A stretch of DNA of 64,000 bases. Source: Neobacillus dielmonensis. GTDB taxonomy: Bacteria > Bacillota > Bacilli > Bacillales > Cytobacillaceae. The DNA is taken from positions 1 to 64,000 of the forward strand of contig NZ_HG942078.1 in assembly GCF_000612665.1 (NCBI RefSeq). The letters are read 5' to 3'. Each line of letters begins with the position of its first letter. Positions within the stretch are counted from its first letter, which is position 1. Below, one piece after another: positions 1 to 64,000 of the stretch. The translations under genes were made by a program, and so were the position numbers. The notes under the pieces were generated by a model. That model did no database searches, was not told where the DNA came from, and worked only from the letters and a program-made list of their open reading frames with translations.

Positions 1-92
1 GGGACTGGGGAGACCCCGCAGGCGCTAAAGCGCCGAGGAGGCTCCCCGGCACGCCCGCGGAAAGCGAAGCACCTGGAGCGGAAATCAATAGG
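1..92. repeat. GC-rich dispersed repeat, cut by window edge
   Basis: This stretch carries the core GCCGAGGAGGCTCCCCGGCA followed by CGCCCGC and later GGAGCGGAAATCAA. The same core is inside the mobile-element-like repeat at 16594-16747 and, degenerate, at 18005-18073. The copy is incomplete at its left end because the window starts inside it. It is self-complementary in parts and probably non-coding. Confidence 0.7.
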
Positions 93-146
93 CCCCATTG
101 CAGGCGATAATCAATTCTAAAAATCATATTTTAATTCAAGTAAAAT

Positions 147-181
147 GAAAAATTGCCGAGAAAAATAACCTTTCTCGACAA
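147..181 (-). terminator. Intrinsic terminator downstream of degU
   Basis: On the minus strand an 11-bp arm (TTGTCGAGAAA) pairs with TTTCTCGGCAA with one mismatch and is followed by a short T run. It lies about 65 bases after the degU stop codon. Confidence 0.6.
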
Positions 182-245
182 TCTGACAGCATACATCAAG
201 TATGCCCTTTTATACATCTGCCATCATTTATTGTGTTGTTGTTTA

Positions 246-932
246 CTATCGAACTTCTACCCAGCCATTTTTAATGGCAGATACAACGGCTTGGGTACGG
301 TCATTAACATTCATTTTCTGCAAGATATTACTTACATGGTTTTTAACTGTTTTTTCACTGATATATAAGGCTTCTCCAATACCGCGGTTGCTTTTTCCAT
401 CAGCCAGCATTTGCAGGACTTCACATTCGCGGCGGGTTAATAAATGCAGCGGACGGCGAATTTCGACTGTTTGAGCGTAAGCACCGCCTCTGGAAACCCC
501 CGCTGCCAGTTTACGATATTCATTTACAAGATTATGTGTCACCTTTGGATGTAAATAGGAACCGCCATCAGCTACCACACGAACTGCCTCAATCAAGGCA
601 TCTGCATCCATTTCCTTTAGCAAATAACCGCTGGCACCGGTCTGCAATGCATGGGTCACATAGTTTTCATCATCATGAATTGATAAGATAATAACCTTTG
701 TATCTGGGTATTTTCCAATCAAATCACGAGTTGCCTCCACACCATTCACTTGTGGCATATTAATGTCCATGATGACGACATCTGGACGGTGCTCCTCAAC
801 AATGGTTAACGCTTCACTGCCGTCGTCTCCTTCGGCAACCACTTTAAATGATTTTTCAAATTCTAGTATCCTTTTAACGCCTTCTCTAAATAGTTGATGG
901 TCATCAATAATTGCAATTTTAGTAGTAGTCAT
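246..932 (-). CDS. degU: DegU, two-component response regulator
   Basis: This is a NarL/FixJ-type response regulator of 228 residues, very close in length and sequence to B. subtilis DegU. The receiver domain (about 1-120) has the acidic pocket IIDDHQ near residues 8-13 and the phospho-acceptor Asp56 in the run VVIMDINMP. The C-terminal LuxR-type helix-turn-helix (about 160-225) contains [20 protein letters not shown] and [16 protein letters not shown]. The ATG follows a good AGGAG site at seven bases. It lies 97 bp downstream of degS on the same strand, so DegS is its expected kinase. In Bacillus this regulator controls secreted enzymes, competence, motility and polymer production, which is plausible here but not shown by the sequence. 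Confidence 0.97.
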
Positions 933-1029
933 ATGTAACTCCTCCTAGTTTCTCTGTTTTTCCACGTGAAAGTCTTTATATACATTAATTTTTAGCATGT
1001 AATATAAATATTCATAAAGCCCAGAAATA

Positions 1030-2172
1030 TTAACTATTCAATGGAACAGTTATAAATACCTCGGTTCCTTTTCCAATTTTAGAACTTATGGTGATTTCTC
1101 CGTCAAGCAAGTCAACACGTTCTCTCATTCCGATTAAGCCGAAAGATTCCGGTTTTTTGTGAGAAGGATCAAAACCAACTCCATTGTCCTTGATTAACAC
1201 GGTGATTCCATTATCGGCTATTTCGAGCTGTACTTTAATTTGGCAGGCCTTGGCATGCTTCAATGCATTTTGGACCGATTCTTGTATTAAACGGAACAGG
1301 GCCACTTCATATTTAGCCGGTAATCGGCACTCAAGACCACTGTTGATAAATATAATTTCAGACTGATTATGATACTCCTCAATCGTCTGGAGATATTTTC
1401 TTAGTGTTGGCACTAGTCCTAAGTCATCCAATGCCATTGGACGCAAGTCATAAATGATTCGCCGGACTTCGTAAAGGGCAGCGCGTACCATTTTTTTAAA
1501 GCTGCTGATTTCAGAGAAGCCTTCCTCAGGTCCCTTTTCACGAAACACCCGTTCCACTAAATCAGAGCGGACGATGACGTTGGCAAGCATCTGTGCCGGC
1601 CCATCGTGAATTTCTCTTGATAGCCGTCTGCGCTCCTCTTCTTGTGCTTCTATGATTTTAAGGCCAAAATCCTCTCTGGCTTTGGCATTTTCAAATGCTT
1701 CCCCAAATTGTTTTAAATCACTCTGCAGATAATTCATCACCACAGAAATCTGTGAAATGAGCTGCTCCGCTCGATCAATGGTAGAATGTAGTCCGATTAA
1801 CCTTCGCTCGAGTTCGTCCCTTTTCTCGAGCAATTGCTTTTTATACTGCCAGTTAATGGAGAGGTCCATTTGCAATTGATGTGCTTTTTCGTAGGCATCT
1901 CGAATTTCTTCTTCTGAATAGAGCTTAAAATTCTTGCTGACTTCCGAAAGCTTTTGCCTTGCTTCACTAACTAGAATCTCTAGCTCCTCACCTTCATCCA
2001 TCAATTTCACCATCATTTGCTGAATGGAAGTAAGTTCATTCGTAATGTTCTCATAGTCATCGCGGCATTGTTCACTAATTCGAAAAATGTCACTCTTACT
2101 GCATGTTACCGTATCAAGCATTTCTTCACGGATTTCATCAATAGATTTCACATTCATCTGTTTAATCTTCAT
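1030..2172 (-). CDS. degS: DegS, sensor histidine kinase
   Basis: A 380-residue cytoplasmic histidine kinase, no membrane segment. Residues about 30-175 form a long charged coiled-coil sensor region. The HisKA_3 phospho-acceptor is His189 in RRLSREIHDGPAQ, the same number as in B. subtilis DegS. The HATPase domain has N-box sequence QNALKHAKA and the G boxes DNGVGFD and GLIGMRERV. The reading frame extends 31 codons further upstream, but the internal ATG at 2172 has a GGAGGAG site at the right distance and matches the family N-terminus, so that start is chosen. It partners degU immediately downstream. Confidence 0.96.
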   Translation of the reverse strand: MKIKQMNVKSIDEIREEMLDTVTCSKSDIFRISEQCRDDYENITNELTSIQQMMVKLMDEGEELEILVSEARQKLSEVSKNFKLYSEEEIRDAYEKAHQLQMDLSINWQYKKQLLEKRDELERRLIGLHSTIDRAEQLISQISVVMNYLQSDLKQFGEAFENAKAREDFGLKIIEAQEEERRRLSREIHDGPAQMLANVIVRSDLVERVFREKGPEEGFSEISSFKKMVRAALYEVRRIIYDLRPMALDDLGLVPTLRKYLQTIEEYHNQSEIIFINSGLECRLPAKYEVALFRLIQESVQNALKHAKACQIKVQLEIADNGITVLIKDNGVGFDPSHKKPESFGLIGMRERVDLLDGEITISSKIGKGTEVFITVPLNS

Positions 2173-2418
2173 TTTGGCTCCTCCAGGGGATGATTTCCCT
2201 TTAGGTCTGTTATGCACCTGACATTGTATTGAAAAAATAAAATTGTTACAGCCATTTAGACCCAAGCCTTGTTATGCTTTAAAGTAGTATAATAAATGAA
2301 GAATTCATCTTCTACTCCTTTTTGCCTATTACGACTGTATTTATTATACCATTCGAACTTTACACCCAGATTAAAGGTATATTACAGAAACTTTTTTAAA
2401 AAAAGGAAGGATTTCACG

Positions 2419-3060
2419 ATGCTGCCTCGTTATTTAACAGTTAAACAATATGGAGAACATGAAATTACCATCCAAAAGTCCCGCTTCATCGCTCATGTAT
2501 CAAGAGCGGAAACTGAACAAGAAGCTCAGGAATTCATACAAACGATTAAGAAAAAACATTGGGACGCTACACATAATTGCTCCGCCTACCTGATTGGCGA
2601 GAACGACCAGCTCCAAAAGGCAAATGATGATGGTGAACCCAGCGGAACTGCAGGTGTACCGATTTTAGAAGTCTTAAAAAAGCGAAAGCTAAAAGATACA
2701 GTAGTTGTCGTTACCCGCTATTTTGGCGGAATAAAACTAGGTGCAGGCGGCCTCATCCGCGCTTACGGCAAAGCCACCTCAGAGGGTCTGGATACAACAG
2801 GCATTGTCGAAAGACGTCTCGTACAAGTCATGACTGTCAAACTTGATTATACATGGCTTGGGAAAATTGAGAAAGAAATACGGGCCTCTGAGTATAAGCT
2901 TAAAGATATACATTATCTAGATATCGTCAATATTGAAACCTTTGTAGATGGTAGTAAGACCCAATCATTTGCTGAGTGGATGGTTGACTTGACGAACGGC
3001 CAATGCACGATTGAGGCAGGAGAGTCCGTTTATCTAGAAGAAAACTTTGTAAGAAATTAA
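2419..3060 (+). CDS. yvyE: YvyE, IMPACT/YigZ family protein
   Basis: A 213-residue protein with the UPF0029/IMPACT N-terminal domain (about 10-125; note RYFGGIKLGAGGLIRAYG) and a C-terminal DUF1949-type domain (about 140-205). Homologues in Bacillus are called YvyE and also lie next to degS; the bacterial role is not settled, though the eukaryotic IMPACT proteins act on translation-stress signalling. The open frame begins 41 codons earlier, but ATG 2419 is preceded by AAGGAAGG at eight bases and fits the family start. It is divergent from degS; a TATAAT box at 2288-2293 could serve it, although no convincing -35 was found at normal spacing. Confidence 0.93.
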   Translation: MLPRYLTVKQYGEHEITIQKSRFIAHVSRAETEQEAQEFIQTIKKKHWDATHNCSAYLIGENDQLQKANDDGEPSGTAGVPILEVLKKRKLKDTVVVVTRYFGGIKLGAGGLIRAYGKATSEGLDTTGIVERRLVQVMTVKLDYTWLGKIEKEIRASEYKLKDIHYLDIVNIETFVDGSKTQSFAEWMVDLTNGQCTIEAGESVYLEENFVRN

Positions 3061-3165
3061 CAATATCTTTAGGGAAATTATAATAGGACTCGAAAAGGAA
3101 AACAATTGGGAAAATTATTGCTTAACGATGATAAATAATGGCTTACGTAAGCAGGATATAATAAA

Positions 3166-3204
3166 GGCTAACTCATAAAAAGGAGTTAGCCGAATTTCTT
3201 TTTG
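3166..3204. terminator. Hairpin terminator between yvyE and the acyltransferase
   Basis: A perfect 9-bp stem, GGCTAACTC/GAGTTAGCC, has an 8-base loop and is followed on the plus strand by a T-rich run. The convergent genes on each side may share it. Confidence 0.75.
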
Positions 3205-3214
3205 TTAATGCAAA

Positions 3215-4135
3215 CTATATTTTCTTACTTTTAAAGCTTATATTTTTCCCTAAAATAAATGGTAAGTACTTATTAATAATAATAATAACGGGAAGCAATA
3301 TGACAATGGCGAGGATTGTAAAAAATAATCCCAAAAAGTTAGGATTTTCTATTTTCACGCCAAGTTTCCCCAAAAAGATTAAATTAACCAAACTAAACCC
3401 CAGACTAACATGCAATGCTAGCAATATGAGTGAGTTTTTCCCCAAGAAGCTTAGTATGGATATCCTGGTAATAAACTGTGATAAATAAATGACGAAGGAG
3501 ATCGCAATTAGAGCCCACATAATGGTTACGAGATAAGTCACAACGGCAGATGGCAAATGAATCATATTTAATGCCTGAATCCAGGCTGTATAGATGTTTG
3601 GAAATAGTAACATTAGAATATAAAGTATAGAAAGACCGATTAGCCAATAGGACTTCATTAATTTCCCAGCCAATACTCCACTATTTTTAAGCAAGTATCC
3701 CAGTCCAAAGTAAAAAATGTAGTAAAGAGACTGATCGAAACTCCACGGGAGAATATTTCCTCCGGCTATAACATCTAGCCTTAAAACGGCAAAGAAACTT
3801 ACTCCAATAAGCACAACTAAAATCATATAGTTATTTTTAATATATTTTAATAAAAAATAATAAATAACCTCAATTGAAAATAAAGAGGTCAGAAACCATA
3901 GTGGGTCATCAAAATAAATATTATTACGACGAGATAAGAGGAGCGAATGGAGAAAGGTCCCGATATTTACAGGCTCATGAAAAAGGATTCTTAGCACCAG
4001 AACAGACAGTATCGCAAAAGAAACATAAGGGATAAGCAAAGACTTAGACTTTCCGCTAATCATTGTATGTCCAATTACTACCAGTATAATGCCAATTCCT
4101 TTACAGGTATCCACCCATTGTATTCTCTGGGACAT
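3215..4135 (-). CDS. Acyltransferase-3 family membrane protein with apparent internal deletion
   Basis: A 306-residue polytopic membrane protein of the acyltransferase-3 family, which moves acetyl or other acyl groups onto surface sugars. The N-terminal motif VDTCKGIGIILVVIGHT contains the usual catalytic His. In relatives this is followed by a second membrane segment of the type FHMPLFFFLSGY and a loop of about 40 residues before KSLLIPY. Here GHTMISGK runs directly into SKSLLIPY, so that piece appears to be missing in frame. The rest of the protein (about eight hydrophobic segments) looks intact. Its position at the edge of a polysaccharide locus fits a role in glycan decoration, but the shortened form may be inactive. 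Confidence 0.8.
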   Translation of the reverse strand: MSQRIQWVDTCKGIGIILVVIGHTMISGKSKSLLIPYVSFAILSVLVLRILFHEPVNIGTFLHSLLLSRRNNIYFDDPLWFLTSLFSIEVIYYFLLKYIKNNYMILVVLIGVSFFAVLRLDVIAGGNILPWSFDQSLYYIFYFGLGYLLKNSGVLAGKLMKSYWLIGLSILYILMLLFPNIYTAWIQALNMIHLPSAVVTYLVTIMWALIAISFVIYLSQFITRISILSFLGKNSLILLALHVSLGFSLVNLIFLGKLGVKIENPNFLGLFFTILAIVILLPVIIIINKYLPFILGKNISFKSKKI

Positions 4136-4236
4136 TTAGCTTCACCTTCTAAATTCTTGATGTTCTCTTTAATAACCTATTAAGAATACCATGAACTTAG
4201 AAATTTTTAAAATATATCAAAAGAATGATTTTAATA

Positions 4237-5298
4237 TCACCGGTTCTTCCCTGCCGGCTCAAGAAAACCACGGATGAATTTTAATAATGGGTGGAAATCC
4301 TTTCCTATCAATCCCACAGATTCTGCAAATAATTCAATTAGCAATAACAAAACAATAATTAATAATAATGCACCCCATAACTTTGCAAACGAAAATATTA
4401 ATGCAAATAATCCAAAACAAGCTGCCATTGCATAAATAATTAATACTGTCTGACGGTGCGAATAGCCAATTCTAAGCAAACAATGATGCAAATGAGATTT
4501 ATCAGGAGCTGATAATGGTTTTTTCTCAACAATTCTTCTTATTATGGCAAAGATGGTGTCTGATATCGGAACGCCAAGGACGATAACAGGAATAATGAAT
4601 GAGATAAATGTAACATTTTTAAATCCAAGAAGTGAAAGCACAGAAATGATAAATCCGAGGAAAAGAGCGCCAGTGTCACCCATAAATATTTTGGCTGGAT
4701 GAAAATTATAAATTAAAAACCCAAGGGTACTAGCCAGAACAACCAATCCAACTGCAACAACAAATAAATTTCCCTGAATAAAGGCGATTACTGAAATGGT
4801 TATTAATGCAATGGAAGATACTCCTGCTGCCAGACCATCTAGACCATCAATTAAATTGATAGCGTTGGTAATTCCTACAATCCAGAGTAAGGTAAAAGGA
4901 ATACTGAATAGTCCAAATTGCAATTGTCCTCCAAAAGGCAAGTTAATGAACATAACTTGCAGGTTACCAACAAATATCACACTAAGTGCCGCAAAAACTT
5001 GGCCAATGAGCTTATATTTAGCTGGTAATTCATACAAATCGTCCAATAGTCCAGTTAAAACAATAATTAAGCATCCGAGCAAAATAGCTGGTAAGGAGTG
5101 ATTTTCCGGTTGGAGTATGATCATGCCTGTCAGAAAGCTGATAAAGATAGCTAACCCCCCCAGCCTTGGCATGATGGATTGATGAACCTTACGTTGGTTA
5201 GGCTGGTCAGTGGCACCAATAACGAAAGCTAATTTTTTGATGAGTGGTGTTATGATTACTGATAGGACAAAACACAATATCAAGGTAAGATAGAACAT
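4237..5298 (-). CDS. tagO: TagO/WecA-like undecaprenyl-phosphate sugar-1-phosphate transferase (paralogue 1)
   Basis: A 353-residue integral membrane enzyme of the MraY/WecA/TagO family, expected to transfer a HexNAc-1-phosphate (GlcNAc-1-P in TagO) from its UDP-sugar to undecaprenyl phosphate, the first step of wall teichoic acid or other polymer synthesis. Family signatures are RKVHQSIMPRLGG (about 35-50), NAINLIDGLDGLAAG, FNFHPAKIFMGDTGA-type sequence around the catalytic Asp cluster, and APDKSHLHHCLLR near the C-terminus. The frame opens 11 codons earlier, but ATG 5298 has a perfect AAGGAGG site at eight bases. The next gene upstream is a close paralogue with the same motif order, from which it is separated by a terminator. 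Confidence 0.92.
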   Translation of the reverse strand: MFYLTLILCFVLSVIITPLIKKLAFVIGATDQPNQRKVHQSIMPRLGGLAIFISFLTGMIILQPENHSLPAILLGCLIIVLTGLLDDLYELPAKYKLIGQVFAALSVIFVGNLQVMFINLPFGGQLQFGLFSIPFTLLWIVGITNAINLIDGLDGLAAGVSSIALITISVIAFIQGNLFVVAVGLVVLASTLGFLIYNFHPAKIFMGDTGALFLGFIISVLSLLGFKNVTFISFIIPVIVLGVPISDTIFAIIRRIVEKKPLSAPDKSHLHHCLLRIGYSHRQTVLIIYAMAACFGLFALIFSFAKLWGALLLIIVLLLLIELFAESVGLIGKDFHPLLKFIRGFLEPAGKNR

Positions 5299-5382
5299 GG
5301 CTAAATCCTCCTTGATATAAAGTTTGCCCATTAAACAGCAATAGAAACATTGCAGATTTTGTCAAAAATCCCCCTAAAAAAT

Positions 5383-5420
5383 GAAAAAAGCCTAAAAGGC
5401 TCCGAGCTTTTTAGGCTTTA
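5383..5420 (-). terminator. Intrinsic terminator between the two tagO-like genes
   Basis: On the minus strand AAAGCCTAAAAAGCTC is followed by GGAGCCTTTTAGGCTTTTTT, giving a long stem and a T tract just after the upstream tagO-like gene. Confidence 0.85.
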
Positions 5421-5436
5421 AACATCTCTTTAATTT

Positions 5437-6501
5437 TTATCGATTCCGGATGTTAATGGGCTTTAACCCCTTCATAAACTTTAATAGTGGTTTATAGTCT
5501 TCACGAACCAATCCTATTTTTTCAACGATTAGTTCAATCATAATTAATAGTACAAAGATGACAATTAACGATCCCCATACAGTTGATTGCGAAAAGATAA
5601 ACGCACTTAAACCAAAAACGGCAGCCATCGCATATATTAACAGAACCGTCTGGCGATGGGTAAATCCTGCTCTCAATAAACAGTGATGCAAATGGGATTT
5701 ATCCGGAGCAGAGATTGGCTGTTTATTAACCACACGGCGAATAATCGCAAAGAATGTATCAGAAATTGGCACTCCAAGAATAATAATAGGAATAACTAAT
5801 GATATGAATGTGACATTTTTATATCCTAACAAGGATAATACGGCAATCATATAACCAAGATATAAGGCCCCCGTGTCTCCCATAAAAATCTTTGCAGGAT
5901 GGAAATTGTAAAAGAGGAAACCTACAGTACTTACGGCGACTATCAATGCCATAACTGTTACATAACCATTTCCCATAACTATTGACATGCCCGCAATTGA
6001 AAATAAGGCGATAGATGAAACACCTGCTGCTAATCCATCCAAACCATCTATTAAATTAATGGCATTTGTAATCCCGATAATCCAAATCATAGTCAAAGGA
6101 ATGCTTAAGTAGCCGAAATCAATTGTTCCGCCAAAAGGCAAATTAATAAACTCCACCTTAAGGCCACCATATATGACTACTACAGCGGCTGCTGCAACCT
6201 GACCAGCTAATTTTAGCTTAGGTGAAATCTCTTTTATATCATCTAATATCCCTGTAAGAATAATAAGTATGCTGCCTAATACAATCGGAAGATGGAACTC
6301 TCCTGCTGGTTTTAGTATAGCGATCCCGATGATAAAACTTAAAAATATCGAAAGTCCACCTAACCTTGGCATAATTTTTGAATGGACCTTTCTGTAATTC
6401 GGTTTATCGGTTGCCCCAATTTTAAAAGCTAGTTTTTTTACTAGCGGAGTGAGGAGTATTGCTGCAAAAAAACAGATTGCTAGATTCATATAAAATAACA
6501 T
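5437..6501 (-). CDS. tagO: TagO/WecA-like undecaprenyl-phosphate sugar-1-phosphate transferase (paralogue 2)
   Basis: A 354-residue paralogue of the neighbouring tagO-like gene, with the same signatures: RKVHSKIMPRLGG, NAINLIDGLDGLAAG, NFHPAKIFMGDTGA and APDKSHLHHCLLR. Roughly ten to eleven membrane segments are visible. The ATG at 6501 follows GGAGGGG at a short spacing; a second ATG four codons in is possible. Both proteins keep the catalytic Asp residues, so both may be active, for example one for wall teichoic acid and one for the rhamnose-containing polymer encoded next door. That division of labour is inference. It has its own downstream terminator. Confidence 0.92.
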   Translation of the reverse strand: MLFYMNLAICFFAAILLTPLVKKLAFKIGATDKPNYRKVHSKIMPRLGGLSIFLSFIIGIAILKPAGEFHLPIVLGSILIILTGILDDIKEISPKLKLAGQVAAAAVVVIYGGLKVEFINLPFGGTIDFGYLSIPLTMIWIIGITNAINLIDGLDGLAAGVSSIALFSIAGMSIVMGNGYVTVMALIVAVSTVGFLFYNFHPAKIFMGDTGALYLGYMIAVLSLLGYKNVTFISLVIPIIILGVPISDTFFAIIRRVVNKQPISAPDKSHLHHCLLRAGFTHRQTVLLIYAMAAVFGLSAFIFSQSTVWGSLIVIFVLLIMIELIVEKIGLVREDYKPLLKFMKGLKPINIRNR

Positions 6502-6620
6502 AAGCCCCTCCGTGGATTATATCTCAAGCTAATCAGCGTGGATATCTCTGTATTTTAAATTTCAAATTTCAAATCGATAGCAAGTTTACCTTCCCCAATG
6601 GATTATAGCACACAGTATTG

Positions 6621-6845
6621 CTAAAATAAACAGTCTATTGTTAGATAGTTAATGGGAAAAGCCGTGTTTAATAAGTCATTATCTTTCCTTCTTATGTATA
6701 GACGATAAACCTTAGTAAAATGTTTCACAATATAGTTCGAAGCTGCCATTTTAATTTTGACCGGATCACACGAATTTGACCAGGAATAAAAGAACCCCTT
6801 CCAGTATCTGAATCCGAAAGAGGTTAAAGGATTAAGCTTTACCAA
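6621..6845 (-). other. Doubtful 74-codon open frame in a 330-base gap
   Basis: The stretch 6502-6831 between the flippase and the second tagO-like gene holds no clear gene. One minus-strand frame of 74 codons overlaps the last 14 bases of the flippase gene. I do not recognise the product; it has no hydrophobic segment or known motif and no convincing ribosome site. It may be a decayed fragment or chance. No clear terminator hairpin was seen in this gap. Confidence 0.2.
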
Positions 6846-8286
6846 ACCGTTTCTTTACTTTATCAAGTAAAATCTGGAGCACAAGATCCTTTGTAATAAT
6901 TAATATAAGGCCATAAATCAAAACATTAATGGCAACAATGGCGATAAACAAAGGAATCGGCCCTTCAAGAACCTGTCTTATTAGTAAAGATACAGGAATA
7001 AAAATCAGTGAATAGAGCAAATATTTAAGTTTGCTAAAATCAAATAATTTAAAATCAACTTTCAAATACCGGCGAATATATCCATATTCCAATAATATAA
7101 GGAAAAAGTTTGCTCCTGCTGTTGTAATGATTGCATTCCTTGGTGTGAAAATTCCCAGTTTAATAAGGACAATCTTTAATATTAAATTAATAAAGCCACA
7201 TAGGAAAACCAACCGTACCAGGATATTTTCCTTCTTTTTCACATAAATGACCTGGTTGGATAGGATGGACTCAAACCCTAGGACCACCATATAAAAAGCA
7301 AACACACTTAATACTGGTGCTGCACCAATATATTCCTTCCCGCCATAAATCATTACGCCTATATCAGATAGAATATAGAGTCCTACTGCTGCTGGGAATA
7401 CGATTGAAAAATAAACCTTAGAGATGTTATTCAAAAGGATATGATAAGAAGCTTCATCATCTGAACTTAATAAATACGAAAGTCTTGGTATCGTTACCTG
7501 AATAACGCTAAGCATCAATGTATTAATAATCCCCATAATTTGTTGAGGAATGACGTAAAAAGATACTGCCTTTGAATTAAGAAACTCTCCAAGCATATAG
7601 CGGTCAAGTAAGGTATAAAGAACATTGGCGTTAGAAAAAATGACCACAAGAAACATTGGTTTTAAGTGCTTTTTAATTTGTAAATTGGAAAAATCAAATT
7701 TAACTTTTCTTTTAATGTAAACAAAGCTGATGACATTGTTCAAAAGGACAGATAAAACCAATAACATCGCATAATGCTGGTAATCTTTTGCCGTATTTAC
7801 AAAGATAAATATTAATACAAGATAAATACTTCTTACGATGATGGTTTTGATCGTAATAAAGTCGTAGTTCTCCATTGCTTCATTAACCCATTCAACGTAA
7901 AAAACATTAATAATAAAGTTTAAGCTGAAGATCCATAAGATTGGATATATGGCAGAATGCTGATAGCCAAAATAAGTTAAACCCACATACAATAATAAAG
8001 TGGTAACACCTGTTACAGAGCTTATGGTAAACAAGCTGGTAAACAATTGGCCAACCTTTTGTTTATCATCTTTAATTCGGCTCATTTCCCTCATACCGTA
8101 TTGATAAACACCAAAGGTTGCAAAAATTAGAAAATAATTATAAATGGATTCAGCCCATTGGACATTACCTAAAGAATCAGGCCCTAGAGCCCTATTCACA
8201 TACGGTCCGACTAAGATCGGCAAAACCAAATTAAACACATTTAACAATATCTTATACAGTATATTTTTAAAAAGTGATTTTTTCAT
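6832..8286 (-). CDS. Wzx-type polysaccharide flippase
   Basis: A 484-residue membrane protein with about 12-14 hydrophobic segments, belonging to the oligosaccharide flippase (MOP/Wzx) family. The N-terminus (LVGPYVNRALGPDSLGNVQW, followed by a tyrosine-rich FGVYQYGMREMSR) is typical of Gram-positive Wzx proteins. It is expected to move undecaprenyl-pyrophosphate-linked repeat units across the membrane. The start has AGAAGGG upstream. It follows the LicD-like gene by 29 bases and probably forms a transcript with it, which places LicD-type decoration and export together. Confidence 0.9.
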   Translation of the reverse strand: MKKSLFKNILYKILLNVFNLVLPILVGPYVNRALGPDSLGNVQWAESIYNYFLIFATFGVYQYGMREMSRIKDDKQKVGQLFTSLFTISSVTGVTTLLLYVGLTYFGYQHSAIYPILWIFSLNFIINVFYVEWVNEAMENYDFITIKTIIVRSIYLVLIFIFVNTAKDYQHYAMLLVLSVLLNNVISFVYIKRKVKFDFSNLQIKKHLKPMFLVVIFSNANVLYTLLDRYMLGEFLNSKAVSFYVIPQQIMGIINTLMLSVIQVTIPRLSYLLSSDDEASYHILLNNISKVYFSIVFPAAVGLYILSDIGVMIYGGKEYIGAAPVLSVFAFYMVVLGFESILSNQVIYVKKKENILVRLVFLCGFINLILKIVLIKLGIFTPRNAIITTAGANFFLILLEYGYIRRYLKVDFKLFDFSKLKYLLYSLIFIPVSLLIRQVLEGPIPLFIAIVAINVLIYGLILIITKDLVLQILLDKVKKRFGKA

Positions 8287-8315
8287 AAAAGACCCTTCTG
8301 GTTGATCCGAGCTTT

Positions 8316-9062
8316 TTATTTATTAAAGAGAAGTGCTCGTGTATTATCCTGAAACGGAAGAATAGGTATATCTTGCTCACCAAAGTTCCAATTCTCATCC
8401 TTAATCATATATGTTGGACCATAGTTGTCCGTTAAATACTCATGATGATTTTCGGGAACAGGGAATTGTTTCCCTTTAAAGTCAATAAGAGTGGTATTTG
8501 AAAAAGTACTAGTTACTTTCTTTACCGAAAGACCTGTTACTAGTGTGTACTCATCAAGTTTTTGATAAACCGTATGTTCCCCCTCTTCCAGAGTAAAACA
8601 ATGAATTTTGTCCTTCTCGCCCTCAGAATAGTAGTAGAAAACATCCAGGTTTACGCCTTTACGAATATAGGTTTCTTCTACGATATTTCCGTCCATCCAG
8701 AATTCACGTGATTTCTCAAAACCACGTTTTTTCATAGCATTCTCAAACTTTTTGGCATCCTCATTTCCTGTAAAAAATGTGCCAACATCAATATCCGCAT
8801 CATGGCCAATAAAATCTTTGTCGCGTATAGCTCCAAGTAACGTTCCGTAATCCAGCCAAAAGTCCCGTTTAATTTCTGCAAATGACTCTTTCGTCAATAA
8901 TAAGCTTTCTAAGCCATATGTATGAACAGATTCACGTTTTTGGGCTTCTGCCTGATTCCGATAATGTTGATTGATTTTTGAAAGGAGCGGATTTTGCCTC
9001 AATGCTTTATAGATCTTCCTATTCCTAAAATAGGATTTTACTTTTTCAAATGCGGTACTCAA
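8316..9062 (-). CDS. LicD/fukutin-like phosphotransferase
   Basis: A 248-residue soluble protein with the LicD/FKRP nucleotidyltransferase-fold signature FWLDYGTLLGAIR, followed by FIGHDADIDVG, whose Asp88, Asp90 and Asp92 are the expected metal ligands. A C-terminal EYLTDNYGPTYM run is also typical of the family. LicD proteins transfer phosphocholine (or related phospho-groups) from a CDP-carrier to surface sugars. The start is TTG at 9062 behind GGAGGAGG. The Lic-like operon at 24.9-32.5 kb encodes what could be its donor-making enzymes. The acceptor is probably the rhamnose-containing polymer made by the neighbouring genes; that link is inference. Confidence 0.8.
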   Translation of the reverse strand: MSTAFEKVKSYFRNRKIYKALRQNPLLSKINQHYRNQAEAQKRESVHTYGLESLLLTKESFAEIKRDFWLDYGTLLGAIRDKDFIGHDADIDVGTFFTGNEDAKKFENAMKKRGFEKSREFWMDGNIVEETYIRKGVNLDVFYYYSEGEKDKIHCFTLEEGEHTVYQKLDEYTLVTGLSVKKVTSTFSNTTLIDFKGKQFPVPENHHEYLTDNYGPTYMIKDENWNFGEQDIPILPFQDNTRALLFNK

Positions 9063-9087
9063 ATGGTTTCCTCCTCCACTGTTTGAA

Positions 9088-9117
9088 AAAAGAACTGATA
9101 AAAATATCAGTTCTTTT
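9088..9117 (-). terminator. Terminator overlapping the rfbD stop codon
   Basis: On the minus strand AAAAGAACTGAT pairs perfectly with ATCAGTTCTTTT, followed by further Ts. The TGA stop of rfbD lies in the stem, so the rhamnose operon probably ends here, with readthrough or a separate promoter needed for the LicD-like and flippase genes. Confidence 0.85.
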
Positions 9118-9958
9118 CATTTGTTTCTTTAAGGTACGCTGCCAGTGCTTCCTTCCAATCACGAAGCGGAGTTAAGCCTTGCTCGTCTATCTTCTTCTTG
9201 CTTAGTACTGAGTACTTCGGTCTTGCCGCTGGCCGTGGAAATTCCTCCGTCGTCAAAGGATTAACTTTTACATGTAACCCTGCTTGATTAAAAATTTCAA
9301 CCGCAAAATCGTACCACGAGCAAATTCCGCTGTTAGTAGCGTGATAGATTCCGTATTTTTCTGTTTCCATTAATTCAACCATAAACTTCGCTAAATCAAC
9401 GGTATAGGTTGGTGAACCCATTTGGTCGTGGACCACACCTACCTCGCCGCGTTCCTTGCCAAGGCGAAGCATGGTTTTAACGAAGTTTTGGCCATAGGCG
9501 CCAAATACCCAGGCAGTCCTGACAATATAGAAATTCTCCAGCTGTTCCTTTACGAATTCTTCCCCCGCCAGTTTGGTTCTGCCATAAGCCCCCAGTGGCG
9601 CTGTGGGGTGTCCGACTTCATACGGTTCTGTGGCAGTTCCATCAAATACATAATCCGTACTAATGTATAACAGTTTTGCTCCAGCTTGTTTTGCTGCTTT
9701 GGCTAAATATTTTGTTCCTAAGCCATTGATTAGGTAGGCTAATTCTTCATTCCCTTCAGCTGCATCCACATTTGTATATGCCGCGCAGTGAAGAATGACG
9801 TCTGGTTTTACCTCATTCATAAAGGCCAAAACATCTGCTTCAATGGTAATATCCAATTTGTCACGGTCGGTACCAATGACTTGATGGTTTTTTCTTTCTA
9901 ACTCTAAAACAACATCCTGCCCTAATTGGCCAGCCGCACCTGTAACAACAACCTTCAT
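9107..9958 (-). CDS. rfbD: dTDP-4-dehydrorhamnose reductase
   Basis: A 283-residue short-chain dehydrogenase/reductase that makes dTDP-L-rhamnose, last step of the pathway. The Rossmann motif is VTGAAGQLGQDVV at the N-terminus. STDYVFDG followed by PLGAYGRTKLAGE supplies the Ser/Tyr/Lys catalytic set. The ATG overlaps the last base of the rfbB stop (TAATG), so translation is coupled. It is the fourth gene of the rfbACBD order. Confidence 0.95.
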   Translation of the reverse strand: MKVVVTGAAGQLGQDVVLELERKNHQVIGTDRDKLDITIEADVLAFMNEVKPDVILHCAAYTNVDAAEGNEELAYLINGLGTKYLAKAAKQAGAKLLYISTDYVFDGTATEPYEVGHPTAPLGAYGRTKLAGEEFVKEQLENFYIVRTAWVFGAYGQNFVKTMLRLGKERGEVGVVHDQMGSPTYTVDLAKFMVELMETEKYGIYHATNSGICSWYDFAVEIFNQAGLHVKVNPLTTEEFPRPAARPKYSVLSKKKIDEQGLTPLRDWKEALAAYLKETNEKN

Positions 9959-10980
9959 TATTCTACCCCTAATCTGTCGCCATACTGCGATTTAAAGTAT
10001 TCCTGGTATTCACCGGAAATGATATTTTCCCACCATTCGCGATTGTTTAAATACCAATCAATTGTTTCTTTAATACCTGTATCGAAATTATGCTTTGGCT
10101 GCCAGCCGAGTTCCGTACGCAATTTTGTGGCATCGATGGCATAACGGCGGTCATGGCCTGGACGGTCTTTTACATATTTAATTAACGACTCAGGCTTCCC
10201 AAGCTGTTTTAGGATGGTTTTAACAATATCAATGTTGGTCCGTTCGTTATTGCCGCCAACGTTGTATACCTCACCGTCGCGTCCCTTATGAAGCACAAGG
10301 TCAATCGCTTGGCAATGGTCTTCAACATAAAGCCAATCGCGGATATTTAAGCCGTCACCATAAACAGGAAGTTCTTTATCGTTTAATGCATTAATAATCA
10401 TTAATGGAATCAGTTTTTCTGGGAAATGGTATGGACCATAGTTATTAGAACAACGTGTAATATTGACTGGCAGCCCAAACGTTTCATGATAAGCACGAAC
10501 AAGCAAGTCAGCCCCAGCTTTACTTGCACTATAAGGACTATTTGCTGCTAATGGAGTTTCTTCTGTAAAATAACCAGTCTCGCCCAAGGTGCCATACACC
10601 TCATCAGTTGAAACCTGAAGGTACTTTTTCACATCAAAGCTTTTTGCTGCATCCAATAAAGCAAGAGTACCTTGAATATTGGTTTGAACAAAAATCCCCG
10701 GATCTGTGATACTTCTGTCCACGTGTGATTCTGCAGCAAAGTTAATGACAAAATCAAACTTTTCCTCTTGAAATAATCCTTGTACAAAGTCGCGATCAGC
10801 AATATCACCACGAACAAACTTGTAGTTTGGCTTATTTTCAATGTCCTTTAAATTTTCTAGATTACCTGCGTAAGTTAGTAAGTCTAAATTAACAATGTTA
10901 TAATCAGGATATTTATTGACCATGTAGCGGACAAAGTTGCTTCCAATAAAGCCTGCCCCGCCTGTAACTAATAATTTCAT
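9958..10980 (-). CDS. rfbB: dTDP-glucose 4,6-dehydratase
   Basis: A 340-residue extended SDR enzyme converting dTDP-glucose to dTDP-4-keto-6-deoxyglucose. It shows the NAD-binding GGAGFIGSNFV at the N-terminus, the catalytic STDEVYGTLGE region and YSASKAGADLLVRAYHETFG. The frame opens nine codons further upstream, but ATG 10980 has an AGGAGG site six bases away. It lies 10 bp after rfbC. Confidence 0.96.
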   Translation of the reverse strand: MKLLVTGGAGFIGSNFVRYMVNKYPDYNIVNLDLLTYAGNLENLKDIENKPNYKFVRGDIADRDFVQGLFQEEKFDFVINFAAESHVDRSITDPGIFVQTNIQGTLALLDAAKSFDVKKYLQVSTDEVYGTLGETGYFTEETPLAANSPYSASKAGADLLVRAYHETFGLPVNITRCSNNYGPYHFPEKLIPLMIINALNDKELPVYGDGLNIRDWLYVEDHCQAIDLVLHKGRDGEVYNVGGNNERTNIDIVKTILKQLGKPESLIKYVKDRPGHDRRYAIDATKLRTELGWQPKHNFDTGIKETIDWYLNNREWWENIISGEYQEYFKSQYGDRLGVE

Positions 10981-10990
10981 ATGCTGCCTC

Positions 10991-11551
10991 CTATTTCTCG
11001 TAAACAAAATTGAGATGTGTTGCGTCCTTTAGCCTAGGATGTTTTGTATCCTTTTCAGAAAGAACAGGATTAGTTGTCGGCCAATCTATGCCTAAATCTG
11101 GGTCATTCCACAAAATACCGCCATCATGTTCCGGAGAATAATATTCGTCCACTTTATAGGCAACGGTAGTGTCCGGAACCAATGTGCAGAAACCGTGAGC
11201 AAAGCCCTTTGGCACTAACAGCTGCCGTTTATTCTCCGAACTCAATATGACTCCAACCCACTGGCCGTAAGTCGGGGATCCCTTGCGAATATCGACGGCT
11301 ACATCGTAAATGGCCCCAGTAATGCAGCGGACGATCTTTGTTTGTGCTTTAGGATTCAACTGAAAGTGAAGCCCTCTTAACGTCCCTGTTGGTGCAGAGA
11401 GAGACTGGTTGTCCTGTACAAAATCATATTGTAAACCAAGGCTTTCAAAAATTTCTTTATTATAGCTTTCCATAAAGTAGCCGCGATGATCTCCGAATAC
11501 TTTAGGTTCTAGTATTTTTACATCAGGTATTTTTGTTTCAATCATATTCAT
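10991..11551 (-). CDS. rfbC: dTDP-4-dehydrorhamnose 3,5-epimerase
   Basis: A 186-residue cupin-fold epimerase. Recognisable motifs are FGDHRGYFMESYN near the N-terminus, LRGLHFQ with the catalytic His, and PKGFAHGFCTL. It acts between RfbB and RfbD in dTDP-L-rhamnose synthesis. A GAGG site lies eight bases before ATG 11551; a second ATG two codons on is also possible. The gap to rfbA is 14 bp. Confidence 0.95.
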   Translation of the reverse strand: MNMIETKIPDVKILEPKVFGDHRGYFMESYNKEIFESLGLQYDFVQDNQSLSAPTGTLRGLHFQLNPKAQTKIVRCITGAIYDVAVDIRKGSPTYGQWVGVILSSENKRQLLVPKGFAHGFCTLVPDTTVAYKVDEYYSPEHDGGILWNDPDLGIDWPTTNPVLSEKDTKHPRLKDATHLNFVYEK

Positions 11552-11565
11552 ATCTCTTACCTCGC

Positions 11566-12444
11566 TTATGGATTGATTCCTTGGGTAGCTATTTTAATTA
11601 GATATTGACCATATTGGTTTTTTTTCAGCGGCTCAGCAAGCTCAATAAGCTTTTCCTTAGTAATATAACCCATTTTGAATGCAATCTCTTCAAGACAGGC
11701 AATTTTTAATGATTGCCGTTTTTCGACTGTTTCTATAAACTGGGAAGCCTCTAAAAGGGATGCATGTGTCCCTGTATCCAGCCAAGCATAGCCTCGGCCT
11801 AGAAGTTCTACATTTAACTCGCCCATTTCCAGATATGCTTTATTAATATCGGTAATTTCCAATTCACCACGTGCCGATGGCTGAATATTCTTTGCTATAT
11901 TTACAACACGATTATCATAAAAATATAGTCCAGTTACAGCATAATTTGATTTTGGTACCTCAGGCTTTTCTTCAATAGAAATAGCCTTTCCTTCTTGGTC
12001 AAACTCAACGACTCCAAACCGTTCTGGATCATTTACATAATAACCAAACACGGTTGCTCCTGCTTCTCGCGCCGCAGCCTTTTTAAGCAGGCTCGTCAGA
12101 CCGTGTCCGTAGAATATATTATCACCAAGCACCAGTGCGACGTTATCACCACCAATAAACTCATCACCTAAAATAAACGCCTGGGCTAATCCGCCTGGAT
12201 GCGGCTGAATTTTATATGTAAAGTTCATCCCTAAATCAGAGCCGTCCCCCAAAATTTGTTCAAAACGAGCTGTATCCTCAGGTGTCGAAATAATCAAGAT
12301 ATCTTTAATTCCGGCTAACATTAAAACGGATAGCGGGTAATAAATCATTGGTTTGTCATAAACAGGCAATAACTGCTTTGAAACAACCTTTGTCAATGGA
12401 TATAGCCTAGTGCCACTTCCTCCGGCTAGGATTATGCCTTTCAT
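11566..12444 (-). CDS. rfbA: Glucose-1-phosphate thymidylyltransferase
   Basis: A 292-residue nucleotidyltransferase that starts the dTDP-rhamnose pathway. The signature [20 protein letters not shown] is at the N-terminus, with [15 protein letters not shown] following, and [10 protein letters not shown] and EKPEVPKSN further on. It heads the rfbACBD block. The 115 bp upstream separate it from a glycosyltransferase gene of the same direction. Confidence 0.96.
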
Positions 12445-12559
12445 TTAATCCAACTCCTTTTTTATTTTTCTACAAAAATCGTCACGTTCCCCTTCCTCAT
12501 TATAAAGAAGGTTGTTGTGAAAAGACAAACAGGAACACAAATGTAATAAAATCGTAAAA

Positions 12560-13270
12560 TCAGGAACGGTTGGAACGGGTAATGGCAGAAATTGTTCTTA
12601 GACGTCCTTTAATCTGCTCTGATAAAGACCTCTTTTTCATCCCGGTAACATTTCCACCGTGGCGGACATATTTCATAAGTGGTTTATCAATAAAGACGAT
12701 TTTCTTCTTTTTCTTCATACAAACGAGCGCAATCCATTGGTCATGCATTTCAATCGATGCTGGGAATGGTAAGATGTCTGACACCAATTCCTTTCGAAAA
12801 GCCATCATTGCTCCAGTGTAAGCATTTTTTACAATATTCCCGATTATCCCCTGTTTCAAGTTGTTATGATTATAATGATTCCAAGATGAATCAAGTGTCT
12901 CAAGGTTGCCATTTACGACGGTTGCATCATGAACCACAAGAACAGCATTTTGTTCTTGAAAAGCCTTTAAAACTGTAGCTACTTTATCATCTTCCCAAAC
13001 GTCATCTTGATCACATAGAAAGATGATATCTCCTTTTGCCAGAGATATCGCCTTTTCAAAACTCTTAATAGCGCCTGAATTCCGCTCATTCACATGGACC
13101 TTTACACGCTCACCAAATGTTTGGTGTATTAGCTGAATCGTACGATCCTTCGAACAATCATCAACAACTATGACTTCATCTTCGTTAGTAAGCTGTTTAA
13201 TCACAGAATTCAACTGGCGAATAACAAATTCTTCTCCATTATAGGTGGCTAAACAAACAGTTAATTTCAT
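12560..13270 (-). CDS. GT2 glycosyltransferase, rhamnosyltransferase-like
   Basis: A 236-residue GT-A fold family 2 glycosyltransferase. The N-terminus VCLATYNGEEFVIRQLNS and the DVIVVDDCSKDRT-type run are the nucleotide-binding side; FLCDQDDVWEDDK holds the DXD-like metal motif usual in rhamnan/capsule rhamnosyltransferases. It probably adds one sugar of the repeat unit on the cytoplasmic face. It is 14 bp downstream of another GT2 gene. The sugar it transfers cannot be read from the sequence; rhamnose is favoured by the adjacent rfb genes. Confidence 0.88.
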   Translation of the reverse strand: MKLTVCLATYNGEEFVIRQLNSVIKQLTNEDEVIVVDDCSKDRTIQLIHQTFGERVKVHVNERNSGAIKSFEKAISLAKGDIIFLCDQDDVWEDDKVATVLKAFQEQNAVLVVHDATVVNGNLETLDSSWNHYNHNNLKQGIIGNIVKNAYTGAMMAFRKELVSDILPFPASIEMHDQWIALVCMKKKKKIVFIDKPLMKYVRHGGNVTGMKKRSLSEQIKGRLRTISAITRSNRS

Positions 13271-13284
13271 TAAATAAAACTCCT

Positions 13285-14121
13285 CTACACTGAAAAAAGC
13301 CGGCGCAATGTATATAAAGCGATTTTTTTATTTTTGACAAGTAATACCTGCTTAATAAGACGTTTAACCAGCTGTTTTCGATAGAATGGATACAAATCTT
13401 TTTTAAAATTTTTATAAAAATTAATTTCTGACTCTAAAATACTTTGATACCGTTTTAATGATACTCGACTATAATCCATAACCGATAATTCATGGTTAAG
13501 GGAAATCTCCCATAGCCAAACCTTAAATCCCTGCTCATATATTTTATAAAATAGCCAATGGTCCAGATAATCTAACGGGAAGGACTCATTAAACCCGCCT
13601 ATGGAGTTTAAAAAGTCTACAGAAACAAGTGCTCCAGAGTTTATTGCCATAACAGGTTCATTTTGGATCCCTGCTTCTGGTCGTTTTTCCGCTAGCGGTC
13701 TTAGGGTATGACTAAATACTGGCGAAATCATCACGTTCTCACTAATAATTTTCGGGACAACCGCTGCCACTTCCTTAGGAAATGCCGGAATATCCAGTAT
13801 CTGTTGAATATACTTATCAGTTAACTCAGTGTCATGGTCTAGTAATAAAAGCCATTGGCTCCCATTTTCTTTTGCTCTTGACCAGGCACTATTATAGGCT
13901 GTTGCTATTCCCAAGTTTCTGGGATCATGGATATAGGAAATATGTATCCCCCTAGAGAGGGAAGGAACCAGGTTCTGTTTTTCAGGGCTATTATCATAAA
14001 TAATCAGCTCAAGTTCTGAACAGTCCATGTTGTTCGTAAAAAGGTGCTTTTCTAATGATTGGAATGTTTTACTTTCGTCGAGTTTTTGTTTATATAGGAC
14101 AACCACCATTGTTATTTTCAT
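13285..14121 (-). CDS. GT2 glycosyltransferase
   Basis: A 278-residue family 2 glycosyltransferase. ITMVVVLYKQKL starts the GT-A fold; DNSPEK, NLGIATAYNSAW and LLLLDHDTELTD contain the donor and metal-binding segments, and NSGALVSVDFLNSIGGFNES the acceptor side. It resembles rhamnosyltransferases of capsule and O-antigen loci. Its ATG overlaps the end of the Wzy-like gene by four bases (ATGA type), so the two are translationally coupled. Confidence 0.86.
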   Translation of the reverse strand: MKITMVVVLYKQKLDESKTFQSLEKHLFTNNMDCSELELIIYDNSPEKQNLVPSLSRGIHISYIHDPRNLGIATAYNSAWSRAKENGSQWLLLLDHDTELTDKYIQQILDIPAFPKEVAAVVPKIISENVMISPVFSHTLRPLAEKRPEAGIQNEPVMAINSGALVSVDFLNSIGGFNESFPLDYLDHWLFYKIYEQGFKVWLWEISLNHELSVMDYSRVSLKRYQSILESEINFYKNFKKDLYPFYRKQLVKRLIKQVLLVKNKKIALYTLRRLFSV

Positions 14122-15470
14122 ACCGTTTCCTCATTTACCCTGTTTTCTTTAATCTTATGGGATACAACAAGTAAAATTAGGAAAAAGATAATACCGATTG
14201 GATTATTAATGAATGGATTAATATTAGTTAATAATAAAATGCCCATAAAGACTGACATTAAAGAGATATCTAATGATGTTAACTTATAACCTGTTTTATA
14301 TGCTTTATAATAGTTATAGTAAATGATTAGGAATAAGTATACCCAAGTCGCAAATCCAATCAACCCTTGTTCCACCAAAACATCCAAAAAGCTCATCTCA
14401 AGGCCTGTAATTCTTCCGGCTACTTCTGTTCCATATCCTGTTCCTATGATTAAATTAGCAGGTTGAAGAAGAATATCCTTAGATGCAATTATAAATTCCA
14501 TTCGAGCATTTACACTGACATCATTCACGGAAGGTTTTTCTGATCCACTTGTGGTTTTTCCTTTATCTGCAGGAACCTCCTGGGCAGGAGTAACTTCAAA
14601 TCGCTCAAGCGTCATATATTTATACAAAAACGGCACGGCTATCATAACAACAAGAGAAATTATGAACTTCCTAAGAAACTGTTTAGATTGGATTAATTTT
14701 TGGACTTTTTTCGATAAACCTTTAATCGGGTCAACGATTACTTTTACATCAAGGATGATGATCATTAATAAGCTCAATAGGAAGGCAAGCAAGAACCCCC
14801 TAGTTTCTGACCAAATTAATGAAATAGAGCCGAAAAAGACAATGGCAATGTTCAATTGACCATACTTTCTATTAAGTAGGTCATTTAAAGCAATTATCAA
14901 ACCGACTAATACAAAGAAATGACTTTTGTAAAACACACTATTGCTTGGTCTAAAATATAAATCATCATTCATGAGCCAATTCATAAAATCATAAAAGGGT
15001 TTAAAATTGGCAGCAAATATGGTCTTTCCCAATAATGACACGACAATGGTAAAAACTGCTACAGTTAATGCACTATACTTAATTAAAGTAATGACTTTAT
15101 TTAAAGAGAATCGATCCTTAGCTATATAATAAGCTAATGGAAAGTACATGACGAAAAAGGATACCCTTAGAAAATCGGTCACAATCGCCCCCAACGGATG
15201 CCCTTTTAATAAACCAATTACACTGCTTGCTCCAAACCAAAACAGCAGTAAATAAATTCCAATACTAACTGGATTAAAGTTAATAAAGGTATTTATCTCC
15301 TTATTAAAAAAGGATTTATTTTTTAACATACGGTATACAAACGTTACAAAAAGAAGGAGAAACAAAATTTGCCGAATGGACACAAAACCGAAATCAATTA
15401 GTCTCCCCCCTCCTCCAACAAAAAGCTCTATAAAAAATATCGTTAATAATATTTTTTCAAACTTATTCAT
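14118..15470 (-). CDS. Wzy/O-antigen-ligase-like membrane protein
   Basis: A 450-residue membrane protein with about 11-12 hydrophobic segments. The region WSETRGFLLAFLLS and a large outside loop ending in LIIGTGYGTEVAGRI, followed by FLDVLVEQGLIGF, match the Wzy_C/O-antigen ligase family. In a Wzx/Wzy-type pathway it would polymerise exported repeat units on the outer face. A hydrophilic stretch near residues 290-320 is rich in Ser, Lys and Pro and probably lies outside. It is the first gene of a run that continues through two GT2 genes into the rfb operon. Confidence 0.82.
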   Translation of the reverse strand: MNKFEKILLTIFFIELFVGGGGRLIDFGFVSIRQILFLLLFVTFVYRMLKNKSFFNKEINTFINFNPVSIGIYLLLFWFGASSVIGLLKGHPLGAIVTDFLRVSFFVMYFPLAYYIAKDRFSLNKVITLIKYSALTVAVFTIVVSLLGKTIFAANFKPFYDFMNWLMNDDLYFRPSNSVFYKSHFFVLVGLIIALNDLLNRKYGQLNIAIVFFGSISLIWSETRGFLLAFLLSLLMIIILDVKVIVDPIKGLSKKVQKLIQSKQFLRKFIISLVVMIAVPFLYKYMTLERFEVTPAQEVPADKGKTTSGSEKPSVNDVSVNARMEFIIASKDILLQPANLIIGTGYGTEVAGRITGLEMSFLDVLVEQGLIGFATWVYLFLIIYYNYYKAYKTGYKLTSLDISLMSVFMGILLLTNINPFINNPIGIIFFLILLVVSHKIKENRVNEETV

Positions 15471-15576
15471 GAAAGTATTCCTCTCCTACTTCCTGATTAA
15501 ATATTTTAATTTTCCCTCTATCTCGCTGATTCTATTAGTACTTTTAATTGGTATTTAGTAATCTTTTTTAAGAATG

Positions 15577-15654
15577 GGCTCTGTTAAACGACAACGTTGA
15601 TTTTTTTAACTCTGTTGGTTGGAGCGGAAATCAACAGCCATATTTAACAGAGCC
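15577..15654. mobile_element. 78-bp MITE-like element with perfect inverted ends
   Basis: The ends GGCTCTGTTAAA and TTTAACAGAGCC are exact 12-bp inverted repeats. Flanks are TAAGAATG (15569-15576) and TAAGAATT (15655-15662), an 8-bp target duplication with one late mismatch. It encodes nothing. It sits directly at the stop codon of the adjacent glycosyltransferase gene. The GGCTCT ends and 8-bp duplications suggest mobilisation by an ISL3-type transposase, which is inference. Confidence 0.8.
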
Positions 15655-15660
15655 TAAGAA

Positions 15661-16446
15661 TTAAAACCAACGCCATCCCCATTTATTGAAAAACTTAGCC
15701 ATTGATTGCATAAAAATTTGAAACAACTTTTTATTCTTATGAGCTCCCCGTTCATAATAATGAACCACTTTAGAAAAAGGAGTATACACAATGCGCTTTC
15801 CTCGCTTCTCCAGTTCTAAACAAAAATCATAATCCTCGAAGTACATAAAGTACCGATCATCAAATCCACCTATTTCCTTAAAGTCCCTTCCCCTTAATAA
15901 CATAAAACAGCCAGACCCAATCCGAATATCCACTTCCCGATCATCCGGTATATTCCTTAACTCATAGGAGGCTAATCGCTTATCAAACATCTTCTTCATA
16001 AAACGGAATGGTACAAAACGTAAAAAGTAATCAAATACCGTAACTCGGTTACGCATTAAATGCTGAGTGGAACCATCCGAATTAAGTACTTTAGGTACTA
16101 ACAATGAAATGGACTCATCACCATCCATAATTTCCAACATTTTAAGTAAATCTTGTTTAACTAATATAATATCAGGGTTGAAAACCAAAAAATATTTTTC
16201 CGGGGCATTTAACAAGTTGTAATTATGGCCAAACCCAAAACCATTGTTTTCATGATAAAAAGTAATATCGACAAAATCTTCGTATTGTTTTAGCCGGTTT
16301 TTGTATTCTTCACTTGAGTTATTATCAAAGATAATAATACGAAAATTCTCGTCACCTCGAAATTCACTTTTTAAATTTTCAAGAACATCGAAGATATGAC
16401 TGCTGTTATAAGTAACGATGCTTATTGCAACCTTGGCATTAGTCAT
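15661..16446 (-). CDS. GT2 glycosyltransferase, WbbL-like
   Basis: A 261-residue family 2 glycosyltransferase. VAISIVTYNSSHIF, FDNNSSEE, ENNGFGFGHNYNL, FLVFNPDI (metal/donor site) and FMYFEDYDFCLELEKRG are the expected GT-A motifs; the pattern is that of rhamnosyl or galactofuranosyl transferases such as WbbL. The frame opens 19 codons earlier, but ATG 16446 is chosen because the conserved fold starts directly after it; the ribosome site (AAAGAG) is weak. It stands alone between two MITE-like elements, and its stop codon is part of the target duplication of one of them. Confidence 0.87.
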   Translation of the reverse strand: MTNAKVAISIVTYNSSHIFDVLENLKSEFRGDENFRIIIFDNNSSEEYKNRLKQYEDFVDITFYHENNGFGFGHNYNLLNAPEKYFLVFNPDIILVKQDLLKMLEIMDGDESISLLVPKVLNSDGSTQHLMRNRVTVFDYFLRFVPFRFMKKMFDKRLASYELRNIPDDREVDIRIGSGCFMLLRGRDFKEIGGFDDRYFMYFEDYDFCLELEKRGKRIVYTPFSKVVHYYERGAHKNKKLFQIFMQSMAKFFNKWGWRWF

Positions 16447-16593
16447 TTTTTTCACTCTTTCATTAAATGTTATTTTAAATTGGAACGATTTAATGTGTAA
16501 CACTTTGATTTAAAATTCGACTATATATAATGAAGTAAATATCCTTTAGAAATCATTTTTTAATAAAACTTACGGTAGTAGCCTTTTATAAAA

Positions 16594-16747
16594 GGCTCTG
16601 TTAAACGATACTGTTAATTTTTCAACTCTGTTTATTGGAGCGGAAGGCGCTCGACTCCTGCGGGAGTACGCGCCGAGGAGGCTCCCCGGCACGCCCGCAG
16701 AAAGCGAGCGACTGGAGCGGAAATCAACAGCCATATTTAATAGAGCC
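16594..16747. mobile_element. 154-bp MITE-like element with nested GC-rich module
   Basis: The ends GGCTCTGTTAAA and TTTAATAGAGCC form inverted repeats with one mismatch. The flanks TTATAAAA at 16586-16593 and 16748-16755 are an exact 8-bp target duplication. Inside, a GC-rich module of about 76 bp is bracketed by direct repeats TGGAGCGGAA; the copy at 15577 lacks this module and keeps a single TGGAGCGGAA. No coding capacity. Confidence 0.85.
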
Positions 16748-16837
16748 TTATAAAAAATTCAAAATCATAACAAGTCTAAATTATAGCATCATCTTGTCAG
16801 AATTTGTACTTTATCTGTCGATTTTTTTATTTTCCAG

Positions 16838-16866
16838 TTGAACTGTGACTAGTTCAATATTATAAT
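16838..16866 (+). promoter_or_regulatory. SigA-type promoter of the LCP gene with overlapping inverted repeat
   Basis: TTGAAC (16838-16843), 17 bases, then TATAAT (16861-16866). The -35 box is the left arm of a 7-bp inverted repeat TTGAACT-N6-AGTTCAA (16838-16857), which could be an operator covering the promoter. Confidence 0.75.
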
Positions 16867-16924
16867 TTCTAGTATGATTGTCCTTAGTATCGCCTAAATT
16901 TTGAAAAAGAAGGGATTAATATAA

Positions 16925-17920
16925 ATGAATTCTACTAGAGAAAGCAGAAAAACGAAAAAGAAAAAGCGGAAGTGGTTACGTTACAGCCTTTTGTTAATTT
17001 TTGTTTTAGTAATTGGAGGAGGCATTTATTTTTATAACGTCTACACCAATGTTGCCAGCGCTGTTGATAAAATGAATAAGCCTATCTCTAGAGAAGTATC
17101 CCAGAAACGTGAAACAAAAGTGGAAGTCGAGCAAAAGGATCCTATTTCAATCCTGTTAGTTGGTGTCGATGAACGCGAGGGCGATAGAGGACGTACAGAT
17201 TCAATGCTAGTCATTACAGTTAACCCTGAAACTAAATCTACTAAAATATTAAGTATCCCTCGTGATACACGCACAAAGCTTATTAATAAAAGCAACCCAA
17301 ATAAGAACCACATTGATAAGATAAATGCTGCTTATGCCTACGGTGGTATTGAAGAAAGTATTGAAACAGTAGAAAACTTTCTAAATGTCCCAATTGATTA
17401 CTATGTACAAGTTAATATGGAAGGCTTTAAGGATATTGTTGACGCTGTTGGAGGAATTGATGTAGATAACAAGTATGCTTTTGAATTAGATGGCGTCACA
17501 TTAAAAAAAGGTCCTCAACATTTGGATGGTATACAGGCACTTCAATATGCCCGGATGAGAAAAGCTGATCCAAGAGGAGACTTTGGCCGTGCCGAAAGAC
17601 AACGTGAAGTTATTTCAAAAATTATTGATAAAGGTAAATCGATTTCAACACTAACAAAATATGATGATATTCTTGCTGCATTAGAAGATAATATCAAAAC
17701 CAATTTGACTTTAAGTGACATCATTGATATCCAGTCATCTTATAAAACTGCTGCTGAGACGATTGAAAAGTTAGAAATTCCAGGTGACGGAAAAATGATT
17801 AATGGCGGATGGTATTTTATCGTTCAAGATGAAACCAGACAAAGCATATCTGATCAACTACGCCAACATTTAGATCTTCAGACGGAGCAAGTTGCAAGAA
17901 TTAATATTAACAGTAATTAA
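16925..17920 (+). CDS. LytR-CpsA-Psr (LCP) family wall polymer ligase
   Basis: A 331-residue type II membrane protein: a highly basic N-terminus (about 1-17), one membrane segment (about 18-38) and an extracellular LCP domain. The motifs DSMLVITVNPETK, ILSIPRDTR and ARMRKADPRGDFGRAERQR hold the Arg and Asp residues that bind the pyrophosphate lipid. LCP enzymes attach teichoic acids or capsular polymers from undecaprenyl pyrophosphate to peptidoglycan, which fits its place inside the polysaccharide locus. The ATG has AAGAAGGG upstream. It is the only plus-strand gene of the locus, with its own promoter and terminator. TagU/TagT/TagV cannot be told apart from sequence alone. Confidence 0.93.
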   Translation: MNSTRESRKTKKKKRKWLRYSLLLIFVLVIGGGIYFYNVYTNVASAVDKMNKPISREVSQKRETKVEVEQKDPISILLVGVDEREGDRGRTDSMLVITVNPETKSTKILSIPRDTRTKLINKSNPNKNHIDKINAAYAYGGIEESIETVENFLNVPIDYYVQVNMEGFKDIVDAVGGIDVDNKYAFELDGVTLKKGPQHLDGIQALQYARMRKADPRGDFGRAERQREVISKIIDKGKSISTLTKYDDILAALEDNIKTNLTLSDIIDIQSSYKTAAETIEKLEIPGDGKMINGGWYFIVQDETRQSISDQLRQHLDLQTEQVARININSN

Positions 17921-17963
17921 CAAAAGCCTCCCTTATCTCAAAAAATAAGGGAGGCTTTTGTCT
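17921..17963 (+). terminator. Strong intrinsic terminator after the LCP gene
   Basis: CAAAAGCCTCCCTTAT pairs perfectly with ATAAGGGAGGCTTTTG around an 8-base loop; the T run is part of the right arm. It starts directly after the stop codon and may also work on the minus strand. Confidence 0.9.
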
Positions 17964-18004
17964 TATAGTAAATCATAAAGTTATAAGCTGATTCCTGCCC
18001 AATT

Positions 18005-18073
18005 TAGGCTCCCCGGTACGCCCGCTGAAAGTGAGCTATTGGGGCGGAATCAACAGCCATATTTAACAGGACC
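18005..18073. repeat. Truncated copy of the MITE-like repeat
   Basis: GGCTCCCCGG, GCGGAATCAACAGCCATATT and a right end TTTAACAGGACC match the right half of the element at 16594-16747, with several substitutions. The left end is absent. Confidence 0.7.
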
Positions 18074-18101
18074 AAGATAATAGGGTGAAAGGTTAATTAT
18101 C

Positions 18102-20123
18102 TCAACCATTTATTTGAACCAAATAGGATAGCAACAGAGCATACATGCAACAATGGATAATGGTAAACACAAGCAGGTTACTGTCCTTCTTCTTGTTAAG
18201 AATTTGATCATTCGAGATGCTGAGGAAAAGGAATACAGCAATCGGGATAAAATACCTTCCCTGAATCCCCCAGATAATTGAATTCCCCACAGGATTATAG
18301 CCAACATACAATGCTGTATATATAAGTAACATAACAGCTAAAAGGATAATTACATAAATAAATTTATCGGTCTTCCTGGTCTTTATTTTTAAATCGTTAT
18401 CGTCATTCATTAAACCGAATAGCAACATGAGGAACAAAAACGAGTAAATAACAATCGATGGTGCAGCGTACTGATAATTTGCCGCCACTTTTCCAACCAA
18501 TGCTACTAACTCGGATGGTCCTAGGCTAAGTATTGTGACTAATACGGTTTTTATATAATAAAGAGGATGCGTTAGGACGAAAACTACTTGTCCTCTCGGA
18601 GAAACCCCAGGATTAGCTCTTAGATCCGGGACCGACAGATTGGCCACATTCATCAAGTTCCAAATGACAAAGGGAATCACACAGCCAATTATGAATAGGA
18701 AGAACTTCTTCCAATAATCCTTCTTATCTTTAAACTTTCGAAATGGGATTAGGAAAAACAAGAGTAGCATCGGAATATAGACGATCTTTGCTAAAGCGAT
18801 AAATAACCCAATTCCAATTGTAATGAATAAATGTTTATTCCTAATTTGCTCTACAGTTCCATAAGCAAGGTAAAGTATGTATGCTACAAATAAAAGTGCT
18901 GTTGAATTGATAATACTATCAGCAGATAAAGATGCTGCATGAATCATTGACATCGGCAATAATGCCAGCAGATAAAATAGTGTTTTTTTGACAGGAACAA
19001 CCCTCAGTGCTGCATAAACAATAGCAGTGTAAGCAGCAAAATTCAATAATCTCCCCAGATACATCATCAATAGGGGCGAATCAAACAAGAATCGGCCCAA
19101 AATCATTCCTAAAGCTTGTGGAATATAGATTAACGGTGCATAAGATGAAGCGTAATTTCGGAAAAAAATACGGTTTTCCGGTTGCAGCTTATTGTGAAAC
19201 GCCTCTTTTACGATACTATATTTATATCCCGACTGGTGAATGTAACGAACATCATAAACGGTATCAACAAGACTAGCAGGAAGATAATTTCCAAGCCCCT
19301 GCTCAATATTTTGGTTGACAAATTTCCCTTCCGATACTTCAAACGCTCTATAATAGTGCTCTAGTTCATCCAACTGATCGAACGGAGGAATAATAACCAC
19401 AAACGCTAATCCAATTGGGATAGCTGTAACAAGAAACGCCTTGTGGATCTCATTTTTGTAATGTCTTAATCCAAAAATAGATAGCAAATAAAGGAGAAGG
19501 ATAATCATACCCACTACCACGAACATAGGTTTACTTAATAATGGTTTTAATTCCACTCCCATTACTTTAAAATGTAAATCCCCACTAAACTTCTTCCCAT
19601 TTATGATTAACTGACCCTGCTTATAATTGTCAGCAGAACTCCTCCAGATAGTTGCCGTATTACCTGGCTGCTGACCGCCGCCAGCTATAATGAATTTAAA
19701 CTTTTGTCCTTTAGCATTGTGGATGACAGGAAAATCAATGTTGAAGTCAAGACCGTCTTGCAACTCAGTCAGATTGATATCTCTTTTGACAATGGTCTTG
19801 CCGCTTGCTAAATCTCTTAATTCAAAAGAGAAGGAGCCTTGCAGCTGTCGATTATAGGTGCCAAATGGTATTTTTATTCGGGAGAAATCATCTTTTTTTG
19901 CAATAAATGATTGTGAAATATTCAAATTACCGGTTATTTCACCGATGGTCATATCACTTTTTTTCTGAACGGCCACAGTATGCTCGAATTCCTTAGGAAC
20001 AATGAAGGTTGCTCTATTTTCATATATGTATAAGGAAAGGAGAAAAAATACAACCGCCGTAATCAACCATTCTAACCAATCGTTTTTTATATTTAAAAGT
20101 TGTTTCTTTTTTACCCCGTTCAT
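18102..20123 (-). CDS. DUF2142 membrane protein, GT-C-like
   Basis: A 673-residue membrane protein. One N-terminal membrane segment (about 17-35) is followed by an outside beta-rich domain (about 45-215) and then about 11 further segments. The run IIPPFDQLDELEHYYRAFEV, just after a membrane segment, is the DUF2142 signature and resembles the acidic first-loop motif of GT-C glycosyltransferases that use polyprenyl-phosphate sugars. It ends a four-gene set with a DPM-like GT2, a DUF2304 protein and an SMR-like protein, so it is probably the enzyme that places the flipped sugar on an outside acceptor. That role is inference. The ATG has AAGGAG at good distance. Confidence 0.8.
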   Translation of the reverse strand: MNGVKKKQLLNIKNDWLEWLITAVVFFLLSLYIYENRATFIVPKEFEHTVAVQKKSDMTIGEITGNLNISQSFIAKKDDFSRIKIPFGTYNRQLQGSFSFELRDLASGKTIVKRDINLTELQDGLDFNIDFPVIHNAKGQKFKFIIAGGGQQPGNTATIWRSSADNYKQGQLIINGKKFSGDLHFKVMGVELKPLLSKPMFVVVGMIILLLYLLSIFGLRHYKNEIHKAFLVTAIPIGLAFVVIIPPFDQLDELEHYYRAFEVSEGKFVNQNIEQGLGNYLPASLVDTVYDVRYIHQSGYKYSIVKEAFHNKLQPENRIFFRNYASSYAPLIYIPQALGMILGRFLFDSPLLMMYLGRLLNFAAYTAIVYAALRVVPVKKTLFYLLALLPMSMIHAASLSADSIINSTALLFVAYILYLAYGTVEQIRNKHLFITIGIGLFIALAKIVYIPMLLLFFLIPFRKFKDKKDYWKKFFLFIIGCVIPFVIWNLMNVANLSVPDLRANPGVSPRGQVVFVLTHPLYYIKTVLVTILSLGPSELVALVGKVAANYQYAAPSIVIYSFLFLMLLFGLMNDDNDLKIKTRKTDKFIYVIILLAVMLLIYTALYVGYNPVGNSIIWGIQGRYFIPIAVFLFLSISNDQILNKKKDSNLLVFTIIHCCMYALLLSYLVQING

Positions 20124-20143
20124 CGTAACGCTCCTTTGTTTGG

Positions 20144-20494
20144 TTATCTAACAATTAAATAGACACCAAACATAATAACTCCTGTACCAATCCATCTAGT
20201 CATAGGTATTTGTTCTTTAAATATAAAAAGGGATATAAACAATGCTAAGACATAGGCTAAACTTTGTAACGGATACAAAAAACTTAATGGCAATTTGGAC
20301 AGCAAATACATCCAAATAACTGTCGCAATAATATAAAGACCAAACCCTAAAAGGATTAATGGGGAAAAAACGATTTGAAAGAATTTTTGTATGACCCCAC
20401 CATGAAGCTGGACATTCTCTAATCCATATTTCCAGGCAGTTTGGCCTAGCACAAGACAAACAATATTTGTCAAAATTAACACATATTTCAACAT
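20144..20494 (-). CDS. Small SMR/EamA-like membrane protein
   Basis: A 116-residue protein with four membrane segments, of the small multidrug resistance/EamA half-transporter type. Features are the LGQTAWKYGL segment in helix 1 and PLQSLAYVLALFISLFIFKE, followed by TRWIGTGVIMFGVYLI. Family members such as ArnE act as flippase subunits for undecaprenyl-phosphate sugars. Placed between a DPM-like transferase and a GT-C-like protein, it is most likely the flippase of a glycosylation cassette rather than a drug pump. ATG 20494 is preferred over ATG 20500 because its distance to GAGAGG is normal. It follows DUF2304 with a near overlap. Confidence 0.8.
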   Translation of the reverse strand: MLKYVLILTNIVCLVLGQTAWKYGLENVQLHGGVIQKFFQIVFSPLILLGFGLYIIATVIWMYLLSKLPLSFLYPLQSLAYVLALFISLFIFKEQIPMTRWIGTGVIMFGVYLIVR

Positions 20495-20499
20495 GATCA

Positions 20500-20868
20500 T
20501 TACCTCTCTACTGAATTAGCCTTTAGCAGTTTTTCTACCTCTTTCTTTAATAAGCCAACTTCTTGAACGAGCTGGGTAAATTTATTGGAAACCCGGGATA
20601 TCGTTAAAGTCAGGCTAAAAATTAGAAAAAACTGAAATATAAAGGACAATAAGAAAATGGCATTGACTGGCTCTTTTATGCTTAATAGGCCGGCAATATT
20701 TACTGCAATATTTGAAAAAGCCGCCAACAGAACATTTACTATACAAAAAAACAACCATAGCAATGAATATCTGAGTTCAAGATTGTATTTTCTTATTAAG
20801 TTAATAATTACCAAAAACGTTAAAACAGAAGCCAGCAACAGGATTATTTGTAGTTTTATCGTTATCAT
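20500..20868 (-). CDS. DUF2304 membrane protein
   Basis: A 122-residue protein with three membrane segments and a C-terminal coiled-coil tail (about 95-120). The segment LRYSLLWLFFCIVNVLLAAF is typical of DUF2304. These proteins are regularly encoded beside DPM-like GT2 transferases, as here, and may hold the transferase at the membrane; no activity is proven for them. An AGGGG site precedes the ATG. Confidence 0.8.
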   Translation of the reverse strand: MITIKLQIILLLASVLTFLVIINLIRKYNLELRYSLLWLFFCIVNVLLAAFSNIAVNIAGLLSIKEPVNAIFLLSFIFQFFLIFSLTLTISRVSNKFTQLVQEVGLLKKEVEKLLKANSVER

Positions 20869-20898
20869 AAAAAACCCCTCAAAATAATAAATGCCGCA

Positions 20899-21597
20899 TT
20901 AAATGAACCTAATTTTACGCATATTATCAATAATAATTGCTAACGTCACCTTGATCATATAATAAATGGATTTAAAGGAACGGATACTTGATTCGCCGCC
21001 AAATCGTTCCTTCATAATCACAGGAACCTCTTCTATTCGATAGTTATTCCGTAATAAATAAACAATGGATTCAGGTTCAGGATAATCATTTGGGTAACGA
21101 GAACTAAATATATCTATGACTTTCCGATTGCATGCCCGAAACCCTGAGGTAGGGTCTGTTATTCTTTTCTTGTGCAGAAATTGAATTAAATTACTAAAGT
21201 AATTAATCCCCACTCTTCTTAACAAGGTGGATTGAAATCCTTCCTTTCTTAGATACCGTGAACCTATTACCATATCGGCTCTTCCTGCTTTTATCGGTTC
21301 AATAAGGTCTGTAATATAAGCTGGATCATGCTGGCCATCTCCATCCACTTGTATAGCAATATCATACCCATGAATAAGTGCATACTTATACCCTGCTTGA
21401 ACCGCTCCTCCAATCCCCAGATTACACGGTAAATCAATGACTTCAAAACCGAGTTCTCTTGCAACGATTGGGGTTGCATCCTTTGAACAATCATTAATAA
21501 CCAATATGTCAACGTCTTTTATACCTTTGAATTGATCTGCAACTCTAAGTAAACCCTCTTCTTCGTTAAAAGCAGGGACGATTGCTAAAACCTTCAA
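20899..21597 (-). CDS. GT2 polyprenyl-phosphate glycosyltransferase, DPM1-like
   Basis: A 232-residue family 2 glycosyltransferase. VLAIVPAFNEEEGL, INDCSKD, NLGIGGAVQAGYKYA, IQVDGDGQHDPAYI (DXD) and DPTSGFRACNRK are the usual dolichol-phosphate-mannose-synthase motifs. It has no C-terminal membrane pair of its own, consistent with the separate DUF2304 partner. Expected role: charge polyprenyl phosphate with a sugar in the cytoplasm. The start is TTG at 21597 behind AGGAGGG. First gene of a four-gene operon running to 18102. Confidence 0.88.
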   Translation of the reverse strand: MKVLAIVPAFNEEEGLLRVADQFKGIKDVDILVINDCSKDATPIVARELGFEVIDLPCNLGIGGAVQAGYKYALIHGYDIAIQVDGDGQHDPAYITDLIEPIKAGRADMVIGSRYLRKEGFQSTLLRRVGINYFSNLIQFLHKKRITDPTSGFRACNRKVIDIFSSRYPNDYPEPESIVYLLRNNYRIEEVPVIMKERFGGESSIRSFKSIYYMIKVTLAIIIDNMRKIRFI

Positions 21598-21728
21598 ATT
21601 GTTTCCCTCCTAATAAATAACTTTATCCGGGAAAATTATCATTAGCTTTCTCGCTATCCCAAGGAACAAAGCATCTTACAAAAACACACTTCTTATTCAG
21701 TGTTCCCAGCAGGAAAACAATTATATAC

Positions 21729-21769
21729 AAAAAAAGGGAATGCTCAGTTACGAGTCATTCCCTTTTTTG
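21729..21769. terminator. Hairpin terminator after the glucosaminidase gene
   Basis: AAAAAGGGAATG pairs with CATTCCCTTTTTT around a 13-base loop, with A and T runs on both sides. It lies 14 bp beyond the stop of the minus-strand gene. Confidence 0.85.
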
Positions 21770-21782
21770 AGACATTATGAAA

Positions 21783-24659
21783 TTAAAATTGAAGTCCTCC
21801 TCCATACAACCAACCCTCTTGGCCATCAACCAAGACTCTATACCAGCGGTAATCGTATGGATAATTAGAGTTTTCAGCAACATCCGTGTTATATCCTAAT
21901 ACCTTAACAACTACTCCTGAATTAACATACCTTAGGAAGGTTGAAGATGTCGCATAAGGTGTAGACCTAAATGACCAAGGTCCATTGATAACCGTAGCAT
22001 ACGTATCTACTGTATAGTTAATAATGATATTGGATGGAGCTGGCTTCCCTGCTGGAATGTTTCTCCCAAATGATGGAGCAGCAGTAGAAGAACTAGGTAA
22101 TACACTACTGTTAAAGTATTGGGCAGCATCAAATGGCTTGATTGATTGCATTAAATTGGCTATACCATTTTTCCAGTTAGAATCAGTAGCATAGCGAATA
22201 TTCATGCCAGTCAAGTTAGGACCATTATAATAGCTTCCTGTTTCGTTTAGATAATCCCTTCTTACAATATATGCCTCATAATTGATTGCATCACTGCCAT
22301 TAGGGAAATAGTAGCCACAGGTAAACGGACAAGGATCATAGGCGCCATAACCAAACAAGTTATGTTTATACGTTCTTAAATCCGACCCTCCCCAGCCTGT
22401 TTCCCAAATTGCATGCGCCACAAGATACTGTGCACTAACACCATATTTATTTTGCGCATCAATGAAACTTTGAGCATAATTCTTTAAAGGGCTATCTGGA
22501 CGTTTTTGATTAAAGAAATTAACAATATCATTTGCTGTTATATTGGATGGTTTTCTTAAATCAATTTGGAGATAAGGGTTTTGATTATAGATATATACTA
22601 AGCTATCAGTGGTATATGATGCCCCATTTTTCCCCGTCTCTCTAATCGACAACGTATGTTTACCATCAGCAAATTGCAAGCTATTAAACGTAAATTGATA
22701 ACCTGAGTTCACAGTCTTATATTCTGGAAATGCATTTGCAACGTCTGTGCGAGCATCCCCATACTGCGCTTCGCCTATTTTCGCACCATCCATTAGCACT
22801 TCAATTTTGGATACACCACTTAAATCTAGCATCCATCCAGTAACGCTAACTGTTTCTCCTTTAATGGTTGCTCCATATGCTGGACCATCAATGGAACCTT
22901 TTGGCGGTGGATTTTGGACTTTAATCAGGTTGGAGATTTCACTAATCATTCCATTATTCCCAATTTCTCTTACAGTAATTGTGTGTTGGCCGTTGGTTAA
23001 CGGTTTGGTATCAAGAGTAAATTGGTATCCTGACTTTGCGTTCCGGTATTCTGGAAAAGCATTGTCAACATCTGGGCGGCTGTTTCCGTAATTCGCCTGT
23101 CCAATTCTTTTACCATCCACCAATACCTCTACTTTTGATACACCGCTTCCATCTAAATACCAGCCACGTACAGGAACTTCCCCTTTAATGACTGAACCTT
23201 GAAGCGGGGTGTCAATCGAGCCTTTTGCAGGTAAATTATTTACATTTACTACAATGCTGTCAAGCTCTTTCATCGTTCCATTATTCGAGGTTTCCCTTAC
23301 AGTTACCTTATGCTGTCCGTTGGTTATCAACTTTGTATCTAGTACAAACTGATAACCCGACTTGTCATTTTTATATTCAGGGAAAGCTTTTAGTACGTCA
23401 AGGCGCAAGCCTCCATATTTCGCTTGCCCCATATTTTTCCCATCCACTAAGACTTCAATTTTAGCTACACCGTTCACATCTAAAAACCAACCACTTACAG
23501 ATACTTCCTTTTCAAGAGAAGCACCATTAGCTGGTGCGTCCATGTAACCAACTGTTTTTAAATTTTCAACATTGACTACTAGACTGCCTAATTCAGTGAC
23601 CAAACCGTTAACCCCAGTCTCTTTAACAGTTAATTTGTGCGAACCATTAGCTAAGTTCTGGGTATTTAAGGTGAATTTGTAGCCCGCATTCGAATTCCCA
23701 TATTCGGGATATGCTCTACTAACATCCAAACGGGATATACCATATTCAGCTGTCCCCATACTTCGTCCATCCACAAAAACTTCGACCTTGGAGACACCAC
23801 TACCGTCTAAAACCCATCCATTTACTGGTACTTCCCCTTTTAATAACGCTCCAGTTGATGGAGTATCAACATAACCCCTTACAGGGGAATTTTGAACATT
23901 AATAACAATGCTTTCTAATTCTTTTATAGCACCGTTACTTCCTGTTGCTTTAACCGTTAGTTTGTGCTGGCCATTGGTTAAGTTCTGGGTATTTAATGAG
24001 AACTGATATCCTGAATTTGCATTTTTATATTCTGGAAATAGTTTGGCTACATCCAGACGAGAAATACCATATTCAGCTACACCGTAGCTTTTGCCGTCTA
24101 CTTTAATTTCTATCTTGGAAATACCACTTCCATACAAAAACCAACCTCTTACTGGAATCGTGCCTTTGACAACACCACCAGCGGACGGGGTATCAATATA
24201 ACCTCTAGCCGGTAAGTTTTCAACGTTTTGAATATTTACCAAAAAGCTATTAAGTTCGGTCACAGCCCCATTCTTTCCAGTCTCTCTAACAGTTAGCCTG
24301 TGCTGCCCGTTCGTTAGGTTTTTTGTATTAAGAATAAATTTGTACCCCGAGTTTGCATTCTGGTATCCAGGATAAGCCTGACCGACATCAGGACGAGAAA
24401 TACCATATTGGGCTTCTCCCTTAACATTTCCATCAATCAGTACCTCAATCTTGGACACACCATTAGCATCTAGAAACCAACCACTAATAGCTGTTTCCCC
24501 TGATAATACAGCGTTGGACGCAGGGGCATCAATATATCCTTTAGGAAGCAGAACCTCCTCGTTTGCATGTGCATTACTACTAAAATTGAACATTAATAAA
24601 ATAGTAATAATAGATGCAAACACTAGATATTTTGTTGCTTTACTTTCTATGATATTCAC
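21783..24659 (-). CDS. Secreted glucosaminidase with six Ig-like repeats and an SH3-like tail
   Basis: An exported protein of about 958 residues. A signal peptide ends near SSNAHA; then come six repeats of about 105 residues, each with a core such as GWFLDANGVSKIEVLIDG, a GxAxYGxxRxDV segment and a GKNG turn. Next is a glucosaminidase domain (about 690-850; YLVAHAIWETGWGGSDL carries the catalytic Glu), and a C-terminal SH3-like domain (about 890-958). It probably hydrolyses peptidoglycan or a related polymer. The start is unclear: the best ribosome site, GGAGAGGTG, points six bases downstream to an ATA codon (24650), while GTG 24659 lies inside that site. The same repeats occur in the protein at 41339-43957. 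Confidence 0.85.
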   Translation of the reverse strand: MNIIESKATKYLVFASIITILLMFNFSSNAHANEEVLLPKGYIDAPASNAVLSGETAISGWFLDANGVSKIEVLIDGNVKGEAQYGISRPDVGQAYPGYQNANSGYKFILNTKNLTNGQHRLTVRETGKNGAVTELNSFLVNIQNVENLPARGYIDTPSAGGVVKGTIPVRGWFLYGSGISKIEIKVDGKSYGVAEYGISRLDVAKLFPEYKNANSGYQFSLNTQNLTNGQHKLTVKATGSNGAIKELESIVINVQNSPVRGYVDTPSTGALLKGEVPVNGWVLDGSGVSKVEVFVDGRSMGTAEYGISRLDVSRAYPEYGNSNAGYKFTLNTQNLANGSHKLTVKETGVNGLVTELGSLVVNVENLKTVGYMDAPANGASLEKEVSVSGWFLDVNGVAKIEVLVDGKNMGQAKYGGLRLDVLKAFPEYKNDKSGYQFVLDTKLITNGQHKVTVRETSNNGTMKELDSIVVNVNNLPAKGSIDTPLQGSVIKGEVPVRGWYLDGSGVSKVEVLVDGKRIGQANYGNSRPDVDNAFPEYRNAKSGYQFTLDTKPLTNGQHTITVREIGNNGMISEISNLIKVQNPPPKGSIDGPAYGATIKGETVSVTGWMLDLSGVSKIEVLMDGAKIGEAQYGDARTDVANAFPEYKTVNSGYQFTFNSLQFADGKHTLSIRETGKNGASYTTDSLVYIYNQNPYLQIDLRKPSNITANDIVNFFNQKRPDSPLKNYAQSFIDAQNKYGVSAQYLVAHAIWETGWGGSDLRTYKHNLFGYGAYDPCPFTCGYYFPNGSDAINYEAYIVRRDYLNETGSYYNGPNLTGMNIRYATDSNWKNGIANLMQSIKPFDAAQYFNSSVLPSSSTAAPSFGRNIPAGKPAPSNIIINYTVDTYATVINGPWSFRSTPYATSSTFLRYVNSGVVVKVLGYNTDVAENSNYPYDYRWYRVLVDGQEGWLYGGGLQF

Positions 24660-24828
24660 CTCTCCGCAATAATTTTGTAACAATTACAGATTAATAATAT
24701 CAAACTATCATTTAATCGACAATTTAAAATCCGACAATTTTTTATAAGAAATGTAGACTAATGTTGATATTTCAGCATTTGGTAATTAAATCCCATACCT
24801 AAAGATCAAAGTTTTTCCCAAAAAAGCC

Positions 24829-24856
24829 TTGACTAAATTATTAAATATATTACAAT
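24829..24856 (+). promoter_or_regulatory. SigA-type promoter of the Lic-like operon
   Basis: TTGACT (24829-24834), 16 bases, then TACAAT (24851-24856), about 70 bases before the first gene. No other good promoter was seen in the 265-base gap. Confidence 0.65.
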
Positions 24857-24862
24857 TTTCCT

Positions 24863-24889
24863 ATGTTCAATTTTTGAACGTTCAACATA
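24863..24889 (+). promoter_or_regulatory. Palindromic operator-like site at the transcription start
   Basis: Three half-sites follow the -10 box: GTTCAA (24865-24870), TTGAAC (24874-24879) and GTTCAA (24880-24885). The last two make a perfect 12-bp palindrome TTGAACGTTCAA. Position over the expected start point suggests a repressor site, perhaps for the HTH domain encoded by the first gene. Confidence 0.6.
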
Positions 24890-24924
24890 TTATTTATTTT
24901 ATTTTTGATTAAGGTTGTGATGTT

Positions 24925-25914
24925 TTGCAGGAAAAAGAGCTTAGAGTTCTCGAAACTCTTAACAGAGACAGCACCTTAAGCCAACGTGAGGTAGCCGTAC
25001 AGATGAATGTATCTGTCGGAACTGTGAATTCAATTATTAAACAGCTCGTAAAAAAAGGATATATCACGATAAAGAAGGTAGAAAACACTCAACATTACGT
25101 TGTCAGTGAGCAGGGAGTCGTGATTTTAGAGGACTATATCAAAGAAACACAAGCAAAAAAAATTGTGTTACCCGAAAAAAAACAGGCTAAAATCCGCCAA
25201 GCTGTTATTTTAGCTGCCGGAGAACGACTTGATTTTAAAAAGCCCGTTGGCTTTTTAACCTTAGGTTCGGAGACCATTATCGAGCGGACCATTAAACTTT
25301 TGAACGATAGCGGCATTAAGGACATCATTATTATTACCGGATACGAAAGCCGATATTATGAAGAACTCGCCCAATCCTATCCCCGCCTTATTCTTGTAAA
25401 GAATGAAAATTATCGCTGGAACGGCACAATGGCGTCATTAGCATTAGCGAAACCCTATATCACTGATGACTTTATTCTTATTGAAAGTGATATTGTTTTT
25501 GAAAAAACGGCATTAATGGAATTGATACATAACAAAAACCGTAATTGTCTGCTCATTACCAACGAAAGCGGGTCAGAGGATGAGGTTTTTGTGGAAATTA
25601 GGGATCAGTTCATTTTTAAAATGTCTAAAGATCGGCATCAGTTTAATAAAATCGACGGCGAGGTCATAGGGATCTCCAAAGTATCAAAAGATATATACGA
25701 CAAAATGCTGGAAGAATTCACTCATAATAAAAATCCTTATTTTAACTATGAATACGCTCTTTTAGATGTCGCACGCACTTTCAGCATTGGTTACCTTAAA
25801 TTAGAAGACCTGATTTGGACAGAAATTGATACCAATTGGCATTATAAAAACCTTATAAATTATATCTACCCAAGGTTATTAGAAAAGGAGACTGAGTCAC
25901 TTGAGTCAAATTAA
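24925..25914 (+). CDS. Winged-helix regulator fused to a LicC-like nucleotidyltransferase domain
   Basis: A 329-residue two-domain protein. Residues 1-72 are a MarR/winged helix-turn-helix (LSQREVAVQMNVSVGTVNSI with wing YITIKKVENTQHY). Residues about 90-325 are a GT-A fold nucleotidyltransferase domain: QAVILAAGERLDF, GTMASLALAKPYI, ESDIVF, NKIDGEVIGIS and a C-terminal WTEIDTN. The normal GxGxR...PK signature is replaced by GERLDFKKPVGFL, so catalysis is doubtful and the domain may sense a nucleotide or phospho-base instead. The start is TTG 24925 with a moderate AAGG site. It overlaps the next gene by 14 bases. As first gene behind a palindromic site it is a candidate autoregulator. Confidence 0.82.
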   Translation: MQEKELRVLETLNRDSTLSQREVAVQMNVSVGTVNSIIKQLVKKGYITIKKVENTQHYVVSEQGVVILEDYIKETQAKKIVLPEKKQAKIRQAVILAAGERLDFKKPVGFLTLGSETIIERTIKLLNDSGIKDIIIITGYESRYYEELAQSYPRLILVKNENYRWNGTMASLALAKPYITDDFILIESDIVFEKTALMELIHNKNRNCLLITNESGSEDEVFVEIRDQFIFKMSKDRHQFNKIDGEVIGISKVSKDIYDKMLEEFTHNKNPYFNYEYALLDVARTFSIGYLKLEDLIWTEIDTNWHYKNLINYIYPRLLEKETESLESN

Positions 25915-27517
25915 TCAAGCTGTCATTTTGGCAGCAGGCGAAAGAAAAATGTTTGATTCGCCCGTCGGCTTCCTAGAGTTAGAGGAAAGCACCATCATTG
26001 AACGGATCATAACGATATTGAATGCAAATGGCATAGATAAGATCACCATTACGACCGGTTATAAAAAGGAATACTATGAGGAATTGGCAAAGAAGCGGAA
26101 TCTTAACCTGGTTTATTGCGACCGATATAAATGGACCGGTACAATGAGTTCTTTGGCACTTGCCTCAGAACATATTGATGGCGACTTTTTATTAATCGAG
26201 AGTGATATGGTCTTTGAGGAAAGAGCCATAAGCTATCTGTTAAAACACCCAAACAAAAACTGTATGCTGATCACCAGTGAGTCGGGTTCAGGTGATGAAG
26301 TATTAGTTGAGATCAGAAATAATTATATTTACCGAATTTCCAAAGATATCCATCAATTAAATAAAATCGATGGCGAATTTATCGGATTATCGAAAATCTC
26401 ATTAGAAGCCTACCGTGACATGCTTGAAGATTTTAAGCATAATAAAAATCCGTATTTTTATTATGAATACTCGCTGCTGAATCTCATTCATAAACACAAC
26501 ATCGGCTACGAAAAAATTGATGATTTGGTTTGGAGCGAAATTGATTCTGTTGAACATTACCATAACTTGCAATATTTAATTTATCCAAAATTGAAGCGCA
26601 AGGAAATGGAAATAAAAGAACGGCATGTAAAAGAACTGCTTGCAGAAGTATTAGAAATCGACCAAGAGTCAGTGAGCAATATTGAAAAGCTTGGCGGCCT
26701 AACCAACGATAACTTTAAGGTAACAATAAACGGCCAGGATTATGTGGCAAGAGTTCCTGGCACCGGAACGGAGAAGACCATTGACCGCCGTAATGAGAAA
26801 TTTAACTCGACCATCGCCTACCAGCTAGGGCTAGACAGCAGGGCGATTTACTTTAATGAAGAAACAGGTTTGAAAATTGCTGAGTTTATTAAAAATGCCG
26901 AAACCCTTAACCCCACAACAGCAAAAAGAGAAGACAATATGGAATTAATCGCCGGCGTATTAAGAAGGCTTCATACGAGCGATAAGAAATTCCATGATGA
27001 TTTTGACCCATTTGATGGAACGGAATACTACCAGCAAGCCCTGTTGACAGCAAATGGCAAATTATACGCTGATTATTTCGAACTAAAGGAAAAATTCATG
27101 CCGCTTAAGGGTGAATTGAACCAATTAGGGCTGAAAATTGCCCCGGGGCATCTAGATGCACTGCCTGAAAACTTTATTAAAAGCGGCGAAGATAAGCTTT
27201 ATTTAATTGATTGGGAGTATAGCGGGAATTACGATATTTTGTATGATGTAGCAGCCGTCTCACTTGAGTGCAGTTATACCGAAGACGAGGAAGAGCTGTT
27301 CTTCAAAAAATACTTCGGCACAAAGCCAACTGAACAGGAAAGAAGAAAAATTGAAATCCATAAAATCATGCAGGATATGTACTGGAGTATGTGGAGTGCA
27401 GCCAAAGTGGCAATGGGTGACCCATATTTGGCAGATTACTCAGTGGACCGTTATAACCGGGGAAAACAGAACTTATTTAAATATTTAAATGATCCAGCAG
27501 CAAGTCTAAGTCGTTAA
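25901..27517 (+). CDS. Nucleotidyltransferase-choline/ethanolamine kinase fusion (copy 1)
   Basis: A 538-residue fusion. The N-terminal half (about 1-235) is a LicC-like nucleotidyltransferase domain with the same altered loop as its neighbours (GERKMFDSPVGFL) but with ESDMVF and SEIDSV kept. The C-terminal half (about 245-535) is a LicA-type choline/ethanolamine kinase: GGLTNDNFKV (nucleotide loop), YVARVPGTGTEKTIDR, the catalytic GHLDALPENFI (HxDxxxxN) and LIDWEYSGNYD (metal Asp). Predicted: phosphorylation of ethanolamine or choline, with a possible CDP-forming or regulatory partner domain. The start is TTG 25901 behind AAAGGAG, inside the end of the preceding gene, so the two are coupled. 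A EutH-type gene follows. Confidence 0.85.
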   Translation: MSQINQAVILAAGERKMFDSPVGFLELEESTIIERIITILNANGIDKITITTGYKKEYYEELAKKRNLNLVYCDRYKWTGTMSSLALASEHIDGDFLLIESDMVFEERAISYLLKHPNKNCMLITSESGSGDEVLVEIRNNYIYRISKDIHQLNKIDGEFIGLSKISLEAYRDMLEDFKHNKNPYFYYEYSLLNLIHKHNIGYEKIDDLVWSEIDSVEHYHNLQYLIYPKLKRKEMEIKERHVKELLAEVLEIDQESVSNIEKLGGLTNDNFKVTINGQDYVARVPGTGTEKTIDRRNEKFNSTIAYQLGLDSRAIYFNEETGLKIAEFIKNAETLNPTTAKREDNMELIAGVLRRLHTSDKKFHDDFDPFDGTEYYQQALLTANGKLYADYFELKEKFMPLKGELNQLGLKIAPGHLDALPENFIKSGEDKLYLIDWEYSGNYDILYDVAAVSLECSYTEDEEELFFKKYFGTKPTEQERRKIEIHKIMQDMYWSMWSAAKVAMGDPYLADYSVDRYNRGKQNLFKYLNDPAASLSR

Positions 27518-27554
27518 CGATAGCAAAAAAATACCATATAAGGAGCGTGTGACG

Positions 27555-28802
27555 GTGGAGATAGTTGGAAAAATAGTGATTTATATTATTATGGCATCGG
27601 CCATTGTGGGGGCAATTGCCGCAATCCGCAACGATGAAGAAGGGATTGGAAAAGAATTTATCCAGGGCCTCTATTCCATTGGTCCCATCTTTGTTCCTGT
27701 TGCCGGAATTATGGCTTCAGTCCCCTACTTATCCAAGTTTATCAGCAGTGTCTTCGGGCCAATTTTTCACGGCATAGGTGCAGATCCTTCCATTGCCGCC
27801 ACAACCTTCATTGCTGTAGATATGGGTGGGTACCAATTGGCTGATGCCCTTGCCCAATCAAGGGACAGCTGGATTATGGCCATGGTAATCGGATTTATGG
27901 CGGGGGCTACGATTGTATTCAGCATTCCTGTCGGATTGACCATGCTGGAAAAACGCGACCATAAATACATGGCCCTTGGAGTCATGTCCGGCATCTTAAG
28001 TGTGCCTATTGGGGTGTTTATCAGCAGTATTATTATGAAATTATCCAGTACAAATGTAAGGGAACAGGTTTCCACCAACGCAAAGTCCACCTATGTTTTC
28101 AGTCCTGAATTTGGCACCATCCTATTAAACTTATTACCACTCATCATCGTTGTTATCCTGATTGCTCTAGGTCTAAGATTTATTCCAGACAAGATGATTA
28201 AAGGATTTATGTGGTTCGGGAAATTAATGGACATTGGCATTAAACTTGTTCTCGTGTTTTCAATTGTCGAGTACTTCACAGGCATTTTCAGCACCATTTT
28301 TGGTGCCTGGGGATTCGATCCCATTATTGCAGATAAAGCCGACCAATTTAGGGCTCTTGAAGTAGCTGGATATATTGGCGTTATGTTATGCGGAGCATTC
28401 CCAATGATTTACATGATCCGAAAGTATTTGGCCAAACCTTTGGAGGTTATCGGCAACAAGATTGGCTTAAGTCCTGAAGGAAGCGCCGGCCTGCTGGCTG
28501 CCTCAGCTAATATTTTGGCGATGTTTAATCTCATCAAGCATATGCGTCCAAAGGATAAGGTCATTTGTATATCATTTTCGGTTACATCCGCTTTCCTTTT
28601 CGGAGACCATTTGGCCTTTACCGCAAACTTTCAGCCCAACATGATTTTGCCAGTAATGATTGGGAAGCTAAGCGGTGGAATCATCGCGATTGTACTGGCC
28701 TATTGGATTTCTGTACCGAAGGCTTTAGAGCTTGAAAAACAAGACCGAGCAAGTGGAGTCATCGGTAAAGACGAGTATCAACCAAAGGCTTCTGATCAAT
28801 AA
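27555..28802 (+). CDS. EutH-type ethanolamine permease (copy 1)
   Basis: A 415-residue membrane protein with about 10-11 segments. The run GADPSIAATTFIAVDMGGYQ and ADALAQSRDSW, followed by PVGLTMLEKRDHKYMALGV, match the EutH ethanolamine transporter family of ethanolamine-utilisation operons. No other eut gene is near; the neighbours are kinases and nucleotidyltransferases, so imported ethanolamine would feed anabolic activation. GTG 27555 is chosen rather than GTG 27549 because its distance to AGGAG is nine bases and it aligns with the ATG of the second copy at 30535. Specificity for ethanolamine over choline is inferred from family only. Confidence 0.85.
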   Translation: MEIVGKIVIYIIMASAIVGAIAAIRNDEEGIGKEFIQGLYSIGPIFVPVAGIMASVPYLSKFISSVFGPIFHGIGADPSIAATTFIAVDMGGYQLADALAQSRDSWIMAMVIGFMAGATIVFSIPVGLTMLEKRDHKYMALGVMSGILSVPIGVFISSIIMKLSSTNVREQVSTNAKSTYVFSPEFGTILLNLLPLIIVVILIALGLRFIPDKMIKGFMWFGKLMDIGIKLVLVFSIVEYFTGIFSTIFGAWGFDPIIADKADQFRALEVAGYIGVMLCGAFPMIYMIRKYLAKPLEVIGNKIGLSPEGSAGLLAASANILAMFNLIKHMRPKDKVICISFSVTSAFLFGDHLAFTANFQPNMILPVMIGKLSGGIIAIVLAYWISVPKALELEKQDRASGVIGKDEYQPKASDQ

Positions 28803-28871
28803 AATAATAAGTAAAACGTGGAAAGAGTCATGTTTTATGGCTCTTTCTTCATCATAGGGGGCAAAGACGAG

Positions 28872-30491
28872 GTGAACAAAGTAACTCAAGCTGTCATACT
28901 AGCAGCAGGTGAAATCAGCGCTTTTCACCAACCGGTTGGCTTTTTGGAATTGGAGGACACCACTGTCATAGAGCGGATGATTACAACACTCAATGCCAAT
29001 GGCATTAATAATATCACTATTATTACGGGTTATAAAAAGCAATACTACGAAGAACTAGCTAAACACCCTGACGTTAAAATCGTTTATTCTTCCAGATACA
29101 AGTGGACTGGAACGATGCATTCTCTTGTAACCGCTTCCGATTATATTAACGGTGATTTCCTTCTAATAGAAGGTGATTTGGTCTTCGAAGAAAGGGCGAT
29201 AACCCACATATTAAATCATCCAAATCGAAATTGCATGATGCTGACAAGTGAATCTGGCTCGGGCGATGAAGTTTTAGTAGAAATTAGAGATAACTATATT
29301 CAGAGAATCTCGAAAGACGTTCATCAGCTTAATAAAATAGATGGAGAATTTATCGGAATCTCAAAAATCTCCATTGAAGCCTACCGCGAAATGATCGAGG
29401 AATTTAAGTTTAATAGAAATCCTTATTTTAATTATGAATATGCTCTGTTAAGCATCATCCATAAACATAATATTGGGTATGTAAAATTGGACGATTTGGT
29501 TTGGAGTGAAATTGATTCAATCAAGCACTACGACACACTAAAATATGTTATTTTTCCAAAATTAAAAAGAAAAGAAACCGAAGTCCGTACGAGATATGTA
29601 CGGGACTTACTATCTGAAATTTTAGAATTAAAACCCAATTTGATTAGTCATGTTGAAAAGCTTGGCGGTTTGACCAATAACAACTATAAAGTAAACATAA
29701 ATGGCCGGGATTGTGTTGCACGGCTTCCGGGTGTCGGAACCGAAAAATTCATCGATCGGACGAACGAAAAGGCAAACGCAGCGATTGCCTACAAACTCGG
29801 GCTTGACAGCAAGGCCCTCTATTTTAATGAAGTGACTGGCCTAAAGGTTGTGGAGTGCATCCCAAATGCGGAAACGTTGAATGCCGCTACAGCCAGACAT
29901 GAGGAAAATATGGAGTTAATGGCTGAAGCGCTTCGAACCCTTCACCATTCAAATGAAACATTCCACCATGATTTCGACCCCTTTGAAGAGATACAACAGT
30001 ATGAAAAACTCCTATACGAAGCAAACGGAAACCCATTTAACGATTACCATCAGCTCAAGCAACAATTTATGCCGTTAAAAAATGAACTGGAGCATCTGGG
30101 GATGAAAAGAGTCCCCTGCCACCTGGATACACTGCCGGAAAACTTTATCAAGAGCGGTGATGAAAAACTGTATCTGATTGATTGGGAATATAGCGGCAAC
30201 TATGACCCCTTATGGGATGTGGCGGCTGTATCCCTGGAATGCGGTTTTTCAGAAGACGAAGAAGAACTTTTTTTCAGCAAATATTTCGGTGAGAGTCCCG
30301 GTGAACTGGAAAGTCAAAAATTAACCATCCATAAAATCATCCAAGATATGTATTGGTACATTTGGAGTGCCGCCAAAATGGCATTGGGAGACCCTTATCT
30401 GGCTGAGTTTTCTCTTCATAAATACACCAGCGGGAAAAACAACCTGGAAAACTATCTGGCATCAAGAACTGCATCACTTGTCTACAAATAA
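28872..30491 (+). CDS. Nucleotidyltransferase-choline/ethanolamine kinase fusion (copy 2)
   Basis: A 539-residue paralogue of the protein at 25901 with the same layout. The N-terminal domain has QAVILAAGEISAFHQPVGFL (altered signature), EGDLVFEER and WSEIDSIKHY; the kinase half has GGLTNNNYKV, CHLDTLPENFIKSG and LIDWEYSGNYD. Kinase catalytic residues are conserved. The frame is open 18 codons earlier, but GTG 28872 sits ten bases after AGGGGG and aligns with the start of copy 1. It follows the first EutH-like gene by 69 bp and precedes the second, so a two-gene unit has been duplicated. Confidence 0.85.
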   Translation: MNKVTQAVILAAGEISAFHQPVGFLELEDTTVIERMITTLNANGINNITIITGYKKQYYEELAKHPDVKIVYSSRYKWTGTMHSLVTASDYINGDFLLIEGDLVFEERAITHILNHPNRNCMMLTSESGSGDEVLVEIRDNYIQRISKDVHQLNKIDGEFIGISKISIEAYREMIEEFKFNRNPYFNYEYALLSIIHKHNIGYVKLDDLVWSEIDSIKHYDTLKYVIFPKLKRKETEVRTRYVRDLLSEILELKPNLISHVEKLGGLTNNNYKVNINGRDCVARLPGVGTEKFIDRTNEKANAAIAYKLGLDSKALYFNEVTGLKVVECIPNAETLNAATARHEENMELMAEALRTLHHSNETFHHDFDPFEEIQQYEKLLYEANGNPFNDYHQLKQQFMPLKNELEHLGMKRVPCHLDTLPENFIKSGDEKLYLIDWEYSGNYDPLWDVAAVSLECGFSEDEEELFFSKYFGESPGELESQKLTIHKIIQDMYWYIWSAAKMALGDPYLAEFSLHKYTSGKNNLENYLASRTASLVYK

Positions 30492-30534
30492 AAAAGTGTG
30501 TTTTACAAAAAAATCAAAATCGAGTGGTGAAACA

Positions 30535-31800
30535 ATGAGTATTATCGGTAATATTGTCATCTATTTCATTATGGCTTCTGCCATTCTTGGTGCCATCGCG
30601 GCCATCCGCAATGATGAATCTGGGTTAGGAAAAGAATTTATGCAAGGGTTATATTCGATTGGTCCGATTTTTGTCCCGACCGCCGGAATCATGGCAGCCA
30701 GCCCTTATTTATCTGAATTTATCAAACATGTTTTTGGCCCGGCCTTTGGCGCAATCGGTGCCGACCCTTCCATAGCGGCAACGACCATTATTGCCGTGGA
30801 TATGGGCGGATATCAATTGGCTGATGCCCTTGCCCAATCCCGGGATAGCTGGATTATGGCCATGGTGACAGGATTTATGGCTGGAGCGACAATTGTATTT
30901 AGTATTCCCGTCGGATTGACGATGTTGGACAAGCGTGACCATAAGTATATGGCGCTTGGCGTGATGTCAGGCATTTTAAGTGTGCCGCTAGGCGTGTTTA
31001 TCAGCAGTCTTATTATGAAGTATTCCGGTACGCAAGTAAGAGAGCATGTTTCTACCAATGGAAAATCAACGTATTTATTCAGTCCGGAATTCGCAACAAT
31101 TCTGTTAAATTTAACGCCACTCATTATCTTTGTGGTTTTAATAGCATTAGGGTTGCGATTTATTCCGGATAAAATGATCAAGGGCTTCATGTGGTTCGGA
31201 AAATTGATGGACATCGGTCTTAAACTTGTGTTAGTATTTTCGATTGTAGAGTATTTTACAGGCATATTTAGCAAATTATTAGGCTCCTGGGGGTTTGACC
31301 CGATTATTGCAGATGCCAAGGACCAGTTCCGGGCACTAGAGGTTGCCGGATATATCGGCATTATGCTGGCTGGCGCCTTCCCTATGGTATACCTGATACG
31401 AAAACATTTGGCGAAACCTTTGGAGGTTATCGGGAATAAAATCGGCCTGAGTCCGGAAGGCAGCGCCGGTTTACTGGCCGCAGCGGCAAATATCCTGGCC
31501 ATGTTTAATCTGATTAAACACATGAGGCCAAAGGATAAAGTGATTTGCATTTCCTTTTCCGTCACTTCAGCCTTTTTGTTTGGAGACCACTTATCGTTCA
31601 CAGCAAACTTTCAACCGAATATGATTTTTCCTGTCATGATGGGAAAACTAGGAGGGGGATTGATTGCCATTGCCATTGCCTATTGGATTTCGGTTCCAAA
31701 GGCGTTAGAATTGGAACGAAAAGACCGTGCTGATGGTGTTATCGGGAAAGAGGAATATTTGCCAAAAGCAGACCCCGCCTTACTTCAAAAGGCACAGTAA
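30535..31800 (+). CDS. EutH-type ethanolamine permease (copy 2)
   Basis: A 421-residue paralogue of the permease at 27555, with long identical blocks (for example VFSIPVGLTML, MALGVMSGILSVP, HMRPKDKVICISFSVTSAFL). ATG 30535 follows a GAGTGGTGA site and aligns with copy 1; the open frame extends further upstream over the end of the preceding gene but that part does not fit the family. Both copies look intact. Different affinities or substrates (ethanolamine and choline) would explain keeping two; this is inference. Confidence 0.85.
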   Translation: MSIIGNIVIYFIMASAILGAIAAIRNDESGLGKEFMQGLYSIGPIFVPTAGIMAASPYLSEFIKHVFGPAFGAIGADPSIAATTIIAVDMGGYQLADALAQSRDSWIMAMVTGFMAGATIVFSIPVGLTMLDKRDHKYMALGVMSGILSVPLGVFISSLIMKYSGTQVREHVSTNGKSTYLFSPEFATILLNLTPLIIFVVLIALGLRFIPDKMIKGFMWFGKLMDIGLKLVLVFSIVEYFTGIFSKLLGSWGFDPIIADAKDQFRALEVAGYIGIMLAGAFPMVYLIRKHLAKPLEVIGNKIGLSPEGSAGLLAAAANILAMFNLIKHMRPKDKVICISFSVTSAFLFGDHLSFTANFQPNMIFPVMMGKLGGGLIAIAIAYWISVPKALELERKDRADGVIGKEEYLPKADPALLQKAQ

Positions 31801-31855
31801 TCATACCATGTTTTTTTAACATCCTATCATGACGGAAATTTTGGAAGGTGACAGA

Positions 31856-32545
31856 ATGAGAGCTATCCTTTTAGCAGCAGGAATGGGAACAAGACTAAGA
31901 CCGTTGACAAATGACACACCAAAATCATTGGTAAAAGTGGCCGGAGAGCCAATGGCTGAAAGACAAATCCGCTTTTTAAGGGAAAAAGGCATTTCCGAGA
32001 TTATTGTGGTCACGGGATATCTCCATGAAAAGTTTGACTACTTAAAAGACAAATATGGTGTGAAACTGATACACAATGACAAATACGATTTGTATAACAA
32101 TGTTTACACCATGTATCTGGTTAGAGAATATCTTCAGGACTCGTATGTAAATGATGCGGATGTGTTCATGACCACTAACTTTTTCAGAAATGATATGGAA
32201 ACGTCCACCTTCTTTGGCGGCATGAAATATGATTTTAAGTCAGAATGGATTTTAAAGCACGACGAAAATAATAAGGTCCATGAGGTGGTCGTTGCCGACG
32301 GATCGGATTATATTAACTCCGGCATTACCTATTGGACTAAACAAGATGGGCTGATTCTCCAGGAAAAACTGGAAGAAGCTATTACTAATGGGGATTTTAA
32401 AGATTTGTATTGGGACAATATTGTTCAAGCCAATTTAGACAAATTGAATGTGAAAATCCAAAAGATTGGCACAGAGGATTGGTTTGAGATTGATTCCGTC
32501 GTCGATTTAGAACGGGCGAATGAGTATCTCAAAATAAAGAATTAG
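31856..32545 (+). CDS. licC: LicC, CTP:phosphocholine (or phosphoethanolamine) cytidylyltransferase
   Basis: A 229-residue nucleotidyltransferase with the full signature LAAGMGTRLRPLTNDTPKSL, unlike the three altered domains upstream. KFDYLKDKYGVKLIHNDKYD, NFFRNDMETST, DLYWDNIV and WFEIDSV match streptococcal LicC closely. It makes CDP-choline or CDP-ethanolamine for LicD-type transferases. ATG 31856 is nine codons inside the open frame but has GGAAGGTG five bases upstream. It ends the operon and is followed by a terminator. The substrate base is not fixed by sequence; the EutH-type permeases suggest ethanolamine. Confidence 0.88.
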   Translation: MRAILLAAGMGTRLRPLTNDTPKSLVKVAGEPMAERQIRFLREKGISEIIVVTGYLHEKFDYLKDKYGVKLIHNDKYDLYNNVYTMYLVREYLQDSYVNDADVFMTTNFFRNDMETSTFFGGMKYDFKSEWILKHDENNKVHEVVVADGSDYINSGITYWTKQDGLILQEKLEEAITNGDFKDLYWDNIVQANLDKLNVKIQKIGTEDWFEIDSVVDLERANEYLKIKN

Positions 32546-32565
32546 TTTTAAAAAAGATAAATTCA

Positions 32566-32608
32566 AACCAAAAAAACGTAAGCCAAATCACAAGCTTGCG
32601 TTTTTTTG
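32566..32608 (+). terminator. Intrinsic terminator of the Lic-like operon
   Basis: AACGTAAGC pairs with GCTTGCGTT (one G-U pair) around a 10-base loop, followed by TTTTTTT. Confidence 0.85.
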
Positions 32609-33399
32609 GTATTTCATTATGAGCGTAAAAAATAATCCCACCTGTCAGCCAAATGGGTATTATTTAATTTTACCAAATAAAAAAACCTTCTTGATCAGTA
32701 ACAGAGTTTAAAAGACAACAGCCATTCCATCTACCATATTATAATTAAAGTTATTCTGACCATTCAATCAGCATTGAGTATTCATTTAAAGTTTACGAAC
32801 CTATCATTCTGCAAATATCGACAAATTTTGGGTGGTGACAGGCACCGCAATTAAGGTTTTCAGTTTATGGGAACCCGGATGATAGGACCAAGATACGGTG
32901 CCGCCGCGGTCGGTCATGCTGGTGATGCGGTTGCCCACGTCATACTGTTTGTCTTGGATGACGCTGTTGACCGAATCGGTGACCTTTGTTTCATTGCCGT
33001 TGGCATCGTATTCGTAGGAGAAAGCGACCTTCCCATTTCGCTTTAATATCTTTACACGGTCAGCGGTGTCATACGTCCATTCAAGAAAGCTGCAATTTTT
33101 ATGTTAATTTTGATTAGGTTGGTGTTCGTGTCATCTCATGAAATTTACAGAAAGCTTTGTTTCTTTATTTAGGTTCGAATACAAATTGCAATGGATGTCA
33201 TTCTCAAAAAATCCAGCATCTAATATTGCCTTTTGTACTAGTCCTCATAAAAAATTTAATCTTAAGGTCCTTTATAACCACTTTAGACTTTTTGCTAAAA
33301 GTAACACTCTAACAATAAATCTAATTAAAGAGAGGAGCCCTATATTCACCTTATTATCGATGACCTGATTCCTCAATTGACTAATATATTCTAGGGTTA
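32609..33399. other. Gene-poor stretch with an RHS gene remnant
   Basis: No intact gene was found. 32640-32850 is AT-rich, ending with a GGTGACAGGCACC motif. 32853-33090 is a fragment of the RHS core. 33100-33399 holds only a 76-codon plus-strand frame without a ribosome site or recognisable motif, which I do not believe. Confidence 0.5.
32853..33090 (-). pseudogene. Internal fragment of an RHS (YD-repeat) gene
   Basis: About 240 bases match, with few changes, the internal part of both RHS genes (35469-35706 and 38893-39130). It encodes a short piece of YD repeat. Both ends stop abruptly, and one difference (AATATC for AATTCC) falls within it. It is a relic of a further RHS cassette. Confidence 0.9.
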
Positions 33400-33903
33400 T
33401 TACATTAAAATAAATCCATCATTAGTCATGTCTTTTATAGTACCAGTAACATACTCTTTAACTATATAGTCTCCGTTTCTTACTTCTAGTAATTTAACAT
33501 GTTTTTTTAACCACTTAACTAATGCATTGTATTCCTTAATAAGTTTTTGATCTTTATATACCACTTCGCTATATTGATCATAATACTTTGATTCCATCCA
33601 CAACCTTCCTCTTGTGATTTTTTTTTCTTGGGGTTTAATTAAATTTCTAGTAAATTCAATTACAGGGCTTTGAAGATAATTCAATCTATATGTGAAATTT
33701 TCATCAACAATTATGTCACCAAAGATATTTTTATATAAATATAATATATATATATCTGGATTTATGTCCTTCAATTCATTGAACTTAACTAATTTTTTTT
33801 CCTTTAAGTCTTCTGCCAAGATAATAAAACCCATACAAAAACAATGTTGAAGAAACTTTTCTTGCAGCTCTGTTTCAATATAGAAATTAATTTGTTTTCC
33901 CAT
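33400..33903 (-). CDS. Putative immunity protein of the downstream-facing RHS toxin
   Basis: A 167-residue soluble protein I do not recognise. It has no signal peptide or membrane segment, is rich in Lys, Tyr and Glu, and has alternating short beta-like and helical stretches. It starts 17 bp after the RHS gene that ends in an unassigned toxin tip, the usual place for the cognate immunity gene. ATG 33903 is chosen over ATG 33906 because it is six bases from AGGAG. The immunity role is inferred from position only. Confidence 0.65.
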   Translation of the reverse strand: MGKQINFYIETELQEKFLQHCFCMGFIILAEDLKEKKLVKFNELKDINPDIYILYLYKNIFGDIIVDENFTYRLNYLQSPVIEFTRNLIKPQEKKITRGRLWMESKYYDQYSEVVYKDQKLIKEYNALVKWLKKHVKLLEVRNGDYIVKEYVTGTIKDMTNDGFILM

Positions 33904-33920
33904 CATGTTCTCCTTTCATA

Positions 33921-36668
33921 CTAAGGCAAATATATAATGGGACCAATATTCGAATTATATGGTATAAAGTAAATTGGTGCTCCATTATAACTAGGAGATT
34001 TTATAATATCCTTAATTGCTTTGGCTTCACGAGTTATGGGTATTCCATTTTTATTTACTTTACCTACTTGATATATTTTTATAACTTCACCATTCACGAT
34101 TTCAACTTTGTCTGCATAACGATACGATTTGCTTCCATTCGGAGTACTATATCTATACTCTGTTACCATTCTACCATTTGTTGATGTAGTTTTAATATTT
34201 TCAATAGTAGTCTGATGCGCTGTTCCACCTTTTTTGCCATTCGGGTTCGGGATTGATTTAACCTTAGGACTCGTATTGACAGGCGGTCTTCTAAATGAAA
34301 AAGATCCTCCAAATCCTCCCCCACCAACATCTTCCATGTTTTTCCTTCCATCCGGATCAAAAAACCTTACAGGGTTATTGCTTACATAGGTATACCCATT
34401 CTGCGTTATCGGATCGTCCTCATCACCTGGATTTGGGTCTACTGATAAAAACACCCCATGAGTCGGATGATAGTAGCGGGCCATGAGATAGTAGAGGCCT
34501 GTTTCTTTATCGTACATGTATCCTGCAAAGGCAAACGAGTTATCGGTCGCAAGTCCTTGGGTTTCACTTTTTAAGACGTTCCCCCATGCATCGTAGTCAT
34601 ACTTTGCCACGACATTGCCGCTTTGGTCGGTCATCTCGATCACATCGCCATGAGCGTTGTAGTGGTAGTAGAATATTTCGCCTTGAGTCTTCATTGCCAG
34701 ACGGGCGCCTTTTCCACCATAAATATACTGACGTAGAACATTACCGTTTGCGTCTGTTTCATAGAGGAGATTGATGCTATCGGCATCATAATGATATAGA
34801 GTAATTTGTCCATTGACATTTTTTTCGATTCGGCGGCCATCGTCGTCGTATTGGTAGGTGGCAAATGGAATGCTCTCGCCCATTTTGGTGATAGAAACTA
34901 GCTGGTCGGCTTCATTCCATGCATATGTGTACTTTCCGTCTGACGTCCGATTGCCATTGGCATCATAGGTGATGGCCTCGTCTCCAAATGCCGTCAGCTG
35001 GTTGCCGGTGTTAAACGTGGCCGTCGTGTTAGAAGTGCTGCCATCGGGTTCGGTCACTTTGATACTTGTTCGATTGCTGAAACCGTCATAGGTGAATTCT
35101 TGAGTGGTGCCGTCTGGCCGTATTTCCTTTGTCAGTTGATTGACTTTGTCATATTGGTATCGGGTCACTTCCATGGTGGTCCCGACGTTACGCTCCACCG
35201 TGGCCCGGTTTCCATTTCCATCATAAGTATATTTTTCTGATGCGATGACCGTACCATCCGATTGGCCAATCGCCAGGTTGGTTACTTTTTGTGTCGCATC
35301 ATAACCAAACAGGGTTCCGACACCATTACCTGAGAGATAGGAAGTGACATTGCCGAACTCATCATAGCCAAAATCATAGGTCTGGTTGTCATCGACCACC
35401 TTCGTGTTTTGGTTTAGGCCGTCATACTCATAGGAAGTGGTTTTATTGTACGCGCCTTGAAGGATACTCAAGGTTTTCAGTTTATGGGATCCCGGATGAT
35501 AGGACCAAGATACGGTGCCGCCGCGGTCGGTCATGCTGGTGATGCGGTTGCCCACGTCATACTGTTTGTCTTGGATGATGCTGTTGACGGAATCGGTGAC
35601 CCTTGTTTCATTGCCGTTGGCATCGTATTCGTAGGAGAAAGCGACCTTCCCATTACGCTTTAATTCCTTTACACGTTCAGCGGTGTCATACGTCCATTCC
35701 AGGTTGCTGCCATTGGGCAGATTGGTTTTGATTTGATTGCCATTTGCATCGTACTCATGAGTAATGACACGATTTAAGGGGTCAATAAATTTAACCAGCT
35801 TATTGTCCACGTCATACTCATATGATACAATCTGAGATTTTCCATTGGCCTTAATGGTCTTTTGGGTGGTATTCCCATTGTCATCATAATGATAATCAAC
35901 GGTGGTTGAATTGGGCAGGGTGGTTTTGGTCAATTGATTATCCAGATTGTATTCCATCTGTTTCGTATTCCCATTGGGGTCTGTTACCGATGTTTGATTT
36001 CCATATTCGTCATAAGAATAGGTTGTCTTACGCCCTTGTTCATCCACTGAAGCAGTCATATAGTCATGGTTATTGTATTCGCTCTTTGTCAGAACATTTC
36101 CTTCCATAATCCGGATATCATCATACCAAACGGTTCCCGTATTATGGCCACGGAAAATTAAGTACACATACACTTTTGAAATTGGTTTGTCAGCTGGAAT
36201 GGTAATGGCCCTGCGGTTCCAGTCCTTTGTTCCCATGGGAAAGGTTATCGGAAAGAATTTTTCGGTGCCATCTGTGTAGATGGGATAAACAAAAATGCCA
36301 TATTGGGTTTCTTCCTGTAGTCCATCAACATTCTTCGCATTGTCGGCCTTTGACACAGCGGTTACCGTCAAATCCTTGGCTACGGTCTGGTTGACATCCA
36401 CAATCTGCAAATAATGTTGGTCTGGGTCATTTACCGTATTCCGCTTAATGATTACCCCATTATTTCCTTGAAATCCGGCATCAATTTGCACAGGATTATC
36501 CGTTGACCGAAGCCATCCAACCGGTGGGCCATTTCCGTTTTCCTGATTTTCAAAACTGCTGTTAATAACAGGATTGTAAGAAGTAGAAACAGGCCCTTCC
36601 TCCAGTTGCACCTTGTCAAACCATGCCAATCCGGTTCCGGCTGAATTGTCGTGGGACAATAACAACAA
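33921..36668 (-). CDS. 5'-truncated RHS repeat protein with unassigned toxin tip
   Basis: A 915-codon frame without a signal peptide or N-terminal delivery part. It begins in a carbohydrate-binding-like beta domain (about 1-205), continues with YD repeats (about 210-700; many YDxxGN motifs) and the RHS core (YDKETGLYYLMARYYHPTHG, then DPITQNGYTYV and FFDPDGR near 775). Residues 776-915 form a variable tip: GKKGGTAHQTT, YRYADKVEIVNGEVIKIYQVG and ITREAKAIKDI suggest a nuclease of the restriction-enzyme-like fold, but this is weak. The first codon is a TTG with no ribosome site, directly behind a terminator, so it is likely a silent cassette. The core is nearly identical to 37859-40088. Confidence 0.8.
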   Translation of the reverse strand: MLLLSHDNSAGTGLAWFDKVQLEEGPVSTSYNPVINSSFENQENGNGPPVGWLRSTDNPVQIDAGFQGNNGVIIKRNTVNDPDQHYLQIVDVNQTVAKDLTVTAVSKADNAKNVDGLQEETQYGIFVYPIYTDGTEKFFPITFPMGTKDWNRRAITIPADKPISKVYVYLIFRGHNTGTVWYDDIRIMEGNVLTKSEYNNHDYMTASVDEQGRKTTYSYDEYGNQTSVTDPNGNTKQMEYNLDNQLTKTTLPNSTTVDYHYDDNGNTTQKTIKANGKSQIVSYEYDVDNKLVKFIDPLNRVITHEYDANGNQIKTNLPNGSNLEWTYDTAERVKELKRNGKVAFSYEYDANGNETRVTDSVNSIIQDKQYDVGNRITSMTDRGGTVSWSYHPGSHKLKTLSILQGAYNKTTSYEYDGLNQNTKVVDDNQTYDFGYDEFGNVTSYLSGNGVGTLFGYDATQKVTNLAIGQSDGTVIASEKYTYDGNGNRATVERNVGTTMEVTRYQYDKVNQLTKEIRPDGTTQEFTYDGFSNRTSIKVTEPDGSTSNTTATFNTGNQLTAFGDEAITYDANGNRTSDGKYTYAWNEADQLVSITKMGESIPFATYQYDDDGRRIEKNVNGQITLYHYDADSINLLYETDANGNVLRQYIYGGKGARLAMKTQGEIFYYHYNAHGDVIEMTDQSGNVVAKYDYDAWGNVLKSETQGLATDNSFAFAGYMYDKETGLYYLMARYYHPTHGVFLSVDPNPGDEDDPITQNGYTYVSNNPVRFFDPDGRKNMEDVGGGGFGGSFSFRRPPVNTSPKVKSIPNPNGKKGGTAHQTTIENIKTTSTNGRMVTEYRYSTPNGSKSYRYADKVEIVNGEVIKIYQVGKVNKNGIPITREAKAIKDIIKSPSYNGAPIYFIPYNSNIGPIIYLP
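34435..36664. repeat. RHS core duplicate, copy A
   Basis: About 2.2 kb with the same sequence, at constant offset 3424, as 37859-40088; differences are scattered. Identity ends abruptly at 36664 and fades at the toxin tip. Confidence 0.9.
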
Positions 36669-37052
36669 TCACAAACGAATGAAGGCAAAATAAAAAAGAT
36701 CTGAGTCCAGTAGAATACCGGACTCAGATCTTAGAAGCTGCCTAAAAATATTTGTCTAACTTTATTGAGTCAGAACAAAATCTGTCCTTTTTAGGAAAAA
36801 AACCATAAAACCGCTCGGGTTGCACTTATGCATTTCCCTATCCGGTTTTATGGTAAAAGGCAATAATAGTATTGCCAGATATATTTTTCATACCTATTAT
36901 TATTTCTTGTCGTGCGAAGATTGTCGAACATTACTTACACAAGATTTTACATAGACACCTCCATCCCTAAAAACCAAAAGATGGCGGTTAAATAACCACC
37001 ATCAATATGATATTATAGCTAGAAAAATACGTTTCTCACAAGACAAACACCT
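36665..37052. other. Gap between the two RHS units, with hairpins
   Basis: No gene was seen. It holds the terminator at 36689-36732, and a second inverted repeat CCATAAAACCG/CGGTTTTATGG around 36804-36854 whose arms are about 30 bases apart. Upstream of the immunity gene there is a further small hairpin near 36980-37005 (GATGG/CCATC). Confidence 0.5.
36689..36732 (-). terminator. Intrinsic terminator after the EndoU immunity gene
   Basis: A perfect 13-bp inverted repeat, AAGATCTGAGTCC/GGACTCAGATCTT, is followed on the minus strand by TTTTTTA. It blocks transcription just before the truncated RHS frame that starts at 36668. Confidence 0.85.
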
Positions 37053-37301
37053 TTACCTAATTTGTTTACTTATTTCTTCCCAGAGTGATTTGTCCATTTC
37101 CATGTATAATCCAGCTTCTTCAATTTTACTAAAAATATCTTTATCAACTGGTATATACTCTTGTTCAATGACACTGCAAATTGTTTCTAAAGCTATCCCC
37201 CACTCTTCGTGTTCAATAAACTCTAATATATCTTTTTCATCTTTCAAAGGGAGATTTGTAATATTTTTTATTATTTCTTTTAAAAGATTATTTAATTCCA
37301 T
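37053..37301 (-). CDS. MafI-type immunity protein for the EndoU toxin
   Basis: An 82-residue acidic, helical protein. The run EHEEWGIALETICSVIEQE is the typical segment of MafI-family proteins that neutralise EndoU-type toxins. It starts 22 bp after the RHS gene that encodes an EndoU tip, and a terminator follows. ATG 37301 is eight bases from GGAAG; the frame's ATG at 37310 is only three bases away from it. Confidence 0.8.
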   Translation of the reverse strand: MELNNLLKEIIKNITNLPLKDEKDILEFIEHEEWGIALETICSVIEQEYIPVDKDIFSKIEEAGLYMEMDKSLWEEISKQIR

Positions 37302-37323
37302 AACATACACTTCCTAGACTAAA

Positions 37324-40290
37324 TTATTTAATAGGGAATGCAGTAATTATATCTTTTCCATCTGTAATTACCTTTATATTAATTCCATCCCTAATTCCTG
37401 TAATCTCATATCTTTGTACACCGTTAAGAATTCTTCCCTTATTCCAATTTAGTTTAGGGTCAGTAGCTATATCAGATACATTGTGCATAACCTTTTCTGC
37501 ATTCCAACTTTTAGGGAATAGTGTTTTTTTAGGGTCTCCAGTTCCAGGCCATAAATGCCCGCCACCTGTTTTATCTCCGTAAAGAATATGCTTTGTCCTT
37601 TGCTCACTAGCTATATTTACCAGTTCATCTTTACCCTTACTCTTAGGCTTAGGAAGTATTTTTTTAATGGTGTTTACTACTAACTTATTAGCGGCTTTTA
37701 TGCGTGTTATTGCAAGCGTAGCTATGAACACGGCACCTTTAGTAATATCGTCAAAAGATAGTGGTCTATTTCCATTTGGATCAACCATTATAACCGGATT
37801 ATTATTTACATAACTATACCCATTTTGTGTAATTGGATCATCCCTATCACCAGGGAAAGGGTCTACCGACAGGAATACTCCGTGCGTCGGATGGTAGTAG
37901 CGGGCCATGAGATAGTAGAGGCCCGTTTCTTTATCGTACATGTATCCTGCATAGCCAAACGGATTATCGGTCGCAAGTCCTTGGGTTTCACTTTTTAAGA
38001 CGTTCCCCCATGCATCGTAGTCATACTTTGCCACGACATTGCCGCTTTGGTCGGTCATCGTGATCACATCGCCATGAGCGTTGTAGTGGTAATATAAAAT
38101 TTGTCCTTGGGACTTCATTGCCAGACGAACGCCATTTGCACCGTAGACATACTGACGAAGAACATTACCATTTGCATCGGTTTCATATAGGACATTTATG
38201 CTGTCTCCATCGTAATGGTAGCGGGTGATTTGACCGTTGGCATTCTTTTCGATCCGGCGGCCATCGTCGTCGTATTGGTAGGTGGCGAACGGTATGCTCT
38301 CGCCCTTTTTGGTGATAGAAATCAGCTGGTCGGCTTCATTCCATGCATATGTGTACTTTCCGTCTGACGTCCGATTGCCATTGGCATCATAGGTGATGGC
38401 CTCGTCTCCAAATGCCGTCAGCTGGTTGCCGGCGTTAAACGTGGCAGTCGTGGTCGAGGTGCTCCCATCGGGTTCGGTTACTTTGACACTTGTTCGATTA
38501 CTGAAACCATCATAAGTGAATTCTTGGGTGGTACCATCTGGCCGTATTTCCTTTGTCAGTTGATTGACTTTGTCATATTGGTACCTAGCCACTTCCATGG
38601 CGGTCCCGACGTTACGCTCCACCGTGGCCCGGTTTCCATTTCCATCATAAGTATATTTTTCTGATGCGATGACCGTACCATCCGATTTACCGATATTAAT
38701 GGTGGTCACCTTTTGCGTGGCATCATAACCAAACAAGGTACCTACACCATTACCTGAGAGATAGGAAGCGATATTGCCGAACTCATCATAGCCAAAATTA
38801 TACGTCTGGTTGTCATCGACCACCTTCGTGTTTTGGTTTAGGCCATCATACTCATAGGAAGTGGTTTTATTGTACGTGCCTTGAAGGGTATTCAAGGTTT
38901 TCAGTTTATGGGAACCCGGATGATAGGACCAAGATATGGTGCCGCCGCGGTCGGTCACGCTGGTGATGCGGTTGCCCACGTCATACTGTTTGTCTTGGAT
39001 GATGCTGTTGACGGAATCGGTGACCTTTGTTTCATTGCCGTTGGCATCGTATTCGTAGGAGAAAGCGACCTTCCCATTACGCTTTAATTCCTTTACACGT
39101 TCAGCGGTGTCATACGTCCATTCCAGGTTGCTGCCATTGGGCAGATTGGTTTTGATTTGATTGCCATTTGCATCGTACTCATGAGTAATGACACGATTTA
39201 AGGGGTCAATAAATTTAACCAGCTTATTGTCCACGTCATACTCATATGATACAATCTGAGATTTTCCATTGGCCTTAATGGTCTTTTGGGTGGTATTCCC
39301 ATTGTCATCATAATGATAATCAACGGTGGTTGAATTGGGCAGGGTGGTTTTGGTCAATTGATTATCCAGATTGTATTCCATCTGTTTCGTATTCCCATTG
39401 GGGTCTGTTACCGATGTTTGATTTCCATATTCGTCATAAGAATAGGTTGTCTTACGCCCTTGTTCATCCACTGAAGCAGTCATATAATCATGGTTATTGT
39501 ATTCGCTCTTTGTCAGAACATTTCCTTCCATAATCCGGATATCATCATACCAAACGGTTCCCGTATTATGGCCACGGAATATTAAGTACACATACACTTT
39601 TGAAATAGGTTTGTCAGCTGGAATGGTAATAGCCCTGCGATTCCAATCCTTTGTCCCCATGGGAAAGGTCATAGGAAAGAACTTTTCAGTGCTATCTGCG
39701 TAGATGGGATACACAAAGATGCCATATTGCGCTTCTTCCTGCAGCCCCCTTGCATTCTTCACATTGTCGGCCTTTGACATGGCGGTTACCGTCAATTCTT
39801 TGGCTATGGTTTGGTTGACATCCACAATCTGCAAATAATGTTGGTCTGGGTCATTTACCGTATTCCGCTTAATGATTACCCCATTATTTCCTTGAAATCC
39901 GGCATCAATTTGCCCAGGATTATCCGTTGACCGAAGCCATCCAACCGGTGGGCCATTTCCGTTTTCCTGCTTTTCAAAACTGCTGTTAATAACCGGATTG
40001 TAAGAAGTAGAAACAGACCCTTCCTCCAGTTGCACCTTGTCAAACCATGCCAATCCGGTTCCGGCTGCATTGTCGTGGGACAATAACATTTCGACCTTGA
40101 TCTGTGTGGTATCAGATTCCGTTTGAAAAGTGATTTGCCTTCTGGTCCAATCCTGTGTTCCAGTCATAAATTGGTCTGTGATGTAAGTAGGTTGCAATTG
40201 TGCATTTAATAAAGTAACCCGCATAAATGCTTGAGAGTTGTTTACCACTTCTTGGGTTTTTATCCATCCACCCTCTCTTGTTGTAAACAA
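37324..40290 (-). CDS. 5'-truncated RHS repeat protein with EndoU nuclease tip
   Basis: A 988-codon frame. Residues about 1-310 are beta-rich carbohydrate-binding-like domains, 315-810 YD repeats, then the RHS core (LYYLMARYYHPTHGVFLSVD) ending with VDPNGN near 841. The tip (about 890-988) has EQRTKHILYGDKTGGGHLW, DIATDPKLNWNKGR and ITAFPIK, which fits the bacterial EndoU RNase family; the His in GGGH is a catalytic candidate. There is no signal peptide, and the first codon is a TTG inside the T tract of the galU terminator without a ribosome site. It looks like the 3' part of a once complete toxin gene, kept with its immunity gene. Confidence 0.85.
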   Translation of the reverse strand: MFTTREGGWIKTQEVVNNSQAFMRVTLLNAQLQPTYITDQFMTGTQDWTRRQITFQTESDTTQIKVEMLLSHDNAAGTGLAWFDKVQLEEGSVSTSYNPVINSSFEKQENGNGPPVGWLRSTDNPGQIDAGFQGNNGVIIKRNTVNDPDQHYLQIVDVNQTIAKELTVTAMSKADNVKNARGLQEEAQYGIFVYPIYADSTEKFFPMTFPMGTKDWNRRAITIPADKPISKVYVYLIFRGHNTGTVWYDDIRIMEGNVLTKSEYNNHDYMTASVDEQGRKTTYSYDEYGNQTSVTDPNGNTKQMEYNLDNQLTKTTLPNSTTVDYHYDDNGNTTQKTIKANGKSQIVSYEYDVDNKLVKFIDPLNRVITHEYDANGNQIKTNLPNGSNLEWTYDTAERVKELKRNGKVAFSYEYDANGNETKVTDSVNSIIQDKQYDVGNRITSVTDRGGTISWSYHPGSHKLKTLNTLQGTYNKTTSYEYDGLNQNTKVVDDNQTYNFGYDEFGNIASYLSGNGVGTLFGYDATQKVTTINIGKSDGTVIASEKYTYDGNGNRATVERNVGTAMEVARYQYDKVNQLTKEIRPDGTTQEFTYDGFSNRTSVKVTEPDGSTSTTTATFNAGNQLTAFGDEAITYDANGNRTSDGKYTYAWNEADQLISITKKGESIPFATYQYDDDGRRIEKNANGQITRYHYDGDSINVLYETDANGNVLRQYVYGANGVRLAMKSQGQILYYHYNAHGDVITMTDQSGNVVAKYDYDAWGNVLKSETQGLATDNPFGYAGYMYDKETGLYYLMARYYHPTHGVFLSVDPFPGDRDDPITQNGYSYVNNNPVIMVDPNGNRPLSFDDITKGAVFIATLAITRIKAANKLVVNTIKKILPKPKSKGKDELVNIASEQRTKHILYGDKTGGGHLWPGTGDPKKTLFPKSWNAEKVMHNVSDIATDPKLNWNKGRILNGVQRYEITGIRDGINIKVITDGKDIITAFPIK
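37859..40088. repeat. RHS core duplicate, copy B
   Basis: Partner of the duplicate at 34435-36664. Beyond 40088 this copy continues about 200 bases further into the N-terminal domain than copy A does. Confidence 0.9.
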
Positions 40291-40328
40291 AAACCCCCAT
40301 TATCGTCATTGAGGACAATAAGGGGGTT
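40284..40328 (-). terminator. Intrinsic terminator of galU
   Basis: On the minus strand GAACCCCCTTATTGTC pairs with GACGATAATGGGGGTTTTT with a small bulge. It lies 15 bp after the galU stop and overlaps the beginning of the RHS open frame. Confidence 0.85.
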
Positions 40329-40342
40329 CACTGTTTAAAGGT

Positions 40343-41218
40343 TTATTCATTTTTCTCCAATTGACTTGCCATGAATTGTAACAATTGGTCTCTTATTTCA
40401 TCGTTTTGCAGGGCAAATTCGATGGTTGTTTCGATAAAACCAAGTTTTTCCCCGACGTCATACCTTCTGCCTTCAAATTCATAAGCAAACACGCGTTGGA
40501 TATGGTTGAGATTTTGGATGGCATCCGTTAATTGGATTTCGCCGCCGGCCCCTATTTCTTGTTTTTCTAAAAACATAAAGATTTCAGGGGTGAAGATATA
40601 TCTTCCGATAATGGCCAAATTAGAAGGAGCTGTTCCTAGTTTTGGCTTTTCAACAAAGTTTCGAACTTGATAGGACCTGCCATTTTGCTCAATCGGATCG
40701 ATTACTCCATATCGATGTGTTTCTTCTTCTGGTACCTGTTTAACACCTATAACAGAGGAATGAGTCTTGTCATACAAATTAATTAATTGTTTTAAACAAG
40801 GTGTTTCCGCTTGAACAATGTCGTCACCAAGTAATACGGCAAAAGGTTCATTTCCTATGAAATTCCGGGCACACCATACCGCATGGCCAAGCCCTTTTGG
40901 TTCTTTTTGTCGTATATAGTGAATGTCAGCCATTTTGGAGGGCTCCTGAACCTTCTCTAATAAATCAAGTTTATTTTTATTGATCAATGTTTGCTCTAGC
41001 TCATAAGCATAATCAAAGTGGTCTTCTATTGCTCTTTTTCCTTTACCAGTAACAATAATGATATCCTCAATACCAGATTCGACCGCTTCTTCTACTATAT
41101 ATTGAATCGTCGGTTTATCTACGATTGGGAGCATCTCTTTTGGCATGGCTTTGGTTGCAGGTAAAAAGCGGGTGCCCAAACCTGCTGCAGGGATAATCGC
41201 CTTTTTTATTTTCTTCAT
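40343..41218 (-). CDS. galU: UTP-glucose-1-phosphate uridylyltransferase
   Basis: A 291-residue nucleotidyltransferase that makes UDP-glucose for glycolipids, teichoic acid glucosylation and polysaccharides. [20 protein letters not shown] and [19 protein letters not shown] are the GalU signature; VLLGDDIVQ and [10 protein letters not shown] complete it. ATG 41218 lies 17 codons inside the open frame, with GGAGGAAAGG upstream, and fits the family start. It is followed by a terminator. B. subtilis has several paralogues (GtaB and others), so this copy may serve the local glycan locus. Confidence 0.95.
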
Positions 41219-41338
41219 CAACTCTCGACCTTTCCTCCTTTTAATTATCCTGTGAGAAAGGACATTCATCAGGTTTAATAGGGTTATTTTTCCATAATCA
41301 AATAAATTATTTCATAAGAAACAAGAACATGTCAAAAT

Positions 41339-43957
41339 TTATTTTCCATTTGAAAATATTACGGTTGCGGGTGCTAACGTAGTGACGCTGCCATTTTCTC
41401 CAGTTTCTTTTATGGAAATGGTATGACTCCCATCAGTATATTTTGTTGTATCAATTAAATAATGAAAGCCGGCATTCGCATTTTTAAACTCAGGAAAAGC
41501 CGCCTTAACATCTGGACGTCCATCACCATAAATCGCTTGTCCTGCTGCCTGCCCGTCTACTAATACTTCAATCTTGGAAACCCCAGCTACATCTAAATAC
41601 CAGCCTGACACTTGGGAAGTGCCATTCATATTGATTCCAGATGCAGGGGCGTCTAGATACCCTTTAACATTTGAAATGGTAATGGTTACGGCCGGCAAGG
41701 TAGTGACACGGCCATTTCCGCCATTTTCTCTAATAACAATGGAATGGATACCATCATTCCATCCTGTTGTATCTAAGTCATAATGAAAACCGCCATTCGC
41801 ATTCTTATAATCCGGGAAGGCATGTTTGACATCCAATCTTTGGTCACCATAAACGGCTTGGCCTGCTACCTGTCCGTCAACGACTATTTCAATCTTTGAC
41901 ACACCGCTTCCATCTAGAAACCAGCCTGATACGTTCGTGACTCCTTTTGCGTTGGAACCAACCGCTGGAGCATCCAAATATCCTTTTACTTCATTCGAAA
42001 AACTTACCTTTATATCCGGCAATGTTGTGGTTCGTCCATTAATTGCTGTTTCTTTAACAGTAATGGTATGAGTCCCGTTATTGAATCTTGTTGTATCCAA
42101 TAGATAATGGAAACCTGAATGAGCGTTAGTAAACTCAGGATAAGCCCGGTTGACGTCTTCTCTTTCATCCCCATAATCCGCTGTACCTGCCACTTGTCCA
42201 TCCACTAGAACTTCAATCTTTGATACTTCACCAATATCCAAGTACCAGCCTGATATAGTGTTTTTCCCTTTTAGTGTGGTATTTGATGCCGGCTGATCTA
42301 AATAGCCTTTAACGTTTGAGAAGGATACCGGTACAGACGGCAATGTCGTTACACGCCCATTTGTTCCCGTTTCTCTTAAGGTAATTTCATGTGAGCCGTC
42401 ACTATATTTGGTTGTATCCAGAGCATAATGGAAGCCGGCACTGCCGTTGTCATATTCAGGAAATGCTGTTTTTACATCTGGTCTTGAATCTCCATAGACC
42501 GCTTGGCCGGCCACTTCCCCATCGACGAGAACTTCTACTTTAGAAGTGCCGCTTTCATCCAAGAACCAGCCAGAAATGGTATAGTTTCCTTTCAAACTGT
42601 TTCCTGAAAATAAATTATCTAAATACCCTTTTACATTTGCTATCGTTATATTCTTTACTGGCAATGTGATTTCCCGGCCAGTTGCACTTGTTTCTTTAAC
42701 CGTAATCGTGTGGTTCCCGTCATTATATTGTGATGTATCCAATGCATAATGGAAGCCGGCATTCCCATTATTGTATTCAGGATAGGCTTTTTTCACATCT
42801 GGTCTGGCATCTCCATATACCGCTTGCCCCGCCAACGCTCCATCAAGAAGAACTTCTACTTTCGAAACGCCACTTTCATCAAGAAACCAGCCTGATACGT
42901 TATGTACGCCTTTTATACTAATATGCTCAGCAGGACTGTCAAGAACTCCATGAGTATTAGATATAGAAAAAGTTCGTTCAGGTAATGTCGTCACATATCC
43001 ATTTTTCCCAGTTTCCCTTATTGCAACGGTATGATTGCCCCCGGCTAAAGTGGATATATTCAAGAGATAGTGAAAACCTGCATTCCCATTTTGGTATTGG
43101 GGATATGCATTTTGCACATCCGGCCTCGAATCCCCATAAACCGCCTGGCCAACCACTCTACCATCCACTAAAACTTCTACCTTCGAAACACCGGTCTCAT
43201 CTAAAAACCACCCAGATAGGTTATAGTTGGTATTGATTCTTATACCTGGTGCAGGACTATCGAGCATGCCAATGGAAGAAGAATAAGTCATTGCCTGTCT
43301 GCCAAATTGTTCCCATCCACGTAAAAAAGCACTACGGGATACTTTACGATTTTTTATGTTTGCTAGCGGGTCGTTAAAGTAAACATAATTGTTATCATAC
43401 CCCGTTAATACCACACTGTGTTCATGATAAGTCATCGTTAACGGACCAATCGGTGTTTGGATGGTTTGCCATTGGCTGCTAGGCACCGTATCAAATGTGC
43501 TTGTTGTAATAACCCAAACTGGCTTGCCACGGTCTAACTGGCTTAAGATGGCATCAAACGAATTTCCTGTTAAATCTATCATATTCGTATATTGGCTTGC
43601 CAGCTGATAAACTGGGCCATGATAAGCCGAGTATCCAATAGAGCGGCCAGTAATATCACCTACAAAGCCAGTGTTGGGGTTTCCCCAGTATATCGTGCCT
43701 CCAACATTACGATATGGTGTAGGATCTTTCTTCACTTGATTGGCGAGTGTCATTTTGTCTACCAGAATTCCCTTATATCGAAAGAGCATAGCTAAACTAG
43801 TGACTTCACAGCCATTTTTTAATTCTGGCAATTGGGAAATCAAAGGAACATTTAGCGGACCCTGCGCATATGTCGATGATGGAACCGATAAACAACAGGT
43901 AAACAGTATCCCCAGCATGAAGATAAAAGGAAGAATTCCATTTTTACCAATATTCAA
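41339..43957 (-). CDS. Secreted C39-peptidase-like protein with six Ig-like repeats
   Basis: A protein of 872 residues. The signal peptide ends near SSTYA. Residues about 35-235 form a C39-family (papain-like) peptidase domain with Cys50 in ELKNGCEVTS, the His in TYHEHSVVLTGYD and the Asp in YFNDPLA, so the catalytic set is present. Six repeats of about 100-105 residues follow, with cores such as SGWFLDESGVSKVEVLLDG, GQAVYGDARPDVKKAYPEY and a GxNG turn. There is no wall anchor motif; repeats may bind the envelope. TTG 43957 is preferred because it is nine bases from AGGAG; TTG 43966 abuts that site. The repeat type is shared with the glucosaminidase at 21783. Confidence 0.85.
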   Translation of the reverse strand: MNIGKNGILPFIFMLGILFTCCLSVPSSTYAQGPLNVPLISQLPELKNGCEVTSLAMLFRYKGILVDKMTLANQVKKDPTPYRNVGGTIYWGNPNTGFVGDITGRSIGYSAYHGPVYQLASQYTNMIDLTGNSFDAILSQLDRGKPVWVITTSTFDTVPSSQWQTIQTPIGPLTMTYHEHSVVLTGYDNNYVYFNDPLANIKNRKVSRSAFLRGWEQFGRQAMTYSSSIGMLDSPAPGIRINTNYNLSGWFLDETGVSKVEVLVDGRVVGQAVYGDSRPDVQNAYPQYQNGNAGFHYLLNISTLAGGNHTVAIRETGKNGYVTTLPERTFSISNTHGVLDSPAEHISIKGVHNVSGWFLDESGVSKVEVLLDGALAGQAVYGDARPDVKKAYPEYNNGNAGFHYALDTSQYNDGNHTITVKETSATGREITLPVKNITIANVKGYLDNLFSGNSLKGNYTISGWFLDESGTSKVEVLVDGEVAGQAVYGDSRPDVKTAFPEYDNGSAGFHYALDTTKYSDGSHEITLRETGTNGRVTTLPSVPVSFSNVKGYLDQPASNTTLKGKNTISGWYLDIGEVSKIEVLVDGQVAGTADYGDEREDVNRAYPEFTNAHSGFHYLLDTTRFNNGTHTITVKETAINGRTTTLPDIKVSFSNEVKGYLDAPAVGSNAKGVTNVSGWFLDGSGVSKIEIVVDGQVAGQAVYGDQRLDVKHAFPDYKNANGGFHYDLDTTGWNDGIHSIVIRENGGNGRVTTLPAVTITISNVKGYLDAPASGINMNGTSQVSGWYLDVAGVSKIEVLVDGQAAGQAIYGDGRPDVKAAFPEFKNANAGFHYLIDTTKYTDGSHTISIKETGENGSVTTLAPATVIFSNGK

Positions 43958-44090
43958 TTTTTTCAACTCCTACGATTCTCTTGTGAAAATGTAACGAAAG
44001 ATCGTTGCAACTATTATTCTAGCAAGAATAACTCGTTATACAAAGATATTTTCACAAAATTCATAGAATGAACCTAACCTCTTTCTTATG

Positions 44091-44387
44091 CTAATACTCA
44101 GATCTAGTCTCTATACTGTTGGGGAAATGCACTGAGCTTATATTGTTTTTATACATTTCTATGGTGACATTGAACTCTTTTAGTATTTTTCTTTGAGCAT
44201 CTACTTTTCTTCTATACTCGTCGCGAAGCTCTTCTAATGAACAGAGCTCCGAATATTTTAACGAAAGAATGGACTTTTGAATCCATTTGTTTATTCTTTG
44301 TTGCTGATTTTCATAATGCTCGATATCTTCTTTAATTAAAGTAAGCACGAATCCTATTTGTTGCTCGGTTTTGACTGACTTTCTCAA
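44091..44387 (-). CDS. Small coiled-coil protein of unknown function
   Basis: A 98-residue charged, mostly helical protein with a likely coiled coil (about 20-80), no signal peptide or membrane segment. Not recognised. TTG 44387 is six bases from AGGTG, inside a longer open frame (to 44465) whose extra N-terminal part lacks a ribosome site. It stands alone, downstream-facing towards the C39-like gene's promoter region. Confidence 0.55.
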   Translation of the reverse strand: MRKSVKTEQQIGFVLTLIKEDIEHYENQQQRINKWIQKSILSLKYSELCSLEELRDEYRRKVDAQRKILKEFNVTIEMYKNNISSVHFPNSIETRSEY

Positions 44388-44699
44388 AATCCTCACCTCA
44401 ATACCTTTTTTAAAATTATAATCTCTGATTTGTATTTTTTGATTATAAAGGCTAAATCTTAACAAACCCTTAACAGGAAATTTAAAAAATGATAGGAATA
44501 AACATTCCCCTTTCGCATACGGTTGCGTTCTATAAAGGCCATTTAAAGTTTGACAATATGTATGATTTCTCGGGAAATGAGGATGACTAGCTTTGATTAT
44601 TTCGAATTAAGTCGGAAATTATCGAATTCTATTGGTTTCCTATGTTTTCCAACTGATATATGATAGAAATTAACTACTACTTTTATAGGAGGTTTAAAT
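44388..44699. other. Intergenic stretch upstream of a short ORF
   Basis: AT-rich, divergent region between the coiled-coil gene and the 42-codon ORF. A TTGACA box is at 44550-44555, but no matching -10 box was found at normal spacing. No other structure was seen. Confidence 0.4.
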
Positions 44700-44828
44700 A
44701 TGCCCCTATTGCATATGAAAGAGATCTCCACTCCTTTAAAATGGTTTGGCATTAAATTTTTCCGCGATCATGAAGGCTATACATACATCAAAGTTGGAAG
44801 CCGGCCCCGTAAACGATTATTTTCCTAG
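44700..44828 (+). CDS. Short basic protein of 42 residues
   Basis: The start ATG follows a perfect AGGAGG site at six bases. The product is 42 residues, with aromatic and basic content (PLKWFGIKFFRDHEGYTY in the middle, a basic tail GSRPRKRLF). No signal peptide or long hydrophobic segment. I do not recognise it. The ribosome site is better than that of many genes here, so it is probably translated. No terminator with a T tract follows directly. Confidence 0.6.
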   Translation: MPLLHMKEISTPLKWFGIKFFRDHEGYTYIKVGSRPRKRLFS

Positions 44829-45159
44829 CTAAGTCGTTTTTTTCCATGCATTAAATAAGCCATAGGATTATCAGTACTTTCAATGAATGATATAAAAGGA
44901 GTGGACCTCAATCGAAACAGGGTGCCGGAATAGGGACACCCTGTTTCTCATTATGGTATTTGTTGAATTTGTCCTATTGATAAGAGTCACAATAACTCTT
45001 AATTGTAGCTTCAGAGATTTTAATACAAATTTCATTACTTTTTTACAAATTTCTCCCTGTTTATGATACATTAGTAGCACAAGACACTGGGACGTTCTCT
45101 GCTTCACTATAACGAAAACAAGAACGGCTCCCATGTACAATTGGAACGGAGAGCTTATC
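44829..45159. other. Intergenic stretch with a strong hairpin
   Basis: Contains a perfect 11-bp inverted repeat GAAACAGGGTG/CACCCTGTTTC at 44914-44947 with a 12-base loop and no T tract on either side. No believable gene was seen here. Confidence 0.5.
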
Positions 45160-45783
45160 ATGTTGACGGAAGCCCAACAAAAGGTAAAGCAGGAACTGGA
45201 AGAATTGAAGCTAAAAAGTTTGTTCCAAGAAAACACAGAAGTTTTTCTTCCAGTATCGGTGCAGCCCAAAACGAGATGGCCGGTTTATTTAATCACCTTT
45301 CTGGTTTTGAGTTTTATTTTTTGCTATATGACGGTATCGCTTTCAAAACCCTCCCAGCAAAATATTCGCTCCTATTTATCCAAAGAATTGGATTATAATC
45401 GTAAAAGTAACAGACTCTTGGCTGATGTCCTAGAAGCACATACACTAGAGCCGCAACAGGCAAAAAGTGAACAGCTCCAGTTACTCGAAAAGACTAAAAG
45501 CCTTTCAGTTCCTAGTGGCTTCCAAGATCATGGAGAGGATTTTCTTTCGCTGCTAGAACATAGAAGTATGATTTTAGCCAACTTGGCTGAATCTAACAGC
45601 ATTGATTCTAATACACTTAACCGATACCTAATGGAGTTAGAGGTAAAACAAGAACTAGCACTTGATAGCCTAATGAAGGCATTAGACAAACAAGGTATCC
45701 CATATAATTCGAATCGTGATGGTTCAATCCAATACCAGATTGAACAAAAGTCTTTCGAATTTACCTTGAAACCAAAACCCTGA
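45160..45783 (+). CDS. Single-pass membrane protein of unknown function
   Basis: A 207-residue protein: about 45 cytoplasmic residues, one membrane segment (WPVYLITFLVLSFIFCYMTV, about 45-64), then a helical, Glu/Leu/Gln-rich outside domain. Not recognised. ATG 45160 is eight bases from GGAG, nine codons inside the open frame. A terminator hairpin is shared with the convergent CPBP gene. Confidence 0.7.
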   Translation: MLTEAQQKVKQELEELKLKSLFQENTEVFLPVSVQPKTRWPVYLITFLVLSFIFCYMTVSLSKPSQQNIRSYLSKELDYNRKSNRLLADVLEAHTLEPQQAKSEQLQLLEKTKSLSVPSGFQDHGEDFLSLLEHRSMILANLAESNSIDSNTLNRYLMELEVKQELALDSLMKALDKQGIPYNSNRDGSIQYQIEQKSFEFTLKPKP

Positions 45784-45790
45784 CCTACAG

Positions 45791-45822
45791 AAAAGAGACT
45801 GCAACCATTTGCAGCCTCTTCC
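45791..45822. terminator. Hairpin terminator between convergent genes
   Basis: AAGAGACTGCAA pairs with TTGCAGCCTCTT (one mismatch) with a short loop, followed by T-rich sequence on the minus strand. Confidence 0.7.
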
Positions 45823-46731
45823 TTAAAGCTCTTTTGTTATAGCAACAACATCCACTGTCTCCTGCTGCTTCAATTGTCGTTGTCTCGACTTATCCCAACT
45901 AAACATAATGATATGAATAATCATGACTAGTAGTCCAAACAGCTCAACCGCGTAATCGAAATAGTACCACGATAAAGTAGCTGTTATATCATAAAACGAA
46001 TGGATTAGCACTGTCACCCATAGGTTGCGTGTCCACAACAGGATGATCCCAAACAAAAATCCCATATTGGCAAATGTGACAATCGCCCCAATTTTAACTG
46101 GCCATGGCTCAACCGTATCTAACGTATGGTCAACACCGAAAAAGATCGATGTCCAAAACAGGGCCAGCATGACGAAGATATCTCTCCTCCCCGTCTCCCA
46201 ACGGCGTGAAAAGATCTTTTTACAAACTATGAGGATCAGTATCATATAGGAAAGCCGCCAAACCTCTTCTAAGCCAGCAAGCGAATCCGTGTATATATCC
46301 GCCCCAATGGTGTCCACTTGATCGATAAGTGTCCAGAGTGGAGTGGGTTGCGCTTCATCTTCTATTCCATAGTCTCCTGAAGTCTGTGTCAAAGTATAAT
46401 CTTCGACGTATTGCTCATAATTCATGCTGAAATCATCAAATGTGTAGCTTGAGTAAATATTGACTACGTAGCTGCCGAGAAAAAAAATCAAAAAGCCGCC
46501 TGTAAATTGGAGCATAAGCCTGCGCTTTGGCCTTTGATCAATCGTTTGTGGCTGAAGGTGGCGATGTAGCTTTAAACCGACAAAAAAGGACGAGACCATC
46601 AAAGCATCATATAAGGTACTAGCCAAATAGCTGTAACGATTCAAATAGAGGAGAATTTCTGCCCCAAATGTGACCATCAGGATGGCCACAAACAATTTTT
46701 TGGATATCGTTTCGGTTAAATTTGTTGTCAT
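45823..46731 (-). CDS. CPBP (CAAX-like) intramembrane metalloprotease
   Basis: A 302-residue membrane protein with about eight segments. The CPBP/Abi motifs are present: EEVWR (EExxxR), a following FFGVDHTLD with the conserved His, and a third HSFYDI. An unusual soluble insertion (about 115-155, Asp/Glu/Thr-rich) lies between early segments. Family members process prenylated or membrane peptides; some take part in bacteriocin immunity. ATG 46731 follows GAGAGG and is chosen over the frame's first codon. A short membrane peptide is encoded 50 bp upstream on the same strand. Confidence 0.82.
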   Translation of the reverse strand: MTTNLTETISKKLFVAILMVTFGAEILLYLNRYSYLASTLYDALMVSSFFVGLKLHRHLQPQTIDQRPKRRLMLQFTGGFLIFFLGSYVVNIYSSYTFDDFSMNYEQYVEDYTLTQTSGDYGIEDEAQPTPLWTLIDQVDTIGADIYTDSLAGLEEVWRLSYMILILIVCKKIFSRRWETGRRDIFVMLALFWTSIFFGVDHTLDTVEPWPVKIGAIVTFANMGFLFGIILLWTRNLWVTVLIHSFYDITATLSWYYFDYAVELFGLLVMIIHIIMFSWDKSRQRQLKQQETVDVVAITKEL

Positions 46732-46781
46732 ACAAGCCTCTCCCTGGAACAAAATAATGCTTTTTAAAACCTAAATATCAC

Positions 46782-46877
46782 TTATTTTGTTAATAATCGA
46801 ACAGCCAGTATCCCAAAACTATTTAGTATAACGATGAATATGAAACAAGCAATCATCCACTTCCCAAACCTAGACAT
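46782..46877 (-). CDS. 31-residue single-pass membrane peptide
   Basis: The ATG at 46877 has AAGGGG eight bases upstream. The product is MSRFGKW, followed by a strongly hydrophobic stretch of about 20 residues (MIACFIFIVILNSFGILA) and a short basic end. It is in the same direction and 50 bp upstream of the CPBP protease gene, so both may be on one transcript. Function unknown; it could be a protease substrate or partner, which is speculation. Confidence 0.55.
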   Translation of the reverse strand: MSRFGKWMIACFIFIVILNSFGILAVRLLTK

Positions 46878-47050
46878 GGCCAGCACCCCTTAGACGAGTG
46901 TAAATCTCCTGAGAAAAGACTAACATATCATAAGATAATAATAGTAATAATTTAACATATTGCGAGTTAAATATCATTAACAAATATACAAACCGATTTG
47001 CATATATTTTTTTCCCCTACTACTTTACTATCATAATTTAACGTTAGATT

Positions 47051-48061
47051 TTATCTTACCTTAATAAGTTTATGTCGGATTAGAGAAACTAAAAACGACA
47101 GACCAAAAGTAGAAAATACGATTGGGACGGCATAATAAATCACCTGAGGCTGCGACTTAAATACATTAGTAAATACATATTGATAAACAAATTTATCTGT
47201 AATATTGGAGGCTAAATAAATATCAAGAGACAATATAGAAATAAGCGAAAGGATTTTTGCAATAAAGTTTACTTTAATATTAATGTCATAAAATAAAAGG
47301 AAGAAAATTGTTGCATGAATGACAACTACCAGAGAGGAATAATAACCTGCCGCCCCTGTAAAGTTTCCACCGTTAGCATAATGAACCTCAATAAATGTTT
47401 CCAACAAGGTGATTAAGAGGAGTGCAACAGCACCGGTCAACTTATTGACTTTCACTTGATACTCCCTGATAAAACTTCCAATCAAATAATAGGTCAATGG
47501 ATAAATGCCTACCCAAAAGTCAGGAAAAAAAAGGACTTCTCTCGCTTTAAGATTAAAGAATGTTGGAACACCTGTAATAAAAAGGAATACAAGAATTAAC
47601 ACGACCTTTTGTTTCTTGGTTGCAATGTTTTTATAAAGTATATTGATATAAGGGCTAAGTAAGAATAATCCAATAAACATATTTATATACCATGAGTAGT
47701 TGTTAGCATTGAAATTTAAAACCATTGCCAACCATTCTATTGCAGTCTTATGTTCTTTAAAATAATATTTTCTTACCATAATCGCTATTATTGAATAAAA
47801 CAGATAAATGATTAAAATGGGGATAATTTTCTTGAAATACTGTTTGGTTGGCTTTTTTTCAAGTTGCAAATAACCTGTAATAATTAAAAATAAGGGTACA
47901 CAGATTAAGAAACTCATTCGGGCAAAGACTTGTACATCCATATTTTTCCCAATTAAGGGTGTTGAATAAAACTCAGTATTTAAAAAGAAATGAACAGAGA
48001 CAACAAAAAACGTAGCAAATACCTTTACTAAGTCAATTCCAGTTTTTCTGTTAGATATCAT
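47051..48061 (-). CDS. Acyltransferase-3 family membrane protein
   Basis: A 336-residue membrane protein with about ten segments. GIDLVKVFATFFVVSVHFF contains the conserved His and VPLFLIITGYLQL the second family motif, so unlike the acyltransferase at 3215 this one keeps the full N-terminus. It probably O-acetylates a wall polymer or peptidoglycan-associated glycan (OatA/WecH type, without the SGNH domain). A AGAAGGATC site precedes the ATG. No partner gene is adjacent. Confidence 0.85.
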   Translation of the reverse strand: MISNRKTGIDLVKVFATFFVVSVHFFLNTEFYSTPLIGKNMDVQVFARMSFLICVPLFLIITGYLQLEKKPTKQYFKKIIPILIIYLFYSIIAIMVRKYYFKEHKTAIEWLAMVLNFNANNYSWYINMFIGLFLLSPYINILYKNIATKKQKVVLILVFLFITGVPTFFNLKAREVLFFPDFWVGIYPLTYYLIGSFIREYQVKVNKLTGAVALLLITLLETFIEVHYANGGNFTGAAGYYSSLVVVIHATIFFLLFYDINIKVNFIAKILSLISILSLDIYLASNITDKFVYQYVFTNVFKSQPQVIYYAVPIVFSTFGLSFLVSLIRHKLIKVR

Positions 48062-48369
48062 GTTGAAGGATCCTTCTTCCAGTTCTGATCTACTTGTAAA
48101 ACTTTCTATGCCACAATAACTATAGTATTAAATTATATAAAGTATAAAATGTCAATAATCTATTTTTCACCGGATACCTGTTCAATATTTAGAAATAACG
48201 TTTAGTTATTTTGTAACTATACTCCGAGTACGCTTTCTTATCATCTCCGCTCAAAATCCATTCTATCAATGTTTAATATTGTTATTTTCTGGATACAACG
48301 TTCATATGATGTACAAGCCAGCAGTGTCCGACTTCCTAGTTATATAACTTTTGAATAGGGGTCATATAG
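48062..48369. other. Divergent intergenic region
   Basis: 308 bases between the acyltransferase and the small exported protein. AT-rich; no gene, clear operator or hairpin was seen. Confidence 0.4.
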
Positions 48370-48666
48370 ATGAGACGTTTCATTTCCATTATTTTTGTTT
48401 TAATCCTTGTAGTTGTGTTGTCATCTACAAATCCGAAGCGGTCCGAGTATATTGACTGGATGAATCAGCAATCAATGGACCAGTCTTCCAACATTCTGCA
48501 GAAGGGCTTTTTGTCAGTGGCCGGAAAAACTATTTTCGATGCGGGAACCACAGAAAAGGACTATTACTTGTTTACCATCTATAAAACAGACTTTTCTGAT
48601 GTTGGTATGGGAACGGTCACCGCTCTGGGGATCTTTAATCAATTTATTCCGCTCTCAAAAAAATAA
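48370..48666 (+). CDS. DUF4359-like small exported protein
   Basis: A 98-residue protein with an N-terminal membrane or signal segment (FISIIFVLILVVVLSSTNP) and a small alpha/beta domain ending GTVTALGIFNQFIPL, which resembles DUF4359 proteins of Bacillus. Function unknown. A weak AGGGG site precedes the ATG. It is convergent with the large membrane protein gene and shares a terminator with it. Confidence 0.7.
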   Translation: MRRFISIIFVLILVVVLSSTNPKRSEYIDWMNQQSMDQSSNILQKGFLSVAGKTIFDAGTTEKDYYLFTIYKTDFSDVGMGTVTALGIFNQFIPLSKK

Positions 48667-48667
48667 A

Positions 48668-48704
48668 GAAAACAGGCTGACATCCTGTGTCAGCCTGTTT
48701 TATG
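48668..48704. terminator. Bidirectional terminator
   Basis: AAACAGGCTGACA pairs perfectly with TGTCAGCCTGTTT around a 5-base loop, with A and T runs outside. It lies between the ends of two convergent genes. Confidence 0.9.
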
Positions 48705-48705
48705 T

Positions 48706-50472
48706 TTATTCCACCTTTTCCACTTGGAAAACAGGAACCTGTACGGTTTCACCGGTATCCGTTGTGATGGTGTCATAGCTATTAAACGTACCAATGAAAT
48801 AAGAGCTATAATAGCTATTTATCTGTGAAGCACCCTTAAGGAGTAAATAACTAATTTCAGGCTGGTAAGTAGCATAATTATAGGTTTGGCTAATCTTTAC
48901 CAGCGGCCCTTTACTGGAGTTCGTTTCAATACTGGCATTAAACCGTACCTTCTGCCCGTAATACTGGGTAATATTCTGAACATTAATATCTATATAATCC
49001 ACTTTAATTTTTGAAAAGCGGAATTGCCCATAATAGTCTGGTTCATAGTAGGCCAACTCCCCTTCTCCTTGACCGACAGGGTTATCAACCAAAAGCATCC
49101 CATCCGGTTCGGCCGTAAGATTATCAGCCTCAACGTTAAGGATTTGGTCCAGCGTGTTGCCCTTGACCTCGTAAGCCATGTAACGGTGCTTGCGGGTGGT
49201 AGATTTAGCATCGACAAAAATCATTGGCACATCGGAACCAGTGAAGCTGTTTTTCAAATCCAGCTTATTAACAGTTGTACCACTTGGAAGTGTCCCGTTC
49301 GAAACTGTCATATCCTGTTCACCGGTCAGTTTGCCAAAATAAACGCTCCCATCCGCAGCAACAGCAGCCACTGCACTATCTGCCCCCCACTTATTTCGGA
49401 CATTGACGAACTGTGGAAATTCTTTGTCAGGATATAATCGCTGCAGAACACGAATTGGTTCATATCGATCCCAAGCCAAGTTGGTATCAGCAATTAGCTG
49501 TTCGGTGTCCTCTAACGGTTTCAGATCCTCATAGAGTTTCACCGCATCCTCATACTTGTTAACTTCTGCCAATTTCTTGGCATTTGATAGTAACTCATTC
49601 TTAGTTTTTTCAATATAGACGATGACATTTGATTCGTCCATTTTCGCTGACAGCTTTTTAATGGAGTTCGCCTGTTCAGCAAAGGCAGCATAGTCCTTAG
49701 CTTCCATAGAGGTTTTTAGGACCTTTAGTAAATACTCATCAAGCGTCGAGACCAGCCATTCACTGTCAATCGAGAAGCTAGATAGCATCCCGAACTGGCG
49801 GTTGGCTTCTGAGACAAGGTCTATTAATGATTCATCTGCTGTAATCAGTTGGTTCAATTGGTCCTGATAATATTTTAAAAATATGTCTTTAATTTCGTTT
49901 GTTTTGGCGAATTTGCCACCATAATATTCTGCAGGAATCTTATTTAGCTTGTTATAGATGGTTTCTTCATTATCCTTATTTTTTAGACTGGCAATCTCTT
50001 TACTTTTTATTTTTGAAAAATATGACTGTAAATCCTTATCGAGTCCTGTCAAGGCTAGCATTTCTTGATACATGTCTTTTTTGACTGGGCTTGCCCCAAG
50101 CCATTTTTTCTGATTGTTTTGCCATTCCTCATATATAACCACCAATTCTTCCAAATTCTCGTGGTCATAATCGTCGGCTGCTTTTTCATCCCAATCCTCC
50201 ATTTTCTCGCGGATAGGGGACAGGATGGATAGCTTTTCATTTATTTCCTTATTATGATCGGTAACCGCAACGTTTAGCTTTGCAGCCCGGAACATTTTTT
50301 CTGCTGCAACTAAATCACCTTTTTGAAAGAGATTCATGGCCTCTTCAAAAACAGACAGCTTCTCATGAGCAAGAATAATCTTTCCACCAACGAGAACCAG
50401 CATAAGGACAAGCAAAATGAGAATAAAATTTCGTGAAAAGTGAACTTTTTTATAGACGGTCAGTTTAAACAT
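48706..50472 (-). CDS. Membrane-anchored protein with helical repeats, unknown function
   Basis: A 588-residue protein: a short cytoplasmic N-terminus, one membrane segment (about 16-36), a long helical region with TPR-like units (FEEAMNLFQKGDLVAAEKMF; also KYEDAVKLYEDLKPLED near 310), and a beta-rich outside C-terminus (about 370-588). Not recognised. It is 13 bp downstream of the zinc-ribbon membrane protein gene and is the last gene of the divergent set facing the VWA/tubulin-like/GTPase genes. Such layout suggests it is part of that system, at the outer face of the membrane. That is inference. Confidence 0.75.
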   Translation of the reverse strand: MFKLTVYKKVHFSRNFILILLVLMLVLVGGKIILAHEKLSVFEEAMNLFQKGDLVAAEKMFRAAKLNVAVTDHNKEINEKLSILSPIREKMEDWDEKAADDYDHENLEELVVIYEEWQNNQKKWLGASPVKKDMYQEMLALTGLDKDLQSYFSKIKSKEIASLKNKDNEETIYNKLNKIPAEYYGGKFAKTNEIKDIFLKYYQDQLNQLITADESLIDLVSEANRQFGMLSSFSIDSEWLVSTLDEYLLKVLKTSMEAKDYAAFAEQANSIKKLSAKMDESNVIVYIEKTKNELLSNAKKLAEVNKYEDAVKLYEDLKPLEDTEQLIADTNLAWDRYEPIRVLQRLYPDKEFPQFVNVRNKWGADSAVAAVAADGSVYFGKLTGEQDMTVSNGTLPSGTTVNKLDLKNSFTGSDVPMIFVDAKSTTRKHRYMAYEVKGNTLDQILNVEADNLTAEPDGMLLVDNPVGQGEGELAYYEPDYYGQFRFSKIKVDYIDINVQNITQYYGQKVRFNASIETNSSKGPLVKISQTYNYATYQPEISYLLLKGASQINSYYSSYFIGTFNSYDTITTDTGETVQVPVFQVEKVE

Positions 50473-50485
50473 ATGCTATTCCTTT

Positions 50486-51418
50486 CTACGAAACAAACCG
50501 CTTGAAATCGGGATCGTAATTGTACTTCACAGAAACCAAACTTTTTGTTTTATCGCCTAGGCTTCCCCAATTGATATCAGGATTGGCATGAAGAATACTG
50601 CAAAGCCTCAATACCCTTTCTTTTGGGAAATAGTCGAGATATTCCTCAATAAACTCTGAAAACTCCATTATATAAAGCTTCATTCTCAGTGCCGTTCCCG
50701 CCACCGTAATCAGGGAGTCCATTCCAAAGTCCCTAATAACCTCTTCTTTAAATTGAACAAAATAGCCAATACATTTTTTGGTCACCAAGCTGCGATTAAT
50801 TTTGATGGCCTCTAATGTATACGTGACAAAATCTGGGTCATAGCCTGAGGGAACAAGCCCTTCAATCTCCAGTTCCATATCACTGCGCAAGATCATATCA
50901 TTCAATAACTTTACCTGACGTAACTTTATCGCATCGTTCAAGATAAAGTCGCCAATTTCGCGATACTTTTCATATGCCATTGATAGCATGTTATCCCTCG
51001 CTTCTTCCTCGGCCAACACCGTATCATAGTGGATACCGGACTTTATTTTTGAAAGGTCACTACGGAGCAGTAACTTAAGCTGTATGAAGTTTTCAGATTT
51101 AAAGTAGAAAAAGGTCAAAACCACATACAATAAACAAAAGACTAACCCGGCTATTAAGGAGTAGTACAGCGTTTTTACAGTAGGCGCACCGACAATTCCT
51201 ATACAGACCAAGATTAAAATTAGACAAGCTTCATTAAACAACTTATTTCTTACGATGGATTTTATCAGACTATCCAATTCCACAAAGGTGGAGCCGCAAG
51301 TTGGGCAGTGATGATCTTTTAACACAGAGTAGCGATTGCATTTTTTGCACATTTTCAGCTTTTGAAAGCGGAACTTGGTCCGATTCTTTTTCGTCAATTG
51401 TACTGCCTGCTTAGCCAT
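50486..51418 (-). CDS. Zinc-ribbon membrane protein, unknown function
   Basis: A 310-residue protein. The N-terminus has a basic run and a zinc ribbon (CKKCNR and CPTCGS, about 25-45), followed by two membrane segments (about 65-110) and a helical cytoplasmic domain. Not recognised beyond that. ATG 51418 has a GGGGG site and overlaps the preceding small gene by eight bases (ATGGCTAA), so the two are coupled. The zinc ribbon recalls the one in the GTPase of the divergent operon. Confidence 0.75.
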   Translation of the reverse strand: MAKQAVQLTKKNRTKFRFQKLKMCKKCNRYSVLKDHHCPTCGSTFVELDSLIKSIVRNKLFNEACLILILVCIGIVGAPTVKTLYYSLIAGLVFCLLYVVLTFFYFKSENFIQLKLLLRSDLSKIKSGIHYDTVLAEEEARDNMLSMAYEKYREIGDFILNDAIKLRQVKLLNDMILRSDMELEIEGLVPSGYDPDFVTYTLEAIKINRSLVTKKCIGYFVQFKEEVIRDFGMDSLITVAGTALRMKLYIMEFSEFIEEYLDYFPKERVLRLCSILHANPDINWGSLGDKTKSLVSVKYNYDPDFKRFVS

Positions 51419-51560
51419 TGGCTTCCCCCTCATTCAGCATGATGATTAATTCATCATCGACTTCTTGAAAGTTGCCGCTGTTTCGTTTATTTTTCATCAA
51501 CTTATAAGCTTTCCAACAAAGAATGATTACTAGAAGACTAGTAAAGCCAATGCTATACAT
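51411..51560 (-). CDS. Small single-pass membrane protein
   Basis: 49 residues: one membrane segment (YSIGFTSLLVIILCWKAY) and a charged tail. ATG 51560 is eight bases from AAGGGG; the frame's earlier ATG lacks such a site. It starts the divergent minus-strand set and overlaps the zinc-ribbon gene. Confidence 0.7.
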   Translation of the reverse strand: MYSIGFTSLLVIILCWKAYKLMKNKRNSGNFQEVDDELIIMLNEGEANG

Positions 51561-51780
51561 ATAAAATTCCCCTTTTGTTTTATTATGTGACAATTTTCCA
51601 CAAAATTTCCCATTATTTTACCAAAAAATACATTACCTTATATTATTCTAGTACTATTATAATATTTCTAGACGAGAATTGTTTGGGAAACTACTGGTAA
51701 CGGTGGTAAAATGGTAGTATCATGCAATTTTTGCGGTGATGGATCGAAATTACAGGAAAACTGCTTAGTGGGGGTTCACA

Positions 51781-53550
51781 ATGTTTAAAAAATGGATTAG
51801 TAGTTTTATTGTCATCACTATTCTTCTTTGGCATTTCAGTTTGCTAAATTCACTGGCGGCCAGCCCGATAAATTCCAGCTCCCGGATTGAGGGAATGCTG
51901 GTTGTGGATGTCAGCAATTCGATGAAGAGCAGTGATCCCAATAATATTAGCAGTGAAGCGATGAAAATGTTTGTCGACATGGCCTCCCTTAAAGGAGATA
52001 AAATCGGGGCTATCGCCTATGCCGATAAAGTCATGCGTGAAAAGGCGCTTGTCTCGATAAATTCGGAACAAGACAAGCAAGATTTAAAAGACTTCATCGA
52101 TTCCGTGGACAAATATACTTACACAGATTTATCAGCGGGAGTGAAGGAAGCCGTTAAAGTTTTAGATTCCAGCCATGAACAAGGCTACTACCCGCTAATC
52201 GTTCTTTTGGCGGATGGAAATAACGAACTGGACCCTAAAGGCTCCAGGACACTCGACCAGGCAAACGCTGATTTGAATCAAGCAGTTGCCGATGCGAAAG
52301 CAAAAGGGTATCCGATTTATACAATCGGGTTAAACGCCAATGGCAAGCTCAATAAAGATGTCCTCTCGAATGTGGCATCCAGCACGAATGGAAAATTCTT
52401 TGAGGCGAATTCAGCTGACCAGCTTCCGGATATTCTCAGCGAAATTTTTGCCAATCACTTAAAATTAAAAATCGTTCCGGTGGACGAGATGGTGGCAAAT
52501 GGTGACTTCCAAGATGTAAAAATAAATGTCCCGAACGAAAATGTCTTAGAAGCCAACATTTCCATGATTTCCAGCCAGCCAGTGGAAGTGAAGCTCGTGG
52601 ATCCATCTGGCAAAGAAGTCCCTATTCCTTCCGACCAAGCCCTGCTTTCTCAATCACGGACTTATTCGATGGTGAAGCTCACCAAGCCGCTACAGGGAGA
52701 TTGGACGCTTAAAGTCAAAGGAGTTCCCCAAGATAAGATTGATATCAACCTGATCTTTAACTACGACTTGCAGCTAAAAATGGACCCACTATCCAAGCAA
52801 AGTTACAAGTCTGGAGATACGGTGAAAATTAATGCCTATTTTGAAGATAACGGGACCCAATTAACAGATACAGCCATTTATAAATCAATGAAATCCAAAG
52901 TTTTAGTAAAGGATCTGGACAATGGAAAAACAGAAGAGGTCAGCTTATCAGCTGGAGATAAAGGCTTTTCCGGCCAGTTTAAACTGGGGAATTCAAGCAG
53001 TTATGAAGTAAACGTAAAAGCAGAGGATAACAGTTTCTTCCGTGAAACGGCACCGCAAAAAATTACGGTGCAAAAAAAGGCTGCTGTACCTATAACAAAA
53101 TCTAAAACAGATGAAGATAAACCATTCCCATGGCTAACAGCAGCTCTCATTGCCTTGGGTGTCCTAATAATGGCTGTCTTGCTCTACTTCCTAGTTAAAA
53201 AGTGGAAAGAGAACAACCGCGGCTTCAGCGGACAAATGGTGGTTGAAATAAAGGATGAAGATACCGGTGAACGATCCAATCCGCAATATAGAAAATTAAA
53301 AGGGTTTAAAGGAAAATTCCAACTTCATCAGCTATTGGGACTAAATCCGGAATTTGCCGAGACCAATCAAATTGTCTTTAAACCAGCTGCCGGTGATTCG
53401 CTACTTATTATAAATCAATCCAACTGCACTATTGAAAAAAGCGGCAGGGCGATTGACGCTAAGAAAGGCCAGATCATTAAACGGAACGACCGCTTGAGAA
53501 TTGTTTTAAAACAAGTGAATAAATCCGTTTATATTGAATATATCAGTTAA
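51781..53550 (+). CDS. Secreted/membrane VWA-domain protein
   Basis: A 589-residue protein with a signal peptide (cut near NSLAAS), an outside von Willebrand factor A domain (about 36-225) with intact MIDAS residues (VVDVSNSMKS, Asp43-Ser45-Ser47; later LLADGNNELD), a beta-rich part (about 230-440), one membrane segment (about 452-474) and a cytoplasmic C-terminal domain (about 480-589) that is beta-rich and could be FHA-like, without clear proof. The ATG has GGGGG six bases upstream. It heads the plus-strand operon with tubulin-like and GTPase genes. It may sense outside or membrane state by metal-dependent ligand binding. Confidence 0.85.
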   Translation: MFKKWISSFIVITILLWHFSLLNSLAASPINSSSRIEGMLVVDVSNSMKSSDPNNISSEAMKMFVDMASLKGDKIGAIAYADKVMREKALVSINSEQDKQDLKDFIDSVDKYTYTDLSAGVKEAVKVLDSSHEQGYYPLIVLLADGNNELDPKGSRTLDQANADLNQAVADAKAKGYPIYTIGLNANGKLNKDVLSNVASSTNGKFFEANSADQLPDILSEIFANHLKLKIVPVDEMVANGDFQDVKINVPNENVLEANISMISSQPVEVKLVDPSGKEVPIPSDQALLSQSRTYSMVKLTKPLQGDWTLKVKGVPQDKIDINLIFNYDLQLKMDPLSKQSYKSGDTVKINAYFEDNGTQLTDTAIYKSMKSKVLVKDLDNGKTEEVSLSAGDKGFSGQFKLGNSSSYEVNVKAEDNSFFRETAPQKITVQKKAAVPITKSKTDEDKPFPWLTAALIALGVLIMAVLLYFLVKKWKENNRGFSGQMVVEIKDEDTGERSNPQYRKLKGFKGKFQLHQLLGLNPEFAETNQIVFKPAAGDSLLIINQSNCTIEKSGRAIDAKKGQIIKRNDRLRIVLKQVNKSVYIEYIS

Positions 53551-53562
53551 GCAGTCACATCC

Positions 53563-53590
53563 TGTCAGGTCCATTAACAAGGGCCTGACA
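53563..53590 (+). other. Intercistronic hairpin
   Basis: TGTCAGGTCC pairs with GGGCCTGACA (one G-U pair). Only a short T-poor tail follows, so it is more likely an attenuator or mRNA-stability element between the VWA and tubulin-like genes than a full terminator. Confidence 0.55.
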
Positions 53591-53662
53591 AAATAATGAA
53601 GCTAAACGTTCATTTTTAACGTCCATATTTTATAGGAATTGCAGCCAAGGAGGAAAAATGGC

Positions 53663-56600
53663 ATGAGAGCAAGTGTAAAAGAACACATTCAACAATTAGA
53701 TGTCTCCATGGGTGGAGGAATCATTTCAGAGAAGATCCGTGTTGATACGATTGACAATCCGATGCTTGTGATTGGACTTGGCGGTACAGGGATTGATGCC
53801 CTATTGAGACTGAAATATCAAGTCAACCGCAGGTTTAAACTACCGGAAGATCCTATTTCCAAAAAGAAAAAGGAAAAGCCCAATAACATTGAATTTTTGG
53901 CGTTTGAAACGAATGAACAGGACAAGAACAAAAAGTACAAGGGAATTGGATTAGATCCAATTAAAGAATATGTTGAACTATCTAACCCGGAAATCGGCAG
54001 CGTGCTGTCCAACCGCAGCACAATGGAGCCATATATTAAGGACTGGTTATCACCGGAATTGTCGATAACAGATGGAATCAGTGGGGCATCCGGTATCCGT
54101 CAAGCAGGTCGACTGCTGATGTTTACTAAAATCAATGAAGTCGTACAAAAGATTGACACGAAAATCAATGCCGTACTCGAAGGAACAGGAAAGCGGCTTT
54201 ATGTCTTCATCCTCACCGGACTTTCTGGCGGAACAGGAAGCGGCTGTTTCCTTGATATCGCCTACATCGTTAGAGGCATTATGACTAAAAAATATGGATC
54301 GGCTGGTTCTGACCGTCTAAACATCCTTGGCTATCTCTTTACCCCAGACGTGAATTTGTCCAAGAAAGGGATCAGCTACCATACAGCCGAATATATCGAA
54401 AAGAATGGCTATGCAGCGTTAAAAGAGCTTGACTATTGGATGAATACAGAAGAAAGAAATGAACGATGGATTCAGAAATACGGCAATATGCTGACGGTAA
54501 ACTCGCAATTACCACCATTTAACCTTTGCCATCTCATCTCAGGGACCAATCTCGGTGGAAAATGGCTGGAGAATGCGTATGATTACTGCATGAATGTAAC
54601 GGCGGAAAACATCACGAACTTCATGGCCAGTGAAGATAAATTCTCTGATGAATTTGCGATTCATGACTATATCAGTAATATCCACGCAAATATTGCTGGA
54701 ATGCATAAACCGTATGCAGCTAATTACCTATACAACGTTATCGGCGCTGCTACTGCCGAGATTCCTATTGAAGAAATGACAACATATGTCGGTTATAAGT
54801 TATTTGAAAAAATGAACAGTATGTTTGAGTCCAATCCGGACCAAACAGACGTCGATCAATTTGCGAAGAAACTCCGGATTGATCCGGATTCGCTTCACCA
54901 ACGATTTAATGAGCGTGTTCCTGAAGCCCTTTCCGGCTATGAAAATAGTGAACGGTTCTCCTATAACAATGTGATTAAAACTTCTGTAACCAATTTAGAT
55001 GAGGAATTATCGAGAGAATATTTACTTAAGGCAAAGGAACAATATCGCAAATGCAAACGACAGCTTCCAGGCGAAATTATGGAAGAGTTCCGCCGCCAAG
55101 TCGAAAGAATGTTTTTAAATCCGAAAAAAGGGCCAATATATGCATCACGCCTAATTTACTCCAAGGATAGTTTTTGTTTATTAACCACTATCCAAGTATA
55201 TATTGATGGTTTGCGCGACCGCTTAGAACGGCTGCCGAAAACAATTCAATCAGAACAGGAGTATGCTTTCAATAAGCTGGAAGATGCCAAAAGTGCCTTC
55301 ATTTCAAAAGATAAGAAAAAGAACGCTTATATTGAGGCTAAGCTAAATGAGTACTATGCCCGTGCCGAAAAAGAACGAATTGAAGAAATGATTGAGTTCT
55401 ATGAAGACCTGTCTCAGCAAATCAACAGCCAAAATAACAAGATTTATGAAGTTTATAAAGAAATTCTGGATGCGCTAAAAAATATTTTCCAAAAGAACGC
55501 CAATATCTTGATCAATGGTGAAGAAGTTAGACAGGACAATAATGCGACCTACTACTGGCAAGTCGTCAGCGTTCCAGATGTCGCCCGTGAAATCCAGAAT
55601 ATGTTTAACTCAAAAGATGGAGAGCTGCTAATCCAACATTGGTCGGAAATGCTCCTTGAAAAGTCAGCTTTTTGGGTTAATGAAACCGATATTGATATCA
55701 TCGGCACTGTTTCCGATTTCTTAGGTGACCAGTTCGGCGAATTGATTACCAAATCAATGGAGGACTTTTTACGGATTAAATACGGCGACGATCAGCCAAT
55801 CGACCGGATTATTGAAGAAAGAATCGCAGCACGCCTTGATAAGGATGCACTGCCTGTATTCCACCTGAGGGACAGTCATGGCTCACTCCACTTTCCAGAG
55901 TGGGGATTTGTTTCCCTTCCTGTGAAGGCGCCAAACATTTATGCAGGGATCAAAAATTATCAGAAGAGTTCGTTCTCTAATTTCACGGTTAAGCAAAGTG
56001 AACTCAAGAATCGAATTTTCTGGTTAAATACGAAAAATGGCATTCCATTGTATTCCTATTCACCATTGCAAAAGTATGAAGAAACCTATGAAAAAACGAT
56101 ATTAGAAAAAGAAGGAATTGGCCGCCATCTCGTGCAAACAGAGAAGGATAACTGGGCTTATCTCCCTTCCCCAATCCCTGAAAGATCATGGGGAGACACG
56201 TACCGGAATGAGCGCCTCCAGGCGTACAACGCCAGCGTTCGCAGCCTATTTGATCAAGCCATCGGGTTTAAGGTGATTACCGAGAAAACGTCTGAGCAAA
56301 ATACGAGTGCAAGATTCCAATGCCATTTTACAAAAGAAATCAGCATTTCTGACCTATACGCTCAGCATGAAATTGATCCAAAACAACTCAACAAGGCCAG
56401 CCTCGGAAGCCTAAAACAAGTTCACCGGAAGCTGAAGGAACTGTTTAACGGCGGCATGGATCCAGACGGCGCTAGCGATATCTTTGGCAGTACCAATGTG
56501 GATATGGCCAAGGAGAACTTTATCCGCTCTCCTAAACTGATTGAGCAAGTAAAACAAGAAGTAACTAAATATAGTTTGATCCAAGAAAAAATGACCGAGA

Positions 56601-57046
56601 TTGAACAATTTATTGCTGCTCAAAATGAAAAAGAAGTTTCAATCAACAAATTTATTCAAGCGGTCTATACCAAAACGATCCGCAAACGTGGTGCATTATA
56701 CGTTTACGATAAGGAGATTGAAGAAGACGCATGGGAGCCGCTAGTTAATTTAATGAAGACTTCCAAATTTGTTGACTTTGAACTTTATCAAGCGTTTAAA
56801 GCATTACCGACAAGGAAAATGGACCAGTTGGAAAAGAAATCAGACCAACGAAGCAATGAAATGATTGCCCAAGAGAACGCAACTGAGCTTGTCGCTGCAT
56901 TAGAAGAAATGGCTGCCACTTATGCAAAGGAAAAAGAATCCCTTGATTACGACTGGCAGGACTTGGTAAATGGCGAAGAGCTTTACAGCTTCTATAAAGA
57001 AATCATGATGAAAGTAAATGACATGCTCCGTCAACTAAGGTCTTAG
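53663..57046 (+). CDS. Large tubulin-like GTPase-fold protein
   Basis: An 1127-residue protein. The N-terminal part has the FtsZ/tubulin-type elements: VIGLGGTGIDALLR (about 36-49), GASGIRQAGR (141-150) and the nucleotide loop GLSGGTGSGCFLDIA (186-200), which matches the GGGTGS/TG loop of the superfamily. This is the domain known as the 'tubulin-like' (Tubulin_2) family. The rest is helical with coiled coils (about 520-620), then an alpha/beta region, and a Glu/Lys-rich end. No membrane segment. ATG 53663 is nine bases from AAGGAGG; an overlapping out-of-frame ATGGCATGA was rejected. It probably binds GTP and may polymerise or form a switch with the VWA and GTPase proteins. Confidence 0.85.
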   Translation: MRASVKEHIQQLDVSMGGGIISEKIRVDTIDNPMLVIGLGGTGIDALLRLKYQVNRRFKLPEDPISKKKKEKPNNIEFLAFETNEQDKNKKYKGIGLDPIKEYVELSNPEIGSVLSNRSTMEPYIKDWLSPELSITDGISGASGIRQAGRLLMFTKINEVVQKIDTKINAVLEGTGKRLYVFILTGLSGGTGSGCFLDIAYIVRGIMTKKYGSAGSDRLNILGYLFTPDVNLSKKGISYHTAEYIEKNGYAALKELDYWMNTEERNERWIQKYGNMLTVNSQLPPFNLCHLISGTNLGGKWLENAYDYCMNVTAENITNFMASEDKFSDEFAIHDYISNIHANIAGMHKPYAANYLYNVIGAATAEIPIEEMTTYVGYKLFEKMNSMFESNPDQTDVDQFAKKLRIDPDSLHQRFNERVPEALSGYENSERFSYNNVIKTSVTNLDEELSREYLLKAKEQYRKCKRQLPGEIMEEFRRQVERMFLNPKKGPIYASRLIYSKDSFCLLTTIQVYIDGLRDRLERLPKTIQSEQEYAFNKLEDAKSAFISKDKKKNAYIEAKLNEYYARAEKERIEEMIEFYEDLSQQINSQNNKIYEVYKEILDALKNIFQKNANILINGEEVRQDNNATYYWQVVSVPDVAREIQNMFNSKDGELLIQHWSEMLLEKSAFWVNETDIDIIGTVSDFLGDQFGELITKSMEDFLRIKYGDDQPIDRIIEERIAARLDKDALPVFHLRDSHGSLHFPEWGFVSLPVKAPNIYAGIKNYQKSSFSNFTVKQSELKNRIFWLNTKNGIPLYSYSPLQKYEETYEKTILEKEGIGRHLVQTEKDNWAYLPSPIPERSWGDTYRNERLQAYNASVRSLFDQAIGFKVITEKTSEQNTSARFQCHFTKEISISDLYAQHEIDPKQLNKASLGSLKQVHRKLKELFNGGMDPDGASDIFGSTNVDMAKENFIRSPKLIEQVKQEVTKYSLIQEKMTEIEQFIAAQNEKEVSINKFIQAVYTKTIRKRGALYVYDKEIEEDAWEPLVNLMKTSKFVDFELYQAFKALPTRKMDQLEKKSDQRSNEMIAQENATELVAALEEMAATYAKEKESLDYDWQDLVNGEELYSFYKEIMMKVNDMLRQLRS

Positions 57047-57059
57047 TTTATCGGTTTTT

Positions 57060-57089
57060 TAGGCCACAAGCGTTATTGCCTGTGGCCTA
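57060..57089 (+). other. Intercistronic hairpin
   Basis: TAGGCCACA pairs perfectly with TGTGGCCTA around a 12-base loop, 14 bases after the tubulin-like gene. T residues follow after a gap, so partial termination is possible. Confidence 0.6.
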
Positions 57090-57139
57090 TCATACCTATT
57101 TTTTATCGGGAATTGTTTCTCTATGGGGGGAAAACAACA

Positions 57140-59491
57140 TTGAGAGAACTTTTGCAAAAATATGCCATTAACTTTTCTAATCAGCTGGAAAAAATGACAG
57201 TTGAAGAAAATGAACAGCGAAGTGTCAACCACCCAATCGTCTTTTTGTTTTTGGGAGATAGCGTCAAAGATGCTATGAAATCAATTATGGAAATCAATGA
57301 AGAAAGATGGCAAAACAGCTCAGGTGTGCTCTATTTTCATGCATATCAAACAGAGACACTGCAGAACAGCCAGAACGTTGTTTCCTTCCAGCTTCCAGGC
57401 AAAGGACTTGACCGCAAGACGATCCGCCGGGGCTTATATGATGCCTTTAACCAGGACGACAACAAGCTTATTGAACTAAATAAGACCTTTCGAAAACTTT
57501 CCACAATGATTGCGGAATATGGAAAGGTTTATTCTTCTTTAATCAAACTAAACCTGTGTGTGGTAACTGCCATTGACGACCCGTCCAATATCCTGATTCA
57601 AGAATTGACCCTGCTGCTAAAAAGCATTCTTCAAGAATCGTTTAGAACAGTGGAAGTCGACCTATATGGTTTGATAACAGAAAAACAGGACAGCGGCAAC
57701 TTTGCCTACTCCACCTCACTCGGGATTAGCTTTCTTAAAGAGCTGGATCGTTATCAAAGTGATGAATATACTTTTAGCGGTGAGCTCCAACTAACAGAGG
57801 ACCACCTGCGGCTGACCATTACACACCCTTCTTCCCCACTGTTTGATATGGTGTATTTATTAAGCGACAAGAATGAAGCCGGATTAATTTCGAGTGATGC
57901 TGCCCAGCAAAACTATGAGATTATTAGCAATCTTAATCTATTAAAGAATCGCAAGATGATAACAGATTACCATGAAAAAATGGACAGCTATAACCACCAG
58001 GACTTTAAAAAGGGAATCCGAGGAAGCTTGAATGAACCTGTTTATGCTTCTGCTGGCTTTGCAAAAGTAAGCCGGCCCAATAAAGCCATTGCCCTAAATG
58101 CGGCTAGCCACTTTTTTGATGAATATTTGTCGTCTTTAAAACAAGCAGCGTCAGAAAGACGCGACACTGTCCTGAGCCTGTTGGGACTCACAGAGGCAAA
58201 CTTTCAAAACTACTATCAGAAGATCTTGCCGTCTAGTGACAAAATTAACGATATGAATAGTTTAATGGGTGTGACCAATTCCTATCAGGCTATCAAAAAA
58301 ATGTCCGTTCGGGAGGCGGAAGAATACTTATTTGAAGGCGGTACAGAACGTTTTTTCGCTGTTAATTTTGAAGAACCAGTCCGTGAACAGCTGCAAACGT
58401 TAAATTTGAAATCCGTGATAGAGCGCTCCCTAGAAGAAAACGTCATTAACAATGAAAAATACGGCCTGTACTGTGCCTTTTTTTGGACCGCCCATTCCCA
58501 AGAGGCCAATGTAAGCCTAGTGGATGAAATTCAAAAATGGCTGCGGGACGTAAAAAATGAAAAATTAGAAGCCGAAGCACAAGCAGAACAGCAATACCAG
58601 CGAATGGTCGACCACTGTGATTTCAAAAAAAGCTATCTACCTTTTTCAGATAAAAAAAATTTCAGCAGCTTCTCACAGTTTTTCTTCGTAGAAGTGTATG
58701 GCATGAAATATGAATTGCTGCGACTTGAGGTAAAGGAGGCCATTTTAAAACAATACCTTATAGTCCTAGAAGAAATACATCCTTACCTTAGGGCAAAGAT
58801 TGACCTGATCGACCAGGCAGAATCACAGCTCAAACAAGCAGCTATTGAGAGTTTGGGGGATTCCAATGATTATCTGGACAAAAATATCCACGAATATTAT
58901 GGCGGAATCATTAAGAGCATAACTACCAAGCTTAAAGAAAAACGAGGTCCGCACTTTTTTTCAGAAGAGCGTTTTTTTGGTAATCTGCTGTCGATACTTG
59001 ATAAAGGGGCGAAGGCACTCCTAGAACAACTGCTTGACGTTTGTAATCGAGAAGTCCTTACCCAGGAAGAGTTTCATCGCAGCTTTGAAGATGAACTTTT
59101 AGAAAGAACCAATATCATGACGCATTATGATGACACAAAGGTATTAACTAAAGAGGACCTGTTCAAGCAGCTTTATAGGCGCTTGCATGAAAACTCAGCC
59201 ATTCAAATTGAGGTTTTTAACTATTCACAGGAATACCGTTATGAAGAAAGATACTTTTTTGGCGATTTTTATAGCAAATTCATGAGATATGCTCTCGAAA
59301 AAGAACAAGAAGCACGCCAATTTAAAGTGGGCTGTGCTCATGAAAAAACGGCGAGCGGGATCGAAAAGCTTACTCTTATGGGTGGGTTTCAATTGAAGGA
59401 CTTGATGTATTACCAAAAAGGCCAAAAATATTACCAAACCTATACTGACAATGGATATGAGTTCCATTCTATAACGGAATCATACGCTTAA
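57140..59491 (+). CDS. Large protein of unknown fold, partner of the tubulin-like protein
   Basis: A 783-residue soluble protein I do not recognise. Residues about 1-280 look alpha/beta with hydrophobic strands (HPIVFLFLGDS, LIKLNLCVVTAIDD, VDLYGLITEKQ) and a segment PLFDMVYLLSDKNEAGLI that resembles, in place and pattern, the FNLCHLISGTNLGGK segment of the neighbouring tubulin-like protein. The nucleotide loop GGTGSG is absent. The middle and C-terminus are helical, with coiled coils. It could be a nucleotide-free tubulin-like partner; this is a weak inference. TTG 57140 is nine bases from GGGGGG and is preferred to the frame's first codon. Confidence 0.75.
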   Translation: MRELLQKYAINFSNQLEKMTVEENEQRSVNHPIVFLFLGDSVKDAMKSIMEINEERWQNSSGVLYFHAYQTETLQNSQNVVSFQLPGKGLDRKTIRRGLYDAFNQDDNKLIELNKTFRKLSTMIAEYGKVYSSLIKLNLCVVTAIDDPSNILIQELTLLLKSILQESFRTVEVDLYGLITEKQDSGNFAYSTSLGISFLKELDRYQSDEYTFSGELQLTEDHLRLTITHPSSPLFDMVYLLSDKNEAGLISSDAAQQNYEIISNLNLLKNRKMITDYHEKMDSYNHQDFKKGIRGSLNEPVYASAGFAKVSRPNKAIALNAASHFFDEYLSSLKQAASERRDTVLSLLGLTEANFQNYYQKILPSSDKINDMNSLMGVTNSYQAIKKMSVREAEEYLFEGGTERFFAVNFEEPVREQLQTLNLKSVIERSLEENVINNEKYGLYCAFFWTAHSQEANVSLVDEIQKWLRDVKNEKLEAEAQAEQQYQRMVDHCDFKKSYLPFSDKKNFSSFSQFFFVEVYGMKYELLRLEVKEAILKQYLIVLEEIHPYLRAKIDLIDQAESQLKQAAIESLGDSNDYLDKNIHEYYGGIIKSITTKLKEKRGPHFFSEERFFGNLLSILDKGAKALLEQLLDVCNREVLTQEEFHRSFEDELLERTNIMTHYDDTKVLTKEDLFKQLYRRLHENSAIQIEVFNYSQEYRYEERYFFGDFYSKFMRYALEKEQEARQFKVGCAHEKTASGIEKLTLMGGFQLKDLMYYQKGQKYYQTYTDNGYEFHSITESYA

Positions 59492-59594
59492 TGCAGTTAA
59501 AACATTTAAGGGGCTTGCTGCTGCATACCTTGCGAACCAGGCCGTAAGATAGTTGCTCTGACTTATTAACTCTATATTGTAAGGAGCTTTGAAC

Positions 59595-60881
59595 ATGCCT
59601 GTCAGAAAATTTAGCTTCCTATTGTTTATTTTTAGCCTAGTTGCCGGTATCATCGGGGCAATCATCGGCGAAGCGATACTGGCAAACTTTTATGGAGTTT
59701 GGCCCAATATCCTGCTTATGGGCGTTTATTTTGGCCAACTTGCCCTGATGGCTGGACTCTTTTGTTTATTGGCAGAAATCATCTCACCAGTGATAAATGG
59801 ACGAAATTGGCGCGTCGAATATTCAGGGCTTTCGTGGAAAGTTTTGGTCCCCTCAACACTAGTGATGTTATTTGCTGGAGGAGTCATTTTTCAATTCTTA
59901 TATTCTCTTAATTTCACAAATGTTAAACCACCAGATGATATTGTGTTGGTGATGGATATTTCGGACAGCATGAATAAGACAGACCCAGACCATGAGAGCC
60001 TGAAGGCTGCGGGCGAGCTTATTTCCAATATGAAATCCAGCCACCGTGCGTCGATCATTTCTTTTAACGAAAACGCCTTTGTCACAAAAGCGATGTTTAA
60101 AATAAGTAACAAGGACGACCGCGCGGATGCTATTGACCAGATTAACGCATTAGCAGCAAGCGGGAGCACAGATATTGGAAATGCTTTAGATACAGCGATG
60201 AAAGAGATAAACAGCCATGAAAAAGCCGGACGAAAACCGATGGTCATCCTGTTCTCCGATGGGTATAGTGAACTCGACCTCGACTCAGTCGTCGAACCTT
60301 ACCAAAACCAAGACATTGTCATCAATACCGTGGGCATGAGCAAGATTGACAAAGGCGGTGCCCAGCTGCTCAAATCCATTGCCTCCAGTACAGGCGGCTC
60401 GTTCCATGATGTCAAAAATGCAGATGACTTAAAAAAAGTGTTTGAAAAAATCTATCTAGAAAACCAAGACCGCCTGCTTGTGACTGAAAGATATGGAATC
60501 TTTAAAGACAGCACCTACCTTGCAGTCCTGCATGTTTTATTCATTACACTAATCGGCGGATTGTTTGGCTTGGCGCTAGGAATCCTATTTGACAATCGTT
60601 ATTTAGCAAAAAGTTACTCGATAACGGGTCTGGTTTCCGGTTTATTGGCCGGTCTCGTTCTTGAAATCGGTTTGCAGGACTCCTCTTTTCTCTCGGGATT
60701 TCCCTACCGGCTTGTGGCTGATATCCTGCTTACAGCAGCGACAGCTTTAGGTACGATGATCATTCCAATACGTGAAAAGTTTTCTGGCGGAAGGTCACAT
60801 CAATATAATGGTACGGATTCAGCTATACGAACTGAACCGCAGAGAAGAGATTCAAACAAACGAAACTTCGGCATGAAATAA
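59595..60881 (+). CDS. Multi-pass membrane protein with VWA domain
   Basis: A 428-residue protein: three N-terminal membrane segments (about 6-25, 38-63, 83-104), a VWA domain (about 113-300) with complete MIDAS (VLVMDISDSMNKTD, Asp121-Ser123-Ser125; SGSTDIGNAL; FSDGYSELDLD), then three further membrane segments (about 317-395) and a basic cytoplasmic tail. The VWA domain seems to lie between membrane blocks, on the outside if the N-terminus is inside. ATG 59595 is eight bases from AAGGAG. It is the second VWA protein of the operon. Confidence 0.85.
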   Translation: MPVRKFSFLLFIFSLVAGIIGAIIGEAILANFYGVWPNILLMGVYFGQLALMAGLFCLLAEIISPVINGRNWRVEYSGLSWKVLVPSTLVMLFAGGVIFQFLYSLNFTNVKPPDDIVLVMDISDSMNKTDPDHESLKAAGELISNMKSSHRASIISFNENAFVTKAMFKISNKDDRADAIDQINALAASGSTDIGNALDTAMKEINSHEKAGRKPMVILFSDGYSELDLDSVVEPYQNQDIVINTVGMSKIDKGGAQLLKSIASSTGGSFHDVKNADDLKKVFEKIYLENQDRLLVTERYGIFKDSTYLAVLHVLFITLIGGLFGLALGILFDNRYLAKSYSITGLVSGLLAGLVLEIGLQDSSFLSGFPYRLVADILLTAATALGTMIIPIREKFSGGRSHQYNGTDSAIRTEPQRRDSNKRNFGMK

Positions 60882-60913
60882 CAACACGAAATTAAGATTG
60901 TGGGTGATAACTG

Positions 60914-61552
60914 GTGAATTGGGAACCAATAACTTCCCCTGATCATGAAGTAAAGGATTTGCGAAAAACCGTAAGAGATTCGGAGATTCATTTAACCTGG
61001 TTTTGGTCAAAGGAAATTGATTTTGTCTATATTTATAAAGCCCCTGCGGATGCGATCCAGCCATTTGAAAGACTTAGCGAACAGGATATAAGGCTATATA
61101 CCCGTGAGGAATATAAAGCGAACCAAGGTTATTTGGGAAGGCTCGACGCTTTCGGCCGATACGCTTATCGCATTTTCCCCTGCCAGAAACGAGACGGAAA
61201 ACTAATTGTCTATGCTCAGGAAAATGAAAACAATCTCATTTTTATTACGGGTGCCAAAGCAAAGATAAAGTTTTCCATTTTAATGAAAAAGGCTTTTTTG
61301 CGTCCAAAAAAGCGGGTTCTCATCTCTATTGATACGGAATATCCGCTTGATAAGGACCTGTTAGTTTATGTAAAAAAAACCGGTTCGCCCCCTATTTCAG
61401 TTGAAGATGGAACCATCATTCCCTTTGTCCGCGACTTTCCGGCGGGTAAAACGGAATTTCCTGAATTTGAAATTAATAAGGACGAATATATACGAATCTT
61501 TTTCAGCAATGGTAAACAATCAGCAGAAGTTTATGAGCTGATTCCAGAATAA
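60914..61552 (+). CDS. Beta-rich protein of unknown function in the GTPase operon
   Basis: A 212-residue soluble protein that looks all-beta, with two sheets (about 20-95 with IHLTWFWSKEIDFVYIY, and 125-212). The pattern recalls fibronectin-type or similar sandwich domains but no clear family is recognised. The start is GTG 60914 with a GGTGATAA site. It lies 32 bp after the VWA gene and 13 bp before the GTPase gene, so it is most likely an operon component that bridges them. Confidence 0.72.
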   Translation: MNWEPITSPDHEVKDLRKTVRDSEIHLTWFWSKEIDFVYIYKAPADAIQPFERLSEQDIRLYTREEYKANQGYLGRLDAFGRYAYRIFPCQKRDGKLIVYAQENENNLIFITGAKAKIKFSILMKKAFLRPKKRVLISIDTEYPLDKDLLVYVKKTGSPPISVEDGTIIPFVRDFPAGKTEFPEFEINKDEYIRIFFSNGKQSAEVYELIPE

Positions 61553-61565
61553 GGAGAGACCCAAC

Positions 61566-62834
61566 ATGTTCGGTATACTGAAAAGAATGTTTGAAAAAAA
61601 GCCTCCAGAAAATACAAGATTGCCATACTATGATATCGTCTGCCCTTACTGCTTTTCCAAGTTTCATCATGAGGAAGTTGTTTTCCGTGCAGCACACCAT
61701 CGTGATGATGATGAAACGCTGGCCCTTCAGGAAGATGAAAAGCTAAACAATTACAGAGCAAAGTTTGGTCTGGCACCAATCGATGAGCTTGAGGCGATTA
61801 TTGATCCTTCAACCATAAATGAAGAAAATAAGATTTACTCTGACCACGTTTTGATGGGTGTATCCGATCGTTATGCCGTTGTCACGAAAAATCGTCTTTG
61901 CCCTAGCTGCCACAATGAGCTTCCTGTTACAGCGGGTAAATATCCCAGCAATATTGTTTCAGTTGTCGGAGCTACTTCTGTCGGAAAATCTGTTTATATT
62001 ACATCACTTATTCATACGCTGCAGCGTGTGACAGCAAACAATTTTAATGCGGCTTGTCTGCCGCTGAACAATTCGATTAGCAAAAAATTTCGGGACGAAT
62101 ATGAAATTCCGCTGTTTGAACAAGGCAATCTGCTAGAAGCAACGGCTGTGACCAAACGGCAGGAACCGTTTATCTTTCAATTTGTGTTTAAAGATGAGCA
62201 TAAGGCTCCGCTGACACTTGTATTTTTTGATGTCGCCGGTGAAGGTATGACCGAAAAAGAATATCTGCAGATACATGCTCCGCATATCAAAAATTCAGCT
62301 GGCATTTTATTCTTGGTCGATCCGATGCAGATTCGTGCCATTCGTGAAAAATTAATCCATCAGATGGGTGATAATCCAGGGAAAATTGTTGGCTTGGCAT
62401 CGGAGCCTCGCGATGTAGTCATCTCCTTATTTGAAGATTTCATCGCTCACCAAGAAAATAGTAAAACCGACATCCCGACAGCAGTTGTCTTAACCAAGAG
62501 TGATTTACTAAATGCGTTAAGCTCTGATGATGGTGAATATATCCGTTCCAATAGCAATGTGTTCCACAATGTCATTCATAAAGGCCATCTAAATCTTGAT
62601 GAATATGAAAATATCAATGGTGAAGTTAGAAGATTCCTAACAAAGGTAGATATTCCATTTGTGGATTCCATTGATGTCTACTTCAGAGATGCTTCTTACT
62701 TCGCAATTTCCGCTTTAGGAAGCAATCCAGTTGGCCAGCAGGTAAGCGGGATTATCAGTCCAATTCGGGTAGATGAACCGTTCATTTGGCTGCTATACAA
62801 GCTTGGATACATCGAAGGGAGACATGAGCAATGA
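61566..62834 (+). CDS. Zinc-ribbon TRAFAC-type GTPase (DO-GTPase2-like)
   Basis: A 422-residue soluble protein. A split zinc ribbon (Cys26/Cys29 in CPYC and Cys112/Cys115 in CPSC) comes before a GTPase domain: P-loop GATSVGKS (135-142), switch-2 FFDVAGEGMTEKEY (DxxG), ILFLVDP and the guanine motif VLTKSD (TKxD). The layout matches the family that Pfam lists as double-GTPase type 2 (DO-GTPase2). A AAGGAG site precedes the ATG. Its stop codon overlaps the start of the GAP1-like gene (ATGA), so the GTPase and its probable regulator are made together. Confidence 0.85.
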   Translation: MFGILKRMFEKKPPENTRLPYYDIVCPYCFSKFHHEEVVFRAAHHRDDDETLALQEDEKLNNYRAKFGLAPIDELEAIIDPSTINEENKIYSDHVLMGVSDRYAVVTKNRLCPSCHNELPVTAGKYPSNIVSVVGATSVGKSVYITSLIHTLQRVTANNFNAACLPLNNSISKKFRDEYEIPLFEQGNLLEATAVTKRQEPFIFQFVFKDEHKAPLTLVFFDVAGEGMTEKEYLQIHAPHIKNSAGILFLVDPMQIRAIREKLIHQMGDNPGKIVGLASEPRDVVISLFEDFIAHQENSKTDIPTAVVLTKSDLLNALSSDDGEYIRSNSNVFHNVIHKGHLNLDEYENINGEVRRFLTKVDIPFVDSIDVYFRDASYFAISALGSNPVGQQVSGIISPIRVDEPFIWLLYKLGYIEGRHEQ

Positions 62835-64000
62835 GCGGGAAAGTTCAACAACAGCTTTATACACGGGAGCGGGGCGGCATCTTTTCCACCACAGATGGAT
62901 ATGACACCATCGCGATTTCCGAGGGTCTCCAGCCTTCGTTTGTAAAAAAATACTTACATCCGTTTTGTATCTATCAAGCGCCAAGAGCGTTAACAACTCG
63001 CGGGGAAAAAGACGCTTCTGCCTATCCGGAGGCTGTCACCTTATTTCAACCGGAAACTGGTGACCTTGTTATTGGGCAAGCCGTTTTCGTACCGGCCGAT
63101 TTTACCGGCCAGCGCAGCACTTATTTTATGCACAACTATATCATTCCCGAGGTTCGGAAGGAAGAATGGATCAAACAGCCTGAAAAGCTGTTTCAACTAA
63201 ACGGCTATCAAACTTCCTTTAATATGGAACAGGGAAAAACGTTGCCTGAACTTAAGACGGTTAGTTATGGAACAGAGGATGTTCTCACTAAGAAAGAGGA
63301 GCTGCTGGCGGAATTAGGCATTAATGAAGACGACTTTAGGCAGCTGCTTTTCGCTGTGTTAACCTCCGTCTCTGGGAAAAAGAAAGTGTTTATCTCCTTG
63401 AATGTTCCATTGCTGGATTATTCGAAGGCTGCGCTAAAACTGTTGGAATTGCTCTACCTTTACTTGCCGTATGCCCACCGCCGAAAATTGGGGGCGATGA
63501 CGTTCACAAGCGATCCAGAGGGCAAAAACTATATCCACGTCATGTTTTATGAGCCAGGCACGTTAAACACAGCGGACCGTTCGATTGAAAAACAATTTAT
63601 TTTTGATTTTCCGAACAATCGGATTTCCGGTGTTGATATACTTGGTCAAAAGCATGAGTATCTGGATTTTGCGCTTGAGCGCTTTGCACAATCCAAGCGA
63701 ATGGACGACTTCTTTGAGTTTGCCGAGACCGCCTTGTCAGGTCTGCCTGAAGAACAAAGGCTTGATCTATCATGCTACTATCATTTGACTGACCTGTATT
63801 TAACCTTAAATGGCAGCGATGCCTCTATTTATGAAAAAAATAAGGTTGGTTTTTTAAATGGACTTGTTAAATTTTTGCAGGTGAACAGTGATGAGAAATT
63901 GCCTTTGGTGAAGCTGTTTGTCAAAATTCTGACTGAGGAAAAATATGTACGGGATTCGAGCATGGCGCTAGAGTATATCCGTTCTGTGGTGGCTATAAAT
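62831..64000 (+). CDS. GAP1-N2-like protein, partial (runs off the window)
   Basis: An open frame starting at ATG 62831 continues without stop to the last base of the window, giving at least 390 residues. The start reads QQLYTRERGGIFSTTDGYDT, then IAISEGLQPSF, ALTTRGEKDASAYPEAVTLF and LPYAHRRKLGAMTFTSDPEG, which match my knowledge of the GAP1-N2 family, predicted to act on the TRAFAC GTPases they are paired with. It overlaps the GTPase stop codon by four bases. Further genes of the operon are probably outside the window. Confidence 0.8.
   Translation, partial: MSGKVQQQLYTRERGGIFSTTDGYDTIAISEGLQPSFVKKYLHPFCIYQAPRALTTRGEKDASAYPEAVTLFQPETGDLVIGQAVFVPADFTGQRSTYFMHNYIIPEVRKEEWIKQPEKLFQLNGYQTSFNMEQGKTLPELKTVSYGTEDVLTKKEELLAELGINEDDFRQLLFAVLTSVSGKKKVFISLNVPLLDYSKAALKLLELLYLYLPYAHRRKLGAMTFTSDPEGKNYIHVMFYEPGTLNTADRSIEKQFIFDFPNNRISGVDILGQKHEYLDFALERFAQSKRMDDFFEFAETALSGLPEEQRLDLSCYYHLTDLYLTLNGSDASIYEKNKVGFLNGLVKFLQVNSDEKLPLVKLFVKILTEEKYVRDSSMALEYIRSVVAIN

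Follow-up and report, generated by a model that had tools for sequence, protein, structure and literature searches.

The closest described relatives of the locus analyzed here are the FtsZl1 operons and the DO-GTPase/GAP1 systems, which have been in print as predictions since 2010 and 2020, respectively, and for which we found no experiments in the open-licence literature. According to the accessible text of Kaur et al. (2020, PMC7159879), the tubulin-type systems carry tubulins with a C-terminal coiled coil and one vWA protein fused to YtkA, and the group as such bears the hallmarks of conflict systems, a conflict function being predicted. For FtsZl1, the accessible part of Makarova and Koonin (PMC2875224) reports that the T6-H7 region was not confidently found and that the ability to form filaments might be absent. 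A DO-GTPase gene is also present in some gammaproteobacterial psp envelope-stress operons, as stated in the available portion of PMC11237479. The Neobacillus locus is, with near certainty, a Firmicutes tubulin-type GAP1-N2/DO-GTPase system.

Gene content and predicted topology

The window, i.e. the whole stretch of 64 kb that was analyzed, contains seven same-strand open reading frames running from position 51781 to beyond 64000. All seven were confirmed at the positions where a first-pass annotation had placed a same-direction operon. A divergent gene pair (50486-51433 and 48706-50472) is part of the conserved neighborhood. Conservation was scored in row sets composed of 17 loci from the survey of the window's family and 80 named loci, the best-matching among 311 relatives; the resulting 97 rows for TUB1 and TUB2 amount to fewer than 97 independent ones because at least seven genomes occur in both sets.

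The first gene of the operon encodes VWA1 (51781-53550, plus strand), for which a signal-like segment, an outward VWA domain with intact MIDAS (Pfam VWA, E 1.4e-17), an MG2-like domain, one transmembrane segment and an inward tail are predicted. The MG2 match (E 3.5e-6) lies below the MG2 cut-off, and no YtkA domain was present among the Pfam matches up to E 1. The second of the two vWA genes (VWA2, 59589-60881, plus strand) encodes the multi-transmembrane protein, its VWA domain (E 5.8e-21), again with intact MIDAS, being flanked by three hydrophobic segments on either side. MIDAS residues are more than 95% conserved in both proteins (97 rows and 89 rows), as expected from the earlier description of two MIDAS-intact VWA proteins. 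The protein encoded at 60914-61552 (plus strand), BETA, had been described as beta-rich; this holds and can be taken further. Its structure model (pLDDT 93.4) gave as best Foldseek matches the FNIII-bearing IGF1R/insulin receptor and NCAM FN3 1-2 (E 5e-4 to 1e-3), while Pfam gave no match for the window copy and detected fn3 in none of 38 members at E 0.1. Judged from the model, BETA is a tandem FNIII protein.

The GTPase (61566-62834, plus strand) possesses two N-terminal CPxC pairs, the P-loop GxxxxGKS, DVAGE and TKSD and matches DO-GTPase2 above the Pfam cut-off (E 4.2e-9); DVAGE (Walker B, with its conserved Glu) and both CPxC pairs are more than 95% conserved in 95 rows. Its frame overlaps by four bases with that of GAP1 directly downstream (62831-64000, plus strand, and on to window-frame position 65632, past the window end). 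The full GAP1 protein comprises 933 aa with GAP1-N2 (E 1e-45) and GAP1-M (E 1.5e-27), a predicted hydrophobic transmembrane segment at residues 723-741 and an outward C-terminal part. The first-pass annotation had recognized both the zinc-ribbon GTPase and the GAP1-N2-like protein, and the profile searches that it proposed against Tubulin_2, DO-GTPase2 and GAP1-N2 gave matches to all three families. Sequence searches for solved structures related to TUB1, the GTPase or GAP1 found none.

At all six loci with GAP1 and without VWA2, the predicted C-terminal transmembrane segment of GAP1 is absent; two of these GAP1 sequences have a length of only 373 and 641 aa, probably because contig ends truncate them. 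A link between loss of VWA2 and GAP1 proteins devoid of this segment is weakened by 16 VWA2-bearing loci where GAP1 likewise has none. A seeming 2218-residue GAP1 fusion in one relative was rejected as an artefact, as a run of N had been read as residues, and it is still counted in the GAP1 identity and transmembrane tallies.

On the opposite strand, ZnR (50486-51433, minus strand) combines a zinc-ribbon-like N-terminus with two hydrophobic segments. Its four N-terminal cysteines are more than 95% conserved in the row-set alignment, and Pfam zinc ribbons stayed below cut-off. The neighboring gene (48706-50472, minus strand) specifies a membrane protein with one N-terminal hydrophobic segment and a helical outward part. 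It is termed TPR as a label only, a Pfam TPR match being absent, and contains a BamD-like stretch (E 8e-4, NCBIfam). The predicted topology of the encoded proteins agrees with the earlier idea of a membrane-to-cytosol system.

Two tubulin-like proteins of different kind

TUB1 (53663-57046, plus strand; 1127 aa) is a Tubulin_2/FtsZl1 protein (Pfam Tubulin_2, E 5.6e-76) with intact T1 and T4 nucleotide loops, both motifs occurring in 97 of 97 rows, and the 1127-residue protein with an FtsZ/tubulin nucleotide loop was thus rightly assigned in the first reading. The large partner that had been called unknown is indeed encoded next to it (TUB2, 57113-59491, plus strand) and can now be related to a family: by its sequence it is a degenerate tubulin paralogue and not a nucleotide-binding member, because the T1 motif occurs in 0/97 rows and a T4-like motif anywhere in the protein in 1/97. 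A long helical C-terminal part follows.

Could TUB2 instead be an unrelated coiled-coil partner whose weak tubulin match arose by chance? The copy in the window falls below the Pfam cut-off, and comparing profiles built from 17 rows each gave weak scores (probability 18, E 0.0013, and, in another run, probability 49, E 1.7e-4). The AlphaFold2 model from 17 rows is of low confidence (mean pLDDT 63; long helices at 517-611), and Foldseek with this poor model placed CetZ at rank 31 (E 0.59). Because the model is poor and Foldseek gives no clear match, the tubulin kinship of TUB2 rests on sequence. However, the TUB2 proteins of two family members (G114 and G129) exceed the Pfam cut-off, deeper profiles reached probability 90 and E 1.4e-6 over 372 columns, and the accessible text of Kaur et al. 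(PMC7159879) likewise gives two tubulin genes for Firmicutes loci. We consider a chance match very improbable.

Distribution and inheritance of the locus

In the window's family, GAP1-N2 was found in 28 and the long Tubulin_2 protein in 21 of 151 genomes (Fisher p 8e-12 for their co-occurrence, uncorrected for kinship). Their association is not due to chance, because 17 of the 151 genomes hold both, always in the same gene order (17/17). VWA2 is absent from three of these 17 loci, ZnR is present in all and TPR in 15. Among the 80 best-matching of the 311 relatives, VWA1-TUB1-TUB2 are adjacent in 80/80 loci, ZnR, BETA and the GTPase occur in 78/80, and TPR in at least 52/80, a lower bound because the TPR profile was built on Bacillaceae rows. 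The genes are hence co-inherited in the kind of neighborhood survey that the first-pass annotation had suggested.

Named carriers belong to Paenibacillus, Brevibacillus (for example B. centrosporus), Saccharibacillus, Neobacillus (for example N. niacini) and Bacillus, genera consisting mostly of spore-formers. Full-length TUB1, one copy each, is present in 23 of the 26 species of one Brevibacillus-like genus. Among 197 genomes of the Paenibacillaceae family, 95 likewise have it, not counting one weak match, and 102 do not; both labels, Brevibacillus-like and Paenibacillaceae, were inferred for the surveyed genomes from the named loci. With full-length TUB1 in just 26 of 60 genomes and absence from 34, the protein is dispensable in the window's genus. 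In the tree, Bacillaceae and Paenibacillaceae are split from each other, and Brevibacillus and Saccharibacillus each fall on a single side of a branch. TUB1 follows host phylogeny, unlike a roaming defence island, and in the Brevibacillus-like genus and Paenibacillaceae the locus has the appearance of a lineage gene that is passed on vertically.

The slowest parts are TUB1 and the GTPase, with 59% and 64% median identity between Paenibacillus/Brevibacillus-type rows and the window, whereas GAP1 (26%), TPR (24%) and ZnR (29%) are fast membrane or sensor parts in the same rows. We read this difference as a fixed engine with adaptable sensors.

Genomic site and the adjacent ZorA-ZorB pair

In the window's genus, the locus occupies a gene-turnover slot flanked by genes for a CAAX protease and a response regulator. 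The flanks lie about 0.4 kb apart in G110 and enclose DUF5085 genes in G731; at the same site, G709 has an orphan VWA1 together with a LysE-like gene, and G102 has other genes, glycan-type ones among them. Next to the locus and outside the window lies a pair encoding ZorA (E 3e-15) and ZorB (E 7.6e-70), the motor of Zorya defence systems (PADLOC); such an open-frame pair also stands beside the locus in Bacillus sp. OV166. Zorya types are set by the cytosolic effector, ZorC/D or ZorE, and further types exist. No match to ZorC, ZorD or ZorE was obtained among 13 proteins scanned with PADLOC, the scan reaching no further than ZorA. The adjacent cassette resembles ZorA-ZorB, as far as the structures are described in the accessible text of PMC11890865, in consisting of a long-tailed MotA/ExbB protein and an OmpA-domain protein with one transmembrane segment; unlike Zorya, its third gene is kinase-like. 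The stretches retrieved for the remaining 16 loci of the family contain no ZorAB, and none was seen within 7 kb of GAP1 when another 20 genomes of the class were examined. The idea that it is a conserved operon component was therefore rejected: of the loci examined, only those of the window genome and of Bacillus sp. OV166 have it as a neighbor.

The divergent intergenic region displayed conserved blocks within lineages only, and no promoter type common to lineages was seen by eye, so no sigma class was assigned and no sporulation signal was found. Rfam gave nothing at gathering thresholds for positions 44000-64000.

Discussion

Starting from the domains, the loop loss in TUB2, gene linkage, vertical inheritance and predicted topology, we tentatively favor, at somewhat below even confidence, a GTP-switched envelope-sensing machine with a two-part tubulin-like scaffold. 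The two VWA proteins, the outward-facing end of GAP1 and the corresponding part of TPR would read the state of the envelope, and GAP1 together with the FNIII protein would couple the signal to the DO-GTPase. Acting as the switch, the latter would control assembly of the scaffold at the inner membrane face, in which TUB1 would bind GTP and TUB2, lacking the usual nucleotide loops, might be a partner, a cap or an anchor. A local membrane or envelope change would follow as output. In favor of this reading are the slow TUB1 and GTPase beside fast sensor parts, the wide carriage of single-copy TUB1 in some lineages and the DO-GTPase gene in some gammaproteobacterial psp operons. Interactions, assembly, trigger and output are thus what we infer.

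The prediction of Kaur et al. leads to a different role, an anti-phage or other conflict system, in which sensors would detect phage entry and the switch would set off the formation of tubulin-like superstructures or some other output, be it lethal or protective. The accessible text of PMC7159879 places such loci among systems with conflict hallmarks, and both the turnover slot and the adjoining ZorA-ZorB pair of the window genome fit that role. However, the seven core proteins gave just weak partial matches in PADLOC (HerA, E 0.003, for the GTPase and Csm2, E 0.44, for GAP1), and the ZorAB neighbor is confined to two of the loci examined. Since matching genomes hold a single copy, the tree is vertical and all but three of the 26 species in the Brevibacillus-like genus are carriers, the pattern is not that of roaming defence. 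We regard a conflict role, which the first-pass annotation had also raised in suggesting a signalling or defence machine, as plausible but less likely. The near-complete carriage in the Brevibacillus-like genus, the strong conservation of TUB1 and GTPase and the prevalence of spore-formers among carriers would also suit constitutive morphogenesis or membrane remodelling that operates without stress sensing (a surface structure, a sporulation-linked process or vesicles), an idea of Makarova and Koonin (PMC2875224, accessible part). Yet more than half of the window-genus and Paenibacillaceae-family genomes do without full-length TUB1, and the upstream regions share no promoter type across lineages; such a role appears improbable.

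Several points weigh against the envelope-sensing machine itself: the searches found no experiment and no solved structure related to TUB1, the GTPase or GAP1, the TUB2 model is poor, FtsZl1 might not form filaments, as stated in the accessible part of PMC2875224, and TUB1 is dispensable in the window's genus, where the site is a gene-turnover slot. A more specific and decidedly speculative version, which we deem improbable as it stands, is a heterotypic tubulin machine in which GTP-binding TUB1 and nucleotide-free TUB2 form a membrane-attached scaffold gated by the DO-GTPase and by the VWA proteins as outward metal-binding sensors. It would be a near-core envelope machine in Brevibacillus-like bacteria and would be paired in Neobacillus with exchangeable output modules, for example the ZorA-ZorB ion-driven motor.

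The gene combination is already in print as the tubulin theme of GAP1-N2 systems (Kaur et al., 2020, PMC7159879), which was built on FtsZl1 (PMC2875224), a precedent absent from the first-pass annotation. Shared with the former, as far as its accessible text goes, are the zinc-ribbon DO-GTPase beside GAP1-N2, a GAP1 with C-terminal extension, two tubulin-domain genes, an FNIII protein and two vWA genes, one of them multi-transmembrane. That text mentions neither the divergent membrane genes ZnR and TPR nor the missing GTP loops of the second tubulin, and instead of the YtkA-fused vWA protein described there, VWA1 has only an MG2-like match. With the FtsZl1 operons, in the accessible part of PMC2875224, the locus shares a vWA gene, a divergent GTPase and a large tubulin-like protein that has T1/T4 loops, a probable coiled coil and a C-terminus made up of helices, whereas GAP1 and FNIII are not named there. 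FtsZl1 operons contain OmpA-domain genes in several genomes, and by analogy with the ZorB next to the Neobacillus locus, the encoded proteins may correspond to ZorB/MotB-like proteins.

Our survey extends the gene list, reveals an asymmetry between the tubulins that can be tested and points to hosts that nearly always carry the locus. New are the single-copy full-length TUB1 carried by 23 of the 26 species in one genus, tracking host phylogeny, and the position of the Neobacillus locus, which occupies a gene-turnover slot next to a ZorA-ZorB cassette common to one relative. While Kaur et al., in the accessible text of PMC7159879, emphasize mobile neighborhoods, the pattern found here outside the window's genus is vertical.

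Operon genes and their domains

The seven forward-strand genes that the first-pass annotation had assigned to one operon were borne out as open frames at their places, and Pfam confirmed the proposed domains: VWA in VWA1 (51781-53550) and VWA2 (59589-60881), Tubulin_2 in TUB1 (53663-57046), DO-GTPase2 in the GTPase (61566-62834) and GAP1-N2/GAP1-M in GAP1. The GAP1 gene was completed on the adjoining stretch of the same contig, where it ends at position 65632 (window numbering extended beyond 64000) and gives a protein of 933 aa. A simple hydropathy scan predicted a single hydrophobic segment at 723-741, and the C-terminal part of GAP1 would be outside the membrane. The protein that had been described as beta-rich (BETA, 60914-61552) could be specified further: its structure model (pLDDT 93.4) best matched IGF1R, the insulin-receptor ectodomain and NCAM FN3 1-2 (E 5e-4 to 1e-3) and indicates a tandem FNIII protein, with Pfam fn3 detected in 0 of 38 BETA members. 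Two genes divergent from the operon, ZnR (50486-51433) and TPR (48706-50472), belong to the conserved neighbourhood and are added to the original gene list.

Elsewhere in the window, two near-alike large proteins (33921-36668 and 37324-40290), judged by eye to carry YD/RHS-type repeats, differ at their C-terminal ends. By eye, 24925-31800 holds two similar gene groups, in each of which a gene for a nucleotidyltransferase/kinase-like protein precedes one for a permease-like protein; they likely reflect duplication.

TUB2 as a pseudo-tubulin

The product of 57113-59491 (TUB2) had been listed as an unknown large partner; profile comparison identifies it as a paralogue of the tubulin-like TUB1. 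Window TUB2 matched Pfam Tubulin_2 weakly, below the cut-off (2.2e-4), and TUB2 of the relatives G114 and G129 scored above it. The TUB2-TUB1 profile comparison gave a weak match with 17 rows on each side, and with a deeper TUB2 profile the match to TUB1 rose to probability 90 (E 1.4e-6). Both nucleotide-loop motifs, T1 and T4, occur throughout the 97 TUB1 rows; among the 97 TUB2 rows, none has T1 and one has a T4-like motif, and TUB2 is therefore a pseudo-tubulin in the sense that the nucleotide loops are lost. Its structure model was of poor quality and gave no firm assignment of the fold.

Linkage of the genes

Among 151 genomes sampled from the window's family, GAP1-N2 occurs in 28 and a long Tubulin_2 protein in 21. 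Both are present in 17, adjacent and in one order, a pattern of co-inheritance (Fisher p 8e-12, kinship ignored); these 17 loci also hold ZnR (17), TPR (15) and VWA2 (14). GAP1-N2 without long Tubulin_2 was found in 11 family genomes, all of one other genus (L049, L050, L051, L052, L071, L073, L075, L076, L078, L080 and L082), and BLAST detected no match to the GTPase or the tubulins in their fetched neighbourhoods. These orphan GAP1-N2 genes encode about 734-761 aa with 30-33% identity to window GAP1. Long Tubulin_2 without GAP1-N2 occurs in four family genomes, in an operon of different type. A scan of the species-genome collection yielded 311 stretches with TUB1 relatives, and in the best 80 of these 311 VWA1-TUB1-TUB2 was invariant (80/80), accompanied by ZnR, BETA and GTPase (78 each), VWA2 (75), GAP1 (72) and TPR (52); some of the absences are due to contig ends.

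A second, distant FtsZl1 operon type is present in G126, G146, G117 and G016 (L110, L111, L112, L113); in G126, G117 and G016 a vWA-like protein of 747-765 aa (by eye) precedes a tubulin-like protein of 1119-1165 aa, followed by proteins of 721-723 and 1277-1282 aa. The window genome also encodes a short FtsZ-like protein of 430 aa (L004:8703-9995, Tubulin 4e-13) adjoining an MpsC gene; comparable short Tubulin_2 matches are common to many family genomes.

Distribution and evolution

Of 398 genomes sampled from the class, 61 carry TUB1, spread over 9 of 146 genera, and 23 of the 26 species of one Brevibacillus-like genus have it. Full-length TUB1 was present in 95 of 197 genomes of a family taken for Paenibacillaceae, where one further match was weak, and in 26 of the 60 from the window's genus, where another 8 matches were weak; three of these eight (G126, G146 and G117) represent the other FtsZl1 type. 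Every genome with a match in these samples carries one copy. In a TUB1 tree of 81 rows, 17 Bacillaceae rows lie apart from the 64 others, Brevibacillus and Saccharibacillus each form one side of a branch, and one row called Bacillus, which may be misnamed, falls inside Paenibacillus; among named rows, Neobacillus vireti and Bacillus sp. OV166 come nearest to the window. Distribution and tree support vertical descent with losses, and a mobile defence island becomes less likely for the Brevibacillus-like and Paenibacillaceae hosts. Median identity of Paenibacillus/Brevibacillus-type rows to the window was 64% for GTPase, 59% for TUB1, 50% for VWA1, 41% for VWA2, 37% for TUB2 and BETA, 29% for ZnR, 26% for GAP1 and 24% for TPR; the slowest-evolving parts are thus GTPase and TUB1, whose nucleotide motifs are both intact.

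In the window's own genus the locus may still be a mobile defence island. Here a CAAX-protease gene (45823-46752) lies on one side of the locus and a response-regulator gene (70895-71497, extended numbering) on the other. In four genomes without TUB1, the matching flanks are about 0.4 kb apart (G110), enclose 3.7 kb with DUF5085 genes (G731, where identity to the window flanks, at 81% and 92%, was the highest among the flank comparisons), enclose only an orphan VWA1 relative (L222:6257-8038, 57% identity) and a LysE-like gene (G709), or are separated by 15 kb of other, glycan-type genes (by eye; G102). Since spacing and content differ, the locus lies in a slot of gene turnover, which favours an accessory role, perhaps one linked to conflict, in this genus.

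Genes beyond GAP1

Past the window end, on the strand opposite to GAP1, lie genes for a kinase-like membrane protein, ZorB and ZorA (L003:5683-9986, corresponding to 65683-69986). The first has a kinase-like N-terminus (PADLOC MkoA 5e-4; no Pfam match to E 0.1) with HGK, by eye, at the catalytic-loop position where kinases usually have HRD. ZorB (PADLOC 7.6e-70; OmpA 6e-11) and ZorA (PADLOC 3e-15; MotA_ExbB 2e-7) were recognised by profile, and no ZorC, ZorD or ZorE match was obtained among the proteins scanned. Bacillus sp. OV166 has this three-gene cassette at the same site as open frames (L219:4604-8305), with 48, 82 and 55% identity for kinase-like protein, ZorB and ZorA. The cassette is absent from the fetched stretches of the other 16 family loci and from within 7 kb of GAP1 in 20 further genomes of the class; ZorB relatives (E below 1e-30) occur in 10 of 151 family genomes and adjoin the tubulin locus in the window genome alone. 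In G082, G089, G144 and G120 this slot holds a large Ig-repeat protein, a protein kinase and a PP2C phosphatase (proteins of G144 and G120 searched with Pfam). In G082, G089 and G144 an FHA/DUF6382-type and a WXG100-type protein come next; the G120 stretch stops before that point. Different loci thus carry different genes past GAP1, and the downstream slot is variable. In relatives, genes convergent to GAP1 are also seen: L057:1374-5933 encodes WXG100, FHA/DUF6382, PP2C and protein kinase, and L058:1032-8250 an Ig-repeat protein and a kinase. G120 and G129 have a second VWA1 copy after GAP1.

Proposed mechanism and relation to described systems

According to predicted topology, VWA1, VWA2 (metal sites intact in both), the GAP1 end and TPR would face outward, and the GTPase, the FNIII protein, TUB1, TUB2, GAP1-N2/M and the zinc ribbons inward. 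We infer that the state of the envelope could be relayed through GAP1 and the FNIII protein to the GTPase, which may gate TUB1-TUB2 assembly beneath the membrane. No experimental study of such systems was found in the open-licence literature, and the interest of the locus lies in the question of function, in the pseudo-tubulin partner and in its near-core status in one genus.

The locus is real and well delimited, and its class has been described previously. Makarova and Koonin (2010; PMC2875224) define FtsZl1 together with the vWA, GTPase and OmpA genes of its neighbourhood and propose a role in membrane remodelling, and Kaur et al. (2020; PMC7159879) propose a role in conflict. Because the firmicute version described in the latter work matches the window locus almost gene by gene, we regard this locus as a further member of a class already in print.
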